The notes below the pieces were generated by a model that worked only from the letters and a program-made list of their open reading frames with translations, had not been told where the DNA came from and made no database searches. Source: Chrysomallon squamiferum (Eukaryota > Mollusca > Gastropoda > Neomphalida > Peltospiridae). From it: 64,000 bases of DNA. Shown here in pieces: positions 1 to 64,000 of this stretch (positions are counted from its first letter, which is position 1; every line of letters begins with the position of its first letter). The position numbers and the translations under genes are program-made. The stretch is from positions 7,553,884 through 7,617,883 of the forward strand of contig CM022672.1 in NCBI GenBank assembly GCA_012295275.1, given 5' to 3'.

Positions 1-324
1 TTAATTATATTTCGTCAGGGACAAAAAAAAAACAACAAAAAAACGACAGTACCAAACTGGGCGGTCCTAAATAATAAACAAAACTTAAATATTTAGAAAA
101 TAATTTTAATTCTGAAAGGAAAGAAACGTATTAATATGCTTTTGAAAATATAGACTAAACTGTGTTTTGTACGTACGCACCACAAGGGCATATATATAAA
201 TATGAATTTATTTGGAAAATTTATTTTCATTATCACGTTTTTTTTACTCTCTCTCTCAACAACAACAAAATAAGATAAAATAAAACAATTTTAAAACTTT
301 TAAAATTAAAAACTGCACAATATC

Positions 325-785
325 TTGATTGCCCTTAACGATTTCACGATTAATTGTTTCAAACAAGCCGAGGTGCCCCGACTCGACACGAACTATCAGC
401 CGATGAAAGACGATATCTGTTGGTGCACAAAACATCATACACAGACCGTTATCAGAATCCTTCAAGCACGCGGTGAAATGAGTCCGATCTGGCTTGTTGA
501 GAATGGTTTAGCTACCGTTGCGGCTGAAGTTTCGCAAGCAACAGTCGTAAATATTCTACTGTCTCGGTCGGCTGATGTTGGGCAGGCAGCGCGCGCCAAT
601 ATCGAGTTGCTCCGAATACGGAACAAGAAACAATTTCTGCGTAACCCGAAGAGCGCGGATTGTCAATAGCTATGTGATGTATGTGAACATTTTTCTGTCC
701 GCCCTTTCTCAGTTCTGAGAGGTACGTGCTACTCAACGAGAAGTGAAGCAAAAAAACAAAAATAACCAGATTTGTTTATAGCGAG
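325..785 (+). other. GC/CpG-richer island, candidate distal first exon or promoter
   Basis: This stretch is visibly richer in G+C and CpG than the AT-rich DNA around it. It has an open frame on + from about 325 to 669; the first ATG, at about 402, would give 88 aa. There is another open frame on - (512-751). I recognise neither product, and no domain is visible. On + it ends with two good splice-donor candidates, one near 720 (GAG then GTACGT) and a stronger one at 785/786 (GAG then GTAAGT). I see no convincing acceptor upstream. This fits a promoter-proximal non-coding first exon, possibly of the amine oxidase gene 6 kb downstream, but that link is inference. It could also be an unrelated exon or an old repeat. 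Confidence 0.25.
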
Positions 786-3700
786 GTAAGTAATTTCGAA
801 TGGTTCACGTGCATGGATTGATAGAGAATATTCAATATATTATTAACAGAATCAAACTAACAACTGATGTTACCTCTTTTCCCCATCTCATTTCTTTTAA
901 ATTTTCATTATCGTTTATATCTTCTAGCTGAATTTAATCAAATACACGTGTTCTCTTACGAAAAAGTACTGAAATACGACCATACGTATGAAAAGAAAAA
1001 AATGAATTGTAATAATGAATACATATATTAACCTTCTCTTTCAAATATAATTATTATTAAATTTTGGTTCTGTTCATTAGAAATTAATATTTATTTGTAA
1101 AAAAAAAAAATAATAATAAAAAAAAAAAAATAATAATAATAAACAAATTTTAAAAAAGTTTTAATATCTGCTGTTTAAAAAGATACCGAGAACAAGTATT
1201 TAATTATTAAAATGTAAATAATTAAGTATAATAATAAATAGAGGATAATCTGAGAGTATTTTCTGATATGACAGTTAGAATGTTTGGCTCATTATTGAGT
1301 CGCCAGTTAAGTATATTTGAACTGTACACTGTCTCTCCGCCCTCCTGGTCGCAGCCTAATTAGTATCTGTGTATTTACAAGTGGCTGGCCGCTAGTGTTT
1401 GTTCAGATAACGAGCAAATCAATAAGCAACAAATGTTCCCATGTTGTTTAGTCAAATCACCCTAACAGCTTAGTTCAATTTGCTGCAAACATATGCAGAT
1501 TCATTAAAACTGTTTCAAGTTTCTTTTATGTCAAGTGTAAGTTTTGTTGTTGCGTTTTAAAAATCATTCAGTTGCGTTTATTGTTAGTGTTGTGCAGAAA
1601 ACGTTTTTCGGCAGTACCTTTTTTTTCTTCTTCTCTTCCATGATGTGTGTTTGGGAAATAGGGCAGTTGGGCTAATCGTTATATTCTGTTCAAAGCCGGG
1701 CATGTGCATAAAGACGATCGATATAATAATAATACATGAAAACTGGTTTTCTCGTTTCTTTGACCTGTAGCTGACAGCGGCAAGAGGGAGTTTTTGTTGC
1801 GAAATAAACGGAACTCGCAATCTGCTGCAGTTTTCAAATGCATGCTGTGTATTTTCACTCTCGCAATAACAGCTGCCTTGGGCATCATTATCTCGTTACG
1901 AGTTAGGCTATCGTATTTCAGAGAATAACATAAATACTTGGAATAATATGTTTGGTGGATTGTAAATCTGTGTTAAACTGTATTCTGTTTAAAATACAAA
2001 AAAAACGCACACAGACACTCACACATACACAAACACAGATCCATAACATAGCTATGTGTGTGTGTTGTTATTAATATTATTATTATGATTATTGTTAGTA
2101 TTAGTTTGACATTCATCTCACAATATTGTATCTTCCATACAGTGTGTGTTAACAAGCAAACTGATCAAAGAGATGATAAAACAGAAAACTGAGACAAGTG
2201 AGAGATTTCTTTACTGACACTGTAAACTTCCATCCTCGTCAGATTTACGTTATCGCAAACTGTTACATGTTACTAAATACACAACAGTTCTAAATTACAT
2301 GTAGCTAAAACAGCTGTAAATTATCGTTTGTGTTAAAATCTGAAAATATAATTTTGTTGACGAGTCAGCGGATACTTTACGCAAGGCCTGAAAGCATTTT
2401 CAGTCGTTTCATTTGTTCCTTTTTCTTTTTATTAAATAATAGTTTGTTCGTCTGAATCTTTAGTCTTCTTTAAATTTTATTTCTACTTCTTCTTACTTTT
2501 TACTTATTATTTTTCACTTTTATTTCCAGTATTAATTAGGAAAGTTTATAATAGATGTTTGTATAAGGTATAAGACGATTTTTTTTTCTCTCAATGTGGT
2601 AGTATAAACTGAATATATAATATCATCTGCTATTAATTAAATATTTTTTTTTTTAATTTTATACATCCAGTCAGCTGTGTTTCGAATTACAACAAGAATG
2701 GTAATTACATAGCAGGTCCACTTTGTGAATGGCGTGACGCTAATTTTATTGTTAGACCACTTAAAGTTATTCTCGAAAGGGCAGCTCAGCTGAACTGCGA
2801 TCTCGCGACATTACGCTCAATCTACATACCATTAATATTCTTAATGTACTGAATACCATTATATATTCGAAATGTCAATGCATTTTTTATACGAATTATT
2901 AGCCGCAAGAGTTAGGAGCGAATCGAAATGGTACGAAAATGTTTCAGGCTCATAATCTAAAGGGAAAGAAAATAATCTGTTTTTTGTCTGCCGATGTTAA
3001 TTGAGCTGTATCTGGTAACGTTAAAATAATAATAAGAATAAGAATAGAAATGTGTTACTGTCTTTGGTTTATTATAGTCTCTCTACACATTTGGTATTTG
3101 ACAAATATTTTGTTATTTAAATTTATTAGTATTTAACAAAAATATTTTGTACATGTTTGTTCCAGTAATATTCCACTAAGGAACTGAAAGCAATTAGGAG
3201 AAAAAAAAACACCCCAAAAAAACAACTGAAAGTTGTGCATCATTATAAACTAGCTCATTCAGTGGATACAAGGTTCTTAAGTAAGACGTATTGTAGACAG
3301 AGAGGTTAGATTCAGAGAAATACAACGTTACACATTCTACAGGTATTTTGAGCAGTTTAACAGATCATTTTCCTTTCCTCTCAAGTCGATTGTTTCAAAA
3401 CGCCCTCGTGACTCAGAACGCATCTGAACCATCCTACATTAGTAACTTACACACACTCACGCCAAATCTGAGAACTGTACTGGAATGGCCGTTCCTACGT
3501 AGTATATTGTTAATTCGTGGCTAATATAGCCTGTTGTTCCTATTACTACTAAATACTTCAATAATTTCCGTTATAACTTCATTTTAATGATGATATTTTA
3601 ATTATGGGTTAATAATTAATATTTACTACAAATCCGTTTTTATCATTAAATTTCACTTTCTCACTAAAACATTTAACAAAGCTAATAATTCCGCTTTATT

Positions 3701-4523
3701 AATTTTAATTTTGTAAATACTGTATCTTACTTCAGTGTATTGTCCTATCACTCAGAGTAAGTTATTAGTTTAAAAAGACAGGAGAGTAATGTTTGAGAAG
3801 GTAAACATGAGACTTCTCGGATGTAGTATCTTCTCACGAAAACAACAAGAAGATAATTTATCGTAATTCATAAGGCAATGACTTCTCATGTGTTGAACGT
3901 AATTTTAGCAGCTGCGAATATTCCAGGTTGGCATGTAAAAACATTTTTTTAAATGAAATGATAAGATAGAATATTGAAATCCTAATTTTTTTTTTATTGG
4001 TTTTCTTTTCTTCTTTATTCTTTTTCAAATAAATATGAATACTAATGCAGTAATTCGTGATGTATTATCGATGAATTCAATTTTGTTTTCTTAACACACA
4101 CAAACGCGCACACACAGACGATATCCATTTTCAATTCTGTTACGATTATCACTGAGGTGAGATTTAAAATTACGAAAGACAGTTTTAAAACATATTTTTT
4201 TTTGTGTGAGCAACTTGAGTAAACATAGATCTGACTTAGCATAATACTCTTTCAGTGTGACTGTTTTAAAAGCTATCACAAGAAGAACGTGGTGTTAATT
4301 ACAAGCGCTGATTTCGGTTCGCTGTATCAGTACAAGTCTAATCATTCGTACACACTGCTGATTATTAATAACGGCGCCGTGAGAAGCCAATTTGAGACTG
4401 CTAAGTAGAAAATAACTTGTAGGTTATCTGTGTGGCTATAAAATGCCAGTGGAAACACGTTTGGTGTAGAATTACATATCTACTGAGTTTTCATCATCAA
4501 CAAATGTTTTAATACAAAACTTG

Positions 4524-4526
<3 letters not shown>

Positions 4527-4563
<37 letters not shown>
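4527..4563 (+). repeat. Oligo-T tract
   Basis: An uninterrupted run of about 37 T lies next to the possible retroelement fragment at 4640-4900. It could be the A-tail of a minus-strand retroposed copy or a simple slippage repeat. Confidence 0.8.
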
Positions 4564-4639
4564 CATGTAACTGTTTCATACAGAGCTCGATTATCTTTAT
4601 AATTAAGATGGAAAATGTGGGGTTTTTTCTTCTAAATAT

Positions 4640-4900
4640 CATAGAAACAAAATCCCCTTCATAGTTCATTCCTTGACGTGGTGAGGGGGGCTTGTACATC
4701 TCAGTGACTAAAAGAGCTGTGCCAGCAGGAGATTTGGCTTCTGCTAGGGACACCCAGGCTGGACTGGTCAATGAGTAGACACTAGACATATATGGACTAA
4801 GGGTGAGGTAATCCTAACAGAAGTTAGAAGTATCTGGCGGCACGGCGCACTCTCACAGACCACAGTACTATGCATCAACAGCCATTATGACTACATCTCC
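4640..4900. mobile_element. Possible non-LTR retrotransposon fragment
   Basis: The + strand reads like the G-rich leader found at the 5' ends of several animal LINE families: a CCTTGACGTGG start, a run of G, GAGCTGTGCCAGCAGG, then GGGACACCCAGGCTGG. Its composition differs from the neighbourhood. On - it gives an open frame (4472-4789) with a Pro/Ser-rich stretch and no known domain. The oligo-T at 4527-4563 could be its poly(A) tail if the insertion is on -. The family match comes from memory of the consensus style, not from alignment. Confidence 0.3.
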
Positions 4901-5041
4901 AGCGAACGAAAAGAAGTAGATTAGAAAAAGTGTTTAATAATAACTAAAAAAATATCAAGGCACAAAGGCTGCATTTTCTTCTTTTTTTTTCTTTTTTTTT
5001 TTTTTTTAAGTCTTATTTTAAAATAAGAAAATTTTAAGATG

Positions 5042-5043
<2 letters not shown>

Positions 5044-5095
<52 letters not shown>

Positions 5096-5100
5096 TTATT
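5044..5100 (+). repeat. (ATT)n microsatellite
   Basis: A run of nearly perfect ATT units. It is one of several trinucleotide arrays of this type in the window (others are near 33540 and 44017). Confidence 0.85.
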
Positions 5101-6661
5101 ATTATTTTAAATACATTTTGAAAACTGCAGTCCATCAGTGAAAAAAGTTTAATTTGTAGTTAAAAATAAATCAGTTTCTTGGGTTGTAATAGTTTTCTTA
5201 TTTGTATTGGTTTCAAAGATAAAATTTGAAGATACTGTCATATCTAATGAAAATAAATAATATTTGATCTTTGCAGTCTTTAAGTATGTTATCAACATAT
5301 TCATTTCCTTCAGACATATTAATTATTTTTCTTTTTTTTACCATTTCGTTCATTCCCATAAAATATTCGTACGTAAACAGTTCCCTTCCCCGAGTTAGAT
5401 ATCACCCGCAAGACCTCATGTTCTCTGTTCCTGAAACGAGATATTTTCTTACAAGCTTATTCTCTAAGTATTAATAACAATAATTTATTAGCTAGACACA
5501 TCAGTAAGGAAATAAGTAAATAAATACACAAATAAATAAAACTGAAAGTATATTTTTATATTTTCATTCTTCCTGATCATAGAACAGTTGAGAGAGACAT
5601 AACAAATACACAGATTGAGTATTTAATAAGAGCTTTCTTTTTTTTCTTTTTTTAATTTTCTCCTATTGATCACTGTGATTATTTTTCTGAAGTTAGCGTG
5701 TTCAGCAGTTCAGACCTAAAGACTGACTGGCTGTAGGCTGTGAGAAAAATCGGTTGACCAAACACCAATCTCTCTCAATTCGTTATCGTTGAAGAGCCTA
5801 ATTTCTTTTGTAAAGGAAATCTAAAATATCGCAACAGCAGATGATAAAATGTTTTTATTTTGGACTGTCGTGAACGAACCAGCTTGGATTTCTCTTACTG
5901 TGTGACATTTTTTAGTTATAACAAGTTGGTAACAAGATGATTATGGTGTGTGTGATATTGTTTGATAGCGCACTGTGAGGTGTTTGTTCAGACGTGGAGA
6001 CAACGTGAAATATTATACCTGTGTATTTGATGATACGTTTGGTAATAACTGCAGCAGTATTTATGAGACATTGGATTGGAGTGTAAATAAAGAAAAGTGA
6101 AATAGATAAACAAATTTCTGTTAACCAAGGTTGAAAAATGGTGTGAATATTTGGAAGTTTAGTTTTCTTTACTTGTATTTATTCATTATTCATTATTCAT
6201 TATTTTCTATTTGCTATTTAGTTGTTTGGGGTAGGTCTTGTTTTAGTGTTGACTGGATTTCTCGTTTGTTTTTAAATTATTAATTATTTTCTTCGTAGTT
6301 TAATGTAATAATAAAGTAATATGTTGTTAATGGCATTCGTTGCAACATGTACACAGTGTCATTGGTGTACAAACAAAGCAGAGTCTGAAATAAAATCTGA
6401 TTCTAAATATCAACCAGATGGCAAGTTTATTAAGAATCACTCCAGTAAGATTTGTGACAGATATGTAATTGTACACATTGGATGGTTTAGCATTATGTTA
6501 CAGTGGAACTGTAGATGCGATCCAAGAATTAGAGATATGGTTTATATTTCAATAACGAAATATGATAGGTGTGGTATTAAAACGTAGCCAGTCTACATTA
6601 ACAACAAAACATATTTGTTTGCACATAAGGATATTTCTAACATTTCGTTTTCGTTTTGCAG

Positions 6662-6750
6662 ACTGCCTTCAACACATCACAGTATGGACGAATTCAGGTG
6701 TGAAGGTGCTGACTGGTTCGATGGATGTTTGGAACACTTAGAGTCTAAAA
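6662..6750 (+). promoter_or_regulatory. 5' UTR part of amine oxidase exon, with overlapping uORF
   Basis: A pyrimidine-rich acceptor (TTTTGCAG) ends at 6661, so transcription probably starts further upstream. The leader contains an ATG at 6684 that opens a 38-codon frame ending at 6800. That frame overlaps the main ATG (6751) out of frame. Such an overlapping uORF would usually reduce initiation at the main start, or favour the internal ATG at 7562. Which start is used cannot be decided from sequence alone. Confidence 0.4.
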
Positions 6751-9700
6751 ATGTCCGCCAAGTATCAACGACTGAGAAAACGGAACACCCGCTCATGTGA
6801 GGATCTCCCCAGTGTTGCTGAATCGTCACGTCGTAGTTCCTATGAGGACATCCGAACTCAAACATTCATGGTAATTTTACGTACATTTGATAAACATAAA
6901 TAATTATAAAATTATGAATAACTAAAACCAGGGCAAGCTTGTTTATTAAGTCATTTAACACATAATTCAGAAATGGAACTAATTTTCAAAGTAGTGTAAT
7001 GTATAATGAGCTTGTTGTTAAAGAATTACATTACTACAGATCACTAGATCAATATTTAACACGTTCTTTTCGCTATATCCCGAATGGATTATTCAAGGCT
7101 ATGCGTGGTACGTACTGTGTATGTACTCCATAAGAGGCTCCTTGTGAAAAATTCTAACTGCTTTGAATCAGAAATGAAAACACAGTGGTGGTAATTTTCT
7201 TTACTGATACATAAAACAAATAATATTTCAAAAAATGTAAAAACAACTCATTACCCGACTGAGTCTTCATCATATATATTAATTATCTGTGCATGTTTGA
7301 AAAGATTCTCTGTAGCCAGTCAGTAAAGTTTAGCACCTAAAGGATTCCTTTATCTTTGTTGTTAAAAGTAGTAATACTATTTAAATTTCAGATAAAATCG
7401 CAGAGAAAAATTCTGTTATTAAAATATAAATACAAAGATATATATATATCGTTGTTTTGTTATTTTTTTTTCTTCTTCTTTCTTCTTTACTACCAAGTAA
7501 GTAATCATTTACCTTCAGCTATGGAACTATGGTTAATTTAAAATTCGTCTTTTTCCAGGCAATGGGTGAAGGAGAACAGAAGGTATTGATAGTGAGACCA
7601 AGATGGTGGGATGCACGCATCATAATGTCGGCGATGGCGCTCGTCATCCTCGCTCTTCTCACTGCGCTGATCGTGGTAGTCATTCGAAAAAACTCTCCGA
7701 CGTACTGCGAGAGAGGAACCGGGATCATTCCGCGAAACTGGGACAGTCCTGGCATATTCGAAGATCTGACACCTAAAGAAATGAAGACTGTACGAGATTA
7801 CATTTTAGGTATCGATTCTTTAAACCTGAAACCACACAAAAGCGCCAGCTTAAACAGCAGTTATATTTACATGATAGATCTTCAAATACCTCTAAAAGCG
7901 GCTGTCATACAATACCTGGATCGTGGACACAGAAAACCAGGAAGAGCCGCCAAAGTGATTTTATACAGAGGCGACATGGATCCACCTAACGTAGAGGAAT
8001 ATCTGGTTGGACCTTTACCAAAACCCACTTATTATCATCGCCTTGCTAATCCTTCGTACAGAAAAATTCCCATTCCTTTCACAAGCCGAATGGTAGATTC
8101 CATAGAATATCGAAGTCTTTATAAAATCATTTCAGAGATCTCGAAACAGCTGTATCCGATTTTCAGAGAGAGTTATGGTCTTCATTATCACAACTGTACG
8201 AAGGGTGTCGATTGTCTTATCTTTTTCGACATAGGTCCGAGAGGCCTCAAGAGTGGGGACAGACAGAGCTGGTTCTGGGCGTTCAGGGACGTGGAGGGTT
8301 ACTATTTACACCCACTGGGCTTCGAGATATTGATTGACCACCGGTCAGTTGATCCTAGCGAGTGGACTGTACTGAAAGTTGTGTATAATGGACACATGTT
8401 TCGCAATGTGGAAGAGCTGATAGAGGCGTACGATTCTGGTGGAGTTGTTAAACTGCGGATGCACATGGACAAGTTTGATGCCGCTTATTCTTCATATAAT
8501 CGCAGAGGTCCGGGACATTACGACGTTCCACGACAAGGCCCGAGACTATTCGAGCCTGAAGGACGAAGATTTAGTGTGGATGGCCAGCACATCCAGTATT
8601 TTGGCTGGAATATGAACTTCAGAATCCGAACATCTACGGGAATGCAGTTGTTTGACATCCGGTTCCAGGGTGAGAGGATTGCTTACGAAATAAGCCTTCA
8701 AGACGCTACTGTGTTTTACACCGGATATGGTCCGGTCGCCATTAGTGGTAACTATTACGACACTTCGTGGCTTCTCGGTGGTTCTCTCTTTGAACTAGTT
8801 CCTGGTGTTGACTGTCCTACGACAGCGTCCTTTCACGATGCTTATCATTATTTCGATGACACCGGACCAAAATATTACAAAAACGTTGTGTGTATTTTTG
8901 AACAAAATGCTGGAATGCCGTTAAGACGTCACTACGCCAATGATTTTAAAGGCGGTTATGGTTTTTACGGAGGACTTACGAGTTACAGTCTGGTTGTGAG
9001 GACTATCACTAACGTGTGGAACTATGACTACGTGTTTGATTACATTTTTCATCTTAACGGAATTATTGAAATCAAAGTTTCTGCAACTGGCTATCCACAA
9101 TCCTCGTTTGCTCTGGATGCCGAAAGAAGATATGGTGGCATTATTTACGACAACGTCGTTGCAAATTTTCATCAACATTTGTTCCACTACAAAGTCGACC
9201 TCGATATTGTCGGAACGAAAAACCGCTACGCTACACTTGATATATCACGTGAAACGGTTCCAAACCCGTGGTTTCCCGGGGTAAACAAAACTCAGATGAG
9301 ATTTGACAAGAAACTGAAAACGAGCGAAAAGCATGCAGCTACAGAGTATGACTTTGACAGTCCTAAATACCACATCGTTTACAATGACAAAGCTACCAAT
9401 CGTTATGGAAGTCATCGTGCTTACCGTATAGATCACAGGTCCATGACGAAATATCTTTTGGACGGTGTAGATGTCACTCAGGCGGCTGGCTGGGCCAAGT
9501 ACCAAATAGCTGTAACAAAATTTGAAGACACTGAAGAAACTAGCTCTTCCATCTATGCTCAGAATGACCCGTGGGATCCAGTTCTTGACTTCAGACGATT
9601 CGTTGACGATGATGACCCTATAGTGGATGAAGATTTAGTGTTCTGGTTAACAGCCGGGGTTCACCACATCCCGCATTCTGAGGACGTCCCTTCTACCGCG

Positions 9701-9913
9701 ACTCCGGCCAATCAGTTCAGCATCTTCCTGCGACCATTCAATTACTTCGACGAGTGTCCGAGCATGGTAATCAGTGACGCTGTTCTTATCCTGCCTGAAG
9801 ACAATTACAAAAAGATAAATATAGATACTTTCGGGATATCGACCACGTCATCGTGCATACCAATGATGGGAACGAGTTTATATCGATACAACGGGACGAG
9901 ACCTGTCGTCTGA
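6751..9913 (+). CDS. Membrane-anchored copper-containing primary amine oxidase
   Basis: Two coding exons, 6751-6870 and 7559-9913, join in phase 0 and give 824 aa. An in-frame stop at 6739 precedes the ATG. Residues 1-59 are a basic, Ser-rich, presumably cytoplasmic tail. Residues about 60-82 are a hydrophobic anchor with no cleavable signal, so the topology is type II, as in vertebrate AOC3. The rest is the copper amine oxidase fold. Catalytic residues are present: the TPQ precursor Tyr529 in an NYDY motif, the proposed catalytic base Asp441 (YYDTSW), and copper ligands His578 and His580 (HQH) and His743 (HIPHSED). The enzyme should deaminate primary amines to aldehydes with release of H2O2 and ammonia, facing the extracellular side or a lumen. 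The body is one uninterrupted 2.35-kb exon. Substrate preference cannot be read from the sequence. An alternative start at 7562 would give 783 aa and keep the anchor. Confidence 0.93.
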
Positions 9914-11074
9914 TTTTGTTTCATGTCTGCTAAAACAATTTAAAAAGGAAACGCGAGTGTTGATGATAAGGGAGATAACTCATTGCTTTAGACCAATAAC
10001 TCATATTAAAGTGAAATTGAATTGTTTAATAATTATGGCAACAGTTATTTTCTAGTAATAAAAAAGATAACCGACTTCATAATATCAGTGATTAAAATAT
10101 GCAATAATACCTAAGTTAATACGAATTGTTTTATAGAGTAACAAACATAGTTACTTGAAATTATATGTCTTTATAAGCATCTTCCAGTATTTTTATTTTT
10201 CTGTTGATGTCTTCATCAAACGTTTTATACCTTCTTAATAAGAACTTTTTCCTTTTCTGTGTTATTTTTCTGATGTCCCTGAAAGCTCAATTTTATTTCA
10301 TTTTACTTTAGCTTAAATTCATGTATATCTGGTTTTATTGAAAATTATGTCATAAAGAGTTATTAAAATATTTGTGGATATGAACGTTGTTACTGTGGCG
10401 TTATTAATTTAATGAGAATGCTGATTAACACGAATAACAAAAACAAAAATATTACTGCTCTTTATTATATTCACAACAGTAGAAAGTATGAAAACTTGAC
10501 ACCATATTTTTGTGAACCTTTTGTAAAATAATGACAACAATAACAATTACAACAACGACGACGAACAATAATAAATTCTGCGACAATGAGTCGAGAGAAT
10601 GTTGTTTAATGGTTCTTACCTTTTGTGTATGGGGGGGTGTCTCTTTTTAAGAAAGTGTTTCTTTATTTTACCGTACGATTAAAATATTTATAATCAAATT
10701 ATTATCAATATTATAGTTATTTACACAGTGTAAAAATATATATTAAGAAAGAGAGAGAGAGAATTTTTTTTTTTTTTTTTTTTTTTTCAAAAGGATTTCA
10801 GTCTTTGTTTCATAAAGCTATAATTCCGCTGAAGGCAAACTAAAGACTGCATAATTTAGTGAAATGTTGGAGAGTGTGCGTGTGTGTGTGTACTAAGATA
10901 AGTGAAAAAAAAACACTGGACATTTTTTCATTTGTGATATTATTTCGGAGACATACTGAATTAACTAGTTACGATGTAAGTTAATGGTTAGGTTTCACTG
11001 ACATTTTTATTCAGCATTAACTCTCTTGATACGATCACATAATTTAAAATAATTTTTTAATTTTCTTCCTTTTC

Positions 11075-11132
<58 letters not shown>

Positions 11133-11733
11133 TCTATATTCGCAGAATCTTTATTTATATCTATTGTTATTATTATTATTATTATACATCCATTTTATTA
11201 TTATTATTATTATACATACATACACACACATACACAAAAACACGCATACAAAAAATAGAAGAACCAATGTTGGTCTACAATTCTTAGTAGACAAAGATAA
11301 CAAAAGTACAAATAAACTTTGGAGATAATGTAATTAAATAATCGATTATGTTTTACCGTAGATGAATATGTGGTTATATATAAAATCAATTAGTTACCTG
11401 TCTACCATTAACCTCAGATGAAAAGACACTGGGCTATCTGTAAAATCGTAAAATCAAGTTTCCCTGAATAACCGTGCTTTTCTGATAACAAGACATCCGA
11501 TTCATTATAAATGTCATTGATTTAAAGACAATAGGATAGGCATCGATAATTACTGGATCAAAGAGTCTTATCTAATTGCAAACTGACGATTTCACATTTA
11601 CGATTACGCAAATACAAATTACTGGTACAAAGCAAGTTGTTGCAGCGGATCACAAACATCTTGACGGAAAATAAAAGGGAGGAAGAAACTGCTTTCGTTT
11701 TCCGCATTCCTTTATGATAGACGATTATCCATA
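9914..11733. other. Intergenic, 3' flank of amine oxidase to ADPRS copy 1
   Basis: No gene seen. A possible polyadenylation signal AATAAA lies at 10057-10062, about 145 bp after the stop codon. The rest is AT-rich and includes an oligo-T run (about 10765-10790) and a long (TA)n tract at about 11082-11138. From about 11220 onward the sequence is recognisably repeated upstream of ADPRS copy 2 (about 17460-17990), so this is where the duplicated unit begins. Confidence 0.5.
11082..11138 (+). repeat. (TA)n microsatellite
   Basis: Nearly pure AT dinucleotide run. Similar tracts occur at about 27019-27065 and 33228-33262. Confidence 0.85.
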
Positions 11734-14108
11734 ATGCTTACCAGAAGGGAAAAGCTCCTTTCGCGTTTTCAAGGTACTTTGGTGGGTGCTGTTGTCGGAG
11801 ACTGTATTGGTGGAGTATTTGAGGGTTTAAGGGGCCCAGTGGAACTTGACCGGATTTTAAAGCAGGTCGAAGATCTTGAACAGGGTGGGTGGTGTTGACT
11901 ACTGTAAGTAAAATGGAAACAAATACAGTGGTATCTTAACATACGAGTTTAATTCGTTCCGTGACACGAGCTCGTAAATTAAATTTGCTCGTATATCAAA
12001 TCAATTTTCCCAAATGAAATTAGTTGAAATACCATTAATCCGTTTCTTCCCCTCAAAAGCCACCCCAATTATTTCTAAAGTGTTTAAATAAGAAAAACGT
12101 ATGAACAAAAGTCAAGTATTGCATAAAAACAAAATAAAAGAGAATGTAAAGAAATGTAAAATCTACAGGGTTAGGGTTTCTCCATCTCTTCATGGACAGA
12201 AGTCCTAAGCTTAGAACATTTTTTAAGGCGTTTGGCTGTACATACAGCCTTAGTCGACTCCTCCTGCTTCAGGACGGTACATATCGTAAAAGTATTCCCT
12301 CGTACTGTCTAGCCACCTTGACTACATGCACGTTTTTCTATGAATTCAAGCTTTAATGCAATGGAGATCATCCGCTTCTTCTTCTCAGTACTGTCCTTTG
12401 CACTCACTTTCTTAGGATCCTTGGAAATTTGGCATATACCGCATACAACGCGAGCACAACACAATAGAGATGCAAGATGCTGGGCGAATGTTGTGTTGTT
12501 CGTTGCGCCAACTAGCGGCGGCGTATCTGAATCTAGCTTGCAACTCAAAGCAAAAAATAGACCGCGCGGCTGATCGTAACTCGGAAAATTCGTAAGATAG
12601 AGCATTCGTAACTCGAGGTACCAGTGTACTTTATTTATATACTTAATATACCTCTATATGTATGTGACAAAACTTTCAGAATTATTATTTTCCTAAAACA
12701 TCATACATCATTAGATAGAGCAAAAAAATAATATTAGAATGACACCAAGATCTGTTTGATAATATTGATTCGAAAAAGTTACGAATTTGTATCGGAATAA
12801 AATTTGCGGGTGATTTTCCTTCATAATGATAATCTGCTCAGAAAGTGTGATCCGTTTCTGTCATTTTGCAGTATAAATACTGAATATCTGATATAGCTTC
12901 AATCCACTTTACATGTGTTATATAGCAAAATGAAGCTTTTTATGAGTTCTAAACCTGTATTGTATTTTTAAGCAAGTTGCTAATACTCATAAATTTTAAT
13001 TATTTAATCGAACTAATTAGCTGAAATTTACCGTACGCCAATGTTTGTCAACACGGGTCTGATGTCACGTGACCTGAACTGATTTGTCGTTATGTATCCT
13101 CTGAATCTCCGGCTTTTGCGTACGCATTGAGTGTTTTGTAAAAAAAATATATATATATTATTTATTTATTTATTTATTACGTAATTATTTTATGTTTGAT
13201 TTTGGTGTTACAGAGTATGAATTACTAAAAGATGGAGAGAAACCAGATCTTCTGCCATATACAGATGACACAGCCATGGCTCGGAGAGTTGCTAAATCTC
13301 TGGTGGAAAAGAAGAAGCTGGATCTGAAAGACTTAGCAAAACAGTAAATAAACACAAAATGTTGTCCTCATCAATCAGGAGCTTATATATATCAACATGT
13401 TATTATGATTTAAACTGGACAAGTCCTGTCCAAATTGTAGTCATTAACAAGAATTGTGATCTTTCAAGCAGTTTTCTCAACAATAAACAAATTTATTTTC
13501 TTTTGGTATTATTTGAGTCCGAATGATGTATATATTGTTTTCGAAATCTTTATTTAAAAAATACATTCTGATAACTTCTCTTCAGATTTTGTGAAGACTA
13601 TTTCAATGAACCTGGCCGAGGGTATGGTGGAAATGTGGTCAATGTTTTTAAAGCTTTGAGTGAACCTGGTCTTGTTGGTGTGTTGAGGCCAGCTAGGGAA
13701 CAGTTTGATGGTGAAGGTTCCTATGGTAACGGAGGCTGTATGAGAATCTCCCCAGCTGCATTGTTTGCTTTTAGTGATAAATTTGAAACGCTGCAGGTTG
13801 GCTGGAATAATTTGTATGAAACCTTTAAAAAAAGATAATTTTTACAGATACTAAAACGTTTTTTTATAATCATTGTTTGTATTTGTGATGAGATTTCTGA
13901 GAAGATATAAACAGATAAGATGTGTGTGTGCGTGTGTGCAAATGCATGCATGCAAACACATACACACATACATACATACATACAAGGTGTCTCAAAATAT
14001 ATACACACATCCTGCTACAATTAATGAGTTGAAAATGTGATGTATTGTTAATAAATCAAAGAGTGCATACATAGTACTGGGACACCATAAGAGAGTGTGT
14101 ATATTTAT

Positions 14109-14157
<49 letters not shown>

Positions 14158-16289
14158 TATATATATATGTTCTTCTTTTTTTAATTCAGGCTATTTCAAT
14201 CATTATTTTTTTAACAAATCAAAGAGTGTATGTATTTTATTGAGACACATTGTACATATATGTATGTATGCATACATATTTTGTTTTGTTTTCTAATTCA
14301 GGATATTTCTGTGAAGATAACTCAGATAACACACTCACACCCACAGGCTGTCCAGGGAGCTGTGTTTCAGAGCAGTGCAGTCGACCTTGCCCTTCGACTT
14401 GACAACACAAAAAAAGTCAACACCAGTAAGTTTATTGAAAAACTCAAAAAGCGGATAAAACCACTGGAAAAAGGTTACAAGTCAAAAAAACACAAAAAGT
14501 CAAAAAGGTTTGTCAATTCATTTGGGAATAACTTTAAATTTATAATACACATGTTATAGCAAACTGATATATATATTATTTAGTAAGGAAGATGTTTGAC
14601 TACCCAGGTTAATATCCAGGGCCGGGTTGTAATAAACAGAATACCGTGGTAAGTCCTGTCATGTCATAAATCAAAGTAAATGTTAAAGAAACTTTGCTGC
14701 AGCTGTGGATATTAATCTGAATATACGTAACATTACATTTGAACAAACTCACCAGCTCAGTTAATTTCATAATTACTATACATGACAGAACTTGCCACAG
14801 TAGTTAACAAGATGTGAAATAATTCCATGTAGTTAATGCTGATATACCACAAGTGATGAAAATTTAAAATTATATATATATATTTTTTTTTTTTCTAAGT
14901 TTAAAATACATGCTCATGCATAGATAAATCTTTTAATGGATACAGGCATTGTGTATATTTTCTGCATGTTAGAAAATAATTATAATGGGTTTTTTTTAAT
15001 TCTTATATCTAATTAATTAAGTACAGTCCATTCAAGTAAAACAGTGGTTTACTCATTTGTGTATGTGATATACATAATACTGATGTTTGTTGATAAATAT
15101 AAACTTACAGTCTGGATACTTATTGTTCCAAGCTGAAAAAGATTAAAGAATTCCTACGAAGAACAGATGTGACTCCAACAGAAGTTAAGGAAACTCTGGG
15201 TAAAACATTTATTAATACAAATACTCTGCTTTAACTTTATATATATATATCTAGGTCACCATTTCAAATGAAAATTAAGAAAAGTATTTTTCTATAGACC
15301 TGACTCAAAGAAAGCCTTTATAATGTGAATCACTGATTAAAGAAAAAAAAAAAAAAATGTCTAAATTTGAATTATTTTTATTTTGCTAAAATTCATTTTG
15401 CTTTTCATTCTAACCATTTATAAAAAAAAAAAAAAAAAAAAAAAAATATTTTCAGATTTAACTACTGTTCTTTTCATTCCCATCAAGAATACCAAGAAAA
15501 AATTCACATTTTTAATTTTACGATATGCAAAGCTGTGAAAAAGAAATACATACACATATGTACATTGTTGATAATTAATTAATTTTTTTTTTTTTTCAGG
15601 TAATGATATCTCTGCATTAGGGTCAGCACCAACAGCTGTCTACTCATTTCTCAAGGCTCTCAAACCAATCAGTGGAATTGAAGTGAGACTTTCAGCATTT
15701 TAATTTTATACTCTGCAGTTTGCCTGTGTTATCCAGAATTTAATTTTTTGACTTACAGATCAGTTTTATTTTTATTAAAATACATTAATCAGTTATTAAA
15801 TACACAATTTTTAAAAAGACATAAATCTATTTTGAATGGGTTGTGAAAAGAATAATTTTTTTTTTAAATTTTAATAATTATAATTATCAATATATTTTCT
15901 TTTTTTATTGTTTGTTATAGGCTTTTTTTTTTTAATTGTTTATTTATTAAATGTTATTTTATTTTATTTTATTTTTTCATTTCATCTGATCATTATTATT
16001 TTGGGAGGGTATGTCTTAAAAATGCAAATTAATCAAATTAAATTTGTTATTGCTTTTTTGAACATTTATGTTGCAGAACAGGAATGGATTTGAAAGGACT
16101 ATAATCTATGCCATTCACATGGGAGGTGACACTGATACCATAGCAACAATGGCTGGGGCCATTGCAGGAGCTTTCTATGGATTAGAAGCTATTCCAAAAT
16201 CCTGGCAGGCATGTTGTGAGGGAACAGAAGATGCCAAGAAATATGCTGAGCAATTATTGGATTTACATGAAACTACTCAAAAACATTAA
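11734..16289 (+). CDS. ADPRS: ADP-ribosylserine hydrolase ARH3, tandem copy 1
   Basis: Seven exons with consistent phases give 360 aa, the family's usual length: 11734-11884, 13214-13343, 13586-13796, 14302-14507, 15111-15199, 15600-15682 and 16077-16289. ARH3 removes ADP-ribose from serine after DNA-damage PARylation and also degrades poly(ADP-ribose). The Mg ligands of the family are present: Glu30 in the first loop (VFE), Thr67-Asp68-Asp69 (YTDDT), and Asp308, Asp310 and Thr311 (GGDTDT). The glycine-rich stretch GSYGNGG is also kept. A lysine-rich insert near residues 222-233 (KSKKHKKSKR) could be a nuclear localisation signal. Intron 1 contains a Tigger-like element that copy 2 lacks. No frameshift or stop is seen, so the copy looks functional. 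The family call is firm; the split of roles between the two copies is unknown. Confidence 0.93.
11926..12626 (-). mobile_element. Non-autonomous Tigger/pogo-like DNA transposon
   Basis: Terminal inverted repeats begin CAGTGGTAT at the left and CACTGGTAC on the opposite strand at the right, with TA on both sides as the probable target duplication. The element is about 700 bp. On - near 12309-12400 an open frame contains KKKRMISIALKLEFIEKR, which resembles the helix-turn-helix (CENP-B N) start of Tigger transposases. The remainder is too short for a full transposase, so this is an internally deleted copy. It sits in intron 1 of ADPRS copy 1 and is absent from copy 2, so it inserted after the duplication or was lost from copy 2. 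Confidence 0.6.
13987..14248. mobile_element. Palindromic MITE-like repeat in ADPRS copy 1 intron 3
   Basis: The ends are inverted: GTGTCTCAAAATATATACAC at the left and ATTTTATTGAGACAC at the right. The core is interrupted by an internal partial copy and a (CA)n array (14109-14152). A shorter version sits at the same place in copy 2 (19942-20041), so the element predates the gene duplication and has expanded here. Confidence 0.4.
14109..14152 (+). repeat. (CA)n microsatellite
   Basis: An uninterrupted CA dinucleotide array in intron 3 of ADPRS copy 1. The corresponding array in copy 2 (about 19909-19936) is shorter. Confidence 0.85.
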
Positions 16290-17994
16290 CAGATTATTAA
16301 TTTTACTTTGATAATTTCAGGATTGAAAATATAATATATTTAATACTTAGTATAACTGAGTTTTTAGCTTGAAAAGCAGTTAATTTAGCTGTCTTGTATA
16401 AAACAAAGACATTAAATTCAGTCCTAACTGTTACTAACACTTGGCAGAAAGTTAACATTGACATTTAATGTCATTTAGGCAGCTTGTTTCTTTTCCACTT
16501 CCATATGCTTCTTCTGTACTGGAATACAACAAATTAAACTATATAATATTCAAAAAAATATTTTTATCAGTACTTACATTTCAGAACAGGTCAGTGTTCA
16601 AGTAAGAATTATTTTCAGTTATTAGGAAACATCTCTTTTATCTTTGACATGTGACAGCACTGCAACTGCTTCACTGACACGAGACACCAGCACAGAGCAA
16701 TACAGAAAACAAACAGGAGTAAACACATTATCCACATTATTAAGTTGTTGTTTTAATATTACTGTTTAAGAAACAGTATTCTGTGATACATTTGATGGAA
16801 GTTTGTATTGTATAGTTTGTTGATATATATATTTTTATATATGTTTGTAAATAGTTAACCACTGCCATAGATCTCATAAAATATTATGTATATTATATGC
16901 CTCTATGTGTTTTATTTCAAACATCATTAGGTTCTCACTTTTTACTTTTTTTATAAAGAATATGCCATTGTAATCCAGATTAAAATAATTAACACAGATT
17001 TAATCAGATTACAGATTTTATTAAAAGCTGCAGTACTATATTTTATTTAGATATTACCACTACTTAACAAGATTGTGAATTATTTTAAACAGTATGATAT
17101 ATGTGATAAAATGTGTTGTTTTTTAAATAAAATCTATATTCATTATATAAGTTTGTTTCACTTGATATTCTGTTACAAAAACAAACAAAACTATATGCAT
17201 CTTTTAGTTATTTAATATCAAAATATTTTAATTTATATTTTTATCTTCACAAATCCTAGTTGTCTGCAATTAGTTTTCATTGTGAAATATGTTCTCTCTT
17301 TTTTTTTTTTTTTTTTTTTTTTTCTTGTTTCTTCTTTTTTCTAAAACAGAAACAGTCTGTGGTTATTTTCATGATATAATCCAGGTTTATCTTCACAGTC
17401 TGTGGACAGGGATGTTTTCTTTCAACAGTGAACTGATACTGTTTTATTCATGCACACACCGCACACGCATACACAAAAACATATACACACACACACACAA
17501 GAACACACATTCAAAAAACATACACACATAAAAATATCAGAACCAATGTTAGCCTACTACTGTTAGTAGACAAAGTCAACAAAAGTAAAAATAAAATTTG
17601 CAGATAATGTTTGTCGATAATAGATGATTATGTAGTTAAATAGCTAATTAATTATTTACCTATCTACCATACATCCCAGGTAAAAAGAGAAATGGGCTAT
17701 GAGTTTGTAGAATCGTAAAATCAAGAGTTATTTCATCAATAACCATTCTTTTCTGGTAACACTAAATCACACTCATTTAAAGACAATAATATATGCATCG
17801 ATAATCACTGGATCATAGAATATTATGTCATTGCAAACTGACGATTTCATTTTGAGTATGCATCCTCGGTAAAAATAAATTACTGGTACAAAGCAAGTTG
17901 GTGCTGCGGATCACAAATACTTTGACAGAAAATAAAACGGAAGAAGAAACAGCTTTCGTTTTCCACACTCGTTTTTTGTTGACGATTTTCCTTA
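16290..17994. other. 3' flank of ADPRS copy 1, including a duplicated PTCD3 3'-UTR-like segment
   Basis: No gene. From about 16750 to 17437 the DNA matches the 3' flank of copy 2 (about 22030-22660), which there is also the antisense of the PTCD3 3' UTR. Similarity ends at GAACTGATACT (17437 and 22660). Copy 1 therefore carries an orphan duplicate of the end of PTCD3 without its coding exon. A (CA)-rich tract follows (about 17450-17530). Then comes the upstream flank of copy 2, which resembles that of copy 1. Confidence 0.55.
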
Positions 17995-20900
17995 ATGCTT
18001 ACAAGACGTGCAATGCGTCTTTTGCGTTTTCAGGGTAGTTTGGTGGGTGCTGTTGTCGGAGACTGTATTGGTGGAGTATTTGAGGTTATTTGGGGCCCGG
18101 TGGAACTTGGCCCGATTTTAAAGCAGGTCGAAGATCTTGAAAAGAGTAGGTGGTGTTGACTACAACAGGGGTTTTCAAACTTTTTGACTTGCGGACCCCT
18201 TTATATTTCAGGCTTTACCTTAGGGACCCCCTTATAAACGCTTATGAAATTTATAATAAATATTTGCTTAAAATAACATATATAAAATCAAACTGCCCAT
18301 AAAAAGTATTCGCTGTCCACGGACCCCCTGTCTTGTACTTGCGGACCACAGTTTGAAAACCCCTGGACTACAACTATTAATGTAGTTATACCATAACACA
18401 ATAAGTGAAAGTGAAATAAATAGTTTGTTATTTACAGCTTTGTTAAACTTAAAGGCATTTTCAATATTCCACAGCATTAGTCAACATTTCTCTAAACATT
18501 GTTGAAGTAATTGTATTTACATTTTAGATGTGACATTCATTTGTTTTTACAAACAAAACAAAAATAAATAAATAAACAGAAATATATACAAATCGACAGA
18601 CATACATGCACACAGATACATAGATGTAAATATATAACATAAAGATATAAATTTATAGATACAAATACCAATTTTGTACATAAACTACTAGAATACATAC
18701 TGGACAGAGTGCTTCTACAAATATAGATTAATTCATAAACACTAGAACACAAGTATATGCAGAAACTAACCTATGGATATAAACACAATACACAAAGTAC
18801 ACTGCTAATGATTTATATGAATGTGATACTAGACACAGTTTTATAATTATTATAACACTATCAAAATAAGTGTAATATTTATGATAGTAATAAAATACAT
18901 AACTACAAAGTTATGAACATAATTATGTTTTGAGATATTCAGAATAGCAGACATTTGTATTTTTTAAATTTTATTATAAAATTTATTATTTATTTCATGT
19001 TTGTTTTCACGATTGTAGAGAATCGGTTAATAAATGAATGGCAAAATACAAATTGTATTACAAATATTTAATTTTTTTATTATATATATATATAAATAAA
19101 TAAACATATATATATATTTATTTATTTTATTTATTTATTTATTACGTAATTATTTTATGTTTGATTTTGGTGTTACAGAGTATGAATTACTAAAAGATGG
19201 AAAGAAACCACATCTTCTGCCATATACAGATGACACAGCCATGGCTCGGAGAGTTGCTAAATCTCTGGTGGAAAAAAAGAAGCTGGATCTGAAAGACTTA
19301 GCAAAACAGTAAATAAACACAAAATGTTGTCCTCATCATTCAGGAGCTTATATATCAACATGTTATTATGATTTAAACTGGACCAGTCAGGTCCAAATTG
19401 TAGTCATTAACAAGAATTGTGATCTTTCAAGCAGTTTTCTCAACAATAAACAAATTTATTTTCTTTTGGTATTACTTGAGTCCAAATGATGTATATATTG
19501 TTTTCGAAATCTTTATTTAAAAAATACATTCTGATAACTTCTCTTCAGATTTTGTGAAGACTATTTCAATGAACCTGGCCGAGGGTATGGTGGAAATGTG
19601 GTCAATGTTTTTAAAGCTTTGAGTGAACCTGGTCTTGTTGATGTGTTGAGGCCAGCTAGGGAACAGTTTGATGGTGAAGGTTCCTATGGTAACGGAGGCT
19701 GTATGAGAATCTCCCCAGCTGCATTGTTTGCTTTTAGTGATAAATTTGAAAAGCTGCAGGTTGGCTGGAATAATTTGTATGAAACTTTTAAAAAAAAGAT
19801 AATTTTTACAAATACTAAAACGTTTTTGTCTAATTTAAAAAAAAAAAAATTGTCAGTGATGAGATTTCTGATAAGATTATTCATATAAAACAGACAAGCT
19901 CTGTGTAAACACACACACACACACACACACACACACCCAGGGTGTCTCAATAAAATATATACACACAGCTTGCTACAATTAATAAGTTGAAAATGAATGT
20001 ATGCAAATACACATTGGAGTGTATACATTTTACTGAGACACATTGTACATATATGTATGTATGTATACATATTTTGTTTTGTTTTCTAATTCAGGATATT
20101 TCTGTGAAGATAACTCAGATAACACACTCACACCCACAGGCTGTCCAGGGAGCTGTGTTACAGAGCAGTGCAGTCGACCTTGCCCTTCGACTTGACAACA
20201 AACAAGAAGTCAACACTGACAGGTTCATTGACAAACTCATTGAGCGGATAAAACCACTGGAAGAAAGTTACAAGTCAAAAAACCACACAAAGACTTCTAA
20301 AAGCAAAAAGTCAAAAAGGTCTGTTAATTCATTTGGGAATATTTTTGAATTTATAATACACTGATATACATGTTATAGCAAACTTATATATATAATATGT
20401 AGTAAGGAATATTTTATATCTTCTTGACTATGTAGGTTAATATCCAGGACTGGGTTGTAATAAACAGAATACCGTGGTAAGTCCTATCATGTCATAAATC
20501 AAAGTAAATGTTAAAGAAACTTTGCTGCTACGTAACATAATATTTGAACAAACTCATCAGCTCAGCTAATAAATAATTAGTAGACACAACAAAACGTACA
20601 ACAGTAATTAACAAGATGTGATAAAATCCTGAATAACAATGATGAAAATTTAAAATTATATATATATATAATTTTAATTTTTATTTTTCATTGTGTTAAA
20701 ATACAAGCTCTTGCATAGATAAATCTTTTACTGGATAAATCCATTATTTATGTTTTCACCCATGGTAGAAAATATATATATATATCTAATTAACTACAGT
20801 CTATGTAAGTGAAATAGTAGGATTCAAATTTGTATATGTGATATACATAATACTGGTATTTGCTGATACATATACAATTACAGACTGGATACATACTGTT

Positions 20901-21902
20901 CCAAACTGGAAAAGATCAGAGAATTCCTACAAAGGACAGATGTGACTCCAGCAGAAGTTGAGGAAACTCTGGGTAAAATATTTTATTAACACATGCTTTA
21001 AATTTATTTATATAGGTCAACATTTCATGTGAAAATTAAGAAAAGCATTTTGCTACAGACCCTGCTAAAAAAAACGCTCTGAAAAGAACATGTTTTTTAA
21101 ACCTTCTCCCCCTTGCCCGTATAATATGAATCACTGATTAAGGGGGAAAAAAACTTAAATAAAAATATAATTTTCTTTTTTTCAGGTAATGCTATTTAAA
21201 AATATTAATAAATATTTTTGTATTTTCAGGTAATGATATCTCTGCATTAGGGTCAGCACCAACAGCCGTCTACTCATTTCTCAAGGCTCTTAAACCAATC
21301 AATGGAATTGAAGTGAGACTTTTTTTAATTTTATACTCTCCAGTTTGCCTGTGTTATCCAGAATTTAATTTTTCAACTTACAGATCAGTTTTATTTTTAT
21401 TAAAATACATTAATCAGTTATTAAATACACAATTTAAAAAAAGACATAAATCTATTTTGAATGGTTATGAAAAGAATATATATATTTTTTTTTTTTAAAC
21501 TATAATATCAATATATTTTCGTTTTTTTATTGTTGATTTATTAAAAATTATTTATTAAATTGTTTTTTTTTTTTTTTTTTTAAATTTGATTGTTTTTTTA
21601 ATTTTTAATTTTATTTTGTTATGGGAGGGTCTGTCTTAAGAATGCAAACTAACAAAACTTAGTTGTTTTTTTTCTAATTTATGTTGCAGAACAGGAATGG
21701 ATTTGAAAGGACTATAATCTATGCCATTCACATGGGAGGTGACACTGATACCATAGCAACAATGGCTGGGGCCACTGCGGGAGCTTTCTATGGACTAGAA
21801 GCTATTCCAAAATCCTGGCAGGCGTGTTGCGAGGGAACGGAAGATGCCAAGAAATATGCTGAACAATTACTGGATTTACAGATTCAAACTACTCGAGTCT
21901 AA
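17995..21902 (+). CDS. ADPRS: ADP-ribosylserine hydrolase ARH3, tandem copy 2
   Basis: Seven exons mirror copy 1: 17995-18145, 19179-19308, 19549-19759, 20095-20318, 20884-20972, 21230-21312 and 21690-21902. They encode 366 aa. The six-residue difference is an in-frame expansion of the basic insert at the end of exon 4 (KTSKSKKSKR). Mg-site residues are kept: Glu30, Thr67-Asp68-Asp69, and Asp314, Asp316 and Thr317. Exon 1 differs from copy 1 at 19 of 151 positions and changes about a dozen residues around the first metal loop (VFEVIWGP against VFEGLRGP), so the active-site entrance may differ. Exons 2-3 are almost identical between copies. Intron 1 holds a hAT-like MITE. A duplicated decoy acceptor lies just before exon 6. 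The gene converges on PTCD3, whose stop codon is only 767 bp downstream. Confidence 0.93.
18166..18365. mobile_element. 200-bp hAT-type MITE
   Basis: The terminal inverted repeats are 16 bp and perfect (CAGGGGTTTTCAAACT and its complement). The element is flanked by an exact 8-bp target duplication, GACTACAA, at 18158-18165 and 18366-18373. TIRs starting CAGGGG and an 8-bp duplication are typical of hAT elements. No transposase is encoded. It interrupts intron 1 of ADPRS copy 2 only 20 bp after the exon 1 donor and is absent from copy 1. Confidence 0.85.
19942..20041. mobile_element. 100-bp palindromic MITE in ADPRS copy 2 intron 3
   Basis: The inverted ends read GTGTCTCAATAAAATATA and its near complement ending ACTGAGACAC. 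It is orthologous in position to the expanded element in copy 1. The superfamily is not determined. Confidence 0.45.
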
Positions 21903-22668
21903 AATTTGAGAATCAAAAATATTAATAGATGTTTTATCTTACTTTGTTAATTTCAGTGTAAGAAATGTATTATATTTCATACTTAGTATACCTGAGTATT
22001 CTTGTTTCAAAAGCAGTGATTCAGTCCTTACAGTTTAAGACATGATATTCTGTGATTTCATTAAGATCCATTAGATGGGATATTTTTCATATATATTTTT
22101 TACTTATGTTTGTATAGAATTACCATCTACTACACGTCTCATAAAATATATGTATATTATATATATCTATGCTTTTTATTTCAGACATTATTAAAATCTC
22201 ATCTTTTTCTTTTTTTATAAAGAATATGCTTTGTAATCTGGATTAAAATAATTAACTCAGATTTAATCAGATTATATATGTTTTATTTAGATATTACAAT
22301 TATTTAATAAGATGTATATTAAACACTAGTACGAAATGTGATAATTGTTGTTTTTAAACAAAATGTATATTCATTATACAAGTTTCACTTTCACTTGATA
22401 TTCTGTATTAAAAAACCCACAAAAAACAAAATCTAAATGCATCTTTTAGTTACTTGGATCAAAATTTTTAATTTATATTTTTATCTTCACAAATCCTAGT
22501 TGTCTACAATTAATTTTCATTGTGAAATATGTTCTTTTCTTTTTCTTTTTTTTTTCATTTTCTAAAACAGAAACAGTCTGTGGTTATTTTCATGATATAA
22601 TCCAGGTTCTTGTCACAGTGTGTGGACAGGGACATTTTCTTTCAACAGTGAACTGATACTGATACTGC

Positions 22669-25600
22669 TTATCTTGTTACAACAGCCAGTTGTTCCCTGT
22701 GAACAGAACAAAAAAAAAATATTTTCAACTAAATCCTTCAAAGTAGGCCAATTAAATTAAAAATAGTAAGAATATTGCTTTTATCGTTTGAAGCATTATT
22801 TCCAAGAAGACATTTGAAAAGTGACATGAAATGAGAATAATAAAGAACTACAATTTGGAAAGACTAAGAATCATGATTTTCAAACTGACCACTTGTGTTG
22901 TGCACTGACCTATTTTATTTTGTTCATGCCTCACTATTAAATTAAAGAAATTGAAAGTTTATGAAAAGGTTTCTATACAAAATATTTAAGATTGTTTTTA
23001 CTTTTAACTTGTTTGATTTCACTTTGCATGCATGGATATAACTGTTAAGATTTGTACATACTTCTGTCTGTCTGTTAGTACCATCTCGGTCTGTACTTTT
23101 TCCCTCAACTGAGGAACACTGACAAACAACAAATCATTCATGATGGTGAGAACAGCCTGAAAATAAGTATAGAGTTTGATTTTAATATTCACTACTATTC
23201 AAACAACAGTTTGTTTTCATTATTATTATTATTTCAAAGATCTTTTGTATTCCAATAAAATGCTTATCATGGAAACTGAAAGCTTCTGGCAAAAACATCA
23301 CTAAGTGTTATCTTAATATTTTAATTATATTTAAAATATTTTTTAATAGAAAATAACATTAAAACAAAACATTCTAGAATATTTCTCTTGAATAAATATA
23401 ATGATAACAATGACAGTCACTTCAATTATGATAATAAATAGTATTTTAATGTACACTTACTATAGCTTTCTCAATGTCTCCTTCCTTTATGCAGTATTCC
23501 ACTAGTTTCACCAAAGATTTCTCACTGAAATAAATCACAATCAATCTTTTATTGTTTGTGTGTGTATTTTTTAAGAACTTGGATCTTTCAATCACAGTTT
23601 CTGATAAGAGACTCGAACATGATCATAAAAGCAAAATAAGAAGACCGAAAAAAATACCCACAACAAAACAAAACGAAAGGAAGTGATAAACCAGATTTCA
23701 TTGATATTAATGTTTTCATTCTTTTTTAGAGCTGAATTGGAGAAATGTGGTGGTGTTGTTCTTTTTTACTTCACCACAGACTACACAGAATAAAACAAAA
23801 TAAAACAAAATAAAAATGTAAATTAATGTGTTAAAATACAGAAGTCTCCAAATCATCAGTAGAAAAAGAAAAAAAAACTCCTGGAAAACTATAAATATGT
23901 ACATATTCCTTGTAATAAATATTTGTCACATAAATACAATGTGTATGTTATGGTAAGAAATATACAACAGTATCATGAATATGTATATATAAAAATGAAA
24001 ACTAAATAAAATCATTTGCATATTTTTGCATTTTCTATCCATGAATAGTTATGACAATATTTACATTTTATGCAAATATTCCATTTTTCCTCAAGTGTAA
24101 TTGTTCTGTTATTTATTTCATTGGCTAAATTGATTGTTTGTGAAGATATCTGATGTCTCAGTTTTGTTCTCAACTAGAACAATGTTGGTCAAGCATAGTA
24201 TTATGAAGTATTTTTACACTAAATAATTAGTTAACCTGGTAAGATAGTACAATAAACCTTTACTATATTTTGAACAATACAAACAGGATTAACATAACTT
24301 TAAAATCTAGACACTCTTTTTCTTAGCCCTTCAACATATGCAAATAAACTGTCATCATTTAATATAGTAACAGTACAGGTCACAGAAATTAATAAATCTT
24401 TTCCACATTTTCAGAAACTCAACTGTAGGTAACATAAATCAAAATATTACGGCTGAAACTGTTCAACATATAAAGAATCAAACTCCTTCTAATCTGTTGT
24501 TGTTGTTTTTTTTAAATTACAAGTCAAAGATTCTCTCACCTGATTATTCCAGAAAACAGTCGTCCATGTTCCTTGTACTTCAGAAAAATATTCCTGTAAT
24601 ATAAAAATAAAATTTTCTTTTACAGAAATAAAAATTATATTCCATGGTCAAAAACGAATTAATAAATAAATAAATAAATGTCTGGAAATTTATTTTTAAG
24701 AATCTCGTAACAAAAAAAAACCCACAAGATTTATTTAAATTACTTTTTATAAGCACTTTTCCAAAAACAAGAAAGTTCTACAAAGAGGCATGGAGCTGTA
24801 ACAGGAATAGCAGGGTGCATCATAAAGCTGTCCAGCAGGTAGGTGTCAGTTTGAGAAAATTCTTTCATGTACTCATATTGCATGCCACAAACTTTATTAC
24901 TGTGGTATGTTTACCATTTTCTCTGGATACAATTTTGGAAAGGGTTAAAAAAAAAAAGAAGCAAAATGCACAGCTAACAGAGATACTTAGATGAATATCA
25001 TATTAAAAATTTTTTTATATAAAATTTGAAATTGAAGGATATGTAGGTTCAAGTTGTGTAAAAACAAGTATTTCAATGAATCTGTGTAGAAAAAATACAG
25101 GTAACAACCATATTAAAATATTTTGAATAAATACTGCTGTATTAAAAACTGGACAATTCTTCTATGAATATCTGTAACATATAATATATTTATTCCATTA
25201 AAATTTTGTTCCATTAAAATTATGGATGGAATCAAAACAGGAGGGTTTCAAGATTTAAAATACAAGAGTTACTTACCAGGCAAGGTCAGATTTGTTTGCA
25301 TTCAAAGCTACAATTATAAGATCACCAATAGCATCCCCAGACAATCTGAAATTTTTTTTAATAATCATCATCATATTATGTTAAAAATATTTGAAAGATT
25401 TGTTCAGTAAAAGGTGTTTTTTTTAAATATGAGATAACAAACACTTTTTAAATAAGATTAAATGTTTTTAAGAGCTGTTAACAAATAATCACACCATTAT
25501 ATATCACAAAAATTATCTAACCCTAAATCCAAATTTCTGTAATTCTGAAGAACTTCAAAGAAAAGATAAATTAAATGAATAAAAATGCATTAATGAGATG

Positions 25601-27012
25601 CACTTCTTGTGTTATTATCTGAGGCAAATTATTAAAATAGTTACATTTTTGTTTTATTTCTTTCATTTTTTTCTTTTTTATGTATGATGTGAGATCATTT
25701 TAAATTCTGTTACAGCCAAACAAGTATGTATTATGCTTCTAACAAAGTTTTCAAGATAAATATAAAAGTTGCACAAACTTACTCCATTGCATTTCTCCTA
25801 TCATCATCCTGGTCATCCTGCCATGTCTTTATAATGTATTCAGCAATTTCTCCAAACTTCTTCTGTAACTGTAACCAAAATGTAACCAAAATCATTATTG
25901 CTGCATTTGTTAGTTTAGTTTTACTGATTTTATTATTTTTTAATGTGTTAGTGAACTTTATTATTTGTTTATTATTTTAATTCACTTTCCTTATTTCTTT
26001 TTACTGCATATTATTTTAATGAATCTAAATTTATTTTATTATTTTGGTTTGATTTTATTATTTCTTTTTAATTCAATTTATTAATTATAATCTATCATTA
26101 GATACATTTTATTTCATTTCATATTTAGTTTTTTGAAAATTCCGTATAATATTTATTTGCTAACACACGTTGATGTCTGCAACATATCTCTTCAGTTACC
26201 TGCTAATTTATTAAAGTAAAAGATTTTCAAATTACCTCTTCAGGCTGTGGTTTCTTTGCCATCAGTGAAAGCAGGGGTCCAATAACAGCATCCTTTTTTA
26301 TGTAGTCAAACAAAGTGAGATCTGTAATTTAATTTTTAAAATAGTTATCTGTAATACCCACACATTTTAAATTAACAATAAAATTAACAATACTACCATT
26401 AAAGTCATCTTCAGCATGAATGCAAATTAAGACAGGACAGTATTAATTTTTGGAATAAAATGCTGAAAATTTAATTTAATAACTTTGTGTATTTTAGAAT
26501 TCCCTATTTAAAATGTTAAAAACAAGATAAAAAATTATCATAATAATTATAAATGGAGTAACACACTGAATATTTAATTAAATAACTTTTTATATTTTAA
26601 AATTGGATCCTAAGATTTAAAACAGATAAAAAAATTATTATAATAATTATAGCTTTAAATAATAACAACATCAATAATAATTAGCAGGAATAAGTTATGC
26701 TGTATATTGAGAGAATGCTGACAGATAGATGAGATAGACAGACATAAATATATAATGAAATGTGTTACCTGACCAAATCTGAGGTAAATGCTCATATCCA
26801 TCTTGAAGCTCTACAGCTTTGAGAAGATCAATAAAACCTTTAAAGTTTGGAGTCCAGATCTGAAATTACAAGTCAAAAGAACAAATGTTTTACCAACTTA
26901 TTGTCTGTTTTATTCTTTAAACATACAGTTCCTAAATATCTAGCATGTGATTGTGTAATTGACATAATGACAGTTAACGTATACACAGAAAAGCATATAC
27001 TACAATGTTTGA

Positions 27013-27068
<56 letters not shown>

Positions 27069-30000
27069 TTCAGATGTGGCAGGAATGGGAAATAGCCCAC
27101 TGAATCTAACAATGAAGATGGATCATATTAGCCATGTCGTACCTCAGTAACTACACAAACCAGCAGCCCATTTAAAAAAAAAAATATATATATATACAAA
27201 GCTGAATTAGGACTGTATTAAGCAATTTTCATGGTGTCTTTATATTTAACTGAATCTGGCTAGATATTTATTGAATTTATTACTATGTACATATATATAT
27301 ATGTATTTATTTTCTTCAGAGAAGAAATGTTTTTGCCAACAGATCTTTTACATGCGTCCAGACACTGGTCAGAATATATCACTGTTTTTGCAGTATTAGT
27401 AAGGAACAGTTCCATGAGATCACCAACAAGAACTGATATTAAACTGATCTCACTTTAGGTTAGTCCTTTACCTGTCACAAGTAATTACATTTAAATCAAT
27501 ACAGAATCAAACACGCAAAACAGAAAGTTACTAAACTTACGTGTGGCACAAACTTGTCATAGTACTCCATGATTGTATCCATTGTTTCAAACATACAGAT
27601 TAGTCGGAAGAAAAATGAACTGAAATTTAAAAAATTAATAATTATATATAATTTGTAAATAAAATAAGCTGTATTAACTTGAAGAAAACAAAAGGTATCA
27701 GATATAATTAAACTAATAAATGTGTTTGTAATACACTGGACTGTTATAATTTATTATTAATGATAATGAATGTTTTTAACTTTAATTTCAATGAACAAAA
27801 ATAATCCTTTTTTTTTTAACTTATATCAAATACTAGTTATTTTCTAAAATAATAACTATTTTTAACCAAATTGTTTTTAATGAAATGAACTGAAGTACAT
27901 ATACACTAATATAATCTTACTAATATATTGATTCTCTAAATGCATCTCCTAGCAGGACGATGTTGTTTCCTGTGTTGAGAACATTGTCCAGCTTCATAGC
28001 CATGTCCAAGTCGTGAAAGTTGATAAAACACTGGAGAGAGAAAATGTTTTTATTTAACCACAAATTCAGTATGCATTACAGTTTATAAGATGTGTTTCAG
28101 ATGAGAAAGCTAGTAAACACTGCCTTTGTGCAATCAGATACCATTTCTTTTAATTGATTGTAATGAATATTTAAGGTAAGTTTTTAATGAATTTGAAAGA
28201 AAAAAGGTTATTTTACAACATATTGAAATATAGAAATAGTTAGGATAATAGGGGTTAAGTTATGTAACATAATTATGTTTATTTTTTAAGATTTTCTTTT
28301 TAAGCTTTTTTTTTTTGTGCTCATGACTTCATTAAGACATAATAATTACCTACCTTTGTCATGGCCATGGAGAAAAAGTCAACTGTAATATAAAATAAAT
28401 TAAGATGATTTAAATGTGAAACAATTTTTAAAATCAAGAATGTTATTCCATTTATCACTGATTAGCATCTTTATGCTAAAAATTTGATAAGAAAATATGT
28501 TAAATAAATGTTTGATCTCTTTTCCCACTGATTAAAGAGAAATGATGTTCGTACACAGTGGTTCTAGCAGTACTATAAACACAATGTTTCATTAACTGAC
28601 TGACACACAAACAAGCAAACGTGTTTCTACAGATTTACATCCTGAAGAGAAAGATATGTAAATTTATAAATAATACTTACAATCTTCCTTACTCTGAGCT
28701 TCAAATTCTTTATTCTGAAGATGGTCAATAATTTTGTTTAACATTGGAGACTGAATATCTGAAATCACCAAAATGAAAAGAATAAATAAAAGAACGACAA
28801 TACAGCAGAAAGAAAATATTGGTTCCTGGGTGACAACCAAATGATAAATAGAAAATGAAATAAAAATTTTAAATCTTTCTGAAAATGATTATGTGTGTGT
28901 GAGATAATCTTCAAAATAAAATGGAGTCTTAGCAGATTAATATAACAAATAAATTCAGTTTGTTTTCACCTACCATCATGATTGTAGAACATGAAGATGA
29001 TGTGTCGCCAAGTTGTCAGAGAAGGTTCTGTTAAAACAATTCAAAAAACATTTCAAAATATATATTTAACATCATTAACATGATAAAGTTAATTATTATT
29101 TAAATATAATAAACTAGTATGGTAGCTATGTATTAAATTTTACAATGTAAAATCTTGTAGGTAAGGGGACAAGTACGGCAAAAATAAAAAAATCTTTATT
29201 TTTTGTTACAGAAATGAAACTTGATGGAAATAATCTCCTATTGTTATTATGAAAAACTAGTACTAGTTTATACTTTTAAGACAAATGATTACTTTTATTT
29301 TTTGCTTTTTCTAATTTTATAGTACCCCATTTCATGATGTATACATTTCATTCATTTTTGCCTAGCCTGTCCCTTAAAGATTAAAAACAGATCAACAAAT
29401 CTTACATCTTATAAAAGTATTATTTTTAAGCAACATAATTATCACAGAAGTTTTCCATTTGTTCTTGTAACATTACAACTGGGAAAGTCATAAAGCAAAA
29501 AGAAATGTTTACCAATTCCACATTCCTTCATTTCTGCAAGGACCTGACAGGCGAGAGAGGGTGCCATTCTGTAATTTGAAATTCGAGTCAGAGTGAACAG
29601 AGCTGAGTTAAATGTTTCCAGGTTGGGTTCCACACCTTCAGAATTCATGTCTTTCATCAGTTGCTGCAAAACAGTGTAAACATTTTAATAATACCACACT
29701 GCAGAGTACAGAGAAAAAAACCAGCACTATAAATATTTTCAAAGATTAAAATTTTCTAAGTATAATTTATAAACACGAATTGCTTGAAGGGTATATCCGA
29801 CATTGTACTTAAAATATAACTGAAAATTAAAGATTTTTCATTATAAAGAAAAAAAATCTTTAGATTTGAAACAGGATGGAGGTGTGATCAGGATGTGTCC
29901 TGAAAGATCAGTTGCTATGATGGTTATAAAAAAATTATCTGAAGTGAAATATATATATATTTGTATCTATCTATATCTATCCAGATATCTAATAAACATT

Positions 30001-33000
30001 TCTTATCAAAAAAATAATATTGGTATTTTAATCCAAGAATTATATTATAGATATAATACCACAGCCTGCTGCCATTTTGTCTCATAACTATCTTGAAAAT
30101 AAGATGAAATGCTGATCAGAGCATTGTATGTTGAAATTTCCACTAAAATAAAAAAAATAAAAAATTTGGGAATGTTTCAGAATACAAAAGGGTAGCATAA
30201 GAAAACAAAGCTAAACATGAAATTCATTTATATTTCATATATACCGGCAGGTTATACAGATAATCTGCAGGTATTTTTATATAACATTCTCTTATAATGT
30301 TGAAATACAAGATATATCACTTTCAGATTTTAAATACTGCAAGAGAGATCTTCAACCTATGTAATCATGGTAGAATCAAATATTAATTTTATATGAATTG
30401 CCTTTTTTATTGCTTCCATTTATTATAAATGTATTTATTTGATAATTTAACTACATTTGTTTATATTTTATCAGTTACCTGGTATTCTGTTGTCAACCAT
30501 ATAGTTATAAAGATCAAATGCTTTGTCACATTGCAAATACTGAAATAGAAAATAAACAAAATGAGAGTCAAATTAACTTTTAAATCAAATTCTTTAATAT
30601 TCTGTAATCATTTCTACTGTTTTTATTTAAGTTCATAATTTAACTGCATATAAACCATAAAATAATAATAATAATAATAATAATAAAAAACTAGTGAAAA
30701 GAAATTAGATTAAAAAATTAAAACTTTAGTAAGGTTATATAAAAAATTAAAATCTAGATTAAAGTAAAAAAACCTTTGCTCTTCCTCTGATGATGCTGTT
30801 GTAAGCCTTGGCTGGTTTTTCAGACATGTCATCAAAAACTCTCTCAGCCAGTCCAGTGTCACTGTCAAATCAACACAACACATGTCAAATCACCGACCCT
30901 TAACATTAATATACAATAACTACCTTTTAATACCTTTCAATAGAATTTATACAAAGAACATTTTTTAAATGAAAATCAGTAATCACATTTCAACATTAAA
31001 ATAAAATAACTAATTTTCAAAGACACCAAAAACACAATGAACGTTTTTGAAAATGTACTGTAAAGGATAACATAAATAATGTATTTAATAATAATAATAA
31101 TAATAATAATCCTGATGATAATAAGAAGAAGAGAAAAAACAATATCAAAACAAATTATAGAGTAAAGTGTACATAAATTAAATATTTTAAAACGACCAAA
31201 TTAAGCACTATTAGATACATGAATACACAACATACTCTGGGTTATTAAGTGTACATGTGAAAGGATAAATAATGTATTTTAGTGTGTTATAATGTGGCAG
31301 TATACTATGTCTACTTCTACTAATAATAACAAAAATATAATAATAATAAAAAGAAGAAGAAAAACAAGGTAATAGTAATGATAATAATAATAACCACAAA
31401 ATAACAACATTAAAATGTATAAAAACATCATCAAAGTACGACTAACTTCCAAACTTTTTTCATCAGTCTCTTGTCCTCTATTCCGAGTTCTCTGCGGAAA
31501 AAAAACTCATCTGTGAGAAGAGGAGGCTGAGGGTCGACGTTGTTGTATGCACACAACAGATCTAGTAACTTCAGCTGAGTTTCTTGAGAGATGGGAGTTT
31601 CTACAAGAAATAAACCCAATTAGAAAATCATCACTAATATTTATTACCTGTAATTATGATGTATATATATATATATATATATAGACTGAATAAATTAATT
31701 AATGCTTTAGGACATGTTAAAATCTTGATAATAACATTACATGTTAATATATGTGAAATAACGAATCTCTTATCACTGATATTAAAAAAAAAAAGGTTTT
31801 GGATTTTAATATACCTACAACAAAACAAAGATCAGATTGGGAAATAACCCTACTGACACACAAATGAGATATCCTGACTCATTCTAACTCTAAGGCAAGT
31901 AATTATGCATAAATAGTTTGTATTAGCTGATATTACTAATATTTGTGTATGTGTAACTATAAATATTTAATTATAGAATATTTCACTAAATTATACAGCT
32001 TGCATTCAATTTACATTTTTCATTTTAGAAAATCTAAATTTGAAAATTTTGATCATTTTCATTTTTATTTACTCTTAAGAAATAAAATATTTATATCAAT
32101 TATTATTATTTATCTTACTGTTGAAAAAATATTAAACCAATAGGCAAGTTTTTCTTTCACTGTCATGAAAATATTAAAACTGGATAATTATTCTTTCACT
32201 TTTGCTGGAATATTTAAAATTTTATTCTTCAGCTAAAATGACTAAGTTAAATACATCAAACCAACCATTTTGTTTCATCTTTTGGTAAACTTCGCTAGCA
32301 TCTGTCACTTTTCTTTTGCTAATTCTCTCAAGCAAAGCGTTCTCACTGGCATCCTGAAACTTGTACTGCTGTTCACCTGATGTCCTGTATGCCTGCAATC
32401 AGATTTAATACTTCAAACTTTGTTTTAGTTTTTTAAATCCATTACTTGTTCAATGTCAGCTGAAGAATTTTTATTATTAACAATTACATTTTTTTTTTTT
32501 ATTATTATTATTTTTTTTTTTTACTTTAATTAAAAAATACATTTTTAGAGCCTAATGAATTTTTTCACATATTTGAAAAAAAATTAATAAATAAATAATC
32601 TTTCAACTATAGTAGGAATTATTCAAAAATAATTTGTTAATATGTTTAGGAAAATTTGTAAACATCATCTATAAAATCAGTGATTGAATTTTAAATTCAG
32701 AACTTCACCAGTTATTGAAAATTATCCAAATACATTTCTTTTTTATACACAAATTAATTAATTTTTAATAAATATATTACTTATAATTTTACATACGTCT
32801 GTCTAACAATGATAATTATTTAGACAACTTTATCATAGACTCACCATGAAGTAAGATAAGTGAATTTGAACAAGTATTTTCATTTCGAGTTTTTATAACA
32901 ATAATACTGTATATTTATATTCTCTTAACATCTTTGGTAACAGATGATGTGAAGTTGGTTTAAGTAATAAAACACAGAAAACAAATCTACATTCTTATAG

Positions 33001-33215
33001 GTGTATTTTACCTCAATGATAGGTTGTTCAGTTCCTTCAGGAAAAAATTCTGAATAATGTTCAATAATGTAACGTGCTGCTTTCTTCCCTGAGGCTTTGG
33101 ACAAAGCATAATTCCTCTACAATTTAAAATAAAAAAAATTGTAAAGTATTAGGTAACATACCTACACACCTAAATACCTACATCATCCATCCATCCATCC
33201 ATCCATCCATTCATC

Positions 33216-33277
<62 letters not shown>

Positions 33278-33540
33278 AATATAGAAATAAAATAAAATTA
33301 AGAAAACATTACATGTTATACTGAGCACCAAGAAAACACAGAATTAAAAATAAAATCTTATAATGCATTATGGGGAAAAAATTAAATTAAAAATATCAGT
33401 ATAACTTTTAAGTTATTAATTAAGACAAAATAGAATTTATAAAATTTCACCTTCTGAGCTGCAGATGTTGGAATAAGATATGGATCATCAATGTATTTAT
33501 AGTGAGGTGCGTTGTAGTCCTGAAATTTAATAAAATACAA

Positions 33541-33585
<45 letters not shown>

Positions 33586-34119
33586 TCAAAAGAAAAATAC
33601 TTACTACTGCAATAGAATGATTGTTTACAATAACCTTTGTTATAATTCCCTTAACTGCCAGAATTATTTTATCTTGTACTTTTCTTTTTTTAATTTTCCT
33701 ATCTTTTACACACGAAACATGGAAAACAGCTGTGTACATACCACAAACATTTAAATAATGTCTGTTGGTTTAAAAAACTAATTTGAGAAATAACAAATTA
33801 CTTACTGTGCCAACTGTTGATGCCAATGCCTTCAAGATTGATAATGAATCACTGTTAACAAAATAATATATTGTACTACATATTTTCACCTTTTTTTCAA
33901 ATATTAATCATTTATGTGATCCTACATTTATTACTGATTAATATAAAGATTAATTACCAAATAAATACTGCAGAAAATACTTCAAATCCAAAACTTTAAA
34001 ACAATATAAATGTCTGTAATACACAGAATAAGGTGTAATCTCCAAAAGTAATTTTTTAAATTATGATTTCTTTTTAAAATAAAAATCTGTTATTCATGTA
34101 TTGTAATTTTCATTCATAA

Positions 34120-34150
<31 letters not shown>

Positions 34151-35831
34151 TTTTAAAAAAAAATAAAAAATAATAATTTAAATTTTAAATGTTTTCAGTT
34201 TGCCAGCCTTTGTAAGAAGTAATATATTAAAAATGAATTGTTACAAAAATCATAAAAATAGATAAAATACCGCTGTTTTCGCCGAGGAATAATGATGGGT
34301 TCTGCATCACCTGAAAAAGTTTTAATTGAATAAAGTTATGAAAATACACACACATACATATACATATATATTTGTTTATTGTCATTTCAAGTTGCTGAAT
34401 TTATGACTGACAAAAAAAGCTTACAGTTTAATCTATTGCAATATAACAATCAGTTGATGTTATTAAATATTCTAGATCATAGGTTTTCAACCTGCAAGAT
34501 CATTCTTGAGCAAGGGGATGCTTTAGTTTTTTTCAACTTGACTTGGAAGGCGGGATAAATAAAAAGGTGTAGATAGGTGTGGGACCCATCATAGTGACTT
34601 TAGATTCCTTTTGTACTTTGGTTGATGAAAATTTGGTAACCCTAGATATTACTGAATCAAAATTTTTAACGGGGGTCATCAATCATATTGAGTTGCTCAT
34701 AAGGAGTCGTGGGGTGAAAAAGGCTGAAAACCAGGGTTCTAGATGATCATCACCAAGGAAAAAAAATAAAAATAAAAAAATAAAAAATAAAAAAACCACC
34801 ATCCCTGATATTAGAATTACATCAGCAATTTTAATATTTTGTATGTTTTTAAAAAAATATTACACTGAATCTGGATACTTGAAAAAAAATAAGATCTCCA
34901 AATTCTAAATGCAGTTATCACAAATCTATTATCACCAATATTAACAATGTTAATTATATATGAAGCTAGCTAAAATCTCAAATAATCTTTATATCCAGTT
35001 CTGAAATGTAGTTCTTACTACATTTTTTTTTTGACACTGTTGATACTGTTTGTAATTTTTTTAACTGAAAAAAACCTATTGTACCTGATACATTGTGCTG
35101 TCCACTTTCTGAAGCTTTCTGAGAAACTGACACTGAAGAATATCTGACAAGACCTCTGATCCAACCCTCTGTTAGAGGTGTCAGATATTTGGTTCTGTAA
35201 ATTATTATTATTTAAATAAAATAAAAAATGTAAACATATATGCAACAACACAAAATATTAATATTAAGTGACTTCTTCATGCATCGAAAGTAAAAATAAA
35301 ATTTTTAAAAAAAGTTATGTTTGAAACCTATTTTGATATAATCTAAATGCCTTATATTGTCTAGGATATATTTCACGATCTGAAAAAGCTTCAAATCTTC
35401 AACAAAAATTTAAGAATTTTAAATAATCATTTCTTGTTTAGCGTTTAGCTTTTAACTCTTTATTATTTATATCTTATTACTATTAATAATATATTTAAAC
35501 CTAAAAGCATCTGTGCTGGGTTTTTAAAGCTTGAGCTTTATTAATTTACAGTACTGATATGTTAAGCTCTGAAACAAAGGGAAATTGAAAGATTGAGGCA
35601 TTTGCCTGATTTGGCCTTGAGAACTGACAGCAAACGAACGTAGGACATATTATATGCAAATACCGGATAAATATCTCTAAGATAAATCATACAATTATTA
35701 TTAATTGAAAATGAAATCCAAGTTTATGTAACATGTTTGTACAACTATTCTTAATAGCATAAAAACCTGCAAGGTTTCTGTAATCGTGACGTGAAAACTC
35801 TTTTCCAGCAGGAACAAATGGAGGCTGCCAT
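22669..35831 (-). CDS. PTCD3: PTCD3 / mS39, mitochondrial pentatricopeptide repeat protein
   Basis: Twenty-five exons with unbroken phase give 673 aa, close to vertebrate PTCD3. On -, from 5': 35767-35831, 35085-35194, 34271-34310, 33806-33851, 33451-33519, 33012-33116, 32266-32392, 31447-31600, 30774-30861, 30479-30539, 30060-30142, 29513-29663, 28974-29027, 28681-28758, 28354-28382, 27921-28030, 27541-27619, 26769-26859, 26236-26321, 25783-25868, 25277-25345, 24540-24593, 23461-23524, 23062-23156, 22669-22696. PTCD3 is a small-subunit mitoribosomal protein needed for mitochondrial translation. The N-terminus (MAASICSCWKRVF) is basic and lacks acidic residues, as in a mitochondrial presequence. 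Family blocks include ILKALASTVG, APHYKYIDDPYLIP, AYNSIIRG and VEPNLETFNSALF; the PPR repeats lie near residues 190-390. The final coding exon is 28 nt. Confidence 0.95.
27019..27065 (+). repeat. (TA)n microsatellite in a PTCD3 intron
   Basis: A pure TA array. The Tyr/Ile open frames that cross it on both strands are products of the repeat, not genes. Confidence 0.85.
33185..33262 (+). repeat. (ATCC)n followed by (TA)n, PTCD3 intron
   Basis: About seven ATCC/CATC-type tetranucleotide units run into a perfect TA array. This is a compound microsatellite. Confidence 0.8.
33541..33585 (+). repeat. (ATT)n microsatellite, PTCD3 intron
   Basis: About 15 ATT units lie about 20 bp upstream, in transcription sense, of the 33451-33519 exon. 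On - they read AAT, just before the polypyrimidine/acceptor region, so length changes could affect splicing. Confidence 0.8.
34478..34736. mobile_element. 259-bp hAT-type MITE in a PTCD3 intron
   Basis: Ends are CATAGGTTTTCAACCT and, on the opposite strand, CCCTGGTTTTCAGCCT: imperfect inverted repeats with a shared GGTTTTCA core. An exact 8-bp target duplication TTCTAGAT flanks it at 34470-34477 and 34737-34744, the hAT signature. No open transposase. The more degraded termini suggest it is older than the element at 18166. Confidence 0.75.
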
Positions 35832-37570
35832 TTTATCTCTATCAGTAGAGGTAATTTCCTCCCTTACACTTATACGCCATTGATTTGAATTCGTCGTCAT
35901 CATTCCGTAAAGAAAATAACATCTACAAAATGTTACGCTTACAGTAAACAAAAACGGATTCAAAAGTAAAAAAGGAGTGTGTTTTTTGTTTCTGTTTTTT
36001 TTTTTCTTTCTTTACACGTAACAGTTGTGAGTTACGGAATCAAATAGCCATGATGCATTGCAAACTGGGATACTGATAGTTACCAATCGGTGAAAACAAA
36101 TAAATGTGCGTGTTTTGTGAAAACACAGAAGACGAAAGCGAAAAGCTGAATATATCTGTGTAATACTAATTACGAGACAAACAAAACTGACGAAGTTTTT
36201 ACACACACAAATACTAAAATGTTTTTTTTTAAGCAAATACGTTATTCAAGATCTGAGCGTTGGTCAATTTTATACAACTAACCACACCTGAGACATTTTT
36301 TATTTTCTAATTCTAATTTATATTGTAGTAGCTCATTCGATAAAATATCAGAAATTGCAATAAATGTTGACAATAACATCATAAACAGTACGTAAACACC
36401 TCGTAATAATAATAATAATTAATTAATAAATAAGTGAACAAATAACTAAAACACATGATGTACGTAAATTAGTTTATTTCTGCCCTGAGACGTAAACTGG
36501 CAAAACTGAATGCAAAGCGTTACAACATTAACACAGTTAAACACATTTCAAATACACAATTACTGAACTATAATTAAAAATTTGGTGTTTGTACGATTTC
36601 CTTTTATTACATGTTGTTACTTTTCTTTTAAACTCTTAGTTTCGCTCAGCAATTCAAAACAAAAACATTCCTTTTATCCATTAAACATTTATCATTAAAA
36701 GAAATGTGATCATCATAAATATTTTAATTAATATAATATGAAGAATTTCACTAATTAATCTTTGTAATTAACAATAAGACATTAAAGAATATTATAATCA
36801 TCATAATGATTCTTTCATATTTATTTCCTCATGAAATATTAAGTTGCACAGTTTTACATACACTAAAGATCGATTATATAAAGGAAGAATTATATTCAGG
36901 AACTGTGTGCCATAATAGCAGTACACTTTTCAAACTTTTTAAAGTGCTGACCCGTATTTATCAGAAGACAAATTACATAATTATATTTTTCCACAACCGT
37001 TGGGTAGGCACTTGGCTGCTGGAATTTGTGTGCACATCCATCCTCTGATCTGTGTCTCATTTGTAATTTCACTGGTGATGAATGATTTTTAATCAGGAGA
37101 CATATAATTAAAATCTCTAATGTATAAACAAGTCTGTGTTGTCCATTCTAATTGTATTCCAGAATGTTCTGAATATACCTACATAATGTAAAACTGGATC
37201 CCAGAATAAACATTATAATATGCAGTCACTGAAATCAAGTAATCTGTCTGATAATGTATTCTCTACATTCACTTGTGTGACACTGCCTGCAATTTACATT
37301 CAAATAATAAATAAATAAATATATATGGAAAATGAAAGTTTAAAACAGAAACTTTACAACACAGGTACATATGTTTTGACAAATAAGATTATTTTGAAAA
37401 AAATGGTTACAACACTAAAAATGTTTAAAAAACACATATATTTAAATAAATAAAATAAAAGTTTCTGCCAACCAAGCTGTTTAATTGGTTATTAATATTT
37501 TTTGTTTTTTTCTTATTTCACTTGTTTGATTAGGCAGCAAAAAAAAAAGGACTGAATATAAACACTATGA
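35832..37570. other. PTCD3 promoter region and 3' flank of the zinc-finger gene
   Basis: No coding sequence seen. Both flanking genes run on -, so PTCD3 transcription must start within the first few hundred bases left of 36300 and the zinc-finger gene must end within the rest. AATAAA-type signals on - (TTTATT on +) are present, for example near 36474, but which one is used is not determinable. There is no TATA box I would trust. Confidence 0.4.
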
Positions 37571-38044
37571 CTACATCTGTGGTAAATCTCTTTTATGTTG
37601 TCTTTCATGTTCCCATCGTCTGTTTTTAGATGTGAATTCTTCACCACAGTATCTGCAAGTAATGGTCCCAGTGTGCAGCTGCATGTGAATGGACAGTTCA
37701 TACTTATCCGAAAAATGTCGAGGACAGAGACTGCAGTGAAAAAATTCACCTGTGTGTACTCTCATGTGCCTTTTCAGATTGCCCTGGTATTCAGTACGGA
37801 AATCGCAGTGTTGACATTTGTGCATTTTGACATCACGGAACTGAGAATTCATGAAAGATTGGTAACTCAGTGGTGAAATTGATGATCCTGGCATCTGAAA
37901 ATCAATTTTTAATGCCATGTCATCTGCACCGCTTTCCATTGTTGACCCTTTTTCATCGAGGATGCAGTCTGAGTTCTTGCTAACAGAGCCTGATGCATCT
38001 GGTAAAATATCAGAAACTTTGCTCTGTCCATCACCCTGTGAATT
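37571..38044 (-). CDS. Alternative terminal exon: three C2H2 fingers
   Basis: It begins after a TTTTCAG acceptor in phase 0 and ends with a stop after 157 residues. A Ser/Asp-rich linker precedes three fingers. Finger 1 is CQHCDFRTEYQGNLKRHMRVH, with specificity helix around EYQGNLKRH. Finger 2 follows through a TGEFF linker (CSLC, helix SDKYELSIH). Finger 3 is CRYC with helix SKNRRWEHERQH. The spacing and the phenylalanine-rich linker match the seven finger exons at 49-60 kb closely, so this is the same exon family. Confidence 0.82.
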   Translation of the reverse strand, partial: NSQGDGQSKVSDILPDASGSVSKNSDCILDEKGSTMESGADDMALKIDFQMPGSSISPLSYQSFMNSQFRDVKMHKCQHCDFRTEYQGNLKRHMRVHTGEFFHCSLCPRHFSDKYELSIHMQLHTGTITCRYCGEEFTSKNRRWEHERQHKRDLPQM

Positions 38045-41000
38045 CTGAAAATTACAAAGAATGTCATTACAACAGGCCAAGTAAATGAAAAAATTTATAT
38101 TACTGTCAGTCAGCCACACTATATAACTATTATTAAAATTGTTGTCTGTAAATACTTATAGTTTTTAAAAAAACCTAATAGTATTAATAAACATTATATT
38201 CATTTTATTAAATATTGCCAAACAAAGAAGAATATTTATTTTAGACTGTACAAGTACCAAACCATTTATCCAGCAAGTTGGGACTGGACATGATCTAGAT
38301 TTCAGGAAATTCCATTTTTCTGTCCCAGGGCTTGATGTGTGTTTAAAATAAAATAAACAATGAAATATTTAACACATTAATACACATGTATTTTTCTTGT
38401 TAATTCCAGTTTTCAAGAAGTGGATAAATGGTCCAATACCTTATTTTATGAAATAAGATGTATTTGAATGTGTTCACGTACGTATGTATAAATGTGCCTA
38501 ATATGCTATTACAAAAAGACAAAACACCAATATAAAATCAACTGAAAAGAGAAAAGACATAACAATGAGAGATTACTTTGTAATAAGTGCAGTCTCATAA
38601 ACAATAACTTCAAATTAATTAGATGGAATAAGGATATTTACATAACACAAGAAACTAAACAAAAAGGTACAGGAAGGGTAAAGCAGGAAATATCACAAAT
38701 ACTACAGACATCCCTATCCTTTTAATTTATGTTTTCCTAAAACAAATCAACATATATTATTATTCTGTAAATTTTGTGAATCTAATTGAAACTTTGTTGA
38801 ATTTTAAAAAATTATCCTAATATTTACTATATTCATTTTCGCTTAAACTTGCCTTATCTCCATAAGATTAAATTTGCTAACTTTGGTTAAAGTCTGAATG
38901 CATCTCGTCGTTGCCTGCTTTAATATTTAACAAAAATAGCTTTTCTTGTTCCCTTTGTTTCTTTCGTTCTCGATATTTCCTCATTCTTATCTTTGTCTTT
39001 TCATTATAGGCCAGTCTCTGTTCGTAAGTCATGCAAGCTGACCAACCATCTTTGGAAACTCGGCACCGACGTGTGCTCGACATGAAACCACAGCGATTGC
39101 CTGCCTGAACAACCCAAGATGGTTTCGATCTCCGATGTATAAGAGTATTCATCTGCAAAGACAGAAGCAGGCAGACAAGTAAACTATGGCCGGTCTCAAA
39201 TTGGCTAAGTCAGAAAATTAGCCCAGTGGATGTTTAGCGACTGTACAACCAGTATTAAATTATATCACAGTCTTCTCATCTTTGCATCCAGATGACTGAA
39301 TCTCAGTCCAAAGTAACTAAAAATATTTCTTCCTTTCTTTTTCCACTATTTTCAGTATGAGGTATTTCACTGCTGTTAACAGTACCCTGTATTTCAATAT
39401 GATAAAAATCTTCTGTCTAAACAACACAAGATGGAATTCTGTTATTTATGTATTTAATAATTTATCCGGGAGTGTTTTTATAATATAAAACAATCTGTTT
39501 CATTTATAAGTTATAACTAACAATTTTCTTGTTTTTCTCTTTTCTCTGTGGAACAGTGATTATTGTTCCTATTATTTCTAATAATGAAAATTATACATTG
39601 TTATAAAGTAGGGAATATTATCAAACTGTACACAAGTCATTTGATGTTCCAGTTATTCCTGGAGAAAAGTCACATGACCAGATAAATCAGGCATTTTATT
39701 TCAGTTATCTTTCTGTTAGCATAAATGAGCTGATATTAACACAGTTAGTTATGTAATTTACTTTCTACTGAGGAAAATTAAATCAATATCAAGGACAGAA
39801 TTTTATGTTTATTAAATATTTTTAACTAAAAATCAGTATGAAAAATTTCAATTTGTGTTTTTTTTGTTGTAAATTCTTCTTGTATGAGCATGCTCAGTTT
39901 GAAACAAGTAGACTAACATTTATTTTACCTTTAGAATTTTCCTTTATACATTACACCACTCTTTTCACTAAGACAATGAAAAATCGTAAAAAATTAGGTC
40001 TCCTTTTTATCTGGTTTTCATTCACTTTTTTTATTTTTATCTATTTTTTTTCTTATCTCTGTTAAACAACAAGAACTAAACAATCTAAAAGCAAAGAAGT
40101 TTGGAGGGATTTAAAGAGACAAAAACAAGAATGTTAAAAATTTAAACTAAACATACCTTAAAATCAGTATCCGTAACAGTTTCATCTGACGTGTTCAAAG
40201 TACTGTTTGCTTGAAAATTATTGACCGACTGTTCAGACGTGTTCCCTGTGTTAGTGGACTGCTGATCACTGCTTTCTTCTGTTGGGATCTGAATACTTGT
40301 ACCACCACTATCTACAAATGTGTCAGTTTCATCTTTTATTACCACAGAGTCTGGTAAAGGCATTGCTATTTTATCTGATAGATCTGCCGTTGCACGGGGC
40401 TCTTCACAAAATGACTCGGCAGCCAGACTCATTACATAGTTTGCATCAACCTTTTCTGTAACAATAACAAAAAATTATTAAAATGATGAGAGAAATTAAT
40501 ATATTTTAACAACTTAATACCATTCAACAAATTTTATTAAAGATGTAACATCTTTAAGCTAAAATAAAAGAATACAAATATTCATCTACTGTTAACACTG
40601 CTCCCTCAAAAAAAAAAAAAGAAAGCACAACCAGTTTTAAAAAGTTCAGGAAGAAGATAATGTTCTATTAATGTATTTGACAGAAAAATAAAAACCTTTT
40701 TTGTTATTTGGAGAACCAACAAGGGAATCCATTGTGCTTCTTTTAGTCCCTCTACAAGGTGATGCAGTGTGGGTAGGCCATTTTGTACTTTGTTCATGTG
40801 ATGTCTCAAATTCAGTCAACTCCTCCAATGATGCAGATGTGATTGTGTGTGTTCTTCCATGTAAGGATGATGAGGGCTGCGAAGAAGTAGATTTTCGGTA
40901 GCGGTTTACCATGGTATCGACAGATTGCCTCTGTCCCCATCTTGAATTGGACATCTTAGCTGGAGCTATATTCTCAACATCTGTGTTTTTCTCAGGTAGT

Positions 41001-43957
41001 TTTTTAACTGTTTTGAAGGCCTTTGTGCAGTAACTTTCACTTATCACTTGACCAGTGCTCTGGACAAACTCACTGAGAACATATCTCTCCTTTTTGATGT
41101 TGTCTATTTCCAGAGCCAGGTATCCACTCAGTTCAACACCTTGCTCAAAGTGGAGATAATCGCGACACAGCTTCTGCATTGCATCAATGAAGGAAACAAA
41201 GAACTCAACAGAATACTGCTTATCCATTATGCAATTTTCAGCATAAATCTGGAAACAGAAAAGAAACAAGGTCAATAATGTGTGGTCTTAAATGTTAAAA
41301 CTGCTTAGTCTTCCTTAACCTAAACAAATTAAACCAAAAAAAATTAAGTCTTTAAATAAAATGCAAAGAGAAAAATATAAATAATGTGGTTTTACATTAA
41401 TCTTTTTATTTCTTCTTATTATTTTTTTTTTTTTTTTTTTTTGCTGTGTGTCACGTTTTAGATCAGTTTCATAATGAATTATACTAACAGTCACAGTTAG
41501 AAGAAAGCTAAAAACGAAATGTCCACTGGTGTCTATCAGTTCCACAAATATTTTACACAACTCTCCAAACTATATGGTGGCTAATGAAAACTGATATTTA
41601 AATTGTTCTATCTGCTAAAAAAGCGCAAAGTACCATTTTCCTTTTGACATCATAGGATGTCAGTGAAGTGATAATTAAAATATATTATACTGAAATTCAC
41701 AGAGTATTTACAGATCTAGATAGAATGAATACAAACTAGAATAGTTTTTAGTAATAACCACAATGATCTTATCCTCTGTTTAATAAAAACCTAACAGTGG
41801 ACCTGCAATCAGTATATCAAAATATATTATAAAACAAAAGCACTCAACTTTAGCATAGGTACACTATGTAGAACTATTTATTATCTAAAATCAAATAAAT
41901 GAATAAACAAGTTTCACACCCTTTATGGATGATTTAGTTGTTATGATCTATACTCTGTGAAGATAAAAGGGATTGACAACCCAGAATGGTGATACTTTAT
42001 ATTACAGGACCCAATGTTTAAAGGCTTTGGAGGAACACTGTTCAACTATCTGAATATTGATTCAAGAACCAATGAAACAGCAAAGAGATCCATTATAAAA
42101 CCATTCTAAAACAATAATATGCATTATTAGTAAAAGGATAATGGTCTGTATATAAGCTATTGTGAAGCATTTCATCTAAAAACTGAATGTTGATCTATTG
42201 TTAAAAAATTATTTTTACATTTTTCTAAATGTCAGTTATTTCTATCTATATAACTGATATGGAAAAAAATAATAATATTTAAATAAATAAATAACCATTA
42301 TTACAATTATTTTGGCAGTATAATCAAGTATGATAAAAGTACAATGTGGTTTTTTCCCTTACTGAGACTTCATATACACACATCAGGTAAATACAATCAC
42401 CTAGATTTAAATTATGTTACTTTTGTCAAGCATATTTACAAAAATCATTTCTTGACTTAAACAAAAAGACAAATGATAAAATTAAGATTTGTATGAGGTC
42501 TGTTTGCAAAAATAAATATAAATAAAATAGCGCAGTATCTTTAAATTTGAGTTCAGTGATCTTGCAGTCAAGTTGTACATTTCATATGCACTAGAAAGGA
42601 ATAATGCTATTTAAATGATTATATTATTAAAATACATTAATTTATAAACTTAATATTATTCAGTGCATGTTGTTTATGTTTTTAATAACTTATTGCTTTT
42701 CTGTATTCTGACGTTTATCATACATATAATATGAATAGATTCAGAAATGAATGAATTATGTAAATATTTCTTTGCCATAATGCTGGGTGAATGAATGTAT
42801 ATATTCAATAACAATATAATAATTTTTTTTAAAAACACAAAAAACCCACTATAGTAGTGAAATTGTGTGTGTGTGTTATTATTTACAAACTGTTTTAATT
42901 TCTTTAGGGCAAAAAAAAAAAGTCTAATTAAAATACCATTTTAAATGGTGTCCAAACTTATAAATATTATTTTGTTGCTATTCTATATGCATACGAACCA
43001 AACATTTAGGGATGTCTAACACTAATGCTATAACATACTAATACTCATAGTCATGATACTGCAATGGCAAAGTCATGTGAAAGTGGGTTGTATTCAATAT
43101 GGGAGTACACCTTGTAAATTGTAATTGATCATTGTTTAGGGTATAGAAGGATTAAATTCCCATTATAATTTTGTTTAAATATTACTAATGCAAACTCAGA
43201 TCGATGCTGGGTACAATAACTAATCTAAATGTATATATCACTACTTGTACAGTAGTAATACTAAGTCTAATAGGCTCCGCTGACGCGCTTGCATAAACAT
43301 ATTGATGATAATTGATAGTCATACATTGACTGGGAAAGCTCCAGTCTTGTGACGTTTATTAATAATTTCATTTTCAAATAACAAATTCTAAGAGAATCAT
43401 ATGAATTATAAAACAGTTGGTTCTTAATTAAATGCGACCTATATTACATGTTTATAACTTTATATTTCAGGTCAAAATACTGAAATAGTCCGTCGTTTAT
43501 TTCTCCGACAACCAGTCCAATGTTTTGACCCTTTGTTTCATTAGTGTCTGAGAACTAATGATTTTCCAGCATCAGTATGCTCATTTTACATTTTTTACTT
43601 CATTTTCGTTTATACAGCTTCTCTGTCGGAACAATTTACAGCCTCACTTTATACAAATATCACAGAAAATCGTAATTTCGCAGAGTGTATTTGAAATTAT
43701 AATAAATTTAATGAACGGAAATAACCGATTATGGCCGAATGTTGCCACATAATCATAATATTCTCAAGCCGCTAATTCAGCAGTATTTGTTTATAAGAAA
43801 TCATTTTAATGTAATAACAATATCATAAATAACATAATAAACTTGTAATTATATTCATCAATCTGACCTTTATACCCGAAACAAGTAGATTAAACAAAAA
43901 CACGATTTCGCTTGTCCTGGATGATTTAGACTGGTTTCCTTTTGTTTCTCCGCTCAT
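37571..43957 (-). CDS. Zinc-finger gene with shared 5' exons and alternative terminal exons
   Basis: Three coding exons form a 314-aa constant region: 43868-43957 (ATG, 30 codons, ends phase 0), 40696-41248 and 40157-40455 (ends phase 0). Two stop-containing exons that also start in phase 0 lie downstream: 38877-39152 (91 aa, basic) and 37571-38044 (157 aa, three C2H2 fingers). Predicted proteins are 405 and 471 aa. Residues 15-100 look helical (LFNLLVSGIK, FFVSFIDAMQKLCRDYLHF), with no BTB, SCAN, KRAB or ZAD signature I recognise. A Ser/Thr-rich linker and an acidic stretch follow, with a sumoylation-type VIKDE motif. A nuclear transcription factor is likely. Both terminal exons carry their own stop, so they should be alternatives. 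The 40696 donor (AAG then GTTTTT) is weak. Function is unknown. Confidence 0.72.
38254..38440. mobile_element. Possible 187-bp MITE between the two terminal exons
   Basis: The inverted ends share ACCATTTATCCA, with looser similarity continuing inward (GACTGGA against AACTGGA). TA flanks both sides as a possible target duplication. The superfamily is not recognised. It sits in the intron between the basic and finger terminal exons. Confidence 0.4.
38877..39152 (-). CDS. Alternative terminal exon: basic, non-C2H2 C-terminus
   Basis: A strong acceptor (GTCTTTGCAG) is followed in phase 0 by 91 codons and a stop. Unlike every other terminal exon here, it has no C2H2 finger. It has four Cys residues and then a very basic run (KTKIRMRKYRERKKQREQEK) that resembles a bZIP basic region but without a leucine heptad after it. 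It could be DNA-binding, a nuclear localisation tail, or an exon spliced in place of the fingers to make a finger-less, possibly antagonistic isoform. The role is inference. Confidence 0.65.
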   Translation of the reverse strand: MNTLIHRRSKPSWVVQAGNRCGFMSSTRRCRVSKDGWSACMTYEQRLAYNEKTKIRMRKYRERKKQREQEKLFLLNIKAGNDEMHSDFNQS

Positions 43958-44012
43958 GGATATAGTCTTGATTACCACAGTTATCATATCTCGGATTAAC
44001 CAATAGTATTGA

Positions 44013-44016
<4 letters not shown>

Positions 44017-44060
<44 letters not shown>
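44017..44060 (+). repeat. (AAT)n microsatellite next to the ATG exon
   Basis: About 15 trinucleotide units lie 60 bp upstream, in transcription sense, of the ATG exon of the zinc-finger gene, so within its 5' UTR or core promoter. On the transcribed strand it reads ATT. Confidence 0.8.
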
Positions 44061-44061
<1 letters not shown>

Positions 44062-45136
44062 CTTAATAAATAATAATAATAAATAAAAATAATGTAAGAA
44101 ACTTTTTAATAAACCTTATTAAAGGATTATAGCAAAGAATGAAATAATGTTTATAACTGTAATCTTGCTGTTTTGGTATATATGTTCATAATGTTGTTAA
44201 CATAGGTGTTACTGAATATTTATTTTGTTTTGCTGCTAGTGCAAAATTTGTACAATATATAAATAAAGTTCAGTTTAGCTTGTCAAATTTGACTTTCACA
44301 ACAATGATAAAACTGTAAGTAAAATGTTCAAAAGAAATTAGAGAAATAAAAATAACGGACTTATGTGAAAATAGCCTGAGATGGCTTTCTTTCCTTCAGC
44401 CACAAAAAAAGAAATTTCCCTTTAAACGGCTTTCAGAAACCTATTGACGCGGGATACTATGTTATAGGCCAAAAAACAACAACAAAAAACAACTAAAAAT
44501 AAAAAAAAATAATTTTGATTTACAAACCACGGAGAGATTCGACATCTTATCACGATTTTTTTTTTTTTTTTATATATATATATATATGATCTAAGACAGA
44601 AAAAACAATAAAGCCTCTGCTAAAGCTGAAAAATACCTAATAATTTGCAAATCTGTTTATCAGTATTTTCCTAAATTAACATATCTTGTAAAGTTATTTT
44701 TATTCAGCTAAAATTATAAAGGTAATAACTTGGAGATTAATGAAATCACACACACACACACACACGTTTTTACTACAGAGTACAATCAAATTAAATAAAT
44801 AAATAAATAAATAAATAAATTGTTTTTCCCTAAACACTTTTCAGTATTGGTCTGGATATTCGTATATCGTATTTTTTTGACGATAATAATAATCAAGTTC
44901 ATGAAACAAAAACAGTAAACTCTCTTCGCCATAGAAATACTGGAGAAATCATAATGATTAATCTGCGTTAATATTCTAAAACTGAAAAGAAAATTGCATT
45001 CATATTGTATTCTCTTTAAATATTTATTTATTCACTTTCTGAATTGAGACGTATGAAATTAATACCAGAGCCGAGATTTGAATAAATAAATAAATAAATA
45101 AATAATAAGTAATGTGAATAAATTCGGATCAGTGTT

Positions 45137-45194
45137 CTTCAGATTAATGTTACAATATATATATAATATATAAAATGATAACATTAATCTGAAG
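45137..45194. repeat. Short perfect hairpin with 16-bp arms
   Basis: The arms CTTCAGATTAATGTTA and its exact complement are separated by a 26-bp AT-rich loop. It may be a tiny MITE remnant. It has no coding content. Confidence 0.6.
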
Positions 45195-45369
45195 ACAAAA
45201 TATATATATATAATTTCATAATATATAAACAATAAATGTAAAAAAAAAAAAAAAAAAATTAAAAAATCATCTTTCGAGCACAGATCAAGGGTACTTTAGA
45301 AAAAAAAAAAAAAAAAATTACCCCTCTGTGTTCTAATGTCCGGACACCCCCAAAAACCACTATTTGATA

Positions 45370-45738
45370 TTATTTTATTTGAAAAATTGAAACATAAATA
45401 TCTACATTAGTGATGACCACAGGCTCAGTTATCCCATTATCTGATATTCTGATTACATCAACAAAACGGACAATCATTGTGATTTGCTCAACATGACTTA
45501 CATCAGATGTGCTATCCAGAATTATGGAATAGTATTTAGCAGAGTTTACACGAGTTAAAATTTCCTTTTTTACAGCATTTTTTATAAGCTGTATAAGCTC
45601 GTTTTGGATATCTTTTCCAAGATAGTGAACCAGGGTTTCGTGAATCTTAACTCTGTGCATATGTTCATTCATGATAGGATCAAAAAGGTCCAGATATTCT
45701 TCAATTTTCAAAAAATTTCCGTTACCAGGGCAATACAA
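45370..45738 (-). mobile_element. hAT-like transposase fragment (DUF4371/ZMYM1-like)
   Basis: The 122-codon frame reads like the middle of the DUF4371 region of domesticated and mobile hAT transposases: NGNFLKIEEYLDLFDPIM, HYLGKDIQNELIQLI and AKYYSIILDSTSDVSHVEQ are characteristic blocks. There is no N-terminal zinc finger and no C-terminal dimerisation domain, so it is a truncated copy on the same strand as the zinc-finger genes. Its ends could not be defined. Confidence 0.75.
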
Positions 45739-47791
45739 TTTTTCATCTTTGAACTTCTTTGAAGTTGCATTTAAGTCTATGTAGCTAATTTATTTATATT
45801 TGTCTGGTATATGTTTTTAATCATTTTCGATTATTAGTATTATAATTTTTATATGTTTTAATTTTTTAAATTTATTGTGTGTGTGTAATTGTTTATTAAA
45901 GTATTTTTAGACGCTCGTAGCTATATGTTGTTTATTATGAGTGTATTTTGTGTAACTAATGTTAGTTTATTTATATTGACCTAGATGTCATGTTTTGAGA
46001 GGTTGAATGAAATATATCCAAAACTGCTTTTGATGAAGAGAAACGACATATAAAACATATTTATTTGATGAGACAATATGATTACAAATACTTCAAATAA
46101 ATAAAAATGCCAAATTTTATCCAGTATTAAGCTGATACTGAGTGATTTTCGAAAATTTCCGTAACTTTAAATATTTTGTTGTGCATTCTGCTAATTCAGA
46201 TAGAAAATACTTCAGCACCAAGAGTTCGCAGTCTGATCGTTTTCATTATGAACCAAAACAGAATAACACACACAAAACAGTATAACACTCACTAACGTCA
46301 GTCTCAAGCAGATTAAATCTCGTATCGGCAAATGAAAACCGTGTATTGCTATTTTCCTGTCAGTAGCTCTGTTTAAAAGTATGCAGAATTTAATCGAATA
46401 AATAAATAAATGATCAAGAGATTTTGCAAAATGATTATATATAACTTGAAATAATCATCTGTCCACCATGTCACGATTCCACTGTAATGGGGTAACGTGG
46501 CGGCTGTGTAATATTTATATTACTTCTCACTTTGTTACGTGCCCAAACATTTTGTTAATAACTGTTTTGCACTTACTAAATCTCAAGCTTAATAATTTAT
46601 TTATTTATATATTTTGTTGTCGTAGCTGACAAAAATGACGTCAGTGGTCGTTGTTCCGTCTGTTTCATAATTAAAATGACCAAACAATGAACTGAGGATG
46701 TTGAAGTGTTGGCAGGCCAAGTCATCAAATTTCAGACATTACAGAAAATTATTATTTTTGTAACTATATGTATTTCCAAGGATGACAATTATTAACGTTT
46801 CTAAATTCATTTTTATTAATATTTTACCAGCATGACTCAAGAACCTACCCCTTCCCAATTATTTAACGAAATGATTAATTTTTCCGTTATCCTCATCTCT
46901 CTCTTACACACATGCCATACATAATTTAAAAACAAAACACCCCCACCTCAAAAAGAAAAAAACACCCCCAAAAACCCCATAAAAAAAGCAACAGCAAAAA
47001 ACTCACAGACACCAAAAACATTTATTTAACACACTTGGAACTAGAAGTGGTTGGATTTCTGGATTGTGAGATTTTGGATGTAAACTGAATCTTTACTTAA
47101 AATATAAAATGAAGAATGAAGCTGTATTGAATATATCTATACCAGTTAATATACTTCTAAAGCAGAGTCAGTTTGATCTTTAATAATTCACCTCATATTC
47201 TTAAATGCTTGTATAGAATATGCTTTTCACTACCAAGCTACATTTCTGCTGGTCTTTTAGACAGTAATAACTTTTTGTGAGAGGATCATCTGCACACACT
47301 TAAATTGGCTTCAGAGAAATTAATAAAATAAAGTATGCCTAATTCAAAAGAAGCCAGTTTCATGAATGGTTATATAACAAAATAAAAAATAAAAATAATT
47401 ACAATAAATAATAAGAAGAAGAAGACCTAACAACAACAACAACAACAACAACAATAATAATAATAACTAGCAATGATAATAATTATAAAAATCTTTTTGC
47501 ATTACGTAATCTTCTGTAAAACTGTGAACTGAGGATACTGAAGTGCTGTCACTTTGTGTCAACAGAATGCAGACATTACAGTAATATTATTTTTGTAACT
47601 GTTCATTTCCAAGGATGTAGAACTGTGAAAAGCAAAGAGAAAACAACAATTATTAAGTTTCTAAATTTATTTTGTTTACTCTTTACCAGCATATCTTAAA
47701 AACATACCACATTCCACATGTCCCTTCTCTACAAATAAAAGGACACCATTCACATTTGCTGCTGTTACAGTACTGTACTAGTATTCATTTA

Positions 47792-48541
47792 CCGTATATA
47801 CTTGTGTACAAGGCGACCTTATGTATAAGTCGATGTGTATTTTAAGACCAAAAATTGCGTCATTTTAGGTATTACTTGTGTATAAGTCGACTGTAGATTC
47901 CAGGCACCGTCACTATTTTTAGACCAGTGTGACAGTGCCATGAAGGCCTACATTGTATGCCTACTGTAACATAACTTGCACATGCTGTAATTTGCACGAA
48001 CATACCATAATAACGTAAATGCATGTATTACACGAGCTATAGCCTAAATGTATCATAAATAGTATCTCTTGTTTTCGATTTGTCGGTAGTGGATATTAAT
48101 GACGATTGCAATATTATTTCACCAAATTCTTTACAATTACACAAGTGAGTTTTGTTTATGAAATTAGGACCGATATTTAGTGCAATTTGGCAGAGAAGTC
48201 TGCATTCCTAGATCATTGCAAGATGCCGTAAGGCATAACGCCGTACTGACGGTTTTCTCGCTTTAAAATGTATTTTTATGTCATTAAACGGAAGAATATC
48301 ATGTTTTACATTCATATTTGGTTTTGTTATTTAATTTTTCAAAATTTTTTATACAATAAAATTATATTTTTTAAAACCTGAAAGACCGCGATTATTTTAG
48401 ATGCATCCCGTAGCAAAAAATAGTCAAAATGGCGACTGTTCAGCAACAGCTACAAAAGCATTACCTATGTATAAGTCGACCCCCAAAATATTACCTTAAT
48501 ATAGTCTCCCAAAAATTCGACTTATACACAAGTATATACGG
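47792..48541. mobile_element. 750-bp DNA transposon with CCGTATATAC termini
   Basis: The termini are CCGTATATACTTGTGTACAA and, on the opposite strand, CCGTATATACTTGTGTATAA. Subterminal TATAAGTCGA motifs occur in both halves. The flanks read TTA and TAA, so the target duplication may be TA or TTA. There is no internal transposase, so it is non-autonomous. The termini resemble a widespread animal repeat, but I cannot name the family with confidence. Confidence 0.7.
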
Positions 48542-49194
48542 TAATTTAATTTTAGGAAGAGAATTTTCTGTGTAAACAGCATAAACCCAATGAACAGCTG
48601 ATTACAGAACTTCCACCACAACCCACTGCACTATTCTTCTTTCCAAACACTTCCTTAGGTTTAAAAAAAATTATAAAGCAACCAAAAATGTTCTTTATTT
48701 TCCAGTTTGTGAAAAGAAGTGGATAAACAATTCCTTGCTGACTTTAAAAAAACAAACAAATATGGAGTGGAATGCCCATTTCCTCCTGTGTAATTAGCTT
48801 TATCCTCTCTCTGGCCTGCTGGTACAATATGGCTCCAGTTGATACATTCAAAATGTGAAAAAAAAAAAAAAGTTAACAAAACATGTTTTTTCTTATTTTC
48901 CTAGGCTTCTAAAGATCTTGCCATAAGCCAGTATGAAGTTAATACTTGATAATTTCAAGGTGTTTTGAGGAATTTATTGGTGTTAAATAATTTATTTGAT
49001 GTTGTATGAGTTACAGAAAGTCTTCTCTAGGGATGTAAGGAAATTTCTCAACATTATGATAACTATTATTTTTTCTGATAAAAGCTTAATAAAATTTCTT
49101 TGTTTAATTTACATTTACTATCATATCAGTAACAAACAGAAGATGGTGATAATGATGGTTGTAATGATGGGTGAGAGTTTTAAAATAACCATTG

Positions 49195-49530
49195 TCATCT
49201 ATGGCTTTTTTCATGTAACACCAAACCTTTCTGAGAAGAGAAAGTTTTATCACAAACACGACACTCGAGTCCCCCTGCATGTCCTTTAAGGTGAATAAAT
49301 AGCTGATATCTGTCATAGAAGTAGCTTGGACACAAGTGGCAGCGATAGAAGTCACCACTGTGTCGACGTTGATGACGTTTCAGATTGCCAGGCTGGTTGG
49401 TCTGATAAGCACACAGAGAACATTTATGCATCTTTATAACAGCTTTTGAACACGGCCGTCTCTTCCTCCACTCTGCACACCCTCCATCAGAATACTCAGA
49501 TTCATTGTATGTGTCATTGTCTGTCCTTTC
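49195..49530 (-). CDS. Alternative terminal exon E7: three C2H2 fingers
   Basis: A TTTTTTCAG acceptor is followed by 111 residues in phase 0. An acidic lead-in (ERTDNDTYNESEYSDGG) and a basic patch (WRKRRP) precede three fingers: CSLCAYQT with helix NQPGNLKRH, CHLCPSYF with helix YDRYQLFIH, and CRVCDKTF with helix SQKGLVLH. The stop follows the last finger at once. No ATG starts this exon sensibly, so it needs an upstream partner exon. The nearest upstream sequence on - is another terminal exon (E6). Confidence 0.8.
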   Translation of the reverse strand, partial: ERTDNDTYNESEYSDGGCAEWRKRRPCSKAVIKMHKCSLCAYQTNQPGNLKRHQRRHSGDFYRCHLCPSYFYDRYQLFIHLKGHAGGLECRVCDKTFSSQKGLVLHEKSHR

Positions 49531-49948
49531 CTGAAAAACATAAACAGTTTGAAATAATTAATTCTATGTATGATGTAGACAGTGGATGCTTCAGTTTATC
49601 TTCTCTGTTAACATACTGTTGAACAATAGTGTAAAAGGATACTCTCAACAGTCCTCTACACAGATTCTACTTGAACAAAATAATCATCTTGAAAGAATTA
49701 ATTGTAATTTCCACCTTGTCAAGAAGACAAGTGTTTTACATGTTTTGTATCTATATCCATCTGTATCTATCTATATCTGTCTATATAAACACACACACAC
49801 ACCTAATATACCACAGCTAACTTAACCAGTATTAGTTCTTCAAGTCTACTATGACTAAACAATAGAAAACTTGATTAAACTTCGTACACTTCATGATCAA
49901 TTATTCTTGTACTTGAAGAATGTTCATTCACCAAGTTATTCATCTAGA

Positions 49949-49952
<4 letters not shown>

Positions 49953-49979
<27 letters not shown>
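49953..49979 (+). repeat. (TG)n microsatellite
   Basis: A pure GT dinucleotide run between finger exons E6 and E7. Confidence 0.8.
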
Positions 49980-49982
<3 letters not shown>

Positions 49983-50491
49983 ACTTCAAATCTATCTTGA
50001 ATCATGTCCATATTGCCATTCAAACTATTTAATGGAGTTGATCCGTATTCACATATACACACTCATCCACCTTTCTGTCTTCTACTACCTCTCTGTAATT
50101 TTTATCACTACACCAGTAATCTGTAAAAAGAAAATTTCTTTTTGTGACTTTTATATTGTAATGAAAAGAGAAAAAACAAAAAAACAAACTGAATAATTTT
50201 AATGTCAAAAATATTTTACACTTTTGTTATTTTGTTTTTGATTACAAAGGATGTACAAAAGATTAATTTAAAATATATATATATATATTTTTTTAAGTGA
50301 ACATTATTTTGTTAATTGTTTTTGTTTTTGTAAGAGAGAACACTGTGCATGCACTGTGTTTATGTAATTGTGTGTGTTTACCTGTATCCACATTTTTAAA
50401 TTTTGATAAATTTCATTACAAAAATATATATTGATAGTCATAACAGTTCATTTATATAAATTTGATACTGAATTGACAACACACAAGACAT

Positions 50492-51115
50492 TTATTTGTG
50501 CAAGTGTGACTTTTTGTGCTTGGCTAAACCATCATATGACACAAACAGCTTTCCACAAAATTCACAGGCCAGTTTGGAAAAATGAAGTTTCAGATGTTTC
50601 TTCAGCCGATAGGCATCAGAAAAGTGACAAGGACAGAGGTGGCAGTTAAAAAAGTCACCACTGTGGATTCGCTGATGACGTCTGAGGTTGTGAAAGTAGG
50701 ATGTGTGGTAAGAACACTGACTACACTGGTAACAGTTTTCACTTCTCTGAGAATTAAACTTGACACTGTTACCCGCAGATACATATTTCACATTTGTGGA
50801 AGATTTGGTCCCAAACAGATTTTCATGCATGATATTCTCTTGTGTTTGCGTCATGAAGCCTTCAGAAGTCTGATCAGACACATTGGTTTGTCCAGTCAAT
50901 TGGCCATGGACATCGTTGCAACCAGCTATGTCACTAGTAACTCTTTGATGTCCTGTGATTTTGAAGTTAGAACTACCACTTGTATAAAAACCAGGATCTA
51001 ATCTAGTGACATCATCATGGTTCTGCATCTTCCTTTCCTGATCCTGTTGAAACTGCATGGATGATTTCATGTCTTCACTATTCTTGTACACTGATCTTTG
51101 ATCCCGTACACATTT
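50492..51115 (-). CDS. Alternative terminal exon E6: long linker plus three C2H2 fingers
   Basis: A CTTTCTAG acceptor is followed by 207 phase-0 residues, the longest exon of the array. About 120 residues of polar linker precede three fingers: CSQCSYHT with helix SYFHNLRRH, CHLCPCHF with helix SDAYRLKKH, and CEFCGKLF with helix SYDGLAKH. The HSGDFF linker between fingers 1 and 2 is shared with E3 and E7. It ends in LHK-stop. The + strand frame that overlaps it (50582-51001) is its antisense shadow. Confidence 0.8.
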   Translation of the reverse strand, partial: KCVRDQRSVYKNSEDMKSSMQFQQDQERKMQNHDDVTRLDPGFYTSGSSNFKITGHQRVTSDIAGCNDVHGQLTGQTNVSDQTSEGFMTQTQENIMHENLFGTKSSTNVKYVSAGNSVKFNSQRSENCYQCSQCSYHTSYFHNLRRHQRIHSGDFFNCHLCPCHFSDAYRLKKHLKLHFSKLACEFCGKLFVSYDGLAKHKKSHLHK

Positions 51116-51669
51116 CTAGAAAGCAGAAACAATACATTGACTATTTTGATAGCAAACCATCTGAGAACAACATACAAAATAACTATTATGTAATGTTAAG
51201 AAAAATGCTTTTAGTAAATTTCGACTGCAGACAATCTCACTGATATTTCTAGGAGACTTTGCCATGCACCATAATCAGAGATTCTGCAGTTTATACCAGT
51301 TATCACAATAAAAAAAATATATAACTGTACATTTATAATTGTACACTGAGTGTATGTATGTAATGATGGATGGACGGATGTATGTATGTAAGCATGTATA
51401 GGTATGTATGAATGTATAGATGTATCATTAATAATTAGCTAATTAATAAAAATATGTATATAACAGTGTTTATTATCTTCAATTCATATCAAAACTGTAT
51501 TTGTCTTCAAACAGGACATAATATTTACACTTGGTCTGTCATGTTGAGTTTAACAACATGTAACAACATGATTGTCATGCATTTACTGTTTCTAACCCAC
51601 TGCAGGTTTCATTGTAATAATAACAGCTTTTAAATGTAAGTAGGCCAATAAGAATCACTGCAACATGTA

Positions 51670-51935
51670 GTCTGTTGAGAGTACATAAAACTATACCATG
51701 TCACGAGATACACTGCTATGAAGTATTTTGTTGTGAATTCATAAAACCATACCAAACTGTGAGGTACATTGCTATGTTGTGTTATGTTGAGAGTACACTA
51801 AACTGTACAGTACCATTAGATACCCTGATGTGAAGTGTTATACTATACCAAATCATGAAATACACTGGTATGAAATGTTATGTTGAGAGTACACTAAACT
51901 GTACCATGCCACAAGATACACTGCTACTTTGACTT
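51670..51935 (+). repeat. Imperfect minisatellite, about 55-60 bp unit
   Basis: Four to five degenerate copies of a unit containing GAGAGTACACTAAACTGTACC followed by ATACACTGCTATGAAGTGTTAT. It lies in the intron upstream of E6 in transcription sense. No coding potential. Confidence 0.6.
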
Positions 51936-53159
51936 ATGAAGTGTGAATTTGGGAACAAGTGCCTTAACATCATCTATAAATTTTAATTCATGAGTGCTAA
52001 TATTTTATTATTAGTTTGGATACTGGCTTTCTGAATTTCTTCTTTAAAATGTGGTACTACAAAACTGGCATTCATGCACACTGGCACACATGCAGATGCA
52101 TGCACATATGCACAAACACACACAAATTTTCATCTGGTGATTAATATACATAATGTTTTATGAAACCAATTTATTTATACAACGACAGAATAAAAGATGT
52201 TATAACAAAAAAACAAAATACAATTGTACTGAAGTTCTTATTTAATACAATAAATATTTCACTTATCAACAACAAAAAAAAAGTAATTAATAAAAAATCA
52301 AATTATGATAAAACACAAACATATTTACATCTCAAAACACTTTTAAAGGACATGTTATCTCAGCATATAAAAAGGAATTGACTGTATCTACATTTATGCT
52401 AAAAATCTCAGAATAAATTCTGAATAACATTACATATTTTCATTTACCTTCAATAAAGAACAGACAATTGTGAAGTAGTTACAAATGGATAGATACTTGA
52501 TAGACAATTTGAAATTTTGTTATCTTAGCAATGGTGCACAAAAAGGTAATACATAAAAAAAAATACAAATAAATAAGAATAAAAATATTTTTAAAAATCT
52601 CTAGATATAAAAAAAAAAATTAACAAATGTAATATTAAAAATCTATAAAAAAATAATTTAAAAAATGTACAAAAATTTCTGAATGAATCACGTATGGGCT
52701 ATATAAGCTTCCCGGCAATTAATTACCAAATGAAAGAAAATGTTTATTTTGTTATTCATACATGTATACAGATTAATGTGTTATATTATGTGACTGATGT
52801 TCCTGTTTGACAATTATCTTCTGTAATTGTCTAAGATCTACATTTCAGCTTATTTTGTTTTGATTATTTAATAATAAAGCTGAATTTTCCATTTTCATGT
52901 TTTTTACAGCATAAGCTCCATTCACCAAGTAACTGCAAAGCAGTACAAGTGAACACATTTTAAAAAATAACAAACTTGTGAACATTTTCACAAACATTAC
53001 CGAATTATCTTTGAAAATTACTGCACTGATAATTTTGTATAAAAATAAACAAAGATACAAAAAAAAATTCACAAAAGTTAATGGCTACTTATGATTTTAT
53101 CTTGTTGAACAGCCCTAGATGTTACTGAATTTTGTGGGTTTTTAAATGTTTTTATTTTA

Positions 53160-53365
53160 AAATTTTATTTCCAATTTGTCACTAAATCTGTTTGATTTTT
53201 ATGTTATATTCAAACTGTCAGTGAATCTGTGCCATTTTTATCTCCAAACTGTCAATGGATTTTTGCGTTTTTTTCGTATCTCCAAACTGTCACCAAATTT
53301 TTTGTGATTTTTATCTTATCTCCAAATTGTCACTGAGTCTTTGTGATTTTTATTTAATCTCTTTG
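53160..53365 (+). repeat. Minisatellite, about 45 bp unit, in the E5 3' UTR
   Basis: About five degenerate copies of a unit like ATCTCCAAACTGTCACTGA followed by a T-rich spacer with GTGATTTTTAT. It starts about 40 bp beyond the E5 stop, so it would lie in the 3' UTR of the E5 isoform (its complement in the mRNA). Confidence 0.65.
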
Positions 53366-53406
53366 TTGTTATGAAGTCTGTGACTCTCTGTGATGTGATT
53401 TTAATC

Positions 53407-53763
53407 TTATGTCCTACTCATCATTGCCTCGTGATTTTTCTCATGTCTTTTCAGTGATTCATCAGTGCTGTACTTTTTCCCACAGAATCGACACGTAGGT
53501 GTGTTGATGTGAACCTTCAGATGCTTCATAAGTCTGTGTTTGTCTGAGAAGTGACACCTACACAGGTGACAGTGAAAGAAATCTCCTGTGTGTATTCGTT
53601 TGTGTCTTTTCATAGCATGCTGGTAAATAGTCTGATAATTACACGAGTCACAGAAGTACATCCTCTTGCCAGACTGTGAAACCATTCTCCTTTTCATAAT
53701 CCGCATTTCTCGTTCTTGTCTCCTCCTATAGTTCACCACTTGTAACACACCAACACTGTCATG
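53407..53763 (-). CDS. Alternative terminal exon E5: three C2H2 fingers
   Basis: A TATTTTTTAG acceptor is followed by 118 phase-0 residues. A very basic lead-in (RRRQEREMRIMKRR) precedes three fingers: CDSCNYQT with helix IYQHAMKRH, CHLCRCHF with helix SDKHRLMKH, and CRFCGKKY with helix TDESLKRHEKNH. The stop comes nine residues after the last histidine. The basic lead-in could act as a nuclear localisation signal. Confidence 0.8.
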   Translation of the reverse strand, partial: HDSVGVLQVVNYRRRQEREMRIMKRRMVSQSGKRMYFCDSCNYQTIYQHAMKRHKRIHTGDFFHCHLCRCHFSDKHRLMKHLKVHINTPTCRFCGKKYSTDESLKRHEKNHEAMMSRT

Positions 53764-54973
53764 CTAAAAAATAAAATTTGTTCTAAATAAATATACTGAA
53801 TTTTTTTAATTTTAATTATTATTTTTTTTTTTTAAAGTTTTGTAGGTTTTACCGAGTCTGTGGGTATATGAAGGGATTTGGGTGTAGTAGATCAAGATGT
53901 ATCTTCTAATTTAGTTTTTTTTTTCTTCTTATTAAAAAAAACTTTTGTTGTGGCTAATTTTCAAGTTATGAATATAACATATTTTTTTCAAATCAGTTTT
54001 GTAAAAAAAAAAAAAAAAAAAAAAGGTTACAAAATGAAGAAGTGAATAACCATTTACATATATATTTATACATTAATTCACAGAACCACTTTAAATTTAA
54101 TTTTAACACAACATTATGCTCTGAGTTGACTAAGTTGTAGGAGAAACAAGTCACATTTTGTGTCCTAGATTACCACTGAGAAACAACTGTTTTTAATAAT
54201 AATTGGTGTTATTAAATGTTAGTCATGTCTACAAAGGAATGTTGAAAACACCTTTCTTTTTATGACCATTAACTGGGTGTTGTGAAAGAGACAAGACAAA
54301 GTGATCAAAACACCAGCAGTTTTTACAAAGCATGTTCTTTTGCTCTCTCTCTCTCTCTTTCTCTTGCAGTCATTCTTTTTCTATTTCTGTCTCTATTATC
54401 TCAAACAAACATACACAGAATTTTTTCAGAGGAAACCTACTATATTTTCCCTATATTTTTTATTTTATATAAAAAGATAATTTAATTAATAAAGTTATTT
54501 TATTATTTTCATTCACAGCCTGTTCTAACAAATTCGACAAACTCAAACTCAATAAAATCATCATTCACACTTCTAGACATATATATTTAGATTTTATGAA
54601 CCAGTTTCAACAACGAGGATGATAACATTTTTTTATCTCACAGTACTTCAAACTGAGTCCATTTACTGGGCAAAAATATAAAACATTTAAAAAAAAAAAA
54701 AAAACTGAAGAAGAAAAAAAAGTGAAAGAAAAATTTGACATATCTCAGGTATTAATTTTCAATAAATATTTTATATTTATACAGATATCTTATAAAGTAA
54801 TTGCATTAATGTCATTCAGTGAAATATTTAAGAATAACAAACAGCAGACTATCATTCAAATGAGTCCAGAACATCTGAAATGTCTGTTACCAATTCCATA
54901 ACAGCTAGCTACAGAAATCGTGCACTAGTTAAGTTAGGTTAACTGAACCTGTCAAACTAACAGCTCCGCTAGG

Positions 54974-55405
54974 CTATCTAAATCCCATTCTATGTTTGCT
55001 CATGTGAGAATTTAGTCCACTCATAGACTGACACTGTTTAAAACAGATCTTGCACTTCAGTTCCCCAACATGGCCTTTAAGGTGTCCCTGAAGCTCATAA
55101 TTGTTGATAAAACTTCTATGACAGAGGTGACAAGGAAACCGTTCTCCAGTATGCACACGTCTGTGTCGAATGAGATTGTATTTGAGCTTTGTTTGGTAAC
55201 AACATTCACTACACTTCAAAATTTCACTGTCCTCAGCTTTCTTTTCACCTGTCCGCTGCTCTTGTCTGATCCAAGAGGGAACCGGTTTTGACCGAGATCC
55301 TCTATTTCCCAGCATCCCTGATTTAGAAACAGTCTGATTATATTTTCTGAAATCTGACACAAGATTCTGTAGCATGTCCATGGCATCGCCTCCCATCATG
55401 GAACT
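54974..55405 (-). CDS. Alternative terminal exon E4: three C2H2 fingers
   Basis: A TTTTGTAG acceptor is followed by 143 phase-0 residues. Fingers: CSECCYQT with helix KLKYNLIRH, CHLCHRSF with helix INNYELQGH, and CKICFKQC with helix SMSGLNSHMSKH. The first two fingers combine features of the E1/E2 type (YNL-RH, NNY-L) with the three-finger layout, so E4 looks intermediate between the two sub-families. In finger 3 the usual aromatic residue after the cysteine pair is replaced by Cys. Confidence 0.8.
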   Translation of the reverse strand, partial: SSMMGGDAMDMLQNLVSDFRKYNQTVSKSGMLGNRGSRSKPVPSWIRQEQRTGEKKAEDSEILKCSECCYQTKLKYNLIRHRRVHTGERFPCHLCHRSFINNYELQGHLKGHVGELKCKICFKQCQSMSGLNSHMSKHRMGFR

Positions 55406-56373
55406 CTACAAAACAAAATGTATTGCTGTTTAGACTTATGAAGCACTGTCTGGTTCCACCATTTCACTGGCCACTCAATTCAGATCACGTTCGACAAACC
55501 TGCTACATTAATCAGTGGTATGTAAACAAAGTTTCTGAATTGATTTCACTGTATGAGAACAAAAAATCAAATGAATTTTATTTTGGAATAATTATGTTTT
55601 ATATTAAAAAAAAAAAAAAAAGAAAAAAAGATAAAATTAAAATTAAATTAAATTAAAAAAAAGAAAAGAAAAATTTAGATTTTCCCTGTAAATTATTTTG
55701 TCACACACAATTTGTATTTTTTTTTTTTTTCTATTTAAATATTTTTATCTCTTGTCACTGAAATAAATTAAAATAAGTGTTAAAGTGTTTTACAAAACCA
55801 CATTTCATGGCTTGTATTTGCTTTGATATGAACCGATTTTTCTATACTACTGGTATGTTGCAACGTATTCTTTATGATATTCAGTTTAAAAAATTATCAC
55901 AAAAAGAAAACCATTTTAAACCACAGACTTTTAAAACAAATTTAATACCAAAATTCAAACAATTAATTCAGTCAGAACAGCTGCAGTAGAACTATAATAT
56001 AGACAACTTTTTTTTTTTTTAAACCTCTGAAAACTAACAGCTCTTTATTCAGAATATATATTCAGAAGTTCTGCCATCACATACAAAAATAAAATTCAAA
56101 AACAAAATATATATTTCTTTTTAAAACAATCTTTTAGCACAACTCAAATAAACCATGTGTATTCAACAAGCAGTTTTTAAATTAATTTAACATTCAGAAC
56201 CAAAATATCACCAGAATAAAATATACAGGAGATATATTGCTGCAGTCAACATTTAAAAACATTCTCTCTCTTCATTCTGATCATTTGTGCATATCACAAT
56301 TTAGAAAAGTATTATGTATAAACGATATGTTATTTTTTCCAGTTTAATTTTTCCTATAATGTTGTTTTAACTT

Positions 56374-56850
56374 TCAGCTCTTCAGAATGTGATTTTTGCA
56401 GTGATGCTTGACGTGACAGTCTAGGCCATGTTTAGATGTAAACTGCTTAAAACAGAACTGACACTTCAGTTTTCCTTCATGTCCCTTCAGATGCAGTCTG
56501 AGATGATGTGAGTCACAGAAGTGACAGGGACACAAGTGACACTTGAAAAAGTCACCACTATGAATTCGCTGATGGCGTTTCAGATTCCCCAGCTGTTTGC
56601 TCTCATATGCACAATGATCACATTTGTAAACTTTCTGAAAGAAATGTAGATCTCCATGATTCTCTGTTTCTTCAGACTGCCTCACAGAACTAGCAACATG
56701 ACATCCAGAACTACTGAAAACATTTCTTTTATCACAAGCTTCGTTAGAGCCCAATGTTGATGAAAAGCTCCTGTCCGGAAAGTTGTGTTTTTGAAGAAGA
56801 GGACCTAATCCATTCTGTGCACTCTGATAGACCATGGCAACATTAGTTTG
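56374..56850 (-). CDS. Alternative terminal exon E3: three C2H2 fingers
   Basis: A TTTTTCTAG acceptor is followed by 158 phase-0 residues. A Ser/His-rich linker precedes fingers CDHCAYES (helix KQLGNLKRH), CHLCPCHF (helix CDSHHLRLH) and CQFCFKQF (helix SKHGLDCHVKHH). The HSGDFF linker matches E6 and E7. The tail after the last finger is short (CKNHILKS). Confidence 0.8.
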   Translation of the reverse strand, partial: QTNVAMVYQSAQNGLGPLLQKHNFPDRSFSSTLGSNEACDKRNVFSSSGCHVASSVRQSEETENHGDLHFFQKVYKCDHCAYESKQLGNLKRHQRIHSGDFFKCHLCPCHFCDSHHLRLHLKGHEGKLKCQFCFKQFTSKHGLDCHVKHHCKNHILKS

Positions 56851-58594
56851 CTAGAAAAATAAATGAACATTTCATTGTAGTCTTTCAAAACTCCAGCTGA
56901 AACCAAGTTTGAAGAATAAAATGCATGCATTTTCTTTTCAATATGTAGATTCTTTTCTTCTTTGTTTTTCTTTTTTCTTCTTATAGAATATTACTCTTTA
57001 TTTTTGAAAAAAAAAAAAAAAATTTTTTACAGAGGTGGGAAGTAAATTTTGTGCCTATAAATTTAATCATCTTTTGTAAGTCATGAACTCAGATCAGCTT
57101 TAAAATATTAAGTAATGTACAAAAAAAAAAAAAAAAAAAAAAGTGTAATTAATAAATAAAAATAAAATAATAAACTTCATTTCTGTCAATATCTTAGTAT
57201 TTCATATGATAGTTAAAGCTGAGAATTACGACCTTCCAAAAATAAATAATGTTCAAAGAAACATCATCAGTGATCATTGTTAGTATTAGGACAAAACAAA
57301 CAGCTTTGTAAAATAACTTTATTTTCTGGTCAAATTATTTAATGTTATTTAATAATAATTTGTGTGGGAGTTTTAAGTTTTCAAGTGCATGTCAAATTTA
57401 AACTAACATATAGAATCACAAAACTGGTGGTAATCACTTATGTATAATACATCTGTCTGTAAAACAGTGATTTATATACATAGTCTGATAACCTATTAAT
57501 CCTAATAAAATATTAAATATTATTATGAAAATATACAACCCACCCACCCCTCCAAAAAAAAAAAAAAAAAGAGAGAGAAAAAAAGTGTTTAGACACATAT
57601 AGCATATGATGAATATTCAATACATTTTTATTCCAAGTATGTACATTTATATTCCATTAAAGTATTATCATTGGTGTCATGTATTTTGAATTTATGAACT
57701 TTTGAATTTATTAGTTTAAAAAAAAAAAAAAAAGAAAAATGTATTAATAATACTAATAATAAATAATCAAATAAAAATATTTTGCTTTGATCAGCTGTAT
57801 TTTAACAAATCATCCACTGTTCCATAACACTGAAATGAACACAAATCATTTTTGAAATTTTGATTCATGTAAAAAAAGTTTATGCACTGAGGTTTTTGCA
57901 CACAACTAATGCATACTTATTTTCACATATACATCTATTAATCAAAAACAAAAGATATGATGAATTTTGCATTTTATCATAAATATCAAAGGAAATAAAA
58001 GGAAATAATAATAAAACAAAAGACAAATTATCACTTCTGACCTTTTCAGTAACATAAAAACCCATCACCAATGAAACATTTTCCAAAACAATTAAACCAT
58101 ATATATCTGTCTTGACTGAAAGTAAGTTCTATTCTTTGTCAACCATGGGTAAGCAAAATACACACACTACTATATGATGCTACTAAATAAATAAATAATT
58201 AATAATAATAATAATATTAACAGAGATAAATTAAACAGACATAAAAGAAAATAATGCATATTTAAAATATGATATTGCCAACAATTATAAAATTTCAATC
58301 ATCTAAATTTTTATCACATATTTCAATTAGGCATTAAATTTGAAGTAATATTTATTTGAATATTTTATTTTAATATATTCTTTTATTATTTATTACTTTC
58401 TATGATATCGACAGATCATTTAATATGTTTTGATTATTTATCTAAACAAGTTCACAGTAATTCTCACATAAATGTGCTGACTAGATCTTGTTTTAAAAGA
58501 CCTAATTTACTGAAGAATAAGGCACCAGACTTCAGAGTATGAAGTAAAACATATTTCTCCACTTTACAAATGAAATGTATAAAATTTTCATTTA

Positions 58595-58993
58595 TTAATC
58601 ACTGGGAAAATCCTCAAAGTTCTCATTTGTTAAATTAATGTGACTTTTCAGATGATATTTCAATTGGTAGTTGTCTATGTAGGTTTTATCACAGTGTGGA
58701 CATTTTAGCCTGTCACCGGTGTGAATTCGCATGTGTCTTGTCAAATTATAGTTCCTGCTGGCTTCATAACCACAAATGTAACATTTGAAGATTTTACATG
58801 CAGAGTAGTGGCCATCTCCTTTACTAAAGTAGTTAGCAGAGCTGAAAGCTGACTGACTGGCCTCAGACATTACACCTTCAATTCCTTTCTTTCGTAAGCC
58901 TAATTCCCTATCTGCAGTACACTTTGAAAACAACTTGGAGTGAGCAGGCAGTGGGTTACGTTCCACTGGAAGCAGACACTGGGTCTTCTGGCT
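58595..58993 (-). CDS. Alternative terminal exon E2: two C2H2 fingers
   Basis: A GTATTTTCTAG acceptor is followed by 132 phase-0 residues. There are only two fingers: CYICGYEA with helix SRNYNLTRH and CPHCDKTY with helix IDNYQLKYH. They are followed by a short acidic tail (LTNENFEDFPSD). It is clearly the closest relative of E1, from which it differs at few finger positions, so a recent exon duplication is likely. The third finger found in E3-E7 is missing. Confidence 0.8.
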   Translation of the reverse strand, partial: SQKTQCLLPVERNPLPAHSKLFSKCTADRELGLRKKGIEGVMSEASQSAFSSANYFSKGDGHYSACKIFKCYICGYEASRNYNLTRHMRIHTGDRLKCPHCDKTYIDNYQLKYHLKSHINLTNENFEDFPSD

Positions 58994-60149
58994 CTAGAAA
59001 ATACAAAAGATGCTAGTGTTCAGGGATCTATAGTTACATGTTAAGTTAAAGGATTGAGAAAAAAAGGGAACTGTTGAGTTCACATTTTCTTTTCATTTTT
59101 TGTTTTGTTTTATGTTTCAGTCTATGTCATGTTAATGTTCATAAGGAAAAAGCCAGCCATTAGATAATTTAAGACAAATGGTGGAAGTCTTAAAGGGACA
59201 GTGCTTATTAAAACAATGAACAACAAAAACAAAATAAAGTAATGAATGCATGATAAAGATTGCATCCTGAACATTCTAAAAATAAAAATAATTTAAAGTC
59301 TTTTGACATCTATGCTTGTATATATTGATATTTTCCATGTATCCACGAAGGTGACACAGACTTGATATGTGAAAAATAAATTAACAAATGTTATATGTTA
59401 CAAATCAGAGATCCAAGCAGACTGTATAAAAGTTTGTACAATCAATTCACTGCACAGTATTCCAGCCACACCCTTCAGTAACTTCTCATTATGATCCATG
59501 TTAGTATCCATAAGAATATATTTTATTACATGCAGTAATTTAGTCCTTGTTAGCACCATAACAGCATGATTCAGTGAAAAGCACTGCCTCTGACCTGACT
59601 TTTCAAACTCAAATCAATTCTCAGTGTTTTGTATTTATATTCTTAATCTTATATATAATACCATTTACTTATATATTTATCATTAACTCTACCCTCTTAC
59701 ATGTATCACAGACTGAACTGAAATAATGCTGTTTACAAATATATATAAATGTTTTGAGAGCCCTATGAACCAAATGTTTAACACAAAGATTTTCAAGAGT
59801 TTAAAGTTACAGCATTTCATAACATATATTAAACTATTACTGCTCTTGATGGCAAGTATTCTGTATTTTTAGTTGAAAGACTTGTGCAAAAAATTATTCC
59901 AAACAATAATGGCTGTATAATTTTTACCAATGCTTTTTATACAAAACTTTCCAATCTACTTTAACCCTAGTTAACATGTGTGGCTCACAGCACTTCTCAC
60001 TGGCATCATACAGGTTGAGATTTCAGCCTGCAATACTAACAGCAGTTCCAAAGTGAAAATCATGCCATGCCATTAAGCATCCTGAATACATTGACAGAAG
60101 TTTAAAAATGTTTTCTTTTTTCTTTTTGAAATTGTCTTCTCTCCAGTAA

Positions 60150-60551
60150 TTAATTATTTACTGCAGTCCTGTCAGGAATACAAGTTTGTTGTGAACCTGT
60201 CTCTTGAGAAAAGTGCTCATTCACACACAATGGCAGTGAGACTCGGTTATGACTTTTCATGTGATATTTCAACTTGTAGTTGTCGATGAATGTTTTGTCA
60301 CAGAAACAACACTTGAATCTTTCACCTGTGTGTGTGCGCATGTGTCTGATGAGATTATAGTTTCGTTTTGCTTCATACCCACAAAGATCACACCTGTACA
60401 CCTTCAAGGTGCAGCACTGAAAGAGGGAAGCATTACAGAGGATGGAACTGGTCTGTCCTCGGAACATAGACAGTGGGTCAGGGCTTCGCTGTGAAAGCCA
60501 GTCAAAGTCAGAAGTGTGAGCTTTGTGTTTCACTGTCTTCATCTTCAGAGT
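60150..60551 (-). CDS. Alternative terminal exon E1: two C2H2 fingers
   Basis: A TTTTTTCTAG acceptor is followed by 133 phase-0 residues. Two fingers: CDLCGYEA with helix KRNYNLIRH and CCFCDKTF with helix IDNYKLKYH. A 35-residue tail without a third finger follows. It is the most upstream finger exon in the window. The constant exons it joins should lie further right (upstream on -), and nothing between 60552 and 64000 looks like one. Confidence 0.8.
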   Translation of the reverse strand, partial: TLKMKTVKHKAHTSDFDWLSQRSPDPLSMFRGQTSSILCNASLFQCCTLKVYRCDLCGYEAKRNYNLIRHMRTHTGERFKCCFCDKTFIDNYKLKYHMKSHNRVSLPLCVNEHFSQETGSQQTCIPDRTAVNN

Positions 60552-60990
60552 CTAGAAAAAAACAAAAGACTTGGGTTGTTTTATCCATAGCCAAGTATCC
60601 TCACTGTGGGTTAATTAGTTAACAACAGTTCTTTTTATCAGATAGACACTCCTCACTGACAGATTTATGCTGTAAACTGAAAACGCTTTGCTTTTTTTAA
60701 TATTTTATTTTATATATATATATATATTACAAAACCAGTTAATAACTACTGAAAATATGGAAAACTGGATAACACTAGTTGACTAATATTACTACTACTT
60801 TAAATAAAACATGATGCAAATAGGTAAAATGAGAAAATAATTATTTAATCCAAATATCTTTTTGTTAAATTAAAAACGTGTCTGAGTAATTTTTCTTAAT
60901 TACTGCAGAGGTTACAACCTGTTCTAATAACTGACTTTGAAAGTTTGTCAACAGGAAAATATTAAAACAATTTTTAAGGCAAATTGGATA
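60552..60990. other. Intron-like spacer upstream of E1
   Basis: AT-rich with a short (TA)n tract near 60712-60726. Nothing coding is seen. Confidence 0.5.
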
Positions 60991-62459
60991 GTTATGAAAA
61001 TTTAAATATTTTCATTCGGTTTGTGTAAATAATTTGCATTTATAACACTGTCAGTGAATGTAATAAAACAGTATTACAGTTTTTTTAAAGATATGTAATG
61101 AATTCGCTATGTTAATGTGCATGTACATTTGCATACATGCTTATCAGTATAAATATTAATATTTTTAAAAGGTATGGTATGTACGTTTTAAAACATTTTC
61201 CCATACATTATATTTATAATCTCTATATAATGACAAATTTATATTATAAAAATCTCTCATATAAATTTTTGTTTAAAAAAAAAAAAAGCATAATTATATA
61301 CAAACTATATATCAAGTCATTAAACTAGAAAAGTGATGTTGATAAGAAACTCTTTACATTTACAGTAATTCTAAAAGAAAATCTTTTTTCGTAATATATT
61401 AAACAATTATTAAATCATTTATTCAAAGATTACACTTTTTTTACATTGTCTGGAATTCTAAAATCAGCAATATTGTAATTATATATAAACCCATCTATAC
61501 CTTTACAAAACCATTTAATGTCTAAGGTTTTAATTATTAAATAGAATTCTGACAGTACTTAAGGAAATAAACAAAGATGTTATCATTGTGTTATTAATTT
61601 CCTCCAGCCTGCAGAAAGTGAACTGTTTATAAGACTCTACAGGAGAGATTTTCTAAAACAAAATGGTATTAAATTAAAGATATAATCATGATATACTCTT
61701 TACATACAAACATTTTACAACTGAACAATTTCAATGGTTGAAGTGGTAAGAATGAAACATAGATACCAAAACCTCATACCAAAATAAAATTAGTTCATCC
61801 AACTTCAACATGTCCACTGAGACTTCACACTATAACTGGATCTGTTATGATCTGTCATCTTTTCATGTTTATCATTTTTCATTTTTGATATTTTATGTTT
61901 TAAAAGAGATCATTTTTTCATTGCTCCTATGGTTTCAACTATGTTTTGGGGTGATTTGGGGCGTTTGGGATTTTTAAATTTTATTTTTATAATTTCAATT
62001 TCTTTGACTGCTTACTTAACAATAGACTCTTACATCATCATGGAGCTTTAGTCTTGCACTGGTACTTCTATCCTTCTTGCACAGTATTCAACCATTCACC
62101 AATGCCAAATGGTACATGGATATATAGCTTTTTTTAACTCTTCAGTATTGTAAGATTTGATTCCTTATAAAGAAATATTCTTAAATGTTGTAGTGAATTC
62201 ACTGAAAATATACATCTGTTGTTGTAGTCAGTGACTATCACCAGCTTCTCTGTCTTGGAAGATAACTTGTCCTGTCCATTACAGAAAAACACTTGCTTTA
62301 ATTATGTTATTGCTCAGAATATTGCTGAATGCTGGATTTTTATTCAGAATTTTTTTGTTGTAACTTGTATTATGTAAATCACAATACAATCAAAACTTGC
62401 ATTAAGAATATTTCTGCCAATGAATCAGATCAATTGTGTCCACACTGCAAGCAGAACCA
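60991..62459 (+). repeat. Tandem duplication, copy 1 (1,469 bp)
   Basis: This segment recurs immediately as 62460-63928 at an offset of exactly 1,469 bp. I saw only about two substitutions between the copies (for example near 61018 and 61264), including an identical A-run. No exon, finger or transposon termini are recognised inside. The 63-codon frame at 61137 is not convincing, being low-complexity and Tyr/Lys-rich. Confidence 0.9.
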
Positions 62460-63928
62460 GTTATGAAAATTTAAATATTTTCATTCAGTTTGTGTAAATA
62501 ATTTGCATTTATAACACTGTCAGTGAATGTAATAAAACAGTATTACAGTTTTTTTAAAGATATGTAATGAATTCGCTATGTTAATGTGCATGTACATTTG
62601 CATACATGCTTATCAGTATAAATATTAATATTTTTAAAAGGTATGGTATGTACGTTTTAAAACATTTTCCCATACATTATATTTATAATCTCTATATAAT
62701 GACAAATTTATATTATAAAAATCTCTCATATACATTTTTGTTTAAAAAAAAAAAAAGCATAATTATATACAAACTATATATCAAGTCATTAAACTAGAAA
62801 AGTGATGTTGATAAGAAACTCTTTACATTTACAGTAATTCTAAAAGAAAATCTTTTTTCGTAATATATTAAACAATTATTAAATCATTTATTCAAAGATT
62901 ACACTTTTTTTACATTGTCTGGAATTCTAAAATCAGCAATATTGTAATTATATATAAACCCATCTATACCTTTACAAAACCATTTAATGTCTAAGGTTTT
63001 AATTATTAAATAGAATTCTGACAGTACTTAAGGAAATAAACAAAGATGTTATCATTGTGTTATTAATTTCCTCCAGCCTGCAGAAAGTGAACTGTTTATA
63101 AGACTCTACAGGAGAGATTTTCTAAAACAAAATGGTATTAAATTAAAGATATAATCATGATATACTCTTTACATACAAACATTTTACAACTGAACAATTT
63201 CAATGGTTGAAGTGGTAAGAATGAAACATAGATACCAAAACCTCATACCAAAATAAAATTAGTTCATCCAACTTCAACATGTCCACTGAGACTTCACACT
63301 ATAACTGGATCTGTTATGATCTGTCATCTTTTCATGTTTATCATTTTTCATTTTTGATATTTTATGTTTTAAAAGAGATCATTTTTTCATTGCTCCTATG
63401 GTTTCAACTATGTTTTGGGGTGATTTGGGGCGTTTGGGATTTTTAAATTTTATTTTTATAATTTCAATTTCTTTGACTGCTTACTTAACAATAGACTCTT
63501 ACATCATCATGGAGCTTTAGTCTTGCACTGGTACTTCTATCCTTCTTGCACAGTATTCAACCATTCACCAATGCCAAATGGTACATGGATATATAGCTTT
63601 TTTTAACTCTTCAGTATTGTAAGATTTGATTCCTTATAAAGAAATATTCTTAAATGTTGTAGTGAATTCACTGAAAATATACATCTGTTGTTGTAGTCAG
63701 TGACTATCACCAGCTTCTCTGTCTTGGAAGATAACTTGTCCTGTCCATTACAGAAAAACACTTGCTTTAATTATGTTATTGCTCAGAATATTGCTGAATG
63801 CTGGATTTTTATTCAGAATTTTTTTGTTGTAACTTGTATTATGTAAATCACAATACAATCAAAACTTGCATTAAGAATATTTCTGCCAATGAATCAGATC
63901 AATTGTGTCCACACTGCAAGCAGAACCA
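62460..63928 (+). repeat. Tandem duplication, copy 2 (1,469 bp)
   Basis: Head-to-tail second copy of 60991-62459. The junction shares only AGTTATG-scale sequence, and the end (GCAGAACCA) recurs at both copy ends. The near identity means either a very recent duplication or an assembly artefact (uncollapsed haplotypes or a false tandem). Confidence 0.9.
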
Positions 63929-64000
63929 CCTGCTATTAATATAAAATAATTACAAATATATCCAGGGGTCCAGTTTTGTATTAGCATCAAAATATATTTT
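63929..64000. other. Window edge, unannotated
   Basis: Seventy-two bases of AT-rich sequence with no recognisable feature. The constant exons for E1-E7 would be expected beyond this edge. Confidence 0.4.

Follow-up and report, generated by a model that had tools for sequence, protein, structure and literature searches.

From the analyses described here it appears very likely that seven zinc-finger exons in a 64,000-nt stretch of Chrysomallon squamiferum DNA (the window) belong to a single transcription-factor locus, gene 1, in which an invariant N-terminus is followed by seven or more alternative last exons. The interchangeable finger endings share the one protein start 5' of them, so gene 1 can probably encode no fewer than seven distinct DNA-binding proteins. 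This reading draws on the order of the exons, on their phases and stops, on matches to isoforms from a related snail, and on the repetition of the same layout at other loci.

The seven exons are listed in Table 1 together with those of a neighbouring gene. Their intervals between 49195 and 60551, as proposed in a sequence-only reading, proved to be exact, and the description given there of a phase-0 start after a pyrimidine-rich YAG, two to three related C2H2 fingers, and a stop applied to all seven. They also lie on one strand, as that reading had held without saying which; it is the minus strand. In the plus-strand reading the seven intervals are full of stops, but on the minus strand every exon is open in phase 0 and closed by its own stop. 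The AG preceding the exon is part of TAG in six cases and of CAG at 49530, with a pyrimidine-rich stretch just before it. Pyrimidines occupy 12 to 16 of 20 positions at these acceptors compared to a mean of 10.1 for YAG sites on the same strand (n = 1681). For four of the seven exons, 2-10% of YAG sites are equal or better by this count. The acceptors at 56.8, 55.4, and 53.7 kb are unremarkable in this respect, since 19% of the sites equal or exceed the first and 28% each of the other two. The exons are spaced by 1.0-2.3 kb. Poly(A) hexamers were found after every exon, but they are uninformative because AATAAA occurs as densely as 2.8 times per kb.

Table 1. Predicted exons of gene 1 and gene 2 in the window
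Feature	Position	Strand	Characteristics	Reciprocal best Gigantopelta tail
Gene 1 alternative terminal exon 1	60150..60551	-	2 fingers, stop; phase 0 after TAG	
Gene 1 alternative terminal exon 2	58595..58993	-	2 fingers	P0083 (isoform X3)
Gene 1 alternative terminal exon 3	56374..56850	-	3 fingers	P0082 (isoform X4)
Gene 1 alternative terminal exon 4	54974..55405	-	3 fingers	P0079 (isoform X5)
Gene 1 alternative terminal exon 5	53407..53763	-	3 fingers	P0078 (isoform X6)
Gene 1 alternative terminal exon 6	50492..51115	-	3 fingers	P0085 (isoform X1)
Gene 1 alternative terminal exon 7	49195..49530	-	3 fingers	P0077 (isoform X7)
Gene 2 N-terminal exon	40696..41248	-	conserved N-domain; ATG at 41227; phase-1 donor	
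Gene 2 second constant exon	40157..40455	-	phase-0 donor GTATGT	
Gene 2 alternative terminal exon	38877..39152	-	fingerless, basic tail	P0002
Gene 2 alternative terminal exon	37571..38044	-	3 fingers	P0001

Pfam C2H2 models matched all seven exons with E < 0.001, and in six of them at least one model scored above its curated cut-off. The 56.4-kb exon reached no such cut-off (best 23.7 bits versus 27), and in the 53.4-kb exon PF00096 stayed below its cut-off but PF13894 exceeded it. In the window, 23 strict C2H2 motifs were counted, compared to none in each of 20 block-shuffled copies, which provide a crude control; 22 are located in the exons described here, and one stray motif is found at 54327. 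The contact residues of the fingers differ among the exons and are kept across species, those of the 60.5- and 58.9-kb exons being nearly alike. Judged by these residues, the terminal exons encode different predicted DNA-binding surfaces.

The constant exons of gene 1 were located about 4 kb beyond the end of the window, at C8:7623482-7622864 and 7622290-7621902, on the same strand as the seven exons and 5' of them, the arrangement characteristic of a lola-type locus. They show 67% and 54% identity to the N-terminus of the related snail Gigantopelta aegis and specify 336 residues, of which about 75 form the N-domain and are followed by a long linker. Their donors are in phase 1 and then phase 0, as in gene 2, so that the exit donor shares its phase with all seven acceptors, each leading to its own stop. 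Transcription of gene 1 would originate beyond the window and proceed along the minus strand, and the phase-0 donor would be spliced in cis to one of the seven terminal exons, each of which would be transcribed. With every ending would come a separate linker, a separate set of two to three fingers, a separate stop, and presumably a separate poly(A) site. The products would be seven or more proteins, identical in the N-domain and differing in DNA specificity, the N-domain probably serving in protein-protein contact and the fingers in DNA binding.

Comparison with Gigantopelta gave independent support. Seven database entries, P0076-79, P0082, P0083, and P0085, which are uncurated gene models of isoforms of one gene, are exactly identical in residues 1-369 and diverge thereafter. 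When matched against a set of tails, 62 of which contain a C2H2 motif, all seven window exons had their best match among six tails of these entries, reciprocally so in six cases. The 60.5-kb exon is the one left without a reciprocal partner: its best match is the P0083 tail, for which it ranks second to the 58.9-kb exon. Identity of the gene 1 exons to Gigantopelta is 72-91% in the fingers versus 18-48% in linkers and tails. Finger contact residues agree at 74 of 80 positions in matched pairs but at only 179 of 456 in mismatched pairs, and among 5040 possible pairings the observed total was reached by the true one only. A search of the window and of ~29.5 kb upstream, the latter partly N, did not detect the non-finger tail X8 of Gigantopelta. 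The Gigantopelta loci LOC121382774 and LOC121384214 and their sister loci possess the same N-domain, and their tails match the window exons; they are likely orthologues by this measure. These loci are named as assorted zinc-finger proteins or 'uncharacterized', and some of the sister loci end in Psq, BEN, or DUF3504 tails. Annotation here spreads the products of one gene over several unrelated zinc-finger names.

Two further exons at 38 and 39 kb, which had been assigned to the same locus, are indeed on the minus strand, in phase 0, stop-terminated, and phase-compatible, but they belong to gene 2 as its two ends. The Gigantopelta entries P0001 and P0002 have residues 1-291 in common, and their tails match these two exons, with 76 of 76 finger residues identical between the 37571..38044 exon and the P0001 tail. 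By its exon and phase plan, gene 2 is a predicted tandem paralogue located ~8 kb downstream of gene 1, with two ends. The proposal of a lola-like design was borne out for one N-terminus serving many DNA-binding C-termini, not for one gene with nine acceptors, which turned out to be parts of two genes. The non-BTB nature of the N-terminus, also proposed, is supported by the missing Pfam match in the constant part.

The arrangement extends along the chromosome. A genome-wide search detected 24 matches to the N-domain, all on contig C8. Each of the 49 related finger exons found on C8 has an N-domain exon 3.4-40.1 kb upstream of it on its own strand; the 49 are distributed under seven of the 24 N-domain matches, and 17 have none assigned. 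The other 26 of 75 finger matches are on other contigs within long frames (247-2041 aa). One stop within the matched stretch was present in four of the 49 exons; for the 49.2-kb exon it is the exon's own end. In a second array, two N-exons at C8:28.856 Mb are followed by 18 finger frames, all on their strand, of which the one at C8:28882966 is without an acceptor candidate. The finger-triplet exons of this array show about 36-61% identity to any Gigantopelta tail.

Tandem zinc-finger clusters are common, and the gaps of 1.0-2.3 kb would also suit seven separate genes with their own promoters and small first exons. This is very unlikely, considering that every exon opens at a phase-0 acceptor, that the only N-domain copy found in a search across the window is that of gene 2, that the gene models present the orthologous tails as belonging to isoforms with 369 identical residues, and that no C8 finger exon was found other than downstream of an N-domain exon. 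Decayed or unexpressed duplicates appear extremely improbable: none of the nine terminal exons contains an internal stop, and their fingers are 72-100% identical to those of the related snail with linkers down to 18-60%, as expected under purifying selection.

The phases would also fit a model in which all nine endings depend on the N-terminus at 41-40 kb, and trans-splicing is reported for lola in the consulted portion of PMC1947980. This N-terminus is, however, encoded on the strand of the seven exons and 3' of them, so that ordinary cis-splicing could not join the two; a different N-terminus is present 5' of the seven, and the matching Gigantopelta tails are divided between two N-termini. 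On exon order and the upstream N-terminus it was rejected for the seven exons, and the nine-ending arrangement is highly improbable. Cis-spliced alternative last exons supplemented by some trans-splicing between genes 1 and 2, or with other arrays on the chromosome, are unlikely. The exit donors of both genes are compatible, being in phase 0, and both modes occur in lola according to the same portion of PMC1947980, but no sequence feature demands trans-splicing, and the Gigantopelta models compared assign the tails matching the seven exons to one N-terminus and the tails matching the 38- and 39-kb exons to a second.

The N-domain is located at the protein start, within the window in gene 2 and upstream of it in gene 1, as in other members of its family. 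It gave no match in Pfam or in a PDB sequence search, and its AlphaFold model has a mean pLDDT of 57. Pfam also gave nothing, BTB included, for the constant part of gene 2 or for P0002. In the portion of PMC11426971 consulted, TTK-type BTBs are described as known only from arthropods, and the snail genes would not belong by descent to the lola/Tramtrack-group BTB family. Mollusc proteins from Haliotis, Batillaria, and Solemya have the same N-domain as the snail genes, but their C-terminus is mostly a Crypton-derived DUF3504 (PF12012) without a finger array; a homologue search with P0140 added one bivalve only. The combination of N-domain and DUF3504 is possibly the older form. Somewhat less probable than its converse, and put forward tentatively, is a wider reading: some two dozen constant N-domain exons would form a system confined to one chromosome, five or more of them leading arrays of 5 to ~16 alternative DNA-binding ends. 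It would have arisen in vent snails independently of lola, from an N-domain first joined to a domesticated Crypton (DUF3504), and the arrays would supply transcription factors to a combinatorial pool whose members form mixed complexes via the N-domain they share. These loci make it testable whether the N-domain represents a novel oligomerisation domain, and the endings matched between two snails, together with the less-matched second array, offer a direct test of how endings are retained, acquired, and lost at loci of this type.

No description of such a locus in molluscs was found in the open-licence literature searched; the paper on the Chrysomallon genome never uses 'zinc finger' in its main text, and the Gigantopelta paper uses it once. 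The layout of one interaction domain and many DNA-binding ends has apparently occurred independently outside arthropods, without BTB. In mod(mdg4), a constant N-terminus with BTB is joined to many alternative C-termini with FLYWCH ends, some of which are added by trans-splicing from exons on the opposite strand. The snail genes share the constant N-terminus and the alternative C-termini, but their finger ends are C2H2 and the exons of both genes are all on one strand. In Drosophila lola, common 5' exons are spliced to many unique 3' exons, mostly encoding zinc fingers and some not, as stated in the portion of PMC1947980 consulted. Similarly, gene 1 has seven finger ends, and gene 2 one finger and one non-finger end. 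Unlike lola with its BTB, the snail constant part has no Pfam match, and the genes described here are from another phylum and have many paralogous loci on one contig.

The seven C2H2 exons that the sequence-only reading had placed between 49195 and 60551 were confirmed in their intervals and lie on the minus strand; gene 1, to which they belong, is transcribed from high to low window coordinates. As had been described, each exon starts in phase 0 directly 3' of a pyrimidine-rich stretch with TAG or CAG, and an individual linker is followed by fingers and a stop. Two fingers are encoded by the 60.5- and 58.9-kb exons and three by the other five. The acceptors contain 12-16 pyrimidines in 20 positions, compared with a mean of 10.1 for 1681 YAG sites of the minus strand, and three of the seven are unremarkable by this measure, with 19%, 28%, and 28% of the YAG sites being equally good. 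Of the 23 strict finger motifs in the window, 22 fall inside the exons reported here and a single isolated one is at 54327; none was obtained in 20 block-shuffled copies. The 56.4-kb exon is matched by several Pfam C2H2 models at E < 0.001, and none meets its curated cut-off.

The exons at 38 and 39 kb had been counted as further acceptors of a single gene with nine. This was not borne out, as they belong to gene 2, a compact unit of four exons located 3' of the seven finger exons. Because of this position, the N-terminus of gene 2 cannot be supplied to the seven exons by ordinary splicing, and it was rejected as their start. A profile search of the 64-kb window for the N-domain, the conserved protein start of about 75 residues, revealed no second copy beyond that of gene 2. 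The window corresponds to C8:7553884-7617883. About 29.5 kb of DNA past the window's end were examined and the whole genome (404.6 Mb, 22 contigs) was searched at the protein level; both approaches agree in locating two constant exons of gene 1 beyond the window, which together encode 336 residues. In both genes, an acceptor lies a short way 5' of the ATG, the constant exons join in phase 1, and the exit is in phase 0. From the phase-0 donor of gene 1, it is about 7.5 kb to the first finger exon. A 1.47-kb block is found twice in tandem in this intron (60990-62459 and 62459-63928, 99.86% identity); the second copy either arose very recently by duplication or is an artefact of the assembly.

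Constant exons of gene 1 (positions on C8, contig CM022672.1; ends computed from sequence) and exons of gene 2 (window positions)
Feature	Position	Length	Strand	Boundary
Gene 1 constant exon 1	C8:7623482 (ATG) to 7622864	619 nt	minus	phase-1 donor
Gene 1 constant exon 2	C8:7622290-7621902	389 nt	minus	phase-0 donor
Gene 2 N-terminal exon	41248-40696		minus	phase-1 donor
Gene 2 second constant exon	40455-40157		minus	phase-0 donor
Gene 2 terminal exon without fingers	39152-38877		minus	phase 0, ends in stop
Gene 2 terminal exon, three fingers	38044-37571		minus	phase 0, ends in stop

A protein search with the gene-2 N-terminus (E <= 10) yielded 114 proteins, every one below 1e-20: 98 Gigantopelta aegis models, 8 Haliotis proteins, and 8 unnamed ENA entries. 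The Gigantopelta entries are all listed with a 91.7-Mb sequence. When entries identical over at least their first 200 residues were grouped, 14 groups had two or more members with diverging tails; C2H2 motifs occur throughout the largest (19 entries), and one group of 11 lacks fingers, nine of its entries being tagged PF05225 (Psq). Residues 1-369 are identical in seven database entries (P0076-P0079, P0082, P0083, P0085), two of which are named LOC121382774, the rest being named otherwise with fitting isoform numbers. The best match of all seven window exons, in a set of tails that includes 62 with a C2H2 motif, is a tail of these seven entries. Matches are reciprocal for six exons, a single partner being common to the 60.5- and 58.9-kb exons; isoform X2 of this Gigantopelta gene is absent among the 114 matches and could be the partner of the 60.5-kb exon. 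Gene 2 has its counterparts in entries P0001 and P0002, which have 291 residues in common and ends like those encoded at 38 and 39 kb. A weak similarity (50% over 20 aa) links the basic, finger-less ending of gene 2 (38877-39152) to the tail of isoform X8 of Gigantopelta gene 1. Genes 1 and 2 may each keep one non-finger ending.

Identity of the seven exons to their partners is 72-91% in the fingers and 18-48% in linkers and tails; for the 38-kb exon, finger identity is complete (76/76 positions). Fingers contact DNA through helix positions -1, 2, 3, and 6. These were compared in seven pairs, the 58.9-kb exon, five other gene-1 exons, and the 38-kb exon, each with its partner; the 60.5-kb exon, nearly like the 58.9-kb exon at contact positions, was omitted because they share a partner. 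In matched pairs 74 of 80 contact residues agree, versus 179 of 456 in the 42 mismatched pairs, and among 5040 pairings the true one alone reached the observed total. This agreement shows that the endings are conserved together with their own DNA-contact residues.

Searching the genome with P0076 gave 26 matches, 24 to the N-domain (one of these weak, E = 1e-6) and two to the second exon, all on C8 (35.8 Mb). The N-domain matches are thus restricted to one contig of 22 (24/24), and the family seems to be confined to one chromosome. In a 40-kb stretch following the N-domain exon at C8:28.856 Mb, two constant exons precede 18 finger frames, all 18 on the same strand. In 15 frames, the top-scoring YAG upstream of the fingers is a phase-0 site or ties with one; in two it has another phase, and one frame has no candidate. 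A genome search with the 53-kb exon (E <= 1e-6; 150 of 604 candidates scored, giving lower bounds) detected at least 75 matches, at least 49 on C8 with frames of 77-207 aa versus at least 26 on other contigs with 247-2041 aa; the two-finger gene-1 exons are not among them. Each of the 49 C8 finger exons listed has an N-domain exon 3.4-40.1 kb upstream on the same strand; since assignment was to the nearest such exon, the short distances are the informative result. They fall under seven N-domain exons, in arrays of at least 6, 8, 12, and 16, with at least five under gene 1, one under gene 2, and one at a locus at 18.6 Mb. To 17 of the 24 N-domain exons, none of the at least 49 listed finger exons was assigned. 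One stop is present in the matched stretch in 4 of the 49; that of the 49.2-kb exon is its own end.

Other features of the window include an 802-aa open frame for a copper amine oxidase (7505-9910, plus), with a probable N-terminal membrane segment as judged by eye. Region 13575-19885 (plus) represents a partly duplicated ADP-ribosylglycohydrolase gene, with PF03747 exons at 13575, 16062, and 19538, the first and last being near-duplicates; a frame at 11665 without Pfam match resembles its start on visual inspection. A 139-aa frame without Pfam match (45373-45789, minus), located between the two zinc-finger genes, resembles a fragment of a hAT/DUF4371-type transposase.

The N-domain is also present in Haliotis, Batillaria, and the bivalve Solemya, mostly joined to PF12012 (DUF3504), which according to PMC3212892 originates from Crypton transposons. 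The finger arrays could be a later elaboration of such an N-domain and DUF3504 gene. The N-domain itself had no match in Pfam or in a PDB sequence search, and its structure was predicted with a confidence too low for use. As we infer from sequence, the gene-1 endings would be used as isoforms, joined in cis or in trans, with poly(A) for each terminal exon; any function of the N-domain is likewise putative.

The proposal of a lola-like locus holds for the layout and fails for the N-terminus placed at 41/40 kb, the actual one being upstream past the window's end. No description of a mollusc locus of this layout was found in the literature searched, mostly outside subscription papers. In Drosophila longitudinals lacking (lola), according to PMC1947980, a common region with a BTB domain is spliced to C-terminal exons that are each unique, the majority encoding zinc fingers. 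In layout, gene 1 works in the same way, with a common region and alternative zinc-finger C-terminal exons, but a Pfam search of the constant part of gene 2 and of P0002 gave no BTB match, which bears out the suggested non-BTB N-terminus. Since TTK-type BTBs are reported to be arthropod-specific, with none found in Mollusca according to PMC11426971, and no BTB was found here, the snail locus is not a member of the lola family, despite its lola-like arrangement.
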